64,000 nucleotides of DNA from Eretmocerus hayati (lineage: Eukaryota; Arthropoda; Insecta; Hymenoptera; Aphelinidae): the NCBI GenBank assembly GCA_029851415.1, contig CM056741.1:88013282-88077281 (forward strand). Direction: 5' to 3'. Position numbers and translations under genes: made by a program. The notes beneath the pieces are model-generated. The model did no database searches. It worked only from the letters and a program-made list of their open reading frames with translations, and was not told the DNA's origin. Shown in pieces: positions 1-64,000 of the stretch; the first letter of the stretch is position 1; each line of letters begins with the position of its first letter.

Positions 1-93
1 AGACAGAGTGGTAGCAGCTCTGCTTGGGAAAGTCCATCCCATAAAACATACGACTAGTTTACTTTCCCAGGGTTTTCCGCCCCGGGCGTAACA
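1..93 (+). repeat. 3' end of a probable 5' LTR (U5), cut by the window edge
   Basis: The stretch ends in CGTAACA, a TG...CA-type LTR terminus. The LTR at 61738-62058 also ends in CGTAACA. A primer-site-like sequence starts five bases later. The LTR start lies outside the window, so length and target duplication cannot be checked. Confidence 0.4.
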
Positions 94-98
94 AAAAC

Positions 99-120
99 TG
101 GTACCCAGAGCGTGGTTCGG
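99..120 (+). other. Primer binding site-like sequence, tRNA-iMet type
   Basis: It begins TGGTA and continues AGAGC..GGTT, resembling the complement of an initiator tRNA-Met 3' end apart from a few mismatches and an indel. The position just after an LTR-like terminus is right for a reverse-transcription primer site. The match is by eye from memory of tRNA sequences. Confidence 0.4.
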
Positions 121-143
121 GTAACAAAAATCAAACAAACATC

Positions 144-323
144 ATGTCGGACGCCTCAAATTCGCGATCGTACATTAAAGAAGTTAACATATCAGCCCTA
201 CTAAACAGAATAATCTCGTCGATACTGGAACAAAAAGCAAAATACAGGCACCGAAGCCACACTGATCACCCCCAATGGTTGCTATCGGGTAATCCAACAT
301 CTTTGGTCACCGCAAAATTCTAA
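144..323 (+). CDS. Small ORF of 59 aa upstream of env
   Basis: It runs ATG to TAA between the primer site and env. The product is basic and Ser-rich with no hydrophobic segment and is not recognised. It could be a leader peptide or chance. It stops about 108 bases before env. Confidence 0.25.
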   Translation: MSDASNSRSYIKEVNISALLNRIISSILEQKAKYRHRSHTDHPQWLLSGNPTSLVTAKF

Positions 324-430
324 GCTTTTACAGTCGAAGCCTGCACCAAACGGGACCGGGTCTCCTTGCACGCTGCTGAAATCCTTTTCGACATTACTAG
401 TGGAATACCCAGAACAAGCGGAGCCCAACA

Positions 431-2161
431 ATGGATCCCAGAATAGCACTCACCGCGTTTCTTATCGTGAGCGCAGCAAGGCCCGATTACCAAATGAAAA
501 CGATACCCGAAGAAGTGGGACTATTTTTCGAGTATTACGGAACACTGCGACTAGCCGAATCATATTATCAGCATAAAATCACCATCGACCCCGAAAAATT
601 CAATATCCTACCAATCGGATACGAGGAACAGATGAGAATGGTTGGGGGAAAATGCCACCCAGAAAGCGTAGAATGTCAACAACTTCTACATAAACGCGAA
701 GGCCTGTACGTTCAGATGGACCAATTAGATGCGACCTACAAGACGATCCGGAATTTCGCGCAACGCGATACTACGGAAATATTCAACGAAGCACCCGAAT
801 CATCGGATCCCATAATCCTGCACGCGCAAAGAGTCTCTAATAACCAATCTTTCACAATCTTTTACCCGACCCGGGAGACCTCACTAGATGACAGTATTCC
901 CGAACTGGCCGAAGCAGAAATAAATAAACTGATCCAACCCGCGACCGAACTTTTCGACTCAACTCAAGACAAATCCACCGCCATCCTTTTGGCCCCAGAT
1001 CGGATCGAGCACCTAGAGGCTGTTGAAACATGGGCCAACACGATCGAGCCAGTAATAAGAATACAAGCAATGATGTACAATCGGCTATTGGATATCATCG
1101 AGAATGCTCACAAAAATATCGTTTCCCCGTACTTATTAGGACAATACAAAACCCGAGATCTACGGAAACGCCTCAAAAAGAAATATCCCAATCTAGTCTG
1201 GACCCTACAACCCGAGGCACTCAAAATGTTCATTTATCCCAACGTGGACTCCATCAACATAGAGATGGAAATCCCAATTTTCAAAAAGGAAAGGTACCAT
1301 ATGTACAGAGTACATCCCATAGTTTCGCGGGTTAACAATAGCCACGTCAGGCAACTACAAATTGATCACGAATATATAGGTATCAACCCGCCAGGAGCTG
1401 TCGTCGCCATCCCAGCGAATCATCGCAGATGCACACAACTAAGAAGAGGGTCTATCTGTCATGGGTTGCCCCGAATAGACGAAAGCTCGATTTGTGAAGC
1501 CTCAATCCTGACCACGGGGCAGGGCAGCCAGTACTGCAGAACCCATACACAGCTATCCACCCAAGCTCACGTAGAATACCTAGAAAAATCGAAATCATGG
1601 CTCCTGTCCGGACTGGTCAATGATACAGCGCTCGCCGGCTGCACTACAAAGGGTGACCAATTTCCAAAAATATCCCGAGCAGGAATAGTACAAATTCGAG
1701 AAACCTGTTTCCTCACAGTGGACAACATCACTCTGCCAGCTACCGGGTACAGAGATACGCTGTTAGTATTGCACAAATACAACATGAGCGAATGGATGGA
1801 ACAAACCAGCAGCCAGCCCCCCCCCCCCCCCCAAAACAAATCAAACTACACAAAGTGGTTTTATTGGATTATAATCATCTCCGTTGCCGGGATGAATATA
1901 TATTTAATTCATTCCGTTCTCAAACTCAGGGCCCAAATACCTGAAGCCCTGCACGTGCACTACAGGACGGTGTACAATAACCACACGGTGCGCCAAGTCA
2001 CGGTAAAAGCCACCCAAGAAAGCCCGTCAGAAGGAGACGATGGAAAAATACCGACGCAACCTAAACTTCCTTTGTATGACACCCCGAGATCTCACGCACC
2101 GAAAGTTCGATTTCCAATTAACGAGAACAAAACAGCCTCCAAGGAAGACAATCACGACTAG
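431..2161 (+). CDS. env: Envelope-like glycoprotein of an insect retroelement
   Basis: This 576-aa ORF is intact. It has a short hydrophobic N-terminus (about residues 5-16) that could be a weak signal peptide. A segment near residue 30 (GLFFEYYG) resembles the start of errantivirus and baculovirus F-type envelopes, from family knowledge. A Cys-rich region lies at about residues 336-435, with several N-glycosylation sequons. One strong transmembrane segment lies at about 476-497, followed by a cytoplasmic tail of about 80 residues: type I topology. A basic stretch (RKRLKKK, near residue 250) could be a cleavage site but is not a clean furin site. A run of 16 C bases (1817-1832) encodes a Pro tract before the membrane segment. 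The role would be membrane fusion and particle entry. An intact env beside a broken RT is notable. Confidence 0.7.
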   Translation: MDPRIALTAFLIVSAARPDYQMKTIPEEVGLFFEYYGTLRLAESYYQHKITIDPEKFNILPIGYEEQMRMVGGKCHPESVECQQLLHKREGLYVQMDQLDATYKTIRNFAQRDTTEIFNEAPESSDPIILHAQRVSNNQSFTIFYPTRETSLDDSIPELAEAEINKLIQPATELFDSTQDKSTAILLAPDRIEHLEAVETWANTIEPVIRIQAMMYNRLLDIIENAHKNIVSPYLLGQYKTRDLRKRLKKKYPNLVWTLQPEALKMFIYPNVDSINIEMEIPIFKKERYHMYRVHPIVSRVNNSHVRQLQIDHEYIGINPPGAVVAIPANHRRCTQLRRGSICHGLPRIDESSICEASILTTGQGSQYCRTHTQLSTQAHVEYLEKSKSWLLSGLVNDTALAGCTTKGDQFPKISRAGIVQIRETCFLTVDNITLPATGYRDTLLVLHKYNMSEWMEQTSSQPPPPPQNKSNYTKWFYWIIIISVAGMNIYLIHSVLKLRAQIPEALHVHYRTVYNNHTVRQVTVKATQESPSEGDDGKIPTQPKLPLYDTPRSHAPKVRFPINENKTASKEDNHD

Positions 2162-2322
2162 GTGAATGATTCTGACCTTTTGATATTCCAGAACGCAGAC
2201 TAGACGCAATCAACGTCAAAAAAGACATCATAAGGCACAATACTGTGAATTAATCACCAGGCGCCCACTCCAGGGCGAAGTAAGCGAAGGGATTACCCAT
2301 CCCCACCCATCGCGGAGGAAAA

Positions 2323-2366
2323 TATAAGCCGGGCCCAATCGAAGCCACGGCGCAGTCGACTTCAGC
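2323..2366 (+). promoter_or_regulatory. LTR-like TATA promoter core inside element A
   Basis: TATAAG sits at 2333-2338, preceded by ATCGCGGA and followed by CCG. The same arrangement (ATCGCGGA, then TATAAGCCG) is in the LTR of element C at 61880-61903. A TTCAGCT initiator-like sequence lies about 30 bases downstream. It may drive the small ORFs and gag separately from env, or may be the remnant of an LTR. CGGCGCAGTCG at 2349 also resembles the tRNA-Ser primer site of errantiviruses, but no LTR end lies before it. Confidence 0.35.
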
Positions 2367-2475
2367 TCCTCCTGAAGTAAGGAAGCCTTCCAGGACCATC
2401 GAGCCTACCTCTCTCTCCGGAAGGTATCAAGCTACATATCAGCATAAATAATTTCAAACGTCGAGTCCAGCCTAT

Positions 2476-2598
2476 ATGGAAATAACTATAATTCACGTGT
2501 TGGTGATCATACTTTCAATAGTCAACTCTTTGATTCTCCTCGCATTGGCTATTCGAATCGTAATCAACAGAATCTTAGACATACTTGAAACTGAGTAG
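2476..2598 (+). CDS. Tiny membrane protein A (40 aa)
   Basis: Nearly all of this ORF is one hydrophobic helix (about residues 4-31), followed by a short acidic tail ending ETE. It starts ATGGAAAT, as does the next ORF, and stops only four bases before it. The pair look like duplicates: both begin MEI, are hydrophobic and contain LDIL. Small one-pass proteins are common viral accessory products (viroporins, fusogens), but that role is inference. Protein function is not recognised. Confidence 0.4.
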   Translation: MEITIIHVLVIILSIVNSLILLALAIRIVINRILDILETE

Positions 2599-2602
2599 CC
2601 CC

Positions 2603-2770
2603 ATGGAAATCATACTTTACTGCTTGCTGTTATTCATTCCCGTCACTGTATTCCTGGATTACGTCTATTTCACCTTTTTGAACATAGTACTTGTCAAATA
2701 CGTTCTCGACATTCTACTACCCTGCCACCCCGGGGAACACATCCATATTCGTCCTCAGGAACAGGCATAG
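2603..2770 (+). CDS. Tiny membrane protein B (55 aa)
   Basis: One long or two short hydrophobic segments (about residues 3-40) are followed by a His- and Pro-containing polar tail. It starts four bases after the stop of the preceding tiny ORF, a spacing that suits termination-reinitiation. It shares the opening MEI and an LDIL motif with its neighbour. Not recognised. Confidence 0.4.
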   Translation: MEIILYCLLLFIPVTVFLDYVYFTFLNIVLVKYVLDILLPCHPGEHIHIRPQEQA

Positions 2771-2774
2771 GCAG

Positions 2775-2990
2775 TTCTGTGCGTTAATTGACACGAGCCT
2801 TGCTCCCTTCACCCCTCTAGACCAATAAGTGCTTACCCGCCTTGTGCGTTGATTTGCACGGGCTCCCGCTTGCCACCCACTATAGACCTTTAAGAACCCA
2901 TCTCCACTCTGTGCGTTAATTTGCACGAGTCTTCACCCTTAATCCACGGCTGAGCACTCACCCGCATGCACTCCCACCAATTTAGCCTAT
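2775..2990 (+). repeat. Three ~66-bp units each with a GTGC...GCAC dyad
   Basis: Near copies of GTGCGTTAATTTGCAC occur at 2779-2796, 2844-2860 and 2911-2926, the first with a small change. Each can form a GTGC/GCAC stem, and between them are CT-rich stretches ending in CACCC-like text. They lie in the gap between the tiny ORFs and the coiled-coil ORF and could be an RNA structural element or a protein-binding array. Confidence 0.5.
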
Positions 2991-3116
2991 GCCTTGAGTG
3001 AGAAACCGAAGAGCGAAGATAGTCAAATTTCACCTTGTCGACCCTGCCAATACAGTTCACCTCGAACTATTAGACGAACTGGATAAATTACTTGCTAAGA
3101 TCTAATCTTTTAATCA

Positions 3117-3416
3117 ATGGACGAGGGCAAGCAGCCCTCCGCCGAGAACCTTAACCAAACTCTACGAAAACTAGAGCACATTAATTCAGAAATACAGTGC
3201 AGCATCAGTAGAGTAGCGCGTAACCAAAAAGAACAGGGAAATATACTAGAGAACCAGTGCGAAGTGAATTATAATAACTATTTGATCGGATCCAACTTGT
3301 ACCAGAAGGTTCAGGACCTCGAAAGCAAATTAGAACGGCTGATCGGCATAGTGCACGAACTCTGCTCGGTCATAATCAAGGACAACACCGAGTTCAAGAC
3401 CAAAACCAAATTATAA
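3117..3416 (+). CDS. 99-aa coiled-coil accessory ORF
   Basis: A charged, helical protein with heptad-like spacing (NLNQTLRKLEHINSE and YQKVQDLESKLERLIGIVHE) and three Cys. There is no membrane segment. It is complete and lies 168 bases before gag on the same strand. It may be a separate accessory product or part of a spliced Gag N-terminus. Not recognised. Confidence 0.45.
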   Translation: MDEGKQPSAENLNQTLRKLEHINSEIQCSISRVARNQKEQGNILENQCEVNYNNYLIGSNLYQKVQDLESKLERLIGIVHELCSVIIKDNTEFKTKTKL

Positions 3417-3584
3417 GAGAGGAAGCTACGCTCTAATTCGAGACAGATCAGAAAAATAAAAAGTCGACGGGTTCACGGACCAGGACAGACGGAGCGAGGA
3501 GGAGCATAACTCGGGACAAACGCTCTCCCGTCAGCTACATCCCACGCCCCTGCTCACCGAATTGACACTCGGTACGTCGGCGAT

Positions 3585-4598
3585 ATGCCCGACAACGGCA
3601 GAGAAAACCCAGAAGTAACCATGGCCGAAGAGTTGGCTAGGACCCTTGCCGGGGCCATAACCAACAATTTCTCGCTACAATACGTGGTACAGCGGATCCC
3701 TCAATTCGATGGCCGAAATATGTCCTTGAAAGAATACGTCCAAATCGTGAGCACAGGGAAACAGTGGGTCACGCTTGAACAAAACGAAGATTACTTGAAA
3801 GCAGTGATCGGAGAACTCAGAGGAGCCGCGAGAGATAGCGTCTCCGGAAAGACACTCAACAACCTAGACGAACTTCTGAAACACTTGAAAGAAAGATTTG
3901 CAATAGGAAGGGACTACAGTTACTACTGCAACAGAATCGCATCGCTGCGTATGAAGCAAGGACAGTCCATTGGGGAATACTATGATTACCTCAACTCACT
4001 ACTCGCAAGTGCGGATAAAGCCTTAAAACAGGAACTCGGAGGAAATTACAACACGATAATGATAAAACCCCTCCAAAAGACATCCATTGACGCCTTTACC
4101 CGGGGACTACCTCCCGACCTCAGCCGATCGGTAGACATGCAAAGACCAGACACTCTGGAGAAAGCATACAACGAAGCAGCCCGGTTAGAAATCAGTATGG
4201 CCGCAGAAACCATACCTGACAGCCGTCAAAAATATTTTTCCGCAAGACAATACGATCATCCAAAAAATCAAATACGAATTTTGCAGAGGAACAAAGAGCC
4301 CCGGCACGGTGACAGGCCATTCCCGACCAGCACCGACAATCGCCAAGACACAAGAGATTCGGTCGCCCAATTTCCAAGAGGATACGACAGGCCACCCTGG
4401 AACCAAGGACGCCCATGGCACAAAACACGCAGAGTGGGCAACGAAGGAAGAGGTGTCAACGCAGGGCCCCCGTATTTAAACTACTATGGGGCTCGCCGCC
4501 CTGCAGCGACGGGCCAACCACAGAACCTGCCACCCCGGAACTTCTGGAACGACCCTCAGAACCGAGATACCCCACGACCGATAGAGTCATACCAATAG
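3585..4598 (+). CDS. gag: Gag of element A
   Basis: The 337-aa ORF has the errantivirus and gypsy Gag layout. A capsid-like helical core (about residues 35-205) contains IPQFDGRNMSLKEYV and the region around YCNRIASLRMKQGQSIGEYY. A basic Arg- and Pro-rich C-terminus (about 225-337) lacks a CCHC knuckle, as is usual in this group. It forms the particle and binds RNA. It overlaps the pol frame at its 3' end through a slippery heptamer. The ORF is intact, unlike RT. Confidence 0.85.
   Translation: MPDNGRENPEVTMAEELARTLAGAITNNFSLQYVVQRIPQFDGRNMSLKEYVQIVSTGKQWVTLEQNEDYLKAVIGELRGAARDSVSGKTLNNLDELLKHLKERFAIGRDYSYYCNRIASLRMKQGQSIGEYYDYLNSLLASADKALKQELGGNYNTIMIKPLQKTSIDAFTRGLPPDLSRSVDMQRPDTLEKAYNEAARLEISMAAETIPDSRQKYFSARQYDHPKNQIRILQRNKEPRHGDRPFPTSTDNRQDTRDSVAQFPRGYDRPPWNQGRPWHKTRRVGNEGRGVNAGPPYLNYYGARRPAATGQPQNLPPRNFWNDPQNRDTPRPIESYQ
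4475..4481 (+). promoter_or_regulatory. Programmed -1 frameshift site, T TTA AAC
   Basis: TTTAAAC is one of the classical X XXY YYZ heptamers, and its codons TTA AAC are exactly in the gag frame. Slipping back one base enters the long protease-pol frame. A GC-rich stretch able to fold starts about 8 bases downstream (GGGGCTCGCCGCCC, then GACGGGCC). This explains how pol is made without its own start. Confidence 0.65.
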
Positions 4599-5947
4599 CA
4601 GAACAACTTTCAGAGGCCGCCTCAATACCGACCGCAGAACAGTTACGTACAAAATCCCAACCGTCAGAATATCCAATGGGAAGATCGCCAACGGACAAGC
4701 CAACCGAGCTCGCTTCCGCAGAATGCGCCCTTCCCGACCCCTCGAAACCCACCACCTTCGAGCAACTACAGGAACGACCAAGTCGGAACCAGGGGTACCC
4801 CGAACGAGCCCTCCTCAGCAGCGAACCAGCCGGGAACCTCGAGAGTCATGATGCTTCACCAACTGACCAAAGACCACCATGTATTAAGTCGTGCTGGCGA
4901 TCTATAGTCCCGAGCGCCATCCGCGACGAAGCGACCTTCATCCGTACCCGGATTCCGGAACTTAAGAAGGCATGGGCAACCTTTTTACTCGACACCGGAT
5001 CCGATGTTAACTTGATAAAAAAGGGCATCTTGAAACCTGAACTAGAAGTGATCAAGAACGACGTCGAATTTAGAGGGATCGGACCCTCTGAGGTCGTGAA
5101 ATCCATAGGGTTCACCTATCTAACCATAAAGGGGCAACTAATACCCTTTTTCATCGTCGACAACGACTTCCCCATGAAAACGGATGAACTGTTGGGTCGA
5201 GCTTATTTTTACGACAGCGAAGCACTACTCAACTACAGCACGAAGGCCATGGTAGTGAACACCGACGTGATGCATCCCATGCCCTTTGTGCTCAAGAACA
5301 AGCCCAAAAAGAAGAAACGCACCATCAAGCAAGCCGATAAGGTAGAGCACTCCACCGACGAAGAAAATGACCTAATAGACGACCCGGATTTCTGCCAACT
5401 AGAGGAAGACAGCGACCCCGAGCTTACCTCGTCAGGGACCTCGGAGGAAGGAGTTAAAGAACCTACTCGCCAGATGATCAGGGCTCGCACCAGGCAGGTC
5501 ATCCATATCAATTTAATTGACACCAACCTAAAAGAGGGGTACTTGCCCAGGATCAAAGCGGTCGAAGGAGTATACCTAGGTGAAGGGCTCGTAAGTAACG
5601 ACAACGGCAAATGCAAAATTATGGCCATAAACACTTTGGACAAGGACGTGTGCATAGACATCAACCCAAAAGAGATCCTCGACTACGAATATTACGTGCC
5701 CTCATTCGATTCCGAATCTAGTTCAGACGGAGGACTAGCCCCCGAGCAGGACCTACGGCTCCGGGCTGAAAAGGTAAGAGAACTTATACGCAAAGATCAT
5801 CTTAACCCAGAAGAGCGACAAACCGTGGAGAAACTGATCGAAAATTTTGCGGACGTCTTCCTATTACCCGGAGACACACTGCCCTGCACACACGTAGCAG
5901 AACACGAAATACCCACCATCGACGACATACCCATCAACGTGAAATAA
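4478..5947 (+). CDS. pol: Pol N-terminal part: Pro-rich linker, protease, RT lead-in
   Basis: The frame is open from 4415 but is probably entered by frameshift at 4475-4481. A Pro- and Ser-rich linker of about 150 residues is followed by an aspartic protease with LLDTGSDVNLI (catalytic Asp codon at 4991) and the C-terminal LLGRAYF motif. An acidic stretch follows, then the conserved lead-in with LIRKDHLNPEE and IPINVK. The frame ends at a TAA (5945-5947) where related elements continue into RT, so this is a premature stop. Protease looks functional by motif. Confidence 0.85.
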   Translation, partial: KLLWGSPPCSDGPTTEPATPELLERPSEPRYPTTDRVIPIAEQLSEAASIPTAEQLRTKSQPSEYPMGRSPTDKPTELASAECALPDPSKPTTFEQLQERPSRNQGYPERALLSSEPAGNLESHDASPTDQRPPCIKSCWRSIVPSAIRDEATFIRTRIPELKKAWATFLLDTGSDVNLIKKGILKPELEVIKNDVEFRGIGPSEVVKSIGFTYLTIKGQLIPFFIVDNDFPMKTDELLGRAYFYDSEALLNYSTKAMVVNTDVMHPMPFVLKNKPKKKKRTIKQADKVEHSTDEENDLIDDPDFCQLEEDSDPELTSSGTSEEGVKEPTRQMIRARTRQVIHINLIDTNLKEGYLPRIKAVEGVYLGEGLVSNDNGKCKIMAINTLDKDVCIDINPKEILDYEYYVPSFDSESSSDGGLAPEQDLRLRAEKVRELIRKDHLNPEERQTVEKLIENFADVFLLPGDTLPCTHVAEHEIPTIDDIPINVK

Positions 5948-6978
5948 TACAGGCACCCCCCTATACACACCAAGTACTAGAAGAAGACATAGCCAAGAAA
6001 TTGAAAAACGGCATCATTCAGCCCTCCAATTCACCGTACAATTCGCCGTGTTGGATTGTGCCAAAACACCCAGATAGCCAAGGTAGACCCAGATGGCGGG
6101 TAGTAATCGACTTTCGTGAACTGAACAAAAAAACAATTGGTGATGCCTATCCTTTGCCCAACATTGCCGACATTTTGGACAAACTAGGAGGCGCAATCTA
6201 CTTCTCTACATTTGACCTGGCAAGCGGATACAGCCAAGTACCCTTGAAAAAGGTGGACAGGTACAAATCTAGCTTCAGCACTCCCCGCGGACATTGGGAG
6301 TACACCCGCATGCCTGAAGGGCTCTGTAACGCTACCGCGACCTTCGAAAGGATGATGGAAAAAATACCAAAAGGACCCCTAGACTCAGAGATGCTGGTCT
6401 ATCTGGATGACGTCATTGTACATGCAAACTCTTTAGCAGAACACACACGAAAGGTAAGGTTGTTATTCGAAAGATTACGCGCAGCCAACCTGGTACTACA
6501 ACCAGACAAAATCGAGTTCCTGCGAAAAGAAGTAGGCTTCCTAGGGCACATCGTCAGCGAGAAAGGAGTCGAACCGGATCCGAAGAAAACATCAGCAGTT
6601 AAGAACTTTCCGACCCCCAAGAACCAAAAAAACGTTCGCCAGTTCCTTGGCCTAGTCGGATACTACCGCCGATTTATTAAAGACTTCTCGAAAATTGCCC
6701 GGCCTCTATTCGAGCTCACCAAGAAAGCACAACATTTTTACTGGAAGAAAAAAGAAGATGAGGCCTTCCAGTTCCTCAAACACCAGTTATGTCAAGCTCC
6801 AATTCTACTATTTCCAGATTCCGAAAAACCTTTCACCCTGACAACCGACAGTTCTGACTACGCCATAGTCGCCGTACTCAGCCAAGAGAAGGACGGTTTC
6901 GACCACCCCGTGGCAAACCTGTCTCGAACCCTAAATAAGCACGAAAAAATTACAGTACAACAGAGAAAGAATGCTTAG
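5948..6978 (+). pseudogene. pol: Reverse transcriptase domain, broken
   Basis: After the stop at 5945 the RT resumes in another frame, with a shift near a run of six C (about 5957-5962). The motifs present are VIDFRELNKKT, DLASGY, the YLDD catalytic box (6400-6411), VGFLGHIVS and the connection LVGYYRRFIKDFSKIARPL. It runs into RNase H motif 1 (TTDSSDY) and ends at a stop caused by a second frameshift near 6962-6970. The RT fold is complete at the residue level but cannot be read as one protein. Confidence 0.9.
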
Positions 6979-7259
6979 CCGCTCTCTACGCAATGCACCA
7001 CTTCCGGCCGTACCTGTTGGGAAAGAAATTCACACTACAAGGAGATCACGAACCACTAACCTGGATGCACAACCGCAAGGACCCCGGACAGAGGTTAATG
7101 CGCTGGATGTTCAAGTTCACAGACTTTGAATATACTTTTAAATACAAACCAGGGAAGCTGAATAGCAACGCAGACGCCTTATCTAGAAACCCCGAGATTG
7201 ACGACGTTAACTCCAAACAATATGAATTCATTCCAAACGAGTTACTCATATTGAACTAA
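6969..7259 (+). pseudogene. pol: RNase H C-terminal part, out of frame; element truncated after it
   Basis: After the frameshift, the frame with HHFRPYLLGKKF continues to GDHEPLTW and NSNADALSR, the C-terminal RNase H signatures with the expected Asp residues. The frame stops at 7259. Integrase (HHCC and D,D-35-E) should follow and is not found in the next 2 kb. Confidence 0.8.
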
Positions 7260-9438
7260 TATCGACCAATCAAATCTCAGACCCATCAATGAACATCAAA
7301 CAATACACATTATTCATAAAACTAAACTTGCTCGATCACAGAGAAGTCTGGATTGAATAAATGTTCATAACCTTCCCTCAAAGTAACATTAAATTTGGAC
7401 CAAAACACTTACACTTGGGAAGCGGATATTCTAATACATTGATACATCAACCACAGTCGTAATTCATGTGTGATCTTGGGGGATAAATTTCTCCTCAAAA
7501 TGAATCTATATTTCTTTTAACTAAGTAATGCAATCATTCACAGTTACTGAGCGTGTTTTTGAGGAAGCTCCGGCTTTCGGGACCGAGAAGAAGTCAAATC
7601 AAATAGATTCTCATCCGAACCGATTAATCGTTGTTCAGATTCAGCGAGAAATCTTTCATCAAGATTGAAAAAAAGTTGGATCCTTGATGGGCGCTCTTTG
7701 AAAAATAGAGTTTCGATATCGATCGAAACGGATATTATTTATACCGAGTCTCGAGATTATTCGAAATTATCAATGATCTTGTTCGAGGAGCTACAATTCT
7801 CGGAACAGAACACACCTCGAGTCAAATAATAATTTATTCAGTCTCAATGGTTGTCTGTTGAGACTGGCTGAAACGTGTTCATTCTGACTGGCTCAAATTA
7901 TTCACGTTTAATCCGAGCTTATGATAGATCGGTCCAAACCGTCAATCAATACGGGTAATAGCATTTATACAATCATTATGGAAAAAATTCGGAATCCTAT
8001 ACCAGCATAAAAAATAAAAGAACAGCCCCCGAACAATGACATCCAACTCCAAGATTCCACTTCGAAATTCTACCAATAGGCAATGAATGCGATTCTGTCA
8101 AATATACAATTTTTGAAATTCATAATCATTCGCGGTGGAACTACTCACTCATGGCCATGAAAGATTTATTCCAGATCTTCATTTGAATCGAGTAAATATT
8201 GCCGGATATAGGTGACCATCTACTTCTCAACGGAAGTGTTCCCCACCAACCTCAGCTATTCATGGAGAGATTTGAGTCCAATTAACATCTTTCAAATTCC
8301 CATAACCCTGTATGGAACGTATGAGGGCATTGTTGGCACTTGAATTCATGAACCCCATCCCCCGTTAGGTGTCACCAAGATATTAAAAAAATTAGATTAT
8401 AGATCAATATATATATTTAATTCGAACTCCGGAACATTAACTTCCGAAAAAAATCATCCATTCAATCTGAAATATTTGTACAAAGATTTTACATGGCAAG
8501 GGTGATGAGAAAATGATTGAGAAAATCATTCAGCATCATTTCGGTGAGCGAGTGATTAGACTAATAATGTTTCATTTTAGAGCATCTTTTCTTTCCATTC
8601 TCTGTGAGTATCCTGATTGATGAACTCAATCCAATTTTCATTACAAAAAATCAAATGTACTTCTGATTGATACTCGCACCCCATAGGTGGCGCGTAAGAT
8701 ATTAATCTACTCATAATCAGTATCTTAAAGCTAGTTGTTTGTACTACATTGGGAATGGTTCGCGCAAATCAATGAATTCGATAACATCCCCACCGGGAGG
8801 CGTGAGTCATAACTCCATTGTGTCGGTTAGATTCAAATATTCACTTCTGATTGGACAGTAACACCGATTTATTCCTCGCAAGCGGCTAACTAGGGCTTTA
8901 ACTCATATATAAGCCTGAGAGCATCCCAGATGTTACTGCGAAGCGATGTAACAAGCAAGCGATAAGTGTATCAAATTATCTAGATGTATGATGCGAGCGT
9001 TCGACTACTGTCATACGAGTATGATAGTATATTAAGGGGATGTGACTGTCATCGCGGTCGGCAAGGTGGGTTACGCGTCGAGTTACCCTCCGGGTAATGC
9101 CACCGGTAGGCGGTGCTACCAGAGATCGGACTGTGAGTTGGCAACACTGAAAATGTAGCATAGGGCGCGCTCAATGAAATAGACTCCAAGAGTCAACTGT
9201 AGATCAGGGTTGATAGTTTCAGAAACCCTGTATCGTGGCTCTCACCTGCAAGCGGATGTAACTCCTTGAATCGTTGGAGAAGGGCTAAATATTCACATTG
9301 CGTTCTCCAATAAGAATGACACATCTTCAGAGATCCAACTCGAAATAAGTTGAAATACATGTCCAAAAATATGAATACTTCTGCAAAAATTTCAAACAAA
9401 TTCACATTTTCAGACGCCAAAACGACTGAAAATCGGAT
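7260..9438. other. AT-rich stretch with no recognisable gene
   Basis: No coding frame or known element was recognised. A TATATAAG box (about 8907) followed by TGTTAC...GTAACA (about 8931-8953) looks like a promoter or a fragment of an LTR, but no matching partner was found. The DNA from 8976 to 9161 is relatively GC-rich. Confidence 0.5.
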
Positions 9439-10425
9439 CATGTTCACTAACATGAAACATTATTGATTTCATAGAATCATTCGCGCAGATCTAATGATGC
9501 CCAAGAAGGTGATCTAAGAAAAGCAAACTTACCAAGGAATTGATATTCGCTCAATACCTACTTTCATCGTTGATCTCAGAAAACCATCTTCTTTCGCAGA
9601 CCTTATCATGCTCAAAAACATGATATCTTCTACCCTCCATGAGTAGATCTGATCATAAAAACATCTCCGTTAGCAGACCTTATCATGCTCAAAAACATGA
9701 TATCTTCTACCCCCCATGAGTAGATCTGATCATGCCCAAGAACATAATCCAAGGGGGGCAACATCTCCAAAATATTGTTTCATTCACTCGATACCTGTAT
9801 TCATGTTCATCAACATGATACGTTCCATTGATTCCATGAAATCATCTTCTTTCGCAGACCTGGTCATGCTCAAAAACATGATATCTCCTACTTTCATTCA
9901 GTCAATGGGTCCTGGGAAAATGGTTCATATCCTGCTCTCGTAACCTTATACCTGATAGAAATCCAGTGCAAGTCCTAGATACTCTACATTCAAATTTGGT
10001 AAAGCCACAGATCTTCGCTCGAGGCATTTTTTTCAAATTCCACCTACAAGAACAGTTTCAAGTTAGAACCAAGATAGTTGGATCAGCTTATATTATTTTG
10101 TAGGCACAAGTCATTTCTCAACTTATACAACTCTATCGATGATTATCTGAGGTACATGGACTATGAGCTGTCAATTTTATCAATATACTATGTAAAATTC
10201 TGGAAAAATATTCCAGTCCAATTTTCATTGAGTTCTATGAATATAGAATATGATCCCTGACTAGAGAGTGATATGAACTTGAATAACTCTTCAATTGATA
10301 ATTTGGAACTACACTTCTAAGTGTTATCTCAGAATACTCGCTCGAGCGAGAACCTCTATCATGAAACTTTGATAGGCATCCTGAAGACTGAATTCAGACA
10401 TTCACAGATCATGTTCAAGAGCATG
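9439..10425. repeat. Dispersed CATG-N8-CATG dyads in a degenerate repeat array
   Basis: CATG, exactly eight bases, then CATG occurs at 9439, 9607, 9684, 9802, 9865 and 10410, with a decayed copy at 9731 (ends CATA). Spacers are all variants of YTCAANAA. The copies at 9587-9730 and 9838-9905 are embedded in longer units sharing TTCGCAGACCT and ATGAGTAGATCTGATCAT. Confidence 0.6.
10010..10345 (+). repeat. Diverged direct repeat, copy 1
   Basis: The order of motifs CTCGCTCGAGGCA, TTTTGTAGGCAC, AAAATTCTGGA, TGAACTTGAATGACT-like and CACTTCTAAGTG is shared with 15222-15561 in the same orientation. It is an old interspersed repeat or a segmental duplication flanking element B and the ORFs after it. 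Confidence 0.5.
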
Positions 10426-10554
10426 GAACTTTTTGGTGATCACACTACACCATAATTATCATAACAAGAAAAGCCATCAATGTGAGAAGATCAGCCTAAG
10501 ATATAAGAATCTTGATGAAAAAAATCTATTAAGACTTTTTTACTACTCTGGATT

Positions 10555-11032
10555 TGTGGCGTCCCGGTTTTCATTTATATTCGTTTACATCAGCGAGAAT
10601 TTGGAATTGCTTGACTCGCATTTTCTCTGTATTTTGTGCCATCGATGAGGGATTACAACATCACTCATCGACGGTATAGAAGACAGGATCGCAGGTTCAC
10701 AAGCGCTTATTTGTTCGTTGATTTTCGATACTGTAAGCCCGCTGAGGACACCAGCGGTATAATCTTGAAAGAGTCTGGTTATTGGTCCAGTAAAGCGTGC
10801 TCTACCAAATCAAGATTATTAAAAGTAAACCAGATAGTTCTAAGATAATTCGCCACTGCCCCGCCCTCGGGTAGCATGTAAGTTACTTTATTGTATGATT
10901 ATTTAAATAAACCAGTTCTATTGTAAATGCTCACACATTACGTTTTTTATACTTGATTATTATTTTTAGACCGTACGGGCGAGTGTCATAAAAGGTTCCC
11001 TGAACTCCGTGCCCCCTACTCGAGGCACAACA
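10555..11032 (+). repeat. 5' LTR of gypsy-class element B
   Basis: The stretch starts TGTGGCGTCCCGG and ends GGCACAACA (TG...CA). AATAAA lies at 10906-10911. Three bases later TGGCATCCCTTGTGGGG (from 11036) has the form of a primer binding site, and a gag ORF follows. The LTR would be 478 bp. A short related start, TGTGGCATCCCGG, occurs at about 15131. No target duplication was established. Confidence 0.55.
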
Positions 11033-11605
11033 TTTTGGCATCCCTTGTGGGGAACCATTTCCTTGGCACTCGCCCGAGCAGCATAATAGAACTTTAAGTT
11101 TTAAAATTCAGAACTCTTTTTGGATTATACTATCAATTCATATCATCAAAGTCAAAATCTAGTATGAATCGCAAAATTTTGGATTCTATAATTGTATGAC
11201 CTATTGACGAAGCACTGACAGTAAACGAACCAATCTGACGAAATCACGTTTGACCTCTTCTAAAAAAATTGCGGAATATTTCGGTGCAGAAATCCGTTAT
11301 TCGGCAACCCATTCAACAACTCCGCAAAGTCCAACAAATTCTGACTCATCATATTCATCACTGATCGAATTACGAAACATTTCGGTTAACAAATCCCTGT
11401 AGTCCGCAACCCCATCGACCGTCACACGCAGTTCAATTAATTTCGATACTGACTAATCAAATTCCATCACCATCGTTTCTCACTTGACCGTAGTATCCCT
11501 ACAGGGGCCAACGTGAGTCGGTTGCATACATGCAAGAGCTGAAATAATAGTGTTTACTCAGGGGTCGAAGTCTTACGTATAAGTGAGACATTGTTCAGTT
11601 GCGTC

Positions 11606-12205
11606 ATGTCTTTCGCAGAGCAATTCAATCGATCTTGGGATGATATTGTAAATCTTCCCGCTGAGCAACGTGCAGAAGCGCTGAAAGAATTTATGAGAGT
11701 ACGGGAGTTAGAGCAAAATACTCATTTGAGGAATGCTCATGATACTATCATAGGAATTCATAATCACACTAGTGTTCAATCAGCTCTAAATAATATACCT
11801 GCATATCATGGGACGACTCCACTTAAGGATTTCGTGCAAGATATAAAAAAATATCGAGATACTATTCCGAAAGAAAAAGAGCAAGAAATTTTGCGGGGCT
11901 TAATCACAAAAATACGAGGAGAAGCCAATGAGGATATTCAAAGTGTGGATGAACCGATAAAAGTCCTAAAGCTCAACTTCGCACCTCGGAAATCTTATGT
12001 CCATTATGTACACGAGTTAATGACAGCTTGTATGAACAAGAAAGAAACACCGCGTCAGTTTTATAATAGGCTCAAAGTTTTTATTAATGCAGCTCTTACA
12101 GCCGCAAAGGAGGATCTGACTGAAGAAAATGCTGATTTAGATAATGAACCACACTTAGAATTGATTGCTTTGAAAACTTTCGTCAAAGGCATCCAGATAC
12201 TTTGA
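11606..12205 (+). pseudogene. gag: Gag of element B, N-terminal two thirds
   Basis: A capsid-like frame starts at MSFAEQ. It contains IPAYHGTTPLKDFVQDI (the same place in the fold as the PQFDG region of element A) and MNKKETPRQFYNRLKVF, the Retrotrans_gag-type core. It ends at a TGA produced by a one-base shift at about 12190-12203. The same protein resumes in the overlapping frame. Confidence 0.75.
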
Positions 12206-12930
12206 AACCAGCAATAGCCTTGTCAAAACCGAAAACTCTCATAGAAGCTTTGCAATCTGTAGAACAGCTTGAAAAATTTTCCTTAGAAACTAATTCAGAG
12301 GCCGAACTCTACTCCACCAGGCCACAGGAAATGTCAGGTCCGAATCCACAACCACAAAATATACGGCCCAACTCTCCTGCTAGACAAGTTCATGAGAAAC
12401 AAGGCCAGCGTGTAAAAATTAAAGATAATTATGATCTTAATTTATATGATAGGAATAGTATGCCATATAATTTGAATCGGGATGACATGCAATTACCACC
12501 GCCTCTCTCTATCAACTCTCAAGGGGGTATTGATGCACATCCAAACTTGAGATATGGCAATGAACCATCCCCAACCACCCGTACCACTAAATGCAAATCT
12601 CATTCGTATGCTTGAATCGCCTGACAGAACACCACGGGAAAGAGAAGTCCTGCAATTGCGAGATATCGCAAGAATACCATCTAATGAACCGACCGATATT
12701 CGCCTCCCTATACAAAATGTATACATCGCATAGAACAGAACGCCTACTAATAGACAACTACGTACAACACGACTGATGTACAGAACGTCTACTGATAGAC
12801 AACTACGTACAACTCGACAAACTGCACAACGCCGACTATGGGAACCGCCCATACCGACTCGTTATGTACAGCTATTCTAATTGGAAACGAAATTCTGCGA
12901 CATTCATCAGGCAAGAGCTTAATTTGATCA
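12202..12930 (+). pseudogene. gag: Gag of element B, C-terminal continuation, decayed
   Basis: After the shift the frame continues with KPKTLIEALQSVEQLEK and a Pro- and Asn-rich tail to 12615. Further weak coding traces in shifted frames reach about 12930, including a duplicated RQLRTTR unit. No protease, RT or integrase follows. Confidence 0.6.
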
Positions 12931-13457
12931 TGTCATACTAATGTGTGTGCATAATTCTTTTCTGCAAAGACGGGGCAGTTCTTAATTTGATACGTTACAG
13001 ACTTAATTATGAAAGTTATAGTAAAATCAAATTGCAATAATTCTTTCCGAATATATTGGGCATAAATTCCTCAAAATATTTTTAATTGATATTTGATGTG
13101 GGAAGTATCAATTGTCATTGCTTTATGGATATGAAATCGAAATGTAATACACTGTATTGTTAAAAATTTATTCAGCGAATATAAGGATAACATCCGGGGC
13201 AGTGAGCTGTTGTGAAAAATTATTGTAAGATTTTTTTAATATAACCCTAGTTTTTAGAATGCATGGATTAGCGGGACGCCTGCACACCCCAACCTTACCT
13301 AACCCGGTGCTCTTAATCTGTCCAAATCGGAATTCAAACTCTCGCGCCAAATTATTTAGCGAATTCATGTTAACGGGAAGCGAGCCACATCGGTAGCGGC
13401 AAAACCGCTGACCGCGCAAATACGAATATTATTGCAATTAAAAGCAAGTTACCGGCA
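12931..13457. other. No gene seen
   Basis: AT-rich sequence, then a short GC-richer part (13260-13430) just before the next ORF. That part may serve as its 5' region, but no TATA or splice signal stands out. Confidence 0.4.
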
Positions 13458-13979
13458 ATGTCAAGTCAGTGCATCGAAAAATCTGAAAGCTCGAACATGG
13501 ATCTAAAAAGTGCCGTGCTCGATGAAATGAGGCAGCAAGTTCGTGGAGCAAGTGAGAACGTACGGAACGCTCAAAATTTAGCACGTCTTGCAGCTAAAAA
13601 TGCCCGTAGTGCTCAAAAAACATTAGATGTATTACGAGGACAGCTTTTTACAGTGCTCCAGACAATCGTCAGTATGAAAAGTGACTGTAACAGTGAGGTG
13701 AAAAATTCAGTGTGTAGACGTGTCGAATCGTTACCGAACGGCAACGCAGAAACTCAAAATAGAAAATTGGCAAACATCAACTATGAAATCTGTCTCCTTC
13801 AAACTGTACCACTAATAGAAATAGTTCCTAACTCTAAGCCATCAAACGACAATAGTGATGTGGAGTATTTGGGAATTAGCAATACTATCAAACCCATCAT
13901 CAATCAATCAGCGAAGTATAACGCCAAATCAGGTACGTCTTCCAATGAACCCGAGGCAGCGGCATCATGCATTGTATAA
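13458..13979 (+). CDS. 173-aa ORF with helical N-terminus, unrecognised
   Basis: Residues 14-75 form a probable coiled coil rich in Ala, Arg, Asn and Gln (ENVRNAQNLARLAAKNARSAQ), followed by a Ser- and Asn-rich region with DVEYLGI. It ends in frame overlap with the next ORF (13 bases), which looks like the same protein after a one-base shift. It could be a host retrocopy or an element-encoded protein. No family was recognised. Confidence 0.45.
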   Translation: MSSQCIEKSESSNMDLKSAVLDEMRQQVRGASENVRNAQNLARLAAKNARSAQKTLDVLRGQLFTVLQTIVSMKSDCNSEVKNSVCRRVESLPNGNAETQNRKLANINYEICLLQTVPLIEIVPNSKPSNDNSDVEYLGISNTIKPIINQSAKYNAKSGTSSNEPEAAASCIV

Positions 13980-14917
13980 ATGACACTGGCATAACAGCAA
14001 CCTTGACATGCAGGGGTTCCCCTGGATTGTCAGCGGTTGCGCCATTCATTCGTGGCCCCAGCATGACCGCAAACGCATTTTACACTAACACAGCCGGGGT
14101 TAGTGCTGCCACGCCATATGTGCAAAGCGCCTGTGAGACTGTTGAGCCAGCATACCCGAATGCCCCAAGAGTATCTGCAGCCGCACCATGCGCGCAGGAC
14201 GCCAGCAGTATTGCAATCACGCAATATATGCAGAGCGCGGGCGAAACTGTAAAGCCAGCATGCACGTATACCTCGGGAGCCTCATCAGCCACACTGTACG
14301 TACCCAGCGCCAGCGTCACTGCAGCCGGATATACCAATACCGTAGAATCACAAGAAGCGGAATATGTTTATAGCAACGGCACCACTACCACAGGAAGAGT
14401 TACTTATGCTTCTGTCGATCTCACTCCTATAGACAGCTCGCAACGGTATGGTAATAGCAAAATTTTGACAGCACACGAGACGCCAATTTTTATAAATTGG
14501 GAACAGGCAACAACAGCATTGCAAGAAAAGAAAACACCAGAGGAAAAACTCAAAAGTCACGATCATGCTAATAAAAGTTCAGAAGGCGATGGAGATGATT
14601 TTCGAAACAGCATGAAAAGGGATCTCAAAACAGCCTTATCATCAATGGAGGAGAAACAACCTGGTTCTGATCCGAAGAGGAAAAAATCCTCCAAAGGAAT
14701 ACCTAGGGTGGAAAGGAAGAAGCAAGAGGCAACAAAATTGATCTTCAATCGTGCGTTGAAACCAACGACAGAGACGAAATACGAGATATGCATGGCTCAT
14801 AAGTACGGGAACAGCTCATTTGCATGGATAAACTGCGCAAAATGTAATAAAAATCCAGCTGACCCAACCTGTATAAAGAAAACACCGTACATTTGTATTA
14901 GCGCCTATTTTTCGTAG
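13967..14917 (+). CDS. 316-aa ORF, Ala/Thr-rich repeats then basic tail with Cys residues
   Basis: The N-terminal third contains degenerate repeats of about 20 residues built on YVQSAxETVxPA. The middle is acidic and Lys-rich (EEKLKSHDHANK). A basic, nuclear-localisation-like stretch KRKKSSKG follows, and the end has CAKCNKNPADPTC, a possible zinc ligand group. It overlaps the preceding ORF, so one original gene with a frameshift is likely. Not recognised. Confidence 0.45.
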   Translation: MHCINDTGITATLTCRGSPGLSAVAPFIRGPSMTANAFYTNTAGVSAATPYVQSACETVEPAYPNAPRVSAAAPCAQDASSIAITQYMQSAGETVKPACTYTSGASSATLYVPSASVTAAGYTNTVESQEAEYVYSNGTTTTGRVTYASVDLTPIDSSQRYGNSKILTAHETPIFINWEQATTALQEKKTPEEKLKSHDHANKSSEGDGDDFRNSMKRDLKTALSSMEEKQPGSDPKRKKSSKGIPRVERKKQEATKLIFNRALKPTTETKYEICMAHKYGNSSFAWINCAKCNKNPADPTCIKKTPYICISAYFS

Positions 14918-15221
14918 TTTAAATTTGAAATACAGAATTACCGGGGCGGTAATCGTTTGGAGGGGGAGGAGTGGCTCCTCGGTAAAGAATTCATTTATTA
15001 ATTTTCTTAACCTATTTCTCAGGAATTTTTTCTCCTTTTTTTGAATTTCTCTTTCTATTATAACCTCAGAATCATACTCTCATCCGTAACTTCTTTCATT
15101 CCCGAGACGGGAATGGTCTGGGAAGGGAGGTGTGGCATCCCGGTTGAATATGATCTAGTACCTGGGGATGTACATCATCAAACTTCAGGAGGTCTTTATC
15201 CAAAATTTATAACCCTCAAGA
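14918..15221. other. No gene seen
   Basis: A T-rich stretch with a short GGGAGGAGTGGCTCC element just after the ORF and the LTR-start-like TGTGGCATCCCGG at about 15131. Confidence 0.35.
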
Positions 15222-15561
15222 GTCTCGCTCGAGGCACAATTTTCAGATTCTACCTGTAAGGTTACTTCCAAACTAAAAAGAGGATAGACCCAGTTCATAT
15301 CATTTTCCAGGCACTAGTTATATTTTATTCCATGGAATTGGATGGAAATTAACTAAGGGAGCTGAGTTTTTAGATTGAATTTCTTCACAAAGTTTGATCA
15401 TGAAAAATTCTGGAGAAAAATAAACTCATAATCTGTGTAATTCAGTTTGATTCTCACTCAGATTCATGAATTAGAGTAAAGTCCTGACAGGAAACTAATG
15501 TGAATTTGAATGACTCGCCTCAATTGAAAATTTGGGACCACACTTCTAAGTGAATCTCAGA
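15222..15561 (+). repeat. Diverged direct repeat, copy 2
   Basis: Partner of 10010-10345, in the same orientation. It ends exactly where the inverted-repeat element at 15562 begins. Confidence 0.5.
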
Positions 15562-17304
15562 ATGAGGTTGTAGCTCGCTTTTGAGCGATTGGTTTTCGGC
15601 CCAAGCCGCAGGCGAGGGTCGAAATAATCGCTTGGAAGCGGGAAACCACATGAACGAGGTGCAGGTACTCACTTTTCTAGAATAAATAAATACCTCTTGA
15701 AACTCAATAAATATTTCTCCATTATGAGCATACATTTGATCAGGATTGGAAACTGCTGCATCATTTGCTATAAACGTGAATGATATCGAGTTCTGATGGA
15801 AATTATTCGTCGGATTAATGAATATTTGAATGAGTTTTATATATATTTGATTAATACCAACACTCAAATTCGAAATCTTCTTTCAATTTCCTCGGTAAGA
15901 GATACAGGAATATATTCGCTGGCAAGGGGTATTCTTCATTTCAAATGGATTTATATTCAAATCCGCCATTTTGCCTAGAGTTGTCATCATTCAACATCAT
16001 TTTTGATCGTCTGTGCGCAAATGAGTCATTTCCACACTGTTTTTCGCTTCTTATTCGCTCGCAGAAGATCAAAAACCATAGTATAATATTCGGGCGCAAT
16101 GGTTTCTGCTTTCTCGTGACTATTTAGACCATCGCCTGCGGCTCGGGCCTGAAAAAGTCAATTAAAGTGCGAAAACCATGGTTGGCACCCTTGTATCATA
16201 ATATACTATGTGGAGCCCTTGTTGCTTAAGGGATTGTGGCTGTCCCTCCTGCAGGAATCTGTAATCGTCGGTAACGTTCAATTTGTTTCAATTTTCTCCG
16301 CGAATATTGCTTGTATTGCCGTGAAAATTCACATGAAAATAAACTGAGTGATTTTCCACCTGAATTGGGTCTATAACTCGGCCTACTCAGCCTAGATTCT
16401 CGAAAATTTACGCTAAGAGGCACTGCCCCTTCGCACAGGCTCGGTAAATAACGTATTACTAAACGCGTTGGGGCTCTCGCCTATATGCACGTACCCAATT
16501 CCGATGCAGAATTATACGGAGAATCACCTCGTGCCGTTCCAGAGCCTAGTGAACGATATTCGCGAAGAAAATTGAAACAAATTAGCTCATGTGTAATGCA
16601 TCTCGGCCGTCTGCTAGTCCATATCAACAAATGTTTGGCATAGTTGTTAGTTGGCAATACTGCGGCGCGAAGCAGCCGACACTTTCAAACTCTTGACACC
16701 ACTCTTACTAACCTCCATACCATGGCGTGATAATAACATAATGTTATTATTAATAAATTAATGTTATTTACATTAAGTTATTATTAATAAATTAATGCTA
16801 TTAATGAACATTGATAAAAAATGTTAATTTTACGCCAAGCTCCATACTGAAAATACTCATCTCATACTCATCGCACGCTGACATATAGCGCAGCCAAGCT
16901 ATGCTATACCGGCACCCAAAATGGCCGCCGCCAGCCCTCGCAACAGGTTGTATACCCGGCTTCTTGATGCTCCATGAAATTGAAAGAAGATTTCGAATTT
17001 GAGTGTTGGTATTAATCAAATATATATAAAACTCATTCAAATATTCATTAATCCGACGAATAATTTCCATCAGAACTCGATATCATTCACGTTTATAGCA
17101 AATGATGCAGCAGTTTCCAATCCTGATCAAATGTATGCTCATAATGGAGAAATATTTATTGATTTCCAAGAGGTATTTATTTATTCTAGAAAAGTGAGTA
17201 CCTGCACCTCGTTCATGTGGTTTCCCGCTTCCAAGCGATTATTTCGACCCTCGCCTGCGGCTTGGGCCGAAAACCAATCGCTCAAAAGCGAGCTACAACC
17301 TCAT
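15562..17304. mobile_element. Inverted-repeat element with 329-bp arms
   Basis: Arms 15562-15890 and 16976-17304 are near-perfect reverse complements, starting ATGAGGTTGTAGCTCGC. The outer part of each arm is itself hairpin-rich. The 1.1-kb middle has no gene and includes an AT-rich duplicated stretch (16730-16800) with repeats of TAATAAATTAATG. Parts of the left side recur at 24760-24990 (inverted) and 28884-29095, so it is a dispersed family. No clear target duplication was seen. Confidence 0.75.
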
Positions 17305-17379
17305 GAACGTGGTGCATATTGTGCTATTTGTCATTTCTGTGAGCAGATATGTAACCCGCCCTAACAACTAGTGGACGCT

Positions 17380-17510
17380 GCGAAAATTGGCCGTCGTCCC
17401 AAAAGTTGACGGGCTTGGTTTTTCTTCCTCAGCACGAGAGGGTCCAGGGCCGCAACCCTCGACGGGAGTGCAGGGGACGGAGCCCCCCGACTGAAAAAAT
17501 ATTCTGGAAA
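17380..17510. other. GC-rich double hairpin segment
   Basis: GAGGGT...ACCCTC and GGGGACGGAGCCCCC can each fold, standing out from AT-rich surroundings. Nature unknown. Confidence 0.3.
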
Positions 17511-18162
17511 ATGTATCAGAAAAAAGTCTTGTTGTTATAGCATGTTACCACGTTACTCGAAACTATCGCCAGCTATCAAAAGATTTAATTTTGATATCTC
17601 ATATGTCAATTTGTGTAGCGATGATTGATCATCTACATAGATCCGAGAAGGTAGTCTCGAAGATTCTGAACATTATACTATCTCTATCGATGGACTGAAT
17701 AATTTTACTATGAATCCATTCGAAACAATGAATGATTAGAGGGCTCATATCCCTTTTCTCAGCGACACATAGATATGCATGCTCAATTCTCCGAACTTTC
17801 TTCTAAATCATCTACAGCTTGGAATTCATGATTCTCACTTTCTTACCGAGAGTGGGTTGATCAGACAGTAATATGATTCCAGTTTGCGAACGAAGTTTGA
17901 ACAGTGCGTGAATGCCTCATTGGCGCACAGTAGTCCATTAAAGTAGTGCGTAGAAAAATTGGCGCACCGATCATCGCGAAAAAATTTTTTTGGCGCACAG
18001 TTGATGCGATATAACGCCTACATCCGCTATTTACGCACGCACAATTGCGTCTAAATGGTCGCTTTTGTGCACAGAGTAACAAAATAGTATATTATGATAC
18101 AAGGGTGCGAACGACGGTAGTAGTATGAGTACCGGTATAGCGAGACATAACAAATCACGTCA

Positions 18163-18345
18163 TCGCTTATCTTATCTCTTATCTTATCAGCACGGTGGTG
18201 TGGGACAGTCGAGCGTCGGCGAGTGGCTTATCTTATCGCTGACGTCAACAAGGTCAGCGTGTGGCGTAGTATTTTCTTATCTCTATCGGTTACTGGATCA
18301 CGGCGATAAGGAGGGGTAATAACATTGGAAGCGGCTGGCGTAAGC
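18163..18345. promoter_or_regulatory. Cluster of GATA-type sites
   Basis: At least nine TTATC or GATAA cores occur in about 180 bases. Four lie back to back at about 18166-18188, two at about 18228, and others at about 18277, 18304 and 18340. This fits a GATA-factor enhancer, but a simple-sequence origin is possible. No gene was identified next to it. Confidence 0.4.
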
Positions 18346-18403
18346 CCGTTATCTCATCAGCTGATGGTTTTTTTACCCATTGTTAACAATAAATCGGTGG
18401 TGC

Positions 18404-18500
18404 ACCCAAGGTCATGGGGTGAGGGTGATAAACAAAAGTTGGGGGTGAGCAGCTGATGTCCGAAGTCCCACTGGTGTAGCCGTGTGTATAGATATATATC
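18404..18500 (+). repeat. Direct repeat flanking a palindrome, left copy
   Basis: It shares AAGGTCA, GAGCAGCTGATG and CTGGTGTAGCCG in order with 20679-20775, in the same orientation. The two copies bracket the palindrome between them. Confidence 0.6.
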
Positions 18501-18515
18501 GCCACGATATATAGA

Positions 18516-20612
18516 TATGAGTCATTTCGGAGCATTTCGGCCAAAGACGTCACCAGAGGGGTCTGGGAAAAATCCCAAAAATTTTCTTCCATCAATACTA
18601 TGTTTAAAAAGTATGGAAAAATTTTCTTGGGATTTTCCCGAAGCCTTCCACAGGCCCTAGGGCCCGAAGAAGGTCTGTTTTAGGCCCTTTTTTGGCCTAT
18701 TTCTGGGAAATCATAGCTCCGACTAGACTCAATCTTTTCTCACGTACTTGGGCGCATTTTCTTTGTTGAGACTAGTACTTTTGGAGAAAGAATTAGTCCG
18801 GAATCAATCATGCAGCCTTGTAACTTCTAGGAGCTATTTGCTGAGAGCAGATTTTAGCGATTTTCGGGCCTGCTTCAAAGTGATCTAGCTCCTACTAGAC
18901 ATGTGATAATCGACTTCTGCAGGTGGTCATTTTGAAGGTCTTGGAAGAACCTATAATTTGACTACCTGTAGAAGGCGATTATCGTACTTTTTATAGGAGC
19001 TATATCCGATAAAAGATGAGTAGTCTTGTAAAAATGCCAAACTTTGACCTCAATTTGAAAAAATCGTTTTTTTGTCTCGACCCCAAACCTGTACGAATAT
19101 ATTTTTGATACAAATACTATTAATGAGAACAATAATCTGGATGGGCGATTCAATTCTCGATTTTATTCAGCCAATTTAAAACACCCTTTTTTGACTTTTT
19201 GCTCAGAATGCCAACATAGGCATAGCTCGCATAAGCTTCCATCTGAGTTGTTGTGCACCAATCTGGGTGGAATTACTCCCGAAAGTACCCCTAAATTTGT
19301 ATGAGAACTTCCGGAGGCGAGCCTCAAGCCAGAAGCGAGCTGGAGGCTCAAATCATCAGGTCCGAGATGGGCATTACTTCGTCTATTTTGGGGCAGGCGA
19401 GCGAGGTCTCGATTCCTCGTGTTCTTGCCCACAAACGAGACGAGTGGCTAGAGTAGGAATACGAACATGTTTCTCCGACTCAAAATGACCATCTAAACAC
19501 GATCCTGGGGTCAATTTAGCTTCAAATCATCGTCATTTTGCAGTAGAGGCGCAATACTGTTATTACACAGTTGAAGCCGTTTGAGGATTGGATGATATCC
19601 TAGGCACGAATTCACCCCGGGGTCGTATTGAGATGGTCATTCTGAGTCGGAGAAACATGTTTGTATCCCTACTCTATCCACTCGTCTCGTTTGTGGGCAA
19701 GAACACGAGGAATCGAGACCTCGCTCGCCTGCCCCAAAATAGACGAAGTAATGCCCATCTCGGACCTGATGGTTTGAGTCTCCAGCTCGCTTTTGGCTAG
19801 AGGCTCGCCTCCGGAAGTTCTTATACATATTTGGGGTTACTTTGGGGAGTAATTCCACCCAGATTGGTGCACAACAACTCAGATTGAAGCATGTGCGAGC
19901 CATGATTATGTTGGCATTTTAAGCAAAGAGTCAAAGAAGGGTGTTTTAAATTGGCTGAATAAAATCGAGAATTAAATGGCCCACCCAGATTATTGTTATA
20001 ATTGATAGTATTTGTATCGAGAAACATATTCGCACAGGTTTGGGGTCGAAAGAAGAAGAACGATTTCTTTGAATTGAGCTCAAAGTTTGGCATTCTTACA
20101 AAACTGCTCAACTTGTATCGGCTATAGCTCCTATAAAAAGTACGATAATCGACTTCCACAAGTGGTCAAATTGTAGGTTCTCAAGACCTTCAAAACGATC
20201 ACCTGTAGAAGTCGATTATCCCATGTCTAGTAGGAGCTAGATCGCTTTGAAGCAGGCCTGAAAATCGCTGAAATCTGCTCTCAGCAAATAGCTCCTAGAA
20301 GTTACTAAGCTGCATGATTGATTTCGAACTATATTTTTCTCAAAAGTATTAGTCTCAACAAAGAAAATGCGTCCAAGTACGTAAGAAAAGATTAAGTCTA
20401 GTCGGAGCTATGATCTTCCAGAAATACGCCAAGGAAGGGCCTAAGATAGACCTTCTGTGGGCCCTAGGGCCCGTGGACGGCTTTGGAAAAATCCCAAGAA
20501 AAATTTCTTGTACTATTTGAGCATAGTATTGATGGAAAAGAATTTTTTGAGATTTTTCCCAGACCCCCCCTGGTGACGCCTCTGGCCGAGATGCTCCGAA
20601 ATGACTCATATA
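18516..20612. mobile_element. 2.1-kb palindrome (foldback-like)
   Basis: The left arm (18516 to about 19497) and right arm (about 19628 to 20612) are imperfect reverse complements with a loop of about 130 bases. The ends read ATGAGTCATTTCGG and CCGAAATGACTCAT. Short ORFs in both arms are mirror images and are not genes. No transposase. Confidence 0.75.
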
Positions 20613-20678
20613 CACATTACGGTGTGACCGAGTAGTACGCTGAGTTCACGCAATGTTTAGATTGTTGATAATCAGTGG

Positions 20679-20775
20679 TCAAGGTCAGGTGGTGGGGGTG
20701 GTGAACAGAATATGGGACCGAACAGCTGATGGGCAAAGTCCCGCTGGTGTAGCCGAATATATAGCTATATATAAT
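20679..20775 (+). repeat. Direct repeat flanking a palindrome, right copy
   Basis: Partner of 18404-18500. Confidence 0.6.
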
Positions 20776-22200
20776 GCCACTATATATATATACATGTGTG
20801 TGGTAGCGTGAGGTGATATTCTCACGCTGTTGGCCCATATACCAGCGAATATAAGTAAATAGTTGTAATATTTGAATCCTGTGCCAGAGAGCGATCGCAG
20901 CGCCACTCTGTCGATAACAGAGCATCGGTAATCATATCCACCCATGGTACCGCGCAATCTGCCTTAGCGGACTCTGAATTTTACGCGGCAAAGATATTAT
21001 ACTCCCAGTATTTTCGTACACGTGGGTGGAGGAAACAATACTCGATGAGCTCATCGGTTGCTAGATTACGGTTCATCTTACCCATATCATTTGACGCCTT
21101 GGCCAGGATATGAACAGTGGAATAATATCCTATTGCTTCCTGTATGGAAATATTTTACATTGCTCAGAAACCGTTGGTACTATCGATACTCATGTTTCAC
21201 CCCTGCATTATATGTATTATGTATTCGTACACATGGATGAATAGAAAGTATGGGCTTATCGCGATGGAAATGATGGAGCATTTCTCGAATAACCCTTCAT
21301 ACCGGGATGTGGATGCCAAAATAATCTCTTCTCGCTCTCGTATATGATACATCTCGGTGTACATTTTTTCAAAATCTCAGGGAGTCATATCCTGCAGTAA
21401 CGATCCGCACGTGTCGAACCTTGAGCTAAGCGTCGATTATTGTTTTGAGTAAGCATATTCGTGGGCGGGGGTTTCGCGAGCAGGGTAATTCTTTACATTT
21501 GCCAAATGCCCTGCAATGGTCAGTCTCGTGACAAATCTTGAACGCAAGACACCGGTGATGAAAAATGGCAAGTCCCGTGGAAGAGCTTCGTGAGGCAGTC
21601 CTCTCCCTGGCGGAGCGCCTCCGGTACGACAACGCGGGTGTGTGATACCCGTGAGTGGTTTAGGAGAATTTGGCGAGAGAATGTCTCGCTAAGCTATCTA
21701 CTCAGGGAGTTCCGTGTGTTGCTTGGGAGGTGCACATTTCGACGCACCGCCCGACTGCTGCATCCTGTATTTATGCGGTCACGTTATGTGCTCATACTCG
21801 TTCGGAACTACATAGTGCAAGCGAGGATGGAGGACCTCCAGGTCCTCCGAGAGGTGATGAACGAGTACCGCGAAGCTCTCGGTAACCACAATTTTATTAT
21901 GAAACATTCAATTATGATGAAGCAACCCGGCGCTCGAAGCATACAAACCAGATGATACCTCCCACGCGCGAATGTCGAGTTCGGCTATTGGAGTGTGAGT
22001 TTTCCGGGGGCCAGTCCGCGTTGCACAAGGAGTTGTGGTGCAGCTAATGCCGGTAATGCATTCATAATGCAGGCGCGCTTCCGATGTGAGTGTGTGCGTG
22101 TCACGTGCGCGATAGGGTGTATATATATATATATATATATATATCCATATACTTGAATGCCTGTATTAACAAACGGTCTAGACCGATAAGTGACGGTGAC
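20776..22200. other. Mostly non-coding; short unrecognised ORFs
   Basis: A frame beginning ATGGCAAGTCCCGTGGAAG (about 21565) encodes a short helical peptide and stops after 26 codons near a GTGAGT donor-like sequence. A 121-aa frame at 21590-21955 is Arg-rich. Neither was recognised; they could be exons of a spliced gene. A (TA)n microsatellite lies at about 22118-22145. Confidence 0.35.
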
Positions 22201-22317
22201 CTCGATAACGAAAGTACATTCAGACGTGCCGTCTCTCAATTGCCTAGTCAGTTAAGTAACCGCGACTGTCAGTCGTCACTCGAATAATAAACGAACGCGC
22301 GCTACCAATTTCGAAAC
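22201..22317 (+). other. Possible 5' exon of the acidic-protein gene
   Basis: The stretch ends GAAAC before GTGAGTGT, a strong splice donor. Initiator-like TCAGT motifs lie around 22248-22272 and a TA-rich stretch upstream. If real, its intron would run to the acceptor at 22980. Inference only. Confidence 0.3.
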
Positions 22318-22660
22318 GTGAGTGTATGTATGCGCGTGTATATGCAATTTGCATTCACGTATATTGCATTTTTAATCTTTTTCGGCGGAAAAAATTGGTT
22401 GAAAAATCACAATCTGGGCCATAACTCGATCCCTGTAGCTCCAATCGCAATTCTGAGTGCAGATTCCCTCTCGGTTGAGCCTTTTATTGATTTGGGGGGA
22501 CTTAACTAAAACTGGTGTCAGGAATCCAAAATTCCAATATTCATATTTCCAATTTTCCCGACCCTACTACACAGCGTAGTTACACCGCGGCGAGAGAGAG
22601 AGGTGGGATCAGCGCGCTAGTGACGATAGATGGAGGTGGAGAGAGACTCGACAACGGAAG

Positions 22661-22856
22661 CCCGTAGAGACCTGTCAGACCCCTCCATCGCGCGATTGTT
22701 TTCACGGAGGCTCGTAGAGACCTGTCAGACCCCTCCATCGCGCGCTTGTTCTTACGGAGGCCCGTAGAGACCTGGCAGACCCCTTCCATCGCGCGCTTGT
22801 TTTTACGGAGGGCTGTAGAGACCTGTCAGACCCATCCATCGTGCGCTTGTTTTTAA
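22661..22856 (+). repeat. ~50-bp tandem repeat, about four copies
   Basis: Units carry CGTAGAGACCTGTCAGACCC and CCATCGCGCGCTTGTT. The array lies within the proposed first intron of the acidic-protein gene. Confidence 0.8.
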
Positions 22857-22980
22857 CGAAAACCCGTATGGTCGAGATTTGTCGCATGGTCGAAGCGGAT
22901 GTTCAACGTTTGGGATTTCATGAATATGAATGAGATTCGTTCATGCATTTAGTGAATGATTTCCTTCTTTTATGTTTCAG

Positions 22981-23738
22981 CTCTCGACCGTCTTCTACAA
23001 GATGTCAACGCGGGTGATAATAACGACAGCGGCAGTGACAGCGACGACGACAGCGATGATTATGAGGTTACCGTCGTGGACGGGCCCACCATCGACAGGG
23101 CCGTGGCGGAGCTCCACGAGATGATGGACTTCGAGAATGATTCGGGGGTCGGAGGTGACTCCGATCTTTCGAGTGTAGAGGAGGAAGAGGAGGAAGAGGA
23201 GGGAAAGGCGGAGGACGGGGATGTGGATGATGATGATGATGATGATGATGATATGAGGGGGCCATTGACCTTACCAATTCCGAGGATGAGGACGTCGATA
23301 TTGTCGTCGAAGACGGTGGTGTGGTGCACGATAACGCGGCACAGCCGATGGAAGTTGAACGTGAGTTTCCGACTTATCCAACGTTTTGGAATGATGCGTG
23401 CATATTCTCATGTGATTTTTTTCTATTTTACAGCTCAACTGGGTCATGATGGAGCAGGTGAAAATGACAACCATAACGACGATGAATCCGTGCTCGTTGT
23501 CAACACGGGAGATGATGAGGACCGGGAGCGCCGCGATGACTCAAGGGCGGTCGTCGATGAATCGGACTCTCGGGCTAACGATGGCCCTGACGTGGCGGAA
23601 CAAGTTGTCGCGGGGCATCCTGCCACGGAACAACTTGAATCGGAAGATCTTCCAATACATGAGAGACTTGCCGATATCTATCCTATTCCTCTGCGAGATG
23701 CTGTCGCGGGGTTGAGAAGTAATACCAGCGATTCCTAA
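22981..23738 (+). CDS. Acidic protein with SUMO-interaction-like motifs, two exons
   Basis: An acceptor (TTATGTTTCAG) precedes 22981. A GT-AG intron of 73 bases (23361-23433, GTGAGT...TTTTACAG) separates two exons, and the stop is at 23736. The protein is Asp/Glu-rich with short beta-like cores next to acid runs: VTVVDG, IDLTN, VDIVVED and VLVVN. This is the pattern of SUMO-interacting motifs (inference). The first half of exon 1 and the rest are in different frames, changing within the (GAT)n run at 23226-23252, so the gene is frameshifted there or the run is mis-sized. No family recognised. Confidence 0.45.
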
Positions 23739-23924
23739 GAAGAAGAAGAAGAACGCCCTCACGCAGCCATGGCTGAATTGATCCACCCCCATCACCAAAA
23801 CACGCCTCTACCCGATAGTATAACACAAACGATGACGATGGAAGCGATCGCGCATCCCCAGGTCCAGTTCCAGGTGCGATACCGATTGAGCAGGTATTCC
23901 CTGAGGTAGTGAGAGCCTGAGAAC

Positions 23925-24255
23925 TTGAGCAGGGTTGACAAGATGCGATGGAAAATGAATGCCAGCAACCAGTACCCATTGTGGTCCCAAGAATGGGAGC
24001 AACTACAAACTGACTTGTTGCCACAGCTCCTACGAGCTCAAAGTTATCAGACACCATTTGGCAATCTCGCGCATGTCCTACAAGAGCGTGACGCACGATT
24101 TGGATTCAACGAAGAGCATCGGGAGGTGCTGATTGACTTCTGGTACCAGCGAGATAATTCGGCAGTACAGAACCAATTCTACCTTCACAGGCACGGCGTG
24201 GAGTACCCGGTTGACTTCTTCGAAAATAATAGTATTAGAAGAAACATCAACAAAT
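23925..24255 (+). CDS. Unrecognised exon-like frame
   Basis: The frame encodes a Trp- and Gln-rich segment (WSQEWEQL) and a conserved-looking stretch RFGFNEEHREVLIDFWYQRD. A donor-like GTAAGC at 24256 ends it. It may be a further exon of the upstream acidic-protein gene. The frame continues to 24353 only as hydrophobic intron-like text. Confidence 0.35.
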
Positions 24256-24589
24256 GTAAGCCATTTACACTCATCCATGCATTACCGTTGTTTAAAGAAT
24301 CTGCATTGATATTTTATTCTTTCTTTTTGATCTTGTTCCTGACAAAAATGTGAGGAGATGGATCAACGACGGTGTACCCCCACTACAAGGTTTACATCCA
24401 GATATTCTAGAATTCAGCATGAGAAGGATGATCTGGGATACGAAAACGCATTCGTCATGAAATGTCGCTTCCTTGTATTTGATCTATCCATACTGCTCGC
24501 TAGAATCGCACTGCATGTGTATTCGCATTGATACTCGTGTTTACCTCGAGTCTCAAGCTCCTGAACTCAGAACCGTACGACGTTAACAT

Positions 24590-24758
24590 TGATTTGCTCG
24601 GTATAGCCGGTGCTAAAACCAAATTTTGACAGAATTTTTGCTCGTTATAACCGGATTCTCGTTATATCCGGATGGTTATAGCCGGACCTGTTTGCACATA
24701 CATTATATGGCGGCCGACCAAATCCTCCGAATTTGCTCGTTATAACCGGATTCTACTG
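24590..24758. mobile_element. Terminal fragment of a pogo/Tigger-like element
   Basis: Repeated TATAACCGG/TATAGCCGG motifs end in TTCTACTG followed by TA. Read from the end inward this is CAGTAGAATCCGG..., the usual look of pogo-type TIRs. No transposase. Confidence 0.4.
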
Positions 24759-24759
24759 T

Positions 24760-24994
24760 ACCATGTTTTTTGATCTTCTGCGAGCAAATGAGAAGCGAAA
24801 AACAGTGTGCAAATGACTCATTCAGGCACAGACGATCAAAATTGATGTTGAATGATGACAACCTCAGGCAAAATGGCGGATTTGAATGAGAATCCATTGA
24901 AACGAAAAATACTCCTTGCTAGCAAATATATTCTTGTATCTCTTACAGAGGAAATTGAAAGAAGATTTGGAATTTGGGCGTTGATTTCAGAGAA
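24760..24994 (-). repeat. Copy of part of the 15562 inverted-repeat family
   Basis: It matches 15880-16075 in reverse complement, including GAAATTGAAAGAAGATTTG and AAAATGGCGGATTTGAAT. It abuts the 24995 palindrome. Confidence 0.7.
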
Positions 24995-27900
24995 GTTCCG
25001 CGCGAAACAGGCCTACGAAAAAGGGTCATGTCTTAAATTTTTTTCTCAACTTCTTTATTCGATTCTATGGTACAAAATATGAACTCTTCACTACCTGTGG
25101 GACCCCAGAAACATTTTCCGGGCACCTTTAACGTACATTACTTCGTTCTTTTAAATCATTTTCAACGAAATAGTTGGAGTATTTTTTCATTAAAATGAAT
25201 TTTTCTCCAATTCTTCCACAGATACGGGCATGCGGTTTGCGGCATTCGAAAGGTCTCTAAGAAACCTATTGAATTCGGTGTTGTGAAGTTGAATTTGATG
25301 TGTTGAATGATTTTATCGGGCAAAAGAGTGGAAAACATAGGAGATCAAAGGGACTAGGCGGTTAAGCATGGTGAAGTGGATCTTGTCAGGTATGGCCTTG
25401 AAAGTATTTTTTACCACTTTCTAACCCCGAATTATGAGGAAAGCAAAGGTTTGTAGGCCCCAAAGTCGCCCCTGTTTTCTACGGCTCCCTAGGAACCCTC
25501 TAAGAAACCCTCAAAATCGGTGTTCCTTCTATCAAATCGCATTCCGATGCATTTCAACGAATCGATCTGAAATTTTTTTGACATGATCTTGAAACTTCAT
25601 CAAATAGAAGAAAGATATTTGCATACTGACAACTTTGGATTTAGGCCCCGAGAAAAATTCTTGAATATTAAAAAACAGTTTTTTTCATAGGGGTTGGGGA
25701 TTAGCACAAGATTTGACCATCTCACCGTGTTTGTCAGGTAATTTTACATCGAAAACAGCTTTGGAACATATGATTTTAGGTGGTGGATAGTGGTAAAAAA
25801 AGCCAATAAACGTTTTTAAAGCAGATTTTGATTCAGTAACTTGCATCTTCTGCGCATGCGCGTCTTCCTCTGGAAGTATTTTTAATCGATAGCTGATGCA
25901 ATTTCCTTCAAAATGACTACTTGAGGAGGTCGATTTGATGCAGTAAAACTCGAGATTCAGCTGGTCCAAAAAATGAGAAAATCCAAGGTACCAAATCCGT
26001 GGAGCCGTGTCTCCTTCAATGGGCCCGAAAAGTAAAAATTTTGAGTCGGACTGTTTCGAAGATGTGAACATGTGTTTTCGATGTAATTTTTGACGTAGAG
26101 ACTGAATCTGGCGTCAGTTTCATTCCAAACCTTCAAGATTCTCCATTATACTAAAAAACCGACCGTAGGGTGTACGGCCATTTACAGCCATTTTCCACAC
26201 ATTTGAGATGTGTGTTGAATATAGGCAGAGGTTTGAACTAGTCGCATAGGATGCAAGTATATTTTCCTTTGTATTTTAACCAGCTGAAGACGATGCCGAT
26301 GATTTTGAGGCGTATACACCTTATATCTCTCCTTCAAGTACTTATCAAGCCTCAAAACCATCGGCATCGTCTTCAGCTGGTCAAAACACAAAGGAAAACA
26401 TACTTGCATCTTCTACGCGACTAGTTCAAACCTCTGCCTATATTCAACACACATCTCAAATGTGTGGAAAAAGGCTGTAAATGGCCGTACACTCTACGGT
26501 CGGTTTTTTAGTATAACGGAGAATCTTGAAGGTTTGGAATGAAACTGACGCCAGATTCAGTCTCTACGTCAAAAATTACATCGAAAACACATGTTCACAT
26601 CTTCGAAACAGTCCGACTCAAAATTTTCACTTTTCGGGCCCATTGAAGGAGACACGGCTCCACGGATTTGGTACCTTGGATTTTCTCATTTTTTGGACCA
26701 GCTAGATCTCGAGTTTTACTGCATCAAATCGACCTCCTCAAGTGGTCATTTTGAAGGAAATTGCATCAGCTATCGATTAAAACTACTTTCAGAGACGTAG
26801 GAAGACGCGCATGCGCAGAAGATGCAAGTTACTGAATCAAAATCTGCTTTAAGAACGTTTATTGGCTTTTTTACCACTTTCCACCACCTAAAATCATATG
26901 TTCCAAAGCTGTTCTCGATGTAAAATTACCTGACAAACACGGTGAGATGGTCAAATCTCGTGCTAATCCTCGATCTCGATGAGAAAAATTGTTTTTTAAT
27001 ATTCAAGAATTTTTCTCGGGGCCCAAATCCAAAATTGTCAGTATGCAAATATCTTTCTTCTATTTGATGAAGTTTCAAGATCATGTCAAAAAAATTTCAG
27101 ATCGATTCGTTGAAATGCATCGGAATGCGATTTGATAGAAGGAACACCGATTTTGAGGGTTTCTTAGAGGGTTCCTAAGGTGCCGTAGAAAACAGGGACG
27201 ACTTTGGGACCTACAAACCTATGCTTTCCTCATAATTTGGGGTTAGAAAGTGGGAAAAAATACTTTCAAGGCCATACCTGACAAGGTCCACTTCACCATG
27301 CTTAACCGCCTGGTTCCTTTCTCGAAACCCAATTTTTCAAAATTTTGGAAATTTGATATTTCATGGAGAATTTGGTGTTCTTTCAGAAGAAAATAGTCCC
27401 CAAATATTTTTTTGCGTCCTAACACCTAGTTTTGCCAATTATCACAAATCCATTTCCCAGAATTTGGAAATCGTCTGTTTCCTGCGCATAAGCTGAAATT
27501 TGGACCCTTGAAACCAATCCCATTAGAAAGCCAAGAAAATTTCCTCCAGAATGACCACCTGCCGAAGTCAATTCCATGTATTTGAGCCAGAGTTGCAATG
27601 TTCAGAAGACCACTGAATCTTGATAGTTCCTCAGAGGTGGGTCGGAGGTACTGAGGACAGCAGTAAGGAAAATCCATGCCTGTCCCTGTTCGATGGCGTC
27701 CATCGACGTGTCGCACTCGAGCTGGAGGCTAATCTGTCATACGTTGTAGATTCGGTTCAAATGCATGGAATTGACGCCAGCAGGTGGTCATTTCAGAGGA
27801 AATTTTCTCGGCTTTCCAATGGGATGGGTTTCAAGGATCCAAATCTCTGCGCTTGCGCAGGAAACAGACGATGTCCAGAAGCGTGGAGAATGGATTTGTG

Positions 27901-28382
27901 ATAATTGGCAAAAAAAGTGTTAGAACGCAGAAAAAGAATTGGGGACTATCTCTTCCTGAGAGAACACAAAATTCTACATGAAATATCAAATTTTCAAAAT
28001 TTTAACAATTTGGGTTTTCGAGAAATTTGGTCTCCTATCTTCTTCACTCTTTTGCTCGATGAAATCACCCAAGAAATCAAAATCAACTTCACAAGACAGA
28101 TTTCGATAGGTTTTTTAGGGACCTTTCGAAAGCCGCAAACCGCATCTCCGTATCTGTGAACGAATTTGAGGAAAATGCATTTTATTGGAAAAAATACCCC
28201 CACTTTTTTGTTGAGAATAATTCAAAAGATGAAAGTCATGTACGTTGAAGGTACCTGGAAAACTTTTTTGGGGTCCCATAAGTAGTAGAATGTTCATATT
28301 TTGTAACATAGAATCGAATAAAAAAGTCGAGAAAAAAATTTAAGACATGACCCTTTCTTGTAGGTCTGTTCCGCGCGGAACT
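24995..28382. mobile_element. 3.4-kb palindrome with central hairpin
   Basis: The outer ends read AGTTCCGCGCG and CGCGCGGAACT. The centre is a 31-bp stem (26281-26311 with 26349-26379) around a 37-base loop. Arms are highly similar over about 1.3 kb. The right arm is longer because of an insertion at about 27311-28028. The ORFs at 25685-26071 (minus) and 26591-26800 (plus) are the same frame read from the two arms. No transposase was seen. Confidence 0.8.
27311..28028. mobile_element. Palindrome nested in the right arm of the larger palindrome
   Basis: Arms of about 280 bp (27314-27595 and 27745-28028) are reverse complements starting CTCGAAACCCAATTT. The left arm of the host palindrome lacks this segment, so it is a later insertion or arm-specific gain. 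Confidence 0.7.
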
Positions 28383-28387
28383 ACTCA

Positions 28388-28425
28388 TTAACCTCTTCCC
28401 GCATTCGTCCACATATGTGGACAGA
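28388..28425 (+). mobile_element. TTAA-bounded terminus, first copy
   Basis: TTAA is followed by CCTCTTC and, about 20 bases in, GTCCACATATGTGGAC. The same layout ends the unit at 50874, so it is a terminus of the same TTAA-type family. No partner end was assigned. Confidence 0.5.
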
Positions 28426-28883
28426 TCTTTGAATCGGGTTCCTCTAATTCTCTTCGACTTTGCAGGAAGAATACTCTACGCATTGTTTCTTAGCCAAAAG
28501 TGGAGGAATTTCCATGATTTTGGTGAACAAAGTCTCATCATTAGTGATCCATCATAGCTTATGATTGTGATGAACCATCTCACTTGATCATGCACTTTGA
28601 AACGATTCATCTTCTGACTGTTATAACTTACTGAATTTTGATGATAGGGTGAGGATACTTGTCGCGTCATGTTTTTTTATTCGAATTCATGATTTCCCAT
28701 GAAATACATCATGAAATTCTCGTTGCTAGCGCCTCATTCGTGTTTGACCTTGGAGAGTTTTGCTGCCATAACTCTCATATGGCATGACTTCATCATATCG
28801 TATTTAGGCTCAAAATAATTCTCACGATCCCCACTATAGAATCTAGTAGGAGAACAAAGTTTGGGAGCCCAAGAATTAGGTGC

Positions 28884-29095
28884 GTGCACGAAGAGGTTGA
28901 TCAAATATGTACGAAGCTCATTCAAATATTCATTAACTTGAATGATAATTCCCATCGGAACTCGATATCATTCACATTAAAGCGAGTGATGCCCTTAGCG
29001 ATGCAGCAGTTTCCAATACTGATCAAATGTATGCTTATAACGCAGAAATATTTATTGATTTTCAGAAGAGGTATTTATTCATTCTAGAAAATTAA
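28884..29095 (+). repeat. Third, diverged copy of the 15562 repeat arm
   Basis: It shares CTCATTCAAATATTCATTAA, AACTCGATATCATTCAC and TGCAGCAGTTTCCAA with 16999-17170. Confidence 0.7.
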
Positions 29096-29934
29096 CAGTC
29101 AATAAATATATAGAAACGCGTGTATTCAGTACGAATAATTCTTTCTTCAGACTATCCACATTCTTCCTCAGCGTATATTACCAGTGGTGTACACACTCCC
29201 ATCTAGGTTATTGTGAAACACCCACTAATTTCCTTGGCTATTATTGTAAAATTCAATTAAAAATCATGATTTAAGAATCAGTAGCACTCACACATTGACA
29301 AACAATTCTACACACCTCATATCCTTGCTTGTCGTGATCGCTCAGAACCATCCCTGCGTTCAATAGATTTCATATCATGTAAATAACGATTTTGACTTCT
29401 AAGTTTGAAATGAGAATTTTGACATAACCTTCCGGTATTTTGAAAGGAGACGAAAACGAGATTTGTCTCTATTCCTGAACACTCAAGCAATGGCACAGAC
29501 ATTCTGGATTCTGAAAAGCTAATCCAAGATTCGAACGTGATTGAACACCTAGTTGTCAAACTACTGACACGTGGCAGTTAAGGCCAAGTCTTTGTCATCA
29601 TTTCTATTTGATCTAGTTACGATATTTGTTACGTGTCCCGCTAACGCGACCATTGACTCGTGCCTTTATTGCATTTTGCCCACATATTTAAGTTGATGTC
29701 ACCGTATTCCAATCACAGAATTCAGATCTCTAATGGACTGTTTCCCACCTATTATGTGTAAGACTGTCCCGAACGTTGTAACAAAGATTCATTCCTATTT
29801 CGAGTGCTCATGATCTGTTAACGTCATTGATGCTTATCAAATAAAATTTATTTCATTTATAGTTTGCCAATATATTGAAATTTATAGTACTTTGATATAT
29901 GTCCGTGCTTTTGGATATAATTGACTAGATGAAT
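29096..29934. other. No gene seen
   Basis: AT-rich sequence without recognised repeats or coding frames. Confidence 0.4.
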
Positions 29935-29971
29935 GTATGGGTTGAACGGACTTTATTGAGAACCTATATAG

Positions 29972-30008
29972 CCGACGTTTCGCCAACTTATGTGTTGGCC
30001 TCTTCAGG
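29972..30008 (-). ncRNA. Hammerhead-ribozyme-like core, Penelope copy 1
   Basis: On the minus strand: CTGAAGAG, then GCCAAC paired with GTTGGC across ACATAA, then GAAACGTC. This is the hammerhead core usual in Penelope-like elements. The inferred role is self-cleavage of tandem transcripts. Confidence 0.6.
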
Positions 30009-30244
30009 GCTGTTATAAAAATTCATACATATGAAAAAGAGTACAAATGAGTACATAGTCAGTGAATTGAATAACTCACCATGATTTAACTAATTTCTTG
30101 TACATACTGCTATGCGCAGTGTCGTCTGACAAAAACCTTGGCAAAATCTACAAATATTATAATAACAAATTTAGATTTCAAGAAGAAATTACGAAAACGA
30201 AAGGCAAGAGATAAGAGAACTTACAGGTTGCCGGGTAAAAGTAT

Positions 30245-31471
30245 GAGGAAATCCCAGAAACTTTTGACTTTTGGCCTCTGAAAGTGAAATTATAGAAAAA
30301 AGCTGTATACATGTCTGAAATTTTCTATACCCCTTCTTCGAAGGCTCCGAAAACATAATCTTCTATGAGGGCCATCTGAAAAAAATCGCTGAACGACTTA
30401 TAGAACAAAGTCTCGAGCGAGTACTTTTGGAAAATTCGTTTCTGAATTCTCATTGTTTGGGTAAGCGTTGGGGGGTCTCTGAGAATACTTGAATGGTCAT
30501 GAAAGAGTCTTAACTTTCAGAATGCGTGATAAGAATTGCACAGTAGTGATGATGGAGGCTTGTAATTTATTGAAAGGTGGCGAAGATACACTAAATATTG
30601 AAGTGTCTCGGGAAAAATTTTTCTTCGTGAAGAGTTACAAATACAAACATCAAATATGATCCTAGTCATTTTTATACCTATCCGGAATGTCGAAAGATTT
30701 GATAGAACATTCCGAGACGATTTCATCTATGTAAAATTGTCAATTGTCCCCATTCAAACAGATGGCACTCTCAAACGCGCCAGAGTCTGAGCGTAGCGGA
30801 GTGGATATGATTTTCTGATACTATTACCTACTATTTCTCGGTATTTAGGAGTCCGTCCGTTGATTACAGCAAGTGCACACCGCCGAGAACGGCGTAAATA
30901 TACCACGAGTAACACTAATTTCATTCCGGTTGAATGCAATTCCTTGGTTTCCCCATTGATGTACATAGATGTGCAATAGGTCGATTCCCTTGTTTTTGCG
31001 TGGGTAAGACAACGAGTTAATCGCAGAGTCCCTCTAGAATGCGCTAAAAAGTTTATGAGCTTAAGAACAGGAATAATGATTCCTTATCGGAACTGAGTGA
31101 CAGACCGTACAATGCCTGTCATGGCTCAGAACATCGATGTACATCTCCCACTAAAAGAAGAATGACAACTTTGAATCATCAAAAACATCCCTGCAAAGTT
31201 ACAGACCCCGCTGTGGTACGCTAGAACCGTGAGAGCTCAACGAATTTTGAGACTTGGTCCATGTGACACGTCAATTCCTCGATTTTCGGGTGTTTTTTCG
31301 CACATAACCTTCTCTAGTATCTATCCGCATCCACCAATCAATTCCAAATTTGGTGTCCACTTTCAGGACATCTGAACGAAGAAAATTTGACTGGTGAGGC
31401 CTCATGAGACGTCGTACAGCCCAAATGATCGAGGAGTGACAGCAAAAGTCAAAAGTTTCTGGGATTCCCTC
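30245..31471. mobile_element. 1.2-kb TIR element inside Penelope copy 1, GTAT duplication
   Basis: Inverted ends of 29 bp with one mismatch start GAGG[A/G]AATCCCAGAA. GTAT occurs on both sides (30241-30244 and 31472-31475), and the other Penelope copy has a single GTAT at the matching place (ATAC, 35361-35364). The paralogous empty site confirms a 4-bp duplication. No transposase ORF, so it is non-autonomous. Confidence 0.8.
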
Positions 31472-32044
31472 GTATGCACTCGGCCGACCGCAGATGCATC
31501 ATCGCTGAGCTTAGGTGTTGGACGCTCATCTGACAATGTGGATCATCGCAGCCGATCCCGAAATTTATACCCTGAACCCAACAACTAGCTCATGATGCAT
31601 CGGAAGCGTGTATCTTTGTCGCCCAACTGTCAGGGTCTCATATCGCGCGAGGAGGTGGATCAACGGACCGCTCGTTGCTGTCGTGGCCGTAAACGTATCG
31701 GGGAATCCCCGTTGTGAGCATGTCACTGATCGCATGGAATACCTCCTATGCGTACGTACCGGCCTGGTACACGAGGCTGGCAAACCCGGTTCTTGGCTTG
31801 ACGGTGGCGTTGCTGTTTTTGATTCGAGTGGGAAGCGAGTGTGAAGTGTTGTTGTGTGCGTCTGTTCCTGTGTTGTGTGTGTTGCTTTGTAGGAGTTTGA
31901 AGATCATCTAATGATTTTTCATACGAGTCTTTGAGGCCATCAGATCAAATTTCCTGTTGATGTTATTGGAATTCCAGTAAATGTGGAGTATTTCCGAGAA
32001 TTCTCTACGGAAACGTCCCTTTTCTGAATCTAAGATCTCTATAT

Positions 32045-32358
32045 TCTCAAAGTCGAACGTGTGATTTTTTAATCAAGAGTGTAAGGCTAAAGCTGATCTG
32101 TCATCATTGTTGGCGACGTTACGCCCGTGCTCGTAAACTCGGAATTTTAGACAGCGAGACGTCTGCCCCGCATATACTTGGATACATTCTTTGCAGGATA
32201 CTCTGTACATCACGCTTTTTTGTCCATGTCATCGAGCTCGTCTTTGCCAAGCTTGACGATATCGTTGAGATAATGGTTCAACTTGTACGTGGCGGACACA
32301 TTGTATTTGCGCAGAATATCCTGTATGTGAGACGAGACGCTCTTTATGTATGGTAAAA
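32045..32358 (-). pseudogene. Penelope GIY-YIG endonuclease remnant, copy 1
   Basis: The minus strand reads YKLNHYLNDIVKLGKDEL, a stop, then in another frame MYRVSCKECIQVYAGQTSR. The latter is the GIY-YIG signature region of Penelope-like proteins. The same frame break after DKKA is present in copy 2. Confidence 0.65.
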
Positions 32359-33833
32359 CTATTCTGGCTGTTTGGCCTGAGTCTTTCGAAGCTTTCCCCG
32401 TTCGCGTGCGTAATTAAGGTAATCAGTTAGCACAGGAATTTGGCACTTGATGGCGGTTTCAACGAATAATTTTGGGTAACTATTAGCAGACAGCAAAGAT
32501 CTAACGAGTTCGAAGTCCGCATCATCAAATTGTGGGTTAGGTAACTGAATAGCTTCACCAACGATATTATAGGCGACCGCTTCCTTCATTGACATCGGGT
32601 GATGTAAGTGGAAATTTATATATCTGCCTGTTAAAGTTCCTTCGCGGTACCAATTGCAAGATGGAGTGCTATTTTCAATTCTGGTAATCGTTAGGTCGAG
32701 GTTATTTATACTATTGTTTCTTTTCATTTCCGAAGTAAAGTCTAAGCATTCATTGAACTGGTTGAAAGCATTCAAGACAGATTGAATTGAGGATTCTGAA
32801 ACAACGAGAAAGGTATCGTTTACAGATCGTCTGTCAAATGAAATTTCATCTTTGAATTTCTTGATGATCCGGGTCTCCAATTGTTCAATAGCAATCTCAG
32901 CAAACCACGGGCTACGATCGCCACCCATGAATGTGACAACTTTTTTTTATAAAACTGCCCATTGGATTTGAAATATGTCGAGTGGATAAGGAACCGAACG
33001 CCATCAAGAAATTCTTCCAAGCCTAAGTATCTGCCAATGGTTTCTCGAAGGTACCGCCATTTGCGTTCCAAACCCGCAATCATGAGATCTATGATCAGAT
33101 TGGTCAGGAGTGACACAACGTCAAATGAATCTAAAACAAACCCAGAGGGTATAAGAAGCGATTCCAGTTAGGTTTTCAATTCGTATTCATTTTTTCAAGA
33201 ATATTCCGGTCTTTGGAAGTATATATTAAGCAAACGCGAGAGGGCTTCATGAAACTGAGCTAAAGGGCCGTCAAGAGCGGAAACTATTATCCGGGCAGGG
33301 ATATCTTTTCTGTGGGTCTCCAAAACAGCATGAGCTCTACGTGGAATCGTACTCTTTATATTACAGTTTATGTTTGAGAAAACGGAATCGGATTCAAAGA
33401 CGCCTCTCTCTTTCCAACGGGTAAGAAGATTGAGTGTGGCATTTTGTAATTTCCTCAAGGGGTTATAATCAAGTTTTTGGTAATGTATGGTGAATGAAAG
33501 TTGTTGTTAGACTTTGGCAGTGTAGTCATCTTTGAGAATGACCACTGAAACATTACTTCTATCAGCTCGAGTGACGAAAAGCTGGTTGTTCTCCTTGAAG
33601 AAAGTGCGTGTGCTTTTTACCATCTCTATCATAGATTTCTCATGAAATGTGACGTGGCGACCAGATTTTGAGATCCTATTGATGGCGTGGAAGATTTTGT
33701 TGTGAATATGATATTCGCCAGCGTGATTATAGTATTGGAAGAAGTTTTTCATGCATTTGTATATTTCCAAGATCGATGGTCTATCAAGCATCGACCGGTT
33801 GAATTTTTTTCCACGAGTAACGTCCCCCTGCAC
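32359..33833 (-). pseudogene. Penelope-like reverse transcriptase fragments, copy 1
   Basis: Frames at 33507-33833 (with FVTRADRSNVSVVILKDDY), 33195-33458, 32820-33116 (with SLLTNL and TYFKSNGQFY) and 32359-32928 (with GGDRSPWFAEI and FTSEMKRNNSINNLDL) are successive parts of one Penelope RT in different frames. The catalytic box reads VNDTF where VDDTF is usual, so the RT is dead by sequence as well as by frame. Confidence 0.8.
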
Positions 33834-33843
33834 ATCGGGTGGC

Positions 33844-33876
33844 AGCTCTACTTATGAACAGTTCACAAGTAGAGCT
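33844..33876. other. Hairpin at the head-to-head Penelope junction
   Basis: AGCTCTACTT pairs perfectly with AAGTAGAGCT across 13 bases. It sits where the two copies meet and could mark the breakpoint of an inverted duplication. Confidence 0.55.
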
Positions 33877-33907
33877 CAGTTCAGTTCAACAAAAAGTTGG
33901 CACAACC

Positions 33908-34860
33908 ATGGGCGGCAATTGTAGCCCATGGTTTGCTGAGATTTCTCTTGAACGATTGGAGACCCAGGTCATCAAGAATTTAAAAATGAAATTTCGTTCT
34001 ACAGACGAAATGTAAACGATTGCTTCCTCATTGTTTGAGAATCCTCAATTTAATCTGTCTTGATTGCTTCCAACCAGTTCAATGAATGCTTAGACTTTAC
34101 TTCGGAAATGGAAAGAAACAATAGTATAAATAACCTCGACCTAACGATTACCAGAATTGAAAATAGCACTCCATCTTGCAATTGGTACCGCGAAGGAACT
34201 TTAACAGGCAGATATATAAATTTCCACTTACATCACCCGATGTCAATGAAGGAAGCGGTCGCCTATAATATCGTTGGTGAAGCTATTCAGTTACCAAACC
34301 ATCAATTTGATGATGCGGAATTCAAACTCGTTAGATCTTTGCTGTCTGCTAATAATTACCCAAAATTATTCGTTGAAACCGCCATCAAGCGCCGTATTCC
34401 TGTGCTAGCTAATTACCCTAATTACGAACGTGGACGAAAAAAGCTTCGAGAGACTCAGGCCAAACAGCCAAAAATAGTTTGACCATACATAGAGAGCGTC
34501 TCGTCTCACATATAGGATATTCTGCGCAAATACAATGTGCCCACCACGTACAAGTTGAACCATTATCTCAACGATATCGTCAAGCTTGGCAAAGACAAGC
34601 TCGATGACATGGACAAAAAAGCGTGATGTACAGAGTATCCTGCAAAGAATGTATCCAAGTATATGCGGGGCAGACGTCTCGCTGTCTAAAATTCCGAGTT
34701 TACGAGCACGGGCGTAACGTCGCCAACAATGATGACAGATCAGCTTTAGCCTTACACTCTTGATTAAAAAATCACACGTTCGACTTTGAGAATATAGAGA
34801 TCTTAGATTCAGAAAAGAGACGTTTTCGTAGGAAACTCTCGGAAATGCTCCACATTAACT
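33908..34860 (+). pseudogene. Penelope RT C-terminus and GIY-YIG remnant, copy 2
   Basis: The frame starts MGGNCSPWFAEI, breaks near 33990, and resumes at 34060 with NNSINNLDLTITRIENS. The endonuclease region has MYRVSCKECIQVYAGQTSR after a stop, as in copy 1. Further lesions are shared (stop after ALALHS). Confidence 0.75.
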
Positions 34861-35597
34861 GAAATTCCAATAACATCAATAGGAGATTTGATCTTGATGG
34901 CCTCGAAGACTCGTATAAAAAAGCATTAGATGATTCAAAACTCCTACGATGCAAAACACACAACAGACAAACAGACGCTCAAAACAACACTTCACACTTG
35001 CTTCCCACTTGATACAAAAACAGCAACACCACCGTCAAGCCAAGAACCGGGTTTGCCAGCCTCGTGTGCCAGGCTGGTACGTACGCATAGGAGGTATTCC
35101 ATCCGATCGGTGACATGCTCACAACGAGGATTCCCCGATGCGCTTACGGCCACGACCGCAACGGGCGGTCCGTTGATCCACCTCCTTACGCGATATGCGA
35201 CCCTGAAAGTTTGGCGACAAAGGTACACACTTCCGATGCATCATGAGCTAGTTGTTGGGTTCAGGGTATAAATTTCGGGACCGGCTGCGATGATCCACAT
35301 TGTCAGCTGAGCGTTCAACACCTAAGCCCAGCGATGATGCATCTGTGGTCGGCCGAATGTATACCCTTACCCGGCAACCTGTGAGTTCCCTTTTCTTTTG
35401 CCTCCCGTTTTCGTAATTCCTTCTTAAGAGCTGAATTTGTTATTATAATATTCGTAGATTTTGCCAAGGTTTTCATCAGACGACACTGCGTATAGCAGTA
35501 TGTACAAGAAATCAGTTAAATTACGGTGCGTTATCCAATTTACTGACTATGTACTCATTTGTATTCTTTTTCATATGTATAAATTTCTATAACAGCC

Positions 35598-35633
35598 CTG
35601 AAGAGGCCAACACATAAGTTGGCGAAACGTCGG
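35598..35633 (+). ncRNA. Hammerhead-ribozyme-like core, Penelope copy 2
   Basis: CTGAAGAG, GCCAAC-ACATAA-GTTGGC and GAAACGTC, identical in layout to copy 1. Confidence 0.6.
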
Positions 35634-35700
35634 CCATATAGGTCTATAATAAAGTCCGTTCAACCCATACATTCATCTAGTCAATAATATATCGAAATAC

Positions 35701-36981
35701 TTCTCATCGATAACGGGGTTAGAGTTCGAAGTAAGATGAATCTTATTCTACTCGGCTTACTGTTGATTTATAAGCCCGGAAGAAATGTTTCTTCAACACC
35801 AGTCAAACCGCTCAATTCACAATGACATGCTATCGTTTCTCAAAATCGTCATTCTTGGTGGATACGTTTTGAAGGTAACCCGTTGCGATAATCCTGAACT
35901 CGGGTTCAACCTGGCATCATGAAATTGTAAGAACAAAATGCAATGCAACGTCTATTCCCCGTGCGATAATGATCCGAAATCATCAAGAATTCATGAGTTC
36001 ACTATCGATTTAGCTCGGCAATCCTTGCACTGAACCCATCACATATTTTCACTTATCACGTGTCCCTCTCAAGCTCACGTATCACGGTGGTTTAGTGGTT
36101 AAGCGACCAGTCCAACACTTTTCAGGTGTCAATTAGATTCTTATGTTTCCTAAAATTGTACAGAATTTTTTACCAAAACTCGCGGCTCTTTGGCAAATGA
36201 CAGTACGATCATCCCGATCATTAACAACTTGCCACTGTTTCGTTTTTGGATACTAATCTTAGGAGCGGTGATTATCCACGATGCAATACAAGAATCTATA
36301 TAACACTAGATGAATGAGAATTTATCGGAATCTCATGCAGGAGATCATTTGATTATGTCCTTATACTGGTTCATGAATTCCCTGAGAGAATATTGAACTA
36401 TGTCTAGTACCCGAGATATCATTGAATTCGACATTTTCGGAGGAAGTATTTCGTAATTTTTCCCCCAATATGTACGGCCATAGGAATTGGCTATTTCTAA
36501 ATGTCTCATTTGTTGTATATTGGCACTCATCGTCCTCATTTTCAGTTGCAACTTGAAGGGTGTATTTGGCTCTGCCTGTTCAATCCATTCACTGGCTTCA
36601 CTTCATTCAGATTTCCTCGTCAAGAATCGAAGACGATGAGTGCAGCTGACCCCTAAATCAATTTTTTTGGCCCACTACTCGTGAGACACTGATCCTCTTC
36701 AGGTGCATAGCAGCGAGCAAGCGGAGATGGCACCTATCAAATAATTCGTTTTATAGACTTAACATCATACTGTTCTGTCAGGAAACTTACTTTTGCAGCT
36801 TGAGATACCACGTTGTGTAGGGCTAATGGTTAAAATGAGTTGCGTTAACAAATCACGGAACTGACTCCTCCGCCCGATTCGTTCAATAACACCAACTGAA
36901 TTCGATGGCTTACAGAGGAACTTTCGTGTAAGTTTAGTACATGTCATCAATATTTAAAATCCTTGCTTCCATATGAAACAG
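35701..36981. other. No gene seen; one tRNA-like stretch
   Basis: At about 36084-36110, GGTGGTTTAGTGGTTAAGC resembles a tRNA A-box region and may be a decayed tRNA-derived SINE. No B box or tail was found. Confidence 0.3.
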
Positions 36982-37752
36982 TTAACCTCTTCTGACCCGG
37001 AACCTATTTCTCAACAATTGAAAAATTATTTTTTGGTAAATTCTAGTCGGGGAGTGCCGAAAAGTGTTTTCAATAACAGAGATATGACAAAACAATCATT
37101 GTGTAAGAGTTCCGGGTATGCCCACATATGTGGACATCAGGTCGATGAAGAATGGAAATATCAACGACTAATTCTAAAGATCATCGATTTCTGTCTGAAA
37201 TTCATGTATACGTTGACTCCTCCTGATTCAAGAAATGGAATATCTCAACTTTTCTATTCGAAGAATATGATGCTTATAACACAGACAGGAATCAAATTTC
37301 TTGGGATAGCTAGATATTACTTCGAATACGTGGGAATGAGATACGGAAGTCAGTCTAACAGTTTGTCATACATTTTGAGGCAAGAAATACTGTCCACTTT
37401 TTGCTCATACTGACGTTTTTCCAACACAAGTATACCGAATAAGCCTGGTGTACACGTGTGTGGACAGACTTTGCATGCATGGTAATTCTATATGCTTCCA
37501 CTTTTCGTGACTGGGTTTGTGGCAATAGTTCATATTGCCTTAGAAATATACAATGATTTTGCAATCTGATTTTGAGACCTCATTCCCGAGTAGTGAGAAC
37601 GATTTTCGGCTTTTTTTGAAAAAGAGATTTTTCAATCAATCGTTTGTCGCGAAAGAGTAACTAACAATCAGGTTCTTCATGTAAAAACAATGCGATATTC
37701 ATCAATTCAGACCAAAGAAAGGGATCGCACAAGAGTTCTTGGTAAATCTGCT

Positions 37753-38095
37753 AGACTCACAAGGGGGACCCACGAAGTGCGGGTCACCAAATCTCACCAA
37801 ACTTTTCTCACAGTCTTGTACCACCTGAAATATGAAGAGTCCAGAGTAACTCCGTCAAATGGGTCCTCTGTCAGAAGTTACAGCCTATGAAATTAGCATT
37901 GCCCATATAGGCCCATGTTAAAGAGTGATATATATATAGATATACTGGCAATGCCAACATTGTTACTTGTAACTTTGAACAGGAGGCCCATTTGACGGAG
38001 TTACTCTGGATTCTTCATATTTTAGGTGGTACGAGACTGTGAAAAAAGTTTGGTGAGATTTGGTGACCCGCACTTCGTGGGTTCCCCTTGTTAGC
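37753..38095. mobile_element. ~340-bp foldback MITE
   Basis: Arms of about 115 bp (37755-37870 and 37982-38095) are reverse complements containing CCCACGAAGTGCGGGTCACC. The loop contains TATATATAGATATA. It abuts the left long arm at 38112. Confidence 0.75.
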
Positions 38096-38111
38096 CCACA
38101 GAGCCGACTCA

Positions 38112-39025
38112 AACATACCAAGTGACAAACATAAGTTGGCGGATTTTTTTTGCTTCCGATTTTGGTTTGGGGAATGTTGGAAATCGTTTGAAATCCGTGC
38201 GGCAAGCACATTTCTAACGTGAAAATTTCTTGCAAAGTGATTGGCGTGGTCAAAATTACGATATTTCTTTTCATTGCGGAATTGTGAATGAATTTTCATG
38301 AGCATGTTTTTGCTATCTCGGCGAATATCGATCGGAGGGAAATTTTAAGCACACAATCAGAAAGATCGCGAAATTTTGAGTCGGAAATGGTTGTTTTCGA
38401 CTTTGATATTTGCATTATTCCATGTGATTTGATTAACGAAAAAAATTTATGTCGGTTTTGTAACGCTTTTTGTAACGCTTGTAACGCCAGTGTTGACATT
38501 TTGTGTTTCCGCGCGTCTGCTGGTTTGCTGCTAGTGTGCCACGTGAGTGCAATGTGCGAGTTTATTTTAAATGACCAAGAACGAGTAGGGGCAGTGAATT
38601 CGAGTGTAGTACATGAGTAATCTCTGCCGTGCGAATTAGTGTTATTGTGATACACGGTCATTTAAAACTATAGGTAATTAAGCCCGGAAAGGGGCTAGAG
38701 ATCTTGCTTGCCCGGTCCCAATCAATTAGGATTGGGGCCCTGGTCATTTTGAGAACCAAACTTGAATGCCGTATGTGTCAAAGATTGCTCGTCGCATTTA
38801 CGAATTGCAATCGAGCAAAAAAGCAGCCTGAGACGCGAGACGCTATGCGTACTTGATGGGGGTCATGGTTTGCGTGTATTTTTCGTTCGTGGCTGCTGGA
38901 TGTTCTTATTTAATTCTAAATCGTGGATAACGTAATCTCTCCCTCGAGATGCATTTTTTGTTGGCAATTGACGCGTCACTAACTATAGGGACCCTAGCTG
39001 GCACATGTCACGACCTTGGACACAG
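38112..39025 (+). repeat. Left arm of a ~0.9-kb inverted repeat
   Basis: Reverse complement of 49930-50860 throughout, with 10.9 kb between the arms. It includes three close TTTGTAACGC/TTGTAACGC words. Mirror-image ORFs in the arms are shadows. Confidence 0.85.
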
Positions 39026-39082
39026 CTGTTGCGGGTCTCGCGGGCCATTTACATTTTATATCAGGTGTTTTGCAATGAAAAA

Positions 39083-39190
39083 TGGACTTATACCGTTCTC
39101 GTCCCCAAATTTCTTCGATTTTTTTCCGGACCGGAACGGTACAAGTCCATCAATTTTTCTTAAGTGGAATTATACCGTTCTGGACCGGGG
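39083..39190. repeat. Cluster of ATGGACTTATACCGTTC motifs
   Basis: Three copies in both orientations (about 39083, 39135 and 39166) of the motif that also bounds 39461-42483. Confidence 0.6.
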
Positions 39191-40017
39191 AAAGTAATGG
39201 GAAGTGACATCCATGTTAAATTCTGGGGGCATGCAATAGTTCACGACTCGCCACAGATGGCGCTGTCTAGTAACAAGCCCGTGTTAATCTCGGGGCATGT
39301 GGCCGCCATGTTTGACCTTGATGTCACATCCTGAAAGAAACTAGTCGACTGCCAGATCGTGAAATATTGAAAAATTGTCGATTTGAACCCTTTTGCATTA
39401 AAAAACGTCGAAATACTGAGGACTTAAACCGTTTTCTGCGTAAAAAAGTTGAAGAATTCTGGGGGCCAGAACGGTATAAGTCCATGCTTTTTTCCCGAAA
39501 TGTCGACCGGGATCTTTCATTTCTCGGTGTTGGTGAAGATATTCACCAGTGTTCATGAATCATAATCGGTTCAGATCGACAGATCTCACCAAATATGTTA
39601 CATTTGGAGTACTACGACCGTAATCGATTATATTTTTGAGATTGCAGTCCACGGGTGCGTATTGGAGGGTTTCAGTCGAGAAGTATCCATTCAATCAGCC
39701 TGGGTCACACTCTATAGTATTTGGGAAGGGGCGAAGTACGGAATTTCTACTTGGAGAATCACATATACGGAGTTCATTTTCAAAATTCTCAGAGTCAAAA
39801 TTCTTCTATTTCAAAACATGTAGTTTGAACGAGTAATCAAACTCTATCCGACATAGCAGTCTGAAAGAACTAATGCTGATACACAGTATAATGCGATTTG
39901 AATGAAATGCAGGTTGCTTATTTCGAGGAACATGATATTTTCACGACAATATCGACCGTAATGAGATTTATTTGTAACTGGCAGATAATTGAATTCGGAT
40001 AGCTGGGCGATTACTAA

Positions 40018-40807
40018 GGTAAATGTGCCTAATTTGCCCCCACTACTTTTGTTTTGCTCGCCATTTCAACTCATCTTTATATTATTCAACGTACTTTAGC
40101 TCATTTTGAAGCTTGTTCCAAGACCTTCAAAATGAGCTAAGGTACGTCTAATTTCAACAAATTGGAGCCGAGATATCTTGATTTTTGCGAAAGAAGATTT
40201 TTTGCGAGTTTTCAACAGTGTGTTCCTAATTTGCCCCCACAGGAAAAAAGGCCTATTTTCATGAGATTATACGAGTTTTTCGTATAATCGGGATATCTCG
40301 GCTCCCAGACCTCCAAATAAGACGTACTTTAGCTCATTTTGTAGCTTTTTTTACCCTCTTTCGAATTTTATGAGTGAGATGGATGTATTCGAATGGAGTG
40401 AGGAACGAGTTTGGAAAAAGACTATGGGGGCAAATTAGGAACACTGCACTTTTTCTCGTAATATGGGCGTAGAATTGGCTAAAAATCGAATTTTGCCATT
40501 CTGCAAAAAGCATTTTAAAGTTGACATAAAAACAAAGAAAATGAGTTAAGGTTAGTTGGAATTGATCACACCAATTTTGTTTGGCATAGCTTTTAGTGAC
40601 TAACAAAAAAGAAGTCGAAAGTACCGAAAACCACTTTTTTGTTGTAAGCGATGCGCGGATCATAGAGGATAGGTCCAGAACGTTTATTCCCTCATATTTT
40701 GACGTAACAGACGTGAAAGAAATGCGCGGCAGGGTCTGCGGGTGCATACATTTGAGAACTTGAATGGGGGCAAATTAGGGAATGGGGGCAAATTAGGCAC
40801 AGTTACC
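40018..40807. mobile_element. 790-bp TIR element with 7-bp target duplication
   Basis: It starts GGTAAATGTGCC and ends GGCACAGTTACC. TTACTAA flanks both sides (40011-40017 and 40808-40814). The motif CCTAATTTGCCCCC is repeated inside in both orientations, as subterminal transposase-binding sites often are. Internal inverted copies of GTACTTTAGCTCATTTTG give it a folded structure. No ORF, so non-autonomous. Confidence 0.85.
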
Positions 40808-40870
40808 TTACTAACGAGAGTGCGAGTTGATGATATTCAAAATGATTTCTAGGAATAAATGTATATGTTA

Positions 40871-41912
40871 CAGTAAATGTCCGAAATCAGTCAATGCCGG
40901 AGATTTACTAGTAAATCCTAGGACTGACTGGTGGGGCCAGTCAATCCCAAGATTGACTAGTAAATGTCCAGCATTGACTGGGAAGTCTAGTCAATGTTGT
41001 TGAAATAGCAGCAATTCGGACATTCACTAGTCAATTTTAGGATTGACTAACAAGCCTTCGTAAATGTCCGAAACGTGATTGCTCACGAAAAATATAGTTG
41101 GCACGTAAACTTGATTCTTTCAAAACTTCGCGCCGAAAAACAAGCTCCTGAGGTACAAGAAGGTATTATTATTATGGGATGAGGATTTCTACAGATTCGG
41201 AACAAAAGCTGGTTTAATCAACAACCTGTTCCCGAGGAGCCAGTTTGAAGTTTGCAAAGAGAAATTCCTCGATCTCAACGGAATTGACCGGACGCAATCT
41301 GTAAGCTTACGAGCAGCAGCTTAAAAAATTTCGATTACAGGTGGCCATGGGATGACGAAATGCAATTGTAAAGCTAAATGTTCTTCAAATAGATGTTCTT
41401 ATAAAGTGAAAAAGATACTGTGCAATTCAAGATGCCATAATAGCCAGAGCTGTTGTAACAAGTAGCTTTCATATTGTTAAATTCTTAGAAAGATTCAACT
41501 TCACTTTGATCATACAACGTGCTATATTATTTGTCGGTGAAAAATTCGTAAGACTAGAATGACATTATCGATGTGATGAAGATGTGACCTCCGTTCAGTA
41601 TGAACGTGAGATCTAAGACTATGTGCAGCTGTGATACATTTACGCTAAATATCATTTTGCATGAATAAATTTTGCTCATCATACATTTTCATTTCTCTGC
41701 TCATTATATGTTTCGGACATTTACGGTAGTCAGTCAGTCAATCCTAAGATTGTCTAGTAAATGTCCGAAATTCATCTTCACGAATCAACATTGACTGGCT
41801 GTTTCAGTTATTTCTAAGATTTACTAGTAAATCTTAGGATTGACTGGCCCCTCTAGTCAATGTCAGGAACAACTAGTCAATCCTAGGATTGACGGATTTC
41901 GGACATTTACTG
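40871..41912 (+). mobile_element. TA-flanked TIR element with palindromic subterminal repeats
   Basis: It starts CAGTAAATGTCCGAAATC and ends with the reverse complement, with TA on both sides. Many subterminal copies of AGTCAAT[C/G] words occur, including the perfect palindrome GTCAATCCTAGGATTGAC (41876-41893). The flanks TATATGT and ACATATA show that the target was itself a palindrome. It carries a coding remnant. Confidence 0.8.
41140..41465 (+). pseudogene. C-terminal remnant of an integrase-type transposon protein
   Basis: The frame reads FPRSQFEVCKEKFLDLNGI, then SVSLRAAA, a stop (TAA at about 41321), and then a Cys-rich tail (KCNCKAKCSSNRCSYK...CNSRCHNSQSC). From memory, this order closely resembles the C-terminus of KRBA2-like proteins derived from integrase-type (Ginger or gypsy-like) sources. 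The catalytic region is missing. A 43-base GT...AG stretch (41301-41340) could instead be an intron. Confidence 0.5.
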
Positions 41913-42797
41913 TAACATATATAAAATATGTGTATTACACGATGAAGCTAGGTATGTTTTGTCATTTACATTGCTCTTACCACAAGAAACATTGCATGTA
42001 GATTATCGAAGTTGTCTGTATCTCCATTGCAGTTATTTGGTCCTTTGAGACGATATCATCCCCGCAGGAATGATTATAAACGAGAACCAGAGCAAGTTTA
42101 ACATCGATCGCTCTATCGACTGAAATTCTTCGATTTATTCTGTAAATCCTGTCTCATTACTGTAGATGTAAAATGATGTAAAAGCAGAAGTTCAATTCAA
42201 AGCCCTTTGCAAAGTCACAATGTTAAAACAAACTCCCACGGAATGCTATTCCGCGATTTTTCATGTAGATGAGCCTTGTTCATAATGTTAGAGCATGAAA
42301 AAAGCAGCAATGAACTTCGATGTCGATTCGACGCAGTTACCTCGACAACACAGAGCATCAATATCCTAGTTTTTGGGGTCAGCTATCACTTTACAAATCC
42401 TAGAAAAGTGCGATAAATGAGGTTAGAAGTCATGAGAGCCATGTTTCAATGCTCGGGCATGGACTTATACCGTTCTGGTCCCCAAAATAAGTCGAAACTT
42501 TTTTTCCAAAAAAAATTGTCATGGTGCTAGTGACACCTCAGAATGAATTTTCACTTCCGGAATTGTGCGGACATATTTCCACATCCATTATCTACTGTTT
42601 CACATCGGGAACTCAATTTTCACAAAAATGGACTCATACCGTTCTGGTCGGGAGCCGTCCATATAGTAAGCGGAAAAAAATTTTTGAGCTCCACGACTGT
42701 GGGGTATATCATACTGGCAATTTTGACCAGTAACGAAGCGATTGCTATTCAAATATTTCATTGCTCAACTACTTGATGTGGACAGGAAAAGGGAATT

Positions 42798-43107
42798 AAC
42801 TATGTTGTAAGATTAATTTTTAGTAATAGAGTGGGTGGTACTGTGTCACGTGCCCTCAATAAGCCTATACAAAGCTTGATATGATAATTGAATCAACGGA
42901 TTTTTCTCGAATCTCAACGATCAATTGATTCGAAGCTGCTGAGAGAGAATTTCTCCTCTCATTACTAGGAGTATCCGAGAAAATTGAAGAGATTCGAAAG
43001 AGATTCGTTGTTTAATTATCATATCAAGCTATGTATGGGCTTATTGAGGGCACGTGACACAGCACCACCCAATCTATTACTGAAAATTAATTCGACAACA
43101 TAGTTGT
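42798..43107. mobile_element. 310-bp foldback MITE
   Basis: Arms of about 90 bp are reverse complements and contain CACGTGCCCTCAATAAGCC. The outermost bases AACTATGTTGT and ACAACATAGTT also pair, so no target duplication can be separated. Confidence 0.7.
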
Positions 43108-43249
43108 CAGTATCGAGTAATGAGCGGGGAAAATTAACAGAAAATGGTCAAATATGCAATTCTTGACGTTTAACTCGAAATCGATGGTTTTTATCAAAAT
43201 TTCGCAGGAAAATTGTATAGGAATCATCGATCGTCCTCTCGCTATGACA

Positions 43250-43724
43250 TTCATTGATGTTTTCTTGATTCGATCGAGGAGGACTAGGAATCGTGTTGAT
43301 GAAATTACACGATTCCTGTAATGTGTAATCACTCTATTTCCCCCACCATGTATATTACTTCCCACCTGATTTTATTCCTCTGTACTGTACGCATATGGAT
43401 ATTCAGAGCCACACTCACAATGTAAATACTTGACGTGATTACAGACTCTTCATGTCTGTTTTTCGAATTTAAATATGATGTGTTTAAAGTAATATCTACA
43501 AATATACATGTGGTATTTAAATCTGTCTTTCATGAAACTGAATTTGTGATCTTGTTGTTAAAAAATTGTGCTATGACACGTTGTGATCCTCATTTACAGC
43601 CTGATGAGGTCAGTGAACAGCACTGACAAAACGTCGCGAAATATACTTTTTTGCCGAAGAAAATCGTGTAATTTCATCAACACGATTCCTAGTCCTCCTA
43701 GATCGAATCAAATGAATTCCACAA
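43250..43724. repeat. Inverted repeat around a ribozyme-like motif
   Basis: About 43266-43312 and 43664-43712 are reverse complements (GGACTAGGAATCGTGTTGAT). Between them lies a hammerhead-like motif. This is probably the remains of a Penelope-like 3' region. Confidence 0.5.
43601..43637 (+). ncRNA. Degenerate hammerhead-like motif
   Basis: CTGATGA is followed by a 7-bp stem GTCAGTG-AACAG-CACTGAC, then AAAACGTC where GAAACGTC is expected. One core G is changed, so it is likely inactive. Confidence 0.45.
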
Positions 43725-43725
43725 G

Positions 43726-44005
43726 AATACTCTCTCGTTTACCTTCCAAAAATCTCTAGTGTCTGTACCCTCAAATTTTCTCAGAAGTTCGTCGTATCTG
43801 AGATAAAGCGCGATAGACCTTGTAAGACGCGGCTCGTCAGACGATCTTTGCCGTTCAACTTGAACATGATGGCATTTATCGAAATTTTACGAGAATACTT
43901 TTTTTGTTCGTCTCATAAAAATCTCCAATTTTTGTACTCCTTCTTCAGAAGTTCGCCGTTCCTGAGATAATTGCGGTAGACCATGCAAGGCGCGGCTACT
44001 CAAGA
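43726..44005 (+). repeat. Two diverged direct repeats, ~166-bp period
   Basis: Shared words are AGAATACT, CAGAAGTTCG, CTGAGATAA and GTAGACC-like text in both units. Confidence 0.5.
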
Positions 44006-44647
44006 CATGAGTCTGAGACAATACATCGGCGGAGCAAATAATTACCGGTCGAGAAGAAGAGTTTGATGCGAAATGGACTGTTTTTTTCCATAAAGGCGAA
44101 GATTTTTCGATTGTCATCAACTCATTCTTCTCAGACATCACTCACTTCTAAGAACAGCGCCATCAATATTGTAAATACAGACCCTATCGTAAATAATGGA
44201 ACATGCATACTTGTATTAATTCGGCGATAACTCCAATCTTCTCGGGTCTGAAAGGGCGTTTAAAAAATAACTCTGAAGATCACCTTAATAGACCTCTGAA
44301 ATCATGTAAGACGATATTTTCCAATTTTTTAGTGTGTCCAGATCGACAATAGAAATGGAAAAATAATTACCTCCAATCAATCACCTGCCATTTTAGCGGG
44401 AATGAGTATGTGAGAAAAAACCTTGTGGCATCTTGTAGGCCTTTTCAAGACCTACAATTCGCTTTTTCAGAAATTTCCTACGACCTTTTCGCTCCAAAAT
44501 GAAGCCATTCTACGGCTGGAATGTTATATATGCAAGTTAATGAGAATCGTTATGTGTCGCAGGGGTTTGATATTCTCAATTTCAGATTTTAAATTCAAAA
44601 GATCATTTTCGGAAGTGTTCGAGATACATGATTTCTAAGTTGAATTG

Positions 44648-44818
44648 TCTCAATTTTTCGGAAATGGAGTCAGAATTTCTTACAAGGTGGCGAAAATGTT
44701 TGAAAGGACGTTTTCTGCCGAAAATCGAAGTATTCTTGAAAAATTTTTCATTCTATGAATATTTGGATCGTTTTTGTCACCTTGTGGTGGAATTCTGACT
44801 CCGTTTCCAAGAAATTGA
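44648..44818. repeat. Short inverted repeat
   Basis: About 40-bp arms around GGAGTCAGAATT and AATTCTGACTCC, just left of the foldback element. Confidence 0.55.
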
Positions 44819-44872
44819 TACATTTTTACAGATGAATCATGTATTCTGAACACTTCCAATGATGGTTTTTGC

Positions 44873-47853
44873 CGAGGGGCAGATATCCAAGAGAAATACT
44901 TGAAGGAATAGATGGAAATAGCGGGAAATAGTTGGGAATACCTGGAAATACGGAGGCAGCGTGTGCATGGTTGAGAGCGGGCTGCGCCTCGGTATGTCCA
45001 GGTATATCTCGCGATCGGGGGAATACTTGCGTAAGTGCGGTGGCGGTCGTGCAGGGGCAAGGACGGCGCGCGGCAGACCCGCAGCATCAACACTGGATCA
45101 ATCGGATTTGAGTACAACGTTATCGCAACACCACGTGTTCGCATTATAACACTTTCCACGATCAAAATTGCATATTATCGCTAAGTGAATCCTTGTAAGA
45201 GCCAAGAGAGTATAAATTGGAAGCAGGACATGTTTCACTTGTGAATATGGGGTTTGGGAGCGACATAATATGTGAGATGTATAGGTGCTTTGGAGAGATG
45301 ATTTCTTCTAGAAAGACTAGGTGAGAGGTTTCCACAGCATCTGCTATATACAGGCCTTGTCGCAAGGAATTTGAGAATTGTGATGGATGATAGTGATTTT
45401 TTATGGGTTTTTGTTGGGCCAAAAATTCTGTTGGCGGAAAAATCCACCCCAAAACCTAGGAAGGCAAATTAACCCGCAAGCGCCCGGATGCTCGGACCGA
45501 AATTTTTTGGGGTTTAACCCGCAAGTGCCCGGATGCTCGGACCGAAATTCTTTTGGGGCAGAAATTACCCCAAAATCCAGGAAGGCGAATCAACCCGCAA
45601 GTGCCCGGACTCTCTAACCGAAATTCTTTTGGGGTTTAACCCGCAAGTGTCCGGATGCTAGGACCGAAATTCTCTTGGGGAGAAATTAAACCTAAAACCC
45701 AGGAAAGCAACAACATGTGCTCGCTAAAAATAATTCCATAGTTGACCACGGGGACCTGTGGGGCTGGATCCTGGAGAGAATCCCAATCCTTATACTCTGC
45801 CAAATTCGGCATCGGAGACGTGCAGCATACGAATTTTGACCATCATTTGCGGGTTTCGGCGTTGCCATCGTGGGATTTGGAAATTATTCCCTTCACGAAA
45901 GAACTTCTGCTTCAAGCGTCCAGGTATTTATAGGTTTGGCTGTCTTCCTGGGCGTTGGGAATGATTCTTCATACGACAGACTTTTTGTCGAAACATTCGG
46001 GCATTCGCGGGTTAACTTACCGTCCTAGGTTTTGGGGTTGATTTCTCCCGCAAAATATTTTCGGTCCGAGCATCGGGGCACTTCAGGGTTAGTTTGCCTT
46101 CCTGGGTTTTGGGGTTGATTTCCCCCCCCCCCCCCCCAGTAGAATGTCAGTCCGAGCATCCGGGCACTTGCGGGTTAGTTTGCCTTTCTGGGTTTTGGGG
46201 TTGATTCCTCCCCCAAAAGAATTGCGGTCCGAGCATTCGGGCCCTTGCGCATTAGTTTGCCTTTCTGGGTTTTGGGGTTGAGTTCTCCCCCAAAAGAATG
46301 TCGGTCCGAGCATCCGGGCACTTGCGGGTTAATTTGCCTCTCTGGGTTTTGGGGTTGAGCTCTCCCCCAGGAGAATGTCGGTCCGAGCACACGGGCGCTT
46401 GCGGGTTAATTTGCCTTCCTCGGTTTTGGGGTTGATTTCTCTCCCAAAAGAATCTCGGTTCGAGCGTCCGGGCACTTGAGGGTTACTTTGCCTTCCTTGG
46501 TTTTAGGGTTAATTTCTCCCCCCCAAAAAAATTTCGGTCCGAGCATCCGGGCACTTGCGGGTTAATTTGCCTTCCTTGGTTTTGGGGTTGATTTCTCTCC
46601 CGAAAGAATTTCGGTTCGAGCGTCCGGGCACTTGAGGGTTACTTTGCCTTCCTTGGTTTCAGGGTTAATTTCTCCCCCAAAAGAATTTCGGTCCGAGCAT
46701 CCGGGCGCTTGCGGGTTAATTTGTCTTCCTTGGTTTTGGGGTTGATTTCTCTCCCAAAAGAATTTCGGTTCGAGCGTCCGGGCACTTGAGGGTTACTTTG
46801 CCTTCCTTGGTTTTAGGGTTAATTTCTCCCCCAAGAAAATTTCGGTCCGAGCATCCGGGCACTTGCGGGTTACTTTGCCTTCCTGAATTTTAGGGTTTCT
46901 TGCTCCCCCAAAAGAATTTCGATTCGAGCGTCCGGGCACCTGAGAGTTACTTTGCCTTCCTGGGTTTCAGGGTTAATTCCTCCCCCAAAAAAATTCCGGT
47001 CCGAGCATCCGGGCACTTGCGGTTTACTTTGCCTTCCTGAATTTTAGGGTTTCTTTCTCCCCCAAAAGAATTTCGGTTCGAGCGTCCGGGCACTTGAGGG
47101 TTACTTTGCCTTCCTGGGTTTTAGGGTTAATTTCTTCCCCAAAAAATTTCGGTCCGAGCATCCGAGCACTTGCGGATCAGTTTGCCTTCCCGGGTTTTGG
47201 GGCTGATTCCTCCCCCAAAAGAATTTAGGTCCGAGCATCCGGGCGCTTGCGGGTTAATTTGCCTTCCTAGGTTTTGGGGTGGATTTTTCCGCCAACAGAA
47301 TTTTTGGCTCAACAAAAACCCATAAAAAATCACTATCATCCATCACAATCTTCAAATTCCTTGCGACAAGGCCTGTATATAGCAGATGCTGTGGAAACCT
47401 CTCACCTAGTCTTTCTAGAAGAAATCATCTCTCAAAAGCACCTATACATCTCACATATTATGTCGCTCCCAAACCCCATTTTCACAAGTGAAACATGTCC
47501 TGCTTCCAATTTTTACTCTCTTGGCTCTTACAAGGATTCACTTAGCGATATTATGCAATTTTGATCGTGGAAAGTGTTATAATGCGAACACGTGGTGTTG
47601 CGATAACGTTGTACTCAAATCCGACTGATCCAGTGTTGATGCTGCGGGTCTGCCGCGCGCCGTCTTTGCCCCTGCACGACCGCCACCGCACTTACGCAAG
47701 TATTCCCCCGATCGCGAGAAATACCTGGACATACCGAGGCGCAGCCCGCTCTCAACCATGCACACGCTGCCTCCGTATTTCCAGGTATTCCCAACTATTT
47801 CCCGCTATTTCCATCTATTCCTTCAAGTATTTCTCTTGGATATCTGCCCCTCG
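44873..47853. mobile_element. 3-kb foldback element with minisatellite core and 8-bp duplication
   Basis: The ends are CGAGGGGCAGATATCC and its complement, with inverted arms of about 580 bp. GTTTTTGC flanks both sides (44865-44872 and 47854-47861). The core is a 78-bp tandem array, mostly in one orientation with three units inverted at the left. Long TIRs plus internal tandem repeats are the layout of foldback (FB) transposons. No transposase. The mirror ORFs in the arms are shadows. Confidence 0.85.
46017..47266. repeat. 78-bp minisatellite, about 16 units
   Basis: Each unit contains CCGAGCATCCGGGCACTTGC and GGGTTTTGGGGTTGATTTC. Three further units lie in the opposite orientation at about 45455-45690. 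A run of 17 C occurs at about 46122-46138. Confidence 0.85.
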
Positions 47854-47964
47854 GTTTTTGCACAATGATCGTTGTGATTTTACTTTGTAGTGGTGATACG
47901 ATGTGAGATATTTTTTACAAAGTATAATCCAGTCTAATCCCCTTCGAGTCCCGTAGTGGTCCCC

Positions 47965-49490
47965 AAAGAGTGTCAAACCGGTACCATGGTACTGTTACGG
48001 TCATCGGCGAGTATCGATCTGCTCCTGTAAGGTCCTTGGCGAGCATCGATGTGGTCCCTCCTGTAACAGTTATCGGCGAGTGTCTATTTGGTTCCGTGTC
48101 GGTCCTGTACCAGTCCTCGGCGAGTGTCAATCTGGTCCCGTATCGGTGACGGGCGGGTGTCGATCTGGTCCCGTATCGGTCCTGTACCGGTCCTCGGCGA
48201 GTGTTGATGTGGTCCTGTTACAGTTATCGGCGAGTGTCCATTTGGTTCCGTATCGGTCCCCGGCGAGTGTCGATGTGGTCCAGTAACAGCCATCGGCAAG
48301 TGTCGATCTGGTCCCATATCGGCCCTGTACCGATCCTCGGTGAGTGTCGACGTGATCCCGTTACGGTCATCGGCGAGTGTCAATTTGGTCCCGTATCGGT
48401 GCTCGACGAGTGACGATCTGGTCCTGTTACGGTCATCGGCGAGTGTCGTCGATCTGGACCTGTATCGGTCCTCGGCGAGTGTCGATGTGGTCATGTAACA
48501 GTTATCAGCGAGTATCCATTTGGTCCCGTAACGGTTCTGTACCGGTCCTCGGCGAATGTCGATGTGGTCTCGTAGCAGTCATCGGCGAGTGTCAATTTGG
48601 TCATGTAACAGTCATCGGCGAGTGTCCATTTGGTTCCGTATCGGCCCTGTACCGGTCCTCGGCGAGTGTCGATGTGGTCCCGTAGCAGTCATCGGCGAGT
48701 GTCAATTTGGTCCTGTAACAGTTATCGGCGAGTATCAATTTGGTCCCGTATCGGTGCTTGGTGAGTGACGATCTGGTCCTGTCACGGTCATCGGCGAGTG
48801 TGGTCGATCTGGCCCTGTATCGGTCCCTGGCTAGTGTCAATGTGGTCCTGTAACAGTTATCGGCGAGTGTCCATTTGGTCCCGTGTCGGTCCTGTACCGG
48901 TCCTCGGCGAGTGTCGATGTGGTCCAGTAACAGCCATCGGCGAGTGTCGATCTGGTCCCGTATTGGTCCTGAACCGATCCTCGGTGACTGTCGACGTGGT
49001 CCCGTTACGGTCATCGGCGAGTGTCGATCTGGTTGGTCCTGTATCGGTCCTTGGCGAGTGTCGATGTGATTCTGTGACAGTTGCCGGCGAGTGTCCATTT
49101 GGTCCCGTGTCGGTCCTGTACTGGTCCTTGGCGAGTGTCAAAGTGGTCCTGTGACAGTCATCGGTAACTTCCGATTTGGTCCTGTAAGGTCCTTGGTGAG
49201 CATCGATATGGTCCTACCTGTAACAGTTATCGACTAGTGTCGATGTGGTCCCGTATCGGTCGTCGGCGAGTGTCGATCTGGTCCCGTATCGGTGGCCGGC
49301 GGGTGTCGATCTGGTCCCGTATCGGTCCTGTACCGGTCCTCGGCGAGTGCCGATGTGGTCCCGGAACCGTCATCGGCGAGTGACGATGTGGTCCTGTTAC
49401 AGTCGTCGGCGTGTGTCGATCTGGTCCTGTATCGGCCCCTGGCTAGTGTCGATGTGGTCCTGTAACAGTTATCGGCGAGTGTCCTGATCG
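47965..49490 (+). repeat. 33-bp minisatellite, array 1
   Basis: Units read CTCGGCGAGTGTCGATGTGG plus GTCCCGTA-like text, some with an extra 12 bases (GGTCCTGTACC). The 33-bp length is 11 codons, so long repetitive frames appear on both strands; these are not treated as genes. Confidence 0.85.
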
Positions 49491-49495
49491 CCGAT

Positions 49496-49929
49496 AACTA
49501 TTACAGGACTCTTGAAAATATGTGTGGAGTGATGAATGACACCATCACTTGAGGGCTATTTTTTTTTTATATACTAAGAGTAGCTATAGATGTGAGCAAG
49601 GTGAATTCAGTTTTCCATGTCATAATGTTCTGCATAACTGCACAATCAAATTGAATCACAGATCAAAGTTTGAGGTTCACTGTTTTCTGATCAATTAATT
49701 AAAACTGTTGAAATGCTGAACTCAATAAGTCACTTAATCATAAAGAATTATCTCGGAGCTTGTGCTCTTGTTCTCTTTCTGCGCACCAAACCCCGCATTC
49801 AACGATTCTTAGGTGGCACTGGGGAATACAGCATCCAAATATCCTGGATTTAATCTGGATAGGCTTGGATATGCTGCATTGTGATCCACTGTGCCACTAC
49901 ATGTATGGCCCATGAGGACCGCAACAGCT
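49496..49929. other. No gene seen
   Basis: AT-rich spacer between the minisatellite and the right long inverted arm. Confidence 0.4.
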
Positions 49930-50860
49930 GTGTCCAATGTCGTGACATGTGCCAGCTAGGGTCCCTATAGTTAGTGACGCGTCAATTGCCAACAAAAAAT
50001 AAATCTCGAGGGAGAGATTACGTTATCCACGATTTAGAACTAAATAAGAAAATTCAGCAGCCACGAACGAAAAATACACGCAAACCATAACCCCCATCAA
50101 GTACGCATAGCGTCTCGCGTCTCGCGTCTCAGGCTGCTTTTTTGCTCGATTGCAATTCGTAAATGCGACGAGCAATCTTCGACACATACGGCATTCAAGT
50201 TTGGTTCTCAAAATGACCGGGGCCCCAATCCTAATTGATTGGGACGGGGCAAGCAAGATCTCTAGCCCCTTTCCGGGCTTAATTACCTATAGTTTGAATG
50301 ACCGTGTTTCACAATAACACTAAATCGCACGGCAGAGATTACTTATGTACTACACTCGAATTCACTGCCCCTACTCGTTCCTGGTCATTTAAAATAAACT
50401 CGCACATTGCACTCACGTGGCACACTAGCAGCAAACCAGCAGATGCGCGGAAACACAAAATGTCAACACTGGCGTTACAAGCGTTACAAAAAGCGTTACA
50501 AAACCCACATAAATTTTTCCCGGTCATTGAATTACATTAAATGATGCAAATATCAAAGTCGAAAACAACCATTTTCGACTCAAAATTTCGCGATCTTTCT
50601 GATGGTATGCTTGAAATTTCGCTCCGATCGATATTCGCCGAAATAGCAAAAACATGCTTGTGAAAATTCATTCACAATTCCGCAACGAAAAGAGATATCG
50701 TAATTTTGACCACGCCAATCGCTTTGCAAAGAATTTTTACGTTAGAAATGTGCTTGCCGCATGGATTTCAAACGATTTCCAACATTTCCCAAACCAAAAT
50801 CGGAAGCAAAAAAAACCGCCAAGTTATGTTTGTCACTCGGTATGTCCACATATGTGTACA
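49930..50860 (-). repeat. Right arm of the ~0.9-kb inverted repeat
   Basis: Reverse complement of 38112-39025. Its outer edge runs directly into the terminal motif and TTAA at 50875. Confidence 0.85.
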
Positions 50861-50950
50861 TTGGTCAGAAGAGGTTAACTTCTCAAAAATCCGGACCCAT
50901 GACCATTTATCCTGCGGACGGGGAATACGCAGAAGGAACTTCTCTTCTTA

Positions 50951-51133
50951 TACAGCAGAACCTCGAATAGCGGACACCCCGAAAAAGCGGATACTACGCA
51001 ATAGCGGACAATTTTTGGAGCTCGATTTGATTCCCATCGATTCTTATGGGACCAAACCCTCGGAATAGCGAACAATTTTTGTCGGTTGAATGGTCTTGTT
51101 ACAAGAAATTCCAACTCGCAATAACGGACATAC
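50951..51133. mobile_element. Short pogo/Tigger-like MITE
   Basis: It starts CAGCAGAACCTCGAATAGCG after TA and ends ...AATAACGGACATACTG. The inside repeats AATAGCGGAC. Ends are typical of pogo-type families; the right-hand TA is not clear. Confidence 0.5.
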
Positions 51134-51280
51134 TGAATTTCCTTCCTCCATCAATGCAAGAATACAGTGACGTGTAAAGAAGACTGTCGTCAGAACTAGT
51201 GAGGCTCAAAATAATGTACCGTTTGAATGATACAAATGTATCATATGTTAGATAGCCGTGCCACAGTTGACAAATAAGGG

Positions 51281-51490
51281 AGAGTGGGGCAAAGTAGGCA
51301 CCGTAATATTACGAGGCTCTCAGTAATTCGATTCAACCCTTCGAGAAATTTTAAAGTGGCCGATCGAATGATTGAAGCCTGAAGAATGTGATTGCGTGGA
51401 CAAGAATTTGTATACGAACCGTATTTTCCAAAAAAGTCCAAAATGCTGAGACTATGCAATTCTGCCCACTTTGCCCCACCGTGGAGTAAA
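51281..51490. mobile_element. MITE with GGGGCAAAGT ends
   Basis: GTGGGGCAAAGTAGGCA at the left and TGCCCACTTTGCCCCAC at the right form an inverted pair around about 150 bases. Confidence 0.5.
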
Positions 51491-51774
51491 GTGGGCAGCG
51501 GCTAGGGTGAAGTGAGCATTTGGAAATCTTCGCTCCCCAGTCATATTTTATATCAATTAGAGTATTCAGATGGATGCACGATCAAATTCTCTTCCTATTT
51601 GACTACTCATATCACTGCTAACTCGAAATGTGAACAAATAATACGGCTTCGGAGAAACTGTTGTTCGAGTTAAGTTCGAGTCGGCTGTTCAATGCAGCTG
51701 TCGGAGCAGGAAACGGACCGAGCGGCGCTGCTGCCGCGACTCCATGAGAAATACACAGGAAAAACTCGTACGAA

Positions 51775-52275
51775 ACCAGATCGACACTCGCCGAGGGCCA
51801 GTACGAGACCAGATCGACACTCGCCGAGGACCGGTACGCGACCAGATCGACACTCGCCAAGGACCGGTACGGGACCAGATCGACACTCACCGAGGACCGG
51901 TACGGGACCAGATCGACACTCACCGAGGACCGGTGGAGGACCACTTCGACACTCGCCGAGGACGGGTACGGGACCAGATCGACACTCGCCGAGGACCGGT
52001 AGAGGACCACATCGACACTCGCTGAGGACTGGTATGAGATCCCATCGACACTCGCCGAGGACCGGTACGTGACCAGATCGACACTCGCCAAGGACCGGTA
52101 CGGGACCAGATCGACACTCGCCGAGGACCGGTAGAGGACCACTTCAACACTCGCCGAGGACGGGTACGGGACCAGATCGCAACCCTCTGGGGACCCGTAT
52201 AGGACCAGATCGACACTCAGAGAGGACCGGTACAGGACCCCATCAACACTCACCGATGGCTGGAACTGGACCACA
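51775..52275 (-). repeat. 33-bp minisatellite, array 2, inverted relative to array 1
   Basis: About 15 units of GACACTCGCCGAGGACCGG plus TACGGGACCAGATC, the reverse complement of the 47965-49490 unit. The units here are more uniform than in array 1. Confidence 0.85.
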
Positions 52276-53064
52276 TCTTGACTGAGACGACTGGGCCAAT
52301 TCTTACCAAGAAGATCTTCTGGTATTTTTCCCCCAAATAGTCCCCTCCGGTGATCATGCGCCCAAATGACCGAGCAGCTGGTATGGTGTTGATACCATCC
52401 CGAGCGGGTGCTTAATTCGTGTCTAACGAGTTCTACACAGATACTGCGTTAGGATTTGAGTGGATCAGCTCATTTACCGAATGAGACTGAATGCGGGATC
52501 TGGTATAGGGCTGGCATCCGTTCCAGAAGGTCGCTATTGTGTCAAAAATCATGTCAATCCAAAAGGAATTTATTCTCTGGTGGATCTGCACCAAACCGAC
52601 CGAACATCTCGACTATCGTCGATTTTGTCCCCAAAGTTGTGAGTGTGATGCAATGAAACGTGCAGTTGTAGTCCAAGCATGCGCGATTGAGCCGCAACAA
52701 GCTGGCGTTTTTACGCTTGCGCGATAAATTCAAACTTATGAAGGTTTTGACGTGGCTTGACACAGTTAATATCGATTATTGGTCGATCTTTATCAAATTT
52801 TGACTTTTCCCCGCCCACGTGATTTGTAGAACCCATGTTTGCCGGTGACGAAAGTTTTTTCGGACGTCAACAACAATACCTCATCAAAGTTGATATTTCA
52901 TATTAACACCTCATATATTATAATAAAGCCAGATCTAACCTCCACAAGTAGCAGCATACATTTCTTTTCGGAGGTTTCTTTCCGTTCCGGACATCTTATT
53001 TCGCCCTGATGCACGATGAACGAGAGCGGCAAAATTAAAAATCCACCCAACGCACTCGGCACTC
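52276..53064. other. No gene seen
   Basis: Mixed composition. A 66-aa and other short frames at 52456-52727 were not recognised. Confidence 0.4.
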
Positions 53065-53172
53065 CTAGAAAATCACTCTCGCGGCTATGCAAGAAATACA
53101 AACAGCACCGGCCCATGCAACCCCGAGGCCCAGGAACATGATAAAGAGCACGGCAGTCGCAAAATTCACCAT
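53065..53172 (-). CDS. Possible 35-aa membrane microprotein
   Basis: The minus-strand frame is a single hydrophobic Ala- and Gly-rich helix with three small-residue GxxxA-like steps and two Cys. It sits in a GC-richer island. It is short enough to be chance. Confidence 0.2.
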   Translation of the reverse strand: MVNFATAVLFIMFLGLGVAWAGAVCISCIAARVIF

Positions 53173-53629
53173 CTACACCGCCACCAAATCCGACAACCGC
53201 CTCCTCGGGCTGCAAATACTGAGACTGACGCACCGACACATAACCTCGAGACCAGACCACGTGTGTGGCAGCAAAATAAACTGATCCCTCTGCTGATCCC
53301 ATGTGATCCTCGCGCGACTGATCCCTCTGGTTCCTTTCCTGATCCATCTGATCACAAAAATCTGATAATTTTCAACATCCGCGCAAATTTTCAAATCGAC
53401 TCGAATAACTTTGAAAAAATTTTGCAAAACTCACAACGCGTCGGACTTTTGAAATTTCCCGGCTGGTCGAGTACTTTACAATCACGTTGTATTTTGAGGA
53501 GTTAGTTATTTTACTAGAGAAACGAGATGAAATAGAGTGAACGGGAGGGCCGTCCCTTCCGATACATCAATATTGTCACCTGGCTACCGGTATCACAAGA
53601 CGGCCACTCGAATGGGAAGTCTCTACACG

Positions 53630-55112
53630 GCGTGCCCCTGGCAAAAAAAGTGGACCCCAAATGACGCTGAAATCTGGCAGCGAGGGTGTTTTCGTCGAGC
53701 TTAGAAGTGATGGAATTATAATGGCTCAAAATCGGAACCGTTCTTATTTTCGAGTTCGATCAAGAATGATTTTTATGTTATCGAATGTCATCTTTGCTCT
53801 TTTGTCGTCTTCCGGGGGAGACTCGCAAGTTTCATCAGAGATGTAACATGCTCCTCATATTTTCTCGGTATGATTGTGATAGTGTATTATTCTCAAAATT
53901 GATATTCTACGTCATTAGTAGGAAACACCTCATTGAGATTGGATCTCATCAGTAATTGTACATTTATCGCTCGTAAAATTATGGCCTTTCTTTGAAGAGA
54001 AAGTTGAGGTATTGGTCCTCGAAGAATGTATTATTCCTCAACTTCGAATGTGAATGCCGCAGGGATTCGTCAACCATTCATTCTGAAAGGATTTAGTGAT
54101 CATCCTTGGGCTTGAGCAAGCTCTTCTATGGCCTAAAATATTAAACCTCATCTTTCAAAGTTATCATGAGGAGGTTTTTGAATGAAATGATTGCCGGACT
54201 GAGACAGCCTCATCCCCTTCGCGATAGATGAGTTTGCGGCAATGTTAGACTCTCCACCGTGAAATTACATGTTTCTGCATCCAGAACGATGGATGGGATT
54301 GTGATTTCGTGATTCTCACTGAAAAAACGTGTACCAATAGAGTCAATGAATGTATTACTGGACGAGCTACACGAGGATTTAAATTCCTGGAAATTATCAA
54401 AAACTCTGGAAATCTATATGCTCCTTCGGCACCTCAAACAATCTCTTGAACTACTTGATGAAGGTAATGGCTTGAGGTTGTGGTCTGACTCAGAAGCCAA
54501 GAGGCGAATCCGCTCATTGGGAGTTTCTGAAGTTTTGGGAGAGGAAGAAAGTCAACCCGCTCCTCGACTCATACTCAAATAAACGGCAAGAAGTAGTTGT
54601 GGAGTATTCCTCCCTCCATATTTAGTTTTGTTCCGGAGTTGTCTTCATTGTGAGATCTCGAACAGGAATCGATCCAGAAATAGTGTATTTACTTTATCAA
54701 TTTTGCATCACTAGAAATTTGTCCGAATTATTATTGGATTCGGTCATAAACTCCATTCCACTCCGTGAATTGATTGTATTTTGATCATCTCTTCTAGTAC
54801 CACTCGCGTTTCTCATCTCCATTTCGATTCATCACTCGTATATCCATTCAAAAGTGTACTTTTGTTGAGTAATTGGTTACCAAACGAGTTTGGATTGTAC
54901 TCGCACGACACCATGAGCGATGAGTTTCCCCCGAAAGACTCCAAAAGACGAGGAGATGACATTTGATAGCTCGAAACTCATTCTTGATAGAACTCGAAAA
55001 TAGAAACGGTTCCGATTTTAAGCCAACAAAATTCCATTACTTTGAAGCATGACAAAAACATCGCCGTTGCCGAATTTTAGCAACACTTGGGGTCCACTTT
55101 TTTGCCAGGGGC
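53630..55112. mobile_element. 1.5-kb palindrome abutting the LINE
   Basis: Outer ends GGCGTGCCCCTGG and CCAGGGGCACGCC pair, and the inner arms also match (for example CGGAACCGTT with AACGGTTCCG). The right end is exactly where the LINE frame becomes recognisable. Confidence 0.7.
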
Positions 55113-58061
55113 ACGCCGTATCTAATAAGCTTCCACTCCCGATTAACAACACATTTCAACGATCTTGAATATTTTCTTGCCTGTCATCAATCTTATGATG
55201 CTGTAGCACTCAGTGAGACTTTTCTCAAGCCTGATCAAGCTAGCTCTGTCTTCAACTTAGCCGGGTACAACTTACTTCGAAATGACCGAATCGGCAAGGA
55301 TGGCGGTGGAGTTGCCCTTTTTCTGCGTGACTGCTATAAGTCAAAGATTCTAGCTTGCTCTGACCCCCAGTATGACAATACCCCTGAGTACATGATTGTT
55401 GAAGTCAAATATGAAAATGTTAAGATTCTGATAGCAGTCGTTTACCGGCGTCCGGAAGCCACGTACCCCATTGAACTATTTGAATCCCTCTCTGAACTCC
55501 TACCAGCTTATCCCAATTTCATAATCACAGGCGTTTTCAATTTTTATATGCACATGAAACATCCGGATTCTGACTATTTTCGTGAATTACTTATTGCGCA
55601 TGGTCTCAAACTGGTTACATCTGAAACAACTCATCACGTGTTATATGCAGATGGCTCACGATCGGATACCTGGCTCGACTTGTTCATTGTTCCCTCGTTG
55701 GATTTTGTCCGTTCATACCACAAGTCAGATGTGCCCTTTGCGGCTGGTCATGACTTGATTAGTCTCGAATTTAACCTTCCCTCATTATCTGTTGCACCCA
55801 AAACAATTCAGACGCGGAATCTCAAATCGGTGAACTTTGATCAACTACGTGACTATTTGGAGTTCAGGCTGATCCAGACTGCAGAATGCTCTAAGATCAA
55901 TTATTCGAATACCCAAAATTTTGTTTCATCATTGGCTCAACACCTTGCTAATACAACCCTCGAGGCCTTCAATGTTCACGCACCGTGCAAAACTATCACA
56001 ATACGCCCACATCAAAAACCTTGGATCTCGAATGACATTAGAACCATGATGAGTGCTCGGGACGCAGCGTATCGGTGGGCAAAAGAGTCGAAAAAACCTG
56101 CGGACGTTCAAAATTTTAGAAGACTGAGATCTGAGGTGAGCAACAAAATTGATAGTGCTAAGAATCAGTATCTTTCATCCCTTCTTCAAAATTCAAAAGA
56201 TCCTAAAACTCTCTGGAAAGAACTCGGAACAATAGGTGTTGCAGCACCTAAGTCTCCCTCTCCTCTCAAATACTTCTCAGCACAAACACTAAACGAACAC
56301 TATGCTGCTATCTCCCGCGGTTCCCCTCCACTTCAACCCATTGACATTGAAAGCGTACTAAACATTCCTCTCAGAAATGTTGTTCACGGCCAATTTGAGT
56401 TCATGCCCATCTCTGGTGAGGACATTGATGAGGCTCTGGCTAAAGCTACAAAAAATTGTACAGGAGTGGACTCAATATCCACTTCCATGTTGAAATCGGT
56501 CTATCCGATACTCCGTCCTCACCTCATAGAACTATTCAACACTTCAATTGAAAATGGAGTCTTTCCCGACTGCTGGAAATTAGCGTCAATCATACTACTT
56601 TCTAAGACAGACCCTCCTGCAACACCTTCGGACACACGCCCCATAGCAGTACTCTCTGAACTTTCCAAATTATTTGAACGCATCATCCACAAACAGTTAC
56701 TGTCATATCTCACGACTCATAATCTGCTTGATGCACGACAGTCTGGTTTCAGGCCTCATCACTCAACACAGACTGCCCTTCTTGGATTTACGGAAGATGT
56801 ACGTCTAGCCAGTGATCGATACATGGTAACTGCTCTGCTTCTCTTTGATTTTTCGAAGGCATTCGATACCGTTTCTCACAAGCTCATTCTCGAGAAGCTT
56901 CGACGCCTGAACTGTTCAGATACTGTCATAAAATGGTTCTCGAGCTATTCATCTGGTCGTCATCAAGCAGTACGTGATGAAGACGGATCCATTTCTGATC
57001 CGATTGAGATCTTTGCAGGTGTGCCACAAGGAAGTGTTCTGGGTCCTCTCTTATTCACAATATTCATCAATGATCTTCCTAGCTTACTGCAACATGCGAA
57101 GCATGGTATTTACGCTGATGATACTCGTATATATGCTCATTGTCGCGTTCCAGATTTGACCAAGTGCTTACGGCAGTTAAATGATGATGCTGATCGAGTA
57201 TATGAGTGGGCCCGTACCAATTTAATAAAACTCAACCCTGACAAAACCAAATTTATGATCCTCGGTAGCTCCATTTACATCAAATCAATAGACTTTTCTT
57301 CGCTTCCTCCACTAATCATCAATGGAGTGACCATTCCACATTCTGAACAAGTAAGTGACCTCGGTGTTCAGCTTGAGTCCTCTCTCAAATGGAATAAGCA
57401 CATCAACGGGATATCAAGTCATGTTCATGGTGCCCTCTACAAATTACGTTTCCATAAGCGTGCCTTATCCAAAAGTCTGAGACAGCGGTTAGTTGAAGTC
57501 CTGATTTTTCCATACTTTGATTATGCATCCTCTGTTTATAATGATGTGCCCAAGGAGCTGAACCTCAAACTCCATCGGCTATTGAATGCATGTGTTCGTT
57601 TTGTTCACGGTGGGATTCCTTGGGATGCCCCGGTGACCCCGTATCGACTAGCACTGGGCTGGCTCACAGTTGAGGACCGTCGCGAGTACTTACTAGCAGC
57701 GCTTGCTTTTGGGGTTATAGCATCAAAACAGCCGTCGTATCTTGCAAATTTATTTCGTCTGAGAATTGACACGAACTTTCGCTTCTCGACTAGGCATACC
57801 CCACCACCTTTATTATATGCAACACCTCGGACTGACGCACTAAAAAATTCATTTCACATAAGAGCTTCTTTCTTTATCAACTCCAATGCCCCAGATACGG
57901 TATTTCAGCTCAAACTCCTTGATAGTTTCAAGACTCTGATCCGTAATAAACTTTTACTTAATGAGGCTGCAACGTGGCGTACGCGGGCGGTGAACGATGC
58001 GCTGTTGATGAACCCTCTCCCCAATGACAGTATGCTTGAGAATTTACTGAGTGACTCGTGA
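55113..58061 (+). CDS. LINE ORF2: endonuclease and reverse transcriptase (CR1/L2-like)
   Basis: The frame is open from about 55053 and no ATG occurs before 55392, so the true start is lost or non-AUG. An APE-type endonuclease contains VALSETFL, the GGGVALFL region and AAGHDLIS. The usual GDFN motif reads GVFN (Val codon at 55533), removing a catalytic-region Asp. The RT contains SKAFDTVSH, GVPQGSVLGPLLF, the YADD box (57111-57122) and LNPDKTKFM, then a C-terminal region without RNase H. RT is uninterrupted over more than 900 codons. Its product would nick DNA and reverse-transcribe its own RNA at the nick. Confidence 0.9.
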   Translation, partial: TPYLISFHSRLTTHFNDLEYFLACHQSYDAVALSETFLKPDQASSVFNLAGYNLLRNDRIGKDGGGVALFLRDCYKSKILACSDPQYDNTPEYMIVEVKYENVKILIAVVYRRPEATYPIELFESLSELLPAYPNFIITGVFNFYMHMKHPDSDYFRELLIAHGLKLVTSETTHHVLYADGSRSDTWLDLFIVPSLDFVRSYHKSDVPFAAGHDLISLEFNLPSLSVAPKTIQTRNLKSVNFDQLRDYLEFRLIQTAECSKINYSNTQNFVSSLAQHLANTTLEAFNVHAPCKTITIRPHQKPWISNDIRTMMSARDAAYRWAKESKKPADVQNFRRLRSEVSNKIDSAKNQYLSSLLQNSKDPKTLWKELGTIGVAAPKSPSPLKYFSAQTLNEHYAAISRGSPPLQPIDIESVLNIPLRNVVHGQFEFMPISGEDIDEALAKATKNCTGVDSISTSMLKSVYPILRPHLIELFNTSIENGVFPDCWKLASIILLSKTDPPATPSDTRPIAVLSELSKLFERIIHKQLLSYLTTHNLLDARQSGFRPHHSTQTALLGFTEDVRLASDRYMVTALLLFDFSKAFDTVSHKLILEKLRRLNCSDTVIKWFSSYSSGRHQAVRDEDGSISDPIEIFAGVPQGSVLGPLLFTIFINDLPSLLQHAKHGIYADDTRIYAHCRVPDLTKCLRQLNDDADRVYEWARTNLIKLNPDKTKFMILGSSIYIKSIDFSSLPPLIINGVTIPHSEQVSDLGVQLESSLKWNKHINGISSHVHGALYKLRFHKRALSKSLRQRLVEVLIFPYFDYASSVYNDVPKELNLKLHRLLNACVRFVHGGIPWDAPVTPYRLALGWLTVEDRREYLLAALAFGVIASKQPSYLANLFRLRIDTNFRFSTRHTPPPLLYATPRTDALKNSFHIRASFFINSNAPDTVFQLKLLDSFKTLIRNKLLLNEAATWRTRAVNDALLMNPLPNDSMLENLLSDS

Positions 58062-58451
58062 GTCCTCTATCTCTTGAAATGAATCTGCACTACTTTCGAT
58101 ACCTGAGCAAGTTATGATAAATGAAAATATAAGGTTAATTTTAATTTTGCTTTTCTTTTTGTTATCTGCACGTGGTTGGCTCTCTGCTGTACTCAATCTG
58201 TTTGCTCAAATTGATAATTTTAAGCTACAATTCTTTTGATAATTTCACATGACTCGCTACATCAACAATATCGAAATGCTATGTTAAACTGTTTCACTCT
58301 CAGATTAAGAAAATATCTTCTGAAATTAATATGATAACAAGAGATAATTATTTATTGGATTATTATGATTCCTGTAATGTTACTAGCAGGGTTAGATAGG
58401 GTTGTACCCCAAAACCTCAATAAATGTATAATCAATCAATCAATCAATCCC
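58062..58451 (+). other. LINE 3' UTR with (AATC)n tail
   Basis: AATAAA at 58419-58424 is followed by about five AATC repeats. A short tetranucleotide tail instead of poly-A is typical of CR1/L2-type LINEs. Confidence 0.7.
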
Positions 58452-58518
58452 ACACAATAGAGCGCGCTAACAAGAGGCCCTCAAAGTCAGGACCGATCGG
58501 TTGGCACGCCTTTGAGGA

Positions 58519-58539
58519 GGGGGGGGGGGGGGGGGGGGG
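58519..58539. repeat. Poly-G tract (21)
   Basis: Uninterrupted G run followed by TTCCCGCGGGCCC. Confidence 0.8.
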
Positions 58540-59696
58540 TTCCCGCGGGCCCTTTAAAAAGGATTAACTTATCAATCAAGTCTCTGTCTCCCTGTCTTTC
58601 TGTCTCTCTCTTCTCTCTTTCTCTTCTATATTTGTGCGAGTTTTTGGCATACGATGTTCCTGTCAACGTCATTGTTCCATATGGAAATGACTACATAAAA
58701 GAAAGATGGATATGAAAAGCAACTGTGAGAAATTACGAGACCATTTCAGCCGAGTTCAACAAAATGACAAGATGACATCGTACAACTTGCAAATGTTTCA
58801 AAGTCATCTGTACATCCGAGAACAAAGCACTCTCGGACTTTTCCTCGAATGTCGAGCTTTTTGCAAGCTTCTTTATTTCGTTCAATCTTTTTCGATCGAC
58901 ACTTTTTTAATCTCAAGGCTTTCTAGGGGCTCGGAGTGGGGATGGTTTGCATTTTCCTTTGGTGGAGCTAGTTCGCAAAAAGACTAGTCGGATTCGTGGC
59001 AGTCAGCCCCCAGAACTTGATCTGTTTAGACGTGTTTTTTTTTAGCTCTGCAATCTCGGGACTTACAAAATTTTTCTCTCACAACTATCTTGAAAGGTTG
59101 AAAGGAACGAGATCTTTGTGGTGTCGTTGTCTTTGATTTATGATTGGATTTGAGGTGCAAGTTATCAGATATAGTGTTACAGAATATCAGAAAATCGTGG
59201 TGTAAAATATCAGAAAATTTTGGTGCAGATTGTCAAAATTTGTGCTATAAAATATCAGATATTGTGGTGTGAAATATTAGAAATCCCTCAAGAGTATCAG
59301 GGATCATTTGAGGAATCAGAAATCATTATTGGAATAAAATTGAGGCTAATTGCATCATCTCCAACTGAGCAGAGGATTGCTCTTTGTATCAAGAAAGAGA
59401 AAAATAAAGCTGTGAAACACCGGAACTTTCAAGTTTAGCATATTGATTCCTGTCAGCAGTACAGGAATCTTCATGAATACAGTACATACGAGTATCTGAT
59501 CTTCAACCTGCTCCATAACAATAAAATCTCAGGTAAGAGAATCTCATTATCACATGTAGAGTGGTTAAATTTGCACCATACCCGATCCGTGTAACTCCCG
59601 AAAATTGGACCAGACAGTGCCGGTATCCCACCGCTTTCTCGGAAGAGTGAGGTTTTGAGGATCTATCATTCACTCTATCGTGAAGTGTGCCCTTTT
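58540..59696. other. No gene seen
   Basis: AT-rich. Around 59150-59290 the words AAATATCAGA and TGGTGT recur as a weak short repeat. Confidence 0.4.
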
Positions 59697-60240
59697 AGCT
59701 TCAATTTGCGAGTTTGTAAAGTTGATTTGGATATGTAGATCTCGAGATATAGTGTGACCAAGGGGCGCATTTTTAATAATTTCGCACATGAGTTGTGTAC
59801 TTTCGATCATCCTAAAATTTATTTTCGGTCAAGAAACCCGTCTACACCGACATTATTTGAAATTTAAAGTTACTAACATCTTTGACTTCAATTTGCGAGT
59901 TTGTACAGTTAATTTAGATGAATAGGTCCCGAGATATAGTGTGACGAAGGATCGACTTCATAACATTTTTACACCCGAGTTTTGTACTTCTGATCATCCC
60001 AAAACTTATTTTTGGTAGAAGAATTCGTCTACATTGATATTATTTCGATTTACCGACATCTTTACTTTCGGATTGCGAGTTTGTAGAGTTAATTTGGATA
60101 AATAGGTCACGAGATATAGCGTGACAAAGGACCCACTTTATAAAATTTTTACACCCGAGTTTCATACTTTTGATCATCCTAAAGTCTATTTTCGGTCGAG
60201 AAATTCGTCTACATTGATATTTAGTCCGGGAGCTGGTGAT
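59697..60240 (+). repeat. Three degenerate ~183-bp tandem repeats
   Basis: Each unit has TTGCGAGTTTGTA, CGAGATATAGTGTGAC and GTCTACA[T/C][T/C]GA[T/C]ATT. Start points are near 59697, 59884 and 60063. Confidence 0.75.
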
Positions 60241-60250
60241 TTTTTTTGTG

Positions 60251-60650
60251 TCACATTTAGTAAAATCTAGAATAGTGTCTAAAACATTGTTCTCTGTCTC
60301 CCGATCCCAAAACCGGCGTCAGACAGCCTAGTTTTGGGGGGTTATTTTTTTATTGATTTTCAAAATGATTATTTTGACAGGTTTATGTGTCATAATCCGT
60401 AAAAGCTGAATATTTCGAGGATGATAGTTTATGATTAGAGATGCCCAGAAATGGCCGTCAGACCGCTCCAGAGTGGGGGGATACGCGTCAGCACAATTTT
60501 GAAAATCGATATGCGATAAGATCGTGTGTCATATTTAGTAAAACTTGGGAATTTGTAGTATCGTAGATCTCATGCTTCTTAACAAGATTTCAATCCTCAG
60601 ACCACTCAATGGTGGGGGGTTTCCAAATCAGACGGCCCATAAGGTGCCGG
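60251..60650 (+). repeat. Three weak ~135-bp repeats
   Basis: TGTGTCA[C/T]ATTTAGTAAAA at about 60251 and 60522, with a variant at about 60390. Each is followed by a CAGAC...GTGGGGGG-like stretch. Confidence 0.5.
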
Positions 60651-60879
60651 GTAAGGTCACGGGAATAAGGGGTCAAAATATCAATAGAGGTCCGAAAAAA
60701 TTCAGGCACGCTCTTTCTACCTCGAAGAATGGAATTCTCTTACTTTAGACCAAATTCTGTGCGAAACATAACCTACAAAAATTATTTAATTTTCCAAAAT
60801 TCTTTGGAGGTATATTTTACGTATGAAAATGTCTGGAAACATTACTGCTGGTTATCCCTGTACGCATTTACGATAGTTT

Positions 60880-61735
60880 TTTTTAAATCTCGTATTCAAA
60901 AATTTGTTCAATAAAAACAAATTCTGCTTGAATCTTTGGCGATTCGGAATGTCGATTAAAGATGCTTTCCCAATTTTTTCCAGTTTTTTCATTATAAATC
61001 GGAAAAAATCGGTCTTTTGGAAAAACATCGGTGATTTGTAGATCTATAAACGATCTACAAGATTGATCCGTACTCTTTTCCCCCGTGAAATGCATCCTTT
61101 TGGAGTTATTCTTCATCAAAGTTATAATCGAATTTGTTAATATAAATTTGCTAAATTTGTTTATAACGGGTCCTAATTATTCATCCTGGGTAATTGAAAT
61201 AATTTAGAAGAAAAAAGGTCTCTTAGTATTTTTGCCTTAGTTTCATCGATTTTAAGTAATGGAAAAAGCAAATTTTGCAACTTCTCACCCTCATTGAGGT
61301 ACTTTCCGACATCACTTCGACTTGGAAGTCGCGGAATCTTCTTTTCTCATTATTCGGAAACGATCAAACTTAGGGAAGAGTACCAGGAGACCTTTCCTTT
61401 TTTAAAATTGACTCTGTTACATAGGAAAAATAACTTGGACCCAATATAAACAATTTTAGCGAATTTATTCAAACAAATTCGATCATAACTTTGATCAAGA
61501 AAAACTCCCAAAGGATGCATTTTACGGGGGAAAGTGTATGAACTCATCTTATAGACCGTTTAGAAATCTACAAATTACCCCTCAACAAGTTTTTCTAAAA
61601 AACCAATATTTTCCGATCGATAATGGGAAAACCGTAAAAAGGTCGGAGAAAAGCATGATTTTATATGGTGAAATAACCTGGGAATTTCTTCAAAATCTCA
61701 AATTTCTTCAATTAATAAATTTTGGAATGAGATAT
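60880..61735. mobile_element. Inverted-repeat element cut by the LTR of element C
   Basis: Arms at about 60880-61160 and 61440-61735 pair imperfectly (GATGCATTTTACGGGGGA with TCCCCCGTGAAATGCATC). The right arm ends two bases before the LTR. Confidence 0.65.
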
Positions 61736-61737
61736 TT

Positions 61738-62058
61738 TGTCACGAGGTAGGCGATTGCCGCACTTGGGCAATCGCACCGTCGTGGGTTCGGCAAAGTAGA
61801 TCGAGCGATGCGATCCGCGAGATATGCATCGCGCGATCACGTTTTGCCGAACTTTGCACTTTTCGGCCTGGCCGACACATCGCGGATCGCGGGCATATAA
61901 GCCGCGATCCGTGCGCGCCGCGCCAGACCGCTCATTCCACTCACTCTCATTACACACCACTTTGTATATCAATTCTACATTCATTCAATATATATATATA
62001 TATATATCATTCCATCTATTCCCGAGTCTTTCACTTATCGTCGATCACCCACGTAACA
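61738..62058 (+). repeat. 5' LTR of gypsy-class element C
   Basis: TGTCACGAGG...CACGTAACA, 321 bp. TATAAG lies at 61896-61901 with CACTCACTCTCATT about 30 bases on. A perfect 9-bp stem with 7-base loop (61751-61775) sits at the U3 start. One base later TGGTGCTAGGTGTGCAC (62060) has the form of a primer binding site. An (AT)n run lies at about 61990-62008. Confidence 0.6.
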
Positions 62059-62153
62059 GTGGTGCTAGGTGTGCACGACTTCGTGATTTTCGCGAGATAC
62101 AGTTTTGCGAAAAGTGACTCGTCGAGTGAAGTAGACGATATCAAAAGTGCGCT

Positions 62154-62435
62154 GTGACACCATCGCCGCTGCCGACGTTCGAGAGGAGTGGGCCAACCAG
62201 GACATCGAGCTCAACGACAACCGTGCCTAACGTCGCAGCGCATAAAAGAGGGAAAAATACAGAGGAACAACTCGGCCGATCTTGCAACCAAGGAGGGAAT
62301 GATAGCGACATTCATACTCGTCATGATCGCAGGCCGAGCTGCAACTCAGTAAGTGGCATTCGATCCATATCAAATCTCCGCCGACTCATCCCACCCTTGT
62401 GTCTATCTATTACCAAAAGGAAAAGAGAAAAATGA
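62154..62435 (+). CDS. Possible leader ORF before gag of element C
   Basis: An open frame without ATG (GTG-initiated as scored) of 93 codons; its TGA overlaps the gag ATG (ATGA). The product is Ser-, Arg- and Lys-rich and unrecognised. The overlap could be chance or a coupling of the two frames. Confidence 0.25.
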   Translation: MTPSPLPTFERSGPTRTSSSTTTVPNVAAHKRGKNTEEQLGRSCNQGGNDSDIHTRHDRRPSCNSVSGIRSISNLRRLIPPLCLSITKRKREK

Positions 62436-64000
62436 CTAGAAATCCTAAAGCCTTGATCACCGGATATTTCCAAAGGAAGCTGGAAAAAGCAAAATCCGAA
62501 CAAAATCTAAACAATATACCTGATAGAGAGAGTACTTTTCGAGACACAAGGACGGGATACGCGAGCACGGACCCTCTGCCAATAAATATAGACGAGAATC
62601 AGGTACACTCGAGGTCAAATCTTCGATTAGACAAAGACTCTGCTGACACCACACAACGAAACATACACGAATCTACACAAGAACACGAAACTTCCGACGT
62701 AAACCCCACTGATTATCCACACCAAAACATATACGAGCCCAGACAGGATTGTGTAGAAACTAATGAACCCACAAAAGTACCGGTACCTATCGTCTCACCG
62801 GGAGACTTAGAATGGATCGCTCGTACCGGAAGAATTCCCATGCATCTCATGCTAGCGCAAGCTAAGACTTTGGGCTGGACCCCAGAAGGGAACCCGTGGC
62901 ACAACTTAGAGTCAAGCCTAAACGATCATATCGCGAACCCGACACTAAACCCTCGGTCAACACAGTCAATTCAATACCCATACCCACAAGCCCAATCACC
63001 CCAAAAATTTTACAACGAACAACCTCTCACGTATCCCCAAAATCCGCAAAGCCAAATAACTCAGACGGGACACTTCCAGCCATCCACCCCAATAATATCG
63101 TCATCAAATAACAACCAATATCCTACATATCCCCGTCCATCACCAACAACACAATATTTCCAACCATCAATTTCAACAGTTAACCAACCATCCCAGCAGA
63201 TAAATTACTCAGCAAACCAACTACATACCCAAAACCGCCCGACAATGCCACAACAATACCCAGAATACAACACCCAACCGATACAAACCCAAACACCGTA
63301 TTATGTACAACCACCCTTCACACAGCACATGAATAATGCGTACCAGCGACACCACATACAACAGGAAGCAACTCAACAATACCACAACATGCAACAATTC
63401 CAAGCCATAAATCCAAATTCACAACATAACGAACCGTACACATACCCACAATCTCTATCGCCACAAACTCAACAAAATACCGACGCAAATCAAACACTAC
63501 AGCAGACGACACACTTTCAGTCTCATCCTAAAAATGGGATGACACGAGAAGACCGGGCAAAACTAGACCATATTCCCGATTTTGATGGTTCACCAATGTC
63601 CCTGGCTACATATAGAGATAGAATCCGCCACGTAGTGCCAAATTGTATAAATGATCAAGAACAACGAGAAATTTCGGGGAGAATTCAGGATAAACTCAAG
63701 GGAAACGCGAAAACCGACTTTTACTACAAAATGTTGAGTTTCAGAACAGTAGACGAATTTTTAACGTCAATTTACGAAAAATACAGCATAATAGATTCAC
63801 CCGAGAGTATCTTGTTTGAAATTAACACCCTCACGGCACGACGTAACGAAAATCCAACCGATTTGGGACGCAGAATGAGTTCCCTCCTACAGAAATACGA
63901 AATCATGATAAACCTTCCGTCGGATAAGTCGGATCTAGAGAAGCAATTTAGGAGAATCGACGCCCAAATCAAAACACGCGATAGATTTTTATTCCTACTA
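62432..64000 (+). CDS. gag: Gag of element C, open to the window edge
   Basis: 523 codons from ATG at 62432 with no stop, so the 3' end lies outside. Residues 1-130 are polar. Residues 115-145 hold WIARTGRIPMHLMLAQAKTLGW, a motif also common in host-like transcript-binding folds but here of unknown role. Residues 155-365 are a Gln-, Pro- and Tyr-rich low-complexity region. The capsid-like domain starts near residue 375 with IPDFDGSPMSLATYRDRI, aligning by eye with the Gag of element A. The long Q/P-rich insert is unusual for this family. Confidence 0.75.
   Translation, partial: MTRNPKALITGYFQRKLEKAKSEQNLNNIPDRESTFRDTRTGYASTDPLPINIDENQVHSRSNLRLDKDSADTTQRNIHESTQEHETSDVNPTDYPHQNIYEPRQDCVETNEPTKVPVPIVSPGDLEWIARTGRIPMHLMLAQAKTLGWTPEGNPWHNLESSLNDHIANPTLNPRSTQSIQYPYPQAQSPQKFYNEQPLTYPQNPQSQITQTGHFQPSTPIISSSNNNQYPTYPRPSPTTQYFQPSISTVNQPSQQINYSANQLHTQNRPTMPQQYPEYNTQPIQTQTPYYVQPPFTQHMNNAYQRHHIQQEATQQYHNMQQFQAINPNSQHNEPYTYPQSLSPQTQQNTDANQTLQQTTHFQSHPKNGMTREDRAKLDHIPDFDGSPMSLATYRDRIRHVVPNCINDQEQREISGRIQDKLKGNAKTDFYYKMLSFRTVDEFLTSIYEKYSIIDSPESILFEINTLTARRNENPTDLGRRMSSLLQKYEIMINLPSDKSDLEKQFRRIDAQIKTRDRFLFLL

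What the first reader, a model, noticed from the sequence alone, without database searches (positions are those of the whole stretch)
1..7259. Retroelement with env and accessory ORFs placed before gag
Between an LTR-like end with a tRNA-iMet-like primer site (93-120) and gag (3585) lie an intact 576-aa envelope ORF, two tiny membrane ORFs, a hairpin array and a coiled-coil ORF. Known env-bearing gypsy elements put env after integrase. No primer site or LTR end could be found between env and gag. If other copies share this order it would be a new retroelement architecture, with structural and entry genes in a 5' block. The rival reading is a composite of two copies.
Basis: partly seen in the sequence, partly recalled or inferred. 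Interest (0 to 1): 0.9.

Follow-up and report, generated by a model that had tools for sequence, protein, structure and literature searches.

The report
Two-envelope retroelement with env before gag
An insect-like genome carries many copies of a giant virus-like retrotransposon that keeps one envelope gene in front of gag and a second in the usual place behind pol, a gene order for which our searches of open papers found no report.

Summary
In the window's own genome, 14 family-1 LTR pairs were examined; in 11 the alignment reaches both LTR ends, and all 11 run LTR-PBS-env1-gag-RT on one strand, 10 with a second env (env2) behind pol, 9 with an RRM-type ORF behind env2. Nine of the 11 have perfect 5-bp target duplications; nine measure 17.7-20.3 kb. 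Among 53 env1 loci, gag lies 3' of env1 at 40 of 40 that have a gag match (13 have none); env2 lies 3' of gag at 22 of 22. The order recurs in families whose Env1 proteins share only ~26-30% identity. Env1 is a Baculo_F-type glycoprotein without detectable cleavage site or fusion peptide; Env2 has both. Two tiny membrane ORFs and an Arg-rich ORF lie between env1 and gag and are conserved. Env1 looks purifying-selected (dN/dS 0.14-0.20, dS near saturation). Function of the 5' block is inferred: a non-fusogenic membrane module beside the fusogen Env2. No precedent appeared in the literature listings seen; the most relevant survey was not held.

The parts
1..93 (+). 3' end of the 5' LTR (the LTR starts ~1.2 kb before the window)
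   Evidence: Recurs at the 3' end of other copies; LTR pairs and TSDs; upstream limit from locus comparison
99..117 (+). primer binding site region, TGGTACCCAGAGCGTGGTT; variants TGGTAGCAGAGCGTGG and TGGTAGTGAGAGCGTGG in other copies
   Evidence: primer tRNA not confirmed
144..323 (+). short leader ORF, 59 aa; open over 59 aa in 5 of the 7 copies in which its start was matched (10 scanned)
431..2161 (+). env1: Baculo_F-type glycoprotein, 576 aa, no RXXR/fusion-peptide segment detected where Env2 has it, TM-like stretch near 478-499
   Evidence: selection; relatives
2476..2598 (+). s1: 40-aa membrane ORF
2603..2770 (+). s2: 55-aa membrane ORF
2777..2937 (+). three short tandem repeats (the 'hairpin array'), 2-5 copies in other family-1 copies
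2989..3174 (+). Arg-rich small ORF (MPRVR.. family), broken by stops in the window copy, open (61 aa) in 10 of 12 family-1 copies examined
3117..3416 (+). cc ORF, 99 aa here, 130-149 aa in 11 of the 14 other copies in which it was matched
3585..4598 (+). gag, 337 aa (open frames of 464-465 aa in many other copies)
4415..5947 (+). pol, N-terminal part, holds a DTGS protease-like motif (read by eye, motif recalled)
   Evidence: no Pfam hit
6001..7223 (+). pol RT and RNase H, interrupted frames; similarity to full copies ends at 7223

Best explanation
Shown: the window starts inside a truncated copy of a Ty3/gypsy-type LTR retroelement, typically 17.7-20.3 kb when bounded by two LTRs, whose order is LTR - PBS - leader ORF - env1 - s1 - s2 - Arg-rich ORF - cc ORF - gag - pol - env2 - RRM-type ORFs - PPT - LTR. 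This is the normal order of the element, and the env1-before-gag order is shared by related families in the same genome; it is not a junction of two copies. Inferred (I give this part about 0.35): Env2 is the working fusogen; Env1, a diverged Env that lacks a detectable cleavage site and fusion peptide, and the two tiny membrane proteins form a separate membrane module (attachment, egress or cell-to-cell transfer, or control of Env2 or of superinfection). Being next to the promoter, this module would be read from the 5' part of the LTR transcript, while Gag-Pol, behind several ORFs, would need splicing or internal initiation. The Arg-rich ORF with a leucine-rich stretch could act on RNA export, as Rev does in other retroviruses (recalled).
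For: 11 copies whose LTR pairs align to both ends (of 14 pairs examined), all in this order, 9 with perfect 5-bp TSDs, 2 with 4 of 5 bases. gag 3' of env1 at 40 of 40 env1 loci with a gag match (53 loci, 13 without), unchanged when the 48 left-out gag matches are added; env2 3' of gag at 22 of 22 (35 matches used, 13 without gag). Other families with env1 followed by s2, cc and gag or by s1, s2, the Arg-rich ORF and cc; a PBS-like site ahead of env1 in 5 of 6 such loci scanned. Env1 intact in 6 of 17 copies; dN/dS 0.14-0.20 against three subfamily-2 loci; frames without stops of 625 aa (3 loci) and 593 aa (3 loci) in relatives. Env2: Baculo_F 9.4e-36 and similar to a solved 'fusion protein', fusion-peptide region included; no such segment found in Env1. 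LTR pairs up to 99.84% identical.
Against: No RNA, protein or functional data. dS between subfamilies is near saturation, so the dN/dS values are rough. Within family 1, dN/dS of env1 is 0.32-0.62 against the window copy, several of these copies being decayed; s2 reaches 3.0, cc 1.5 and gag 1.06 in single pairs on few changes. Env1 is broken in 11 of 17 copies. s1 and s2 lack the N-myristoylation motif used to define sORF2. The single-sequence fold of Env1 was useless. All evidence comes from one genome; no relatives found in IMG/VR or the protein database. No conserved poly(A) signal before gag.
Confidence: 0.8

Rival explanations
1. Composite: an env fragment of one copy lying next to a second copy that begins with gag.
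For: Would be the default reading of one truncated copy; the genome is rich in Baculo_F env sequences.
Against: 11 LTR-bounded copies with similar spacing (env1 1458-1623 bp and gag 4604-5029 bp from the LTR start), separate TSDs, and the same order in several families.
Confidence: 0.02
2. The 5' block is a passenger captured once and copied without function.
For: Env1 is broken in 11 of 17 family-1 copies; no fusion peptide was found in it; at one locus of a related family with gag then env, the 2.35 kb before gag hold no trace of the block.
Against: dN/dS 0.14-0.20 between subfamilies, open frames kept in relatives at ~26-30% identity, and conserved s1 and s2. Broken frames are usual in old copies of any gene.
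Confidence: 0.12
3. The 5' block works like the sORF1/sORF2 module of the MDG1 group: s1/s2 are the cell-to-cell transfer proteins and Env1 only helps them.
For: Same place, before gag; short membrane proteins plus a small basic ORF.
Against: MDG1 elements lack env; s1/s2 have no MGxxxS/T start and, by eye, no polybasic patch behind the membrane segment; no sequence comparison with sORF2 was made.
Confidence: 0.25
4. Env1 acts against other viruses or copies, as an entry-interference or decoy glycoprotein kept by the element.
For: Env-like, hydrophobic start and TM-like stretch but no fusion peptide found; fusion-dead Env relatives with other roles are known (recalled: Drosophila Iris, baculovirus Ac23).
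Against: No direct evidence; retention together with s1 and s2 suggests a role in the element's own cycle.
Confidence: 0.2

Closest known systems
Insect errantiviruses / env-bearing gypsy elements (gypsy, ZAM and relatives)
   Same: gag-pol-env2 with Baculo_F-type Env, LTRs, Ty3-like RT
   Different: Here an extra env and four small ORFs precede gag; most LTR-bounded copies are 18-20 kb; RRM-type ORFs follow env2. [quoted passage not shown]
MDG1 group (412, Mdg1, Stalker2) with sORF1/sORF2 before gag (PMC11952523: outline, sections, passages)
   Same: Small ORFs before gag, one with a membrane segment
   Different: MDG1 elements have no env and transcripts of ~7 kb; s1/s2 lack the N-myristoylation motif; order differs
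Burro giant gypsy-like elements of planarians (PMC6431247, passages)
   Same: Giant gypsy-like element with env in an unusual place and accessory ORFs
   Different: In Burro env-like sequence is in frame between gag and pol; here env1 is a separate ORF before gag and a second env follows pol

Membership tests
Metaviridae (Ty3/gypsy LTR retroelements) | LTR pairs, TG..CA ends, short TSD, PBS and PPT | tested here: met
   TGTGAGG..GTAACA, 5-bp TSD perfect in 9 and 4 of 5 bases in 2 of the 11 pairs aligned to both ends, PPT-like ccaagaaggggaggg before the 3' LTR
Metaviridae (Ty3/gypsy LTR retroelements) | RT-RNaseH followed by integrase, Ty3-like | tested here: met
   Best PDB matches 4ol8 (2.7e-66; a Ty3 RT, recalled) and 7q5b, Ty3-G Gag-Pol (2.7e-65); integrase H2C2 over its cut-off and rve just below its cut-off downstream
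Errantivirus-type insect ERV | Baculo_F-type Env with cleavage site and fusion peptide after pol | tested here: met
   Env2: Baculo_F 9.4e-36, RTPR at 140, PLGIIGTVSKSLFG
Errantivirus-type insect ERV | single env, nothing but leader or short exon before gag | tested here: not met
   env1 and small ORFs before gag
Errantivirus-type insect ERV | pol within the errantivirus clade of a tree | not tested
   No reference pol sequences were at hand
MDG1 group | no env gene | tested here: not met
   two env ORFs
MDG1 sORF2 / FAST-like | short ORF with one TM and N-myristoylation motif | tested here: not met
   TM-like stretch present in the 8 s1/s2 proteins scored, but none of their starts fits MGxxxS/T
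MDG1 group | cell-to-cell transfer in ovary | not testable with these tools
   needs tissue

The most novel reading that the evidence does not exclude
A lineage of insect retroviruses with two glycoproteins of different jobs, a fusogen behind pol and a fusion-peptide-less partner at the very 5' end together with two tiny membrane proteins and a Rev-like Arg-rich regulator, so that the usual logic (Gag from the 5' end of genomic RNA, Env from spliced RNA) is turned round for part of its genes.
Probability: 0.3. Interest if true: 0.92.

Novelty: new variant of a known kind. Interest (0 to 1): 0.82.

Why it matters
Retroviral gene order (gag-pol-env) is treated as nearly fixed. A recently amplified lineage that keeps a second, fusion-peptide-less Env with small membrane ORFs ahead of gag, while a related family with gag before env showed no trace of them at the one locus read, would be a natural experiment on how retroelements add and regulate entry or exit genes. 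It also offers a test of whether envelope-dependent and small-membrane-protein transmission coexist in one element.

Tried and rejected
Composite of two copies: rejected by LTR pairs and TSDs. Hairpin array as a conserved RNA structure: z=-1.35 and no repeat matches in the 3 subfamily-2 loci or in L071, L072, L073, L078, L079. Alternative poly(A) signal before gag: present in the four family-1 copies examined and in none of six relatives. tRNA-iMet as primer: recalled iMet patterns gave no match in the genome, so the primer is open. Single-sequence AlphaFold of Env1: pLDDT 31.9, not used. Relatives outside this genome: none in the protein database with Env1 or in IMG/VR with env1, RT and gag. 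Host: a COX1-like nuclear copy read looks hymenopteran to me, by recall only. Literature: the search listings showed no report of env before gag or of two envs in one LTR element (titles and starts of abstracts only; two searches found no paper at all; 42, 83 and 113 list part or all of looser matches). The most relevant survey, Chary and Hayashi 2025 (doi 10.7554/eLife.108449), is not held, so it may describe such elements. PMC12440569 and PMC13172572 were seen as outlines, the latter also in passages.

Dropped before counts: one search used 71 of 119 gag matches, 38 of 44 RT matches and 35 of 45 env2 matches; adding the other 48 gag matches changed nothing at the 53 loci. The searches themselves score only the best candidates: 76 of 475 for env1, 119 of 1231 for gag, 40 of 43 for env2. 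Of the 14 LTR pairs, P and J aligned only over 302 and 98 bases and D over 1247 bases without the outer LTR start; these three are not in the 11. T's pair aligned in two pieces. In one search one span per feature was entered where searches give pieces.
Full report
What the window holds. The first 93 bases are the end of a 5' LTR, followed by a primer-site-like TGGTA... at 99. Then come a 59-aa leader ORF, a 576-aa Baculo_F-type env, two hydrophobic ORFs of 40 and 55 aa, short tandem repeats, an Arg-rich ORF broken in this copy, a 99-aa ORF, gag and part of pol. Similarity to full copies stops at 7223, and the 10-kb 3' stretches of copies B, M and T match nothing else in the window.

The order is real. 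The window lies in a 692-Mb genome. Of 14 LTR pairs examined, 11 align to both LTR ends (~1.28 kb; T in two pieces), at 94.2-99.84% identity, flanked by 5-bp duplications that are perfect in 9 and 4 of 5 in 2; D aligned over 1247 bases without the outer start, P and J over 302 and 98 bases. Between the 11 pairs the order is env1, gag, RT in 11 of 11; env2 follows in 10 of 11, and an RRM-type match, whole or in pieces, behind env2 in 9 of 11. Nine of the 11 measure 17.7-20.3 kb; H is 35.1 kb (its RT and env2 lie ~20 kb apart, so probably an insertion) and I is 10.6 kb with no env2 match.

It is not one family's accident. An Env1 protein search gave 81 matches, merged to 53 loci. At 40 a same-strand gag match lies within 25 kb, and it is 3' of env1 in 40 of 40; 13 loci have none; the result holds with all 119 gag matches. 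For 35 of 45 env2 matches, gag is 5' in 22 of 22 with a gag, 13 have none. These loci are related by descent, so they are not 40 independent events. They include family 1; a subfamily with 47-63% Env1 identity in aligned pieces (L068-L070); a family at ~26-28% Env1 identity (L078, L079; 625-aa frames without stops at 3 loci); and a group at ~27-30% with 593-aa frames (3 without stops). In 5 of 6 such loci scanned (L068, L069, L073, L078, L079; not L070) a PBS-like AACTGGTA... lies ahead of env1; the LTR pairs of these families were not examined.

What the genes are. Env2 (L047:4398-6380) is a typical Baculo_F protein over nearly its full length, with RTPR at 140 followed by a fusion-peptide-like stretch that aligns with a solved 'fusion protein'. 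Env1 matches the family only in its later part, has a single RXXR, RDLR at 242, and no LFG motif, has no PDB match, and aligns with Env2 over columns 275-435 at 81% probability. s1 aligns across four lineages, s2 across three, with a weaker fourth in L076 (30%). The Arg-rich ORF is open in 10 of 12 family-1 copies examined and broken in A (window) and C; both subfamily-2 loci examined have a homologue, and similar ORFs stand in the same place in family 3. The first ORF behind env2 has an RRM (5.1e-7; nearest solved relative RBM45, 5.9e-6); the next is weaker, below the cut-off; the third only a hint.

Selection and age. Window env1 against three subfamily-2 loci: dN/dS 0.14-0.20 with dS 1.5-2.0, near saturation; s1 0.11-0.13, s2 0.17-0.23, cc 0.08-0.11. 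Within family 1, env1 gives 0.32-0.62; s2, cc and gag scatter to 3.0, 1.5 and 1.06 on few changes; env2 of T against M, B and J 0.35-0.57. Env1 is intact (570 aa or more) in 6 of 17 copies. LTR identity up to 99.84% (H, 2 differences in 1273) shows recent insertion; no clock was applied.

A relative with the usual order. A family with gag at 56% identity has an env and an RRM-type match behind gag, and in the 2.35 kb before gag at the one locus read no env1, s1, s2 or cc was found (best E about 0.2). So the 5' block may have been gained in, or lost from, part of this group; no tree was made.

How it may work. Inferred only. Env2 as fusogen follows from its family. Env1 without a fusion peptide is more likely an attachment, egress, transfer or interference protein than a second fusogen. 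MDG1 elements use a small membrane ORF before gag for cell-to-cell transfer (PMC11952523, sections read), but s1/s2 do not meet that paper's motif criterion. How Gag is made from behind several ORFs is unknown; no conserved poly(A) signal was found before gag.

Comparison with print. [quoted passage not shown] My phrase searches for env before gag or two env genes listed no such element. Open papers only; the metazoan env survey of 2025 is not held.

Noticed in passing
L047:6416-9220 (copy T), downstream of env2: Accessory ORFs of 243, 241 and 400 aa; the first has an RRM (nearest solved relative RBM45), the second a weaker one, the third only a sub-threshold hit; relatives lie near env2-like genes in other families too, also in one where no env1 was found.
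   Followed up: partly
window 2989-3174: Arg-rich small ORF (MPRVRKRR...LELLDELDKLLAKI in other copies) with a leucine-rich stretch that recalls Rev-type regulators (recall); broken here and in copy C.
   Followed up: partly
window 99-117 and other copies: The primer site varies between copies of one family (TGGTAGCAGAG.., TGGTAGTGAGAG.., TGGTACCCAGAG..), as if different primers or mis-primed events were used.
   Followed up: partly
window 62399-64000: Open frame of 534 aa with strong strand skew running off the window; a Baculo_F env lies at C1:88087939, about 10.7 kb beyond the window end, so another env-bearing element may start here.
   Followed up: no
window 55392-58061: 889-aa ORF with a reverse transcriptase domain, LINE-like by eye.
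   Followed up: no
window 9576-9910: 77-bp repeat in three copies.
   Followed up: no
window 48600-52300: ORFs of repeated peptide units, probably a tandem satellite.
   Followed up: no
genome G000: Very many Baculo_F env sequences: 972 candidates, 72 scored, 64 of the 72 without stops.
   Followed up: no
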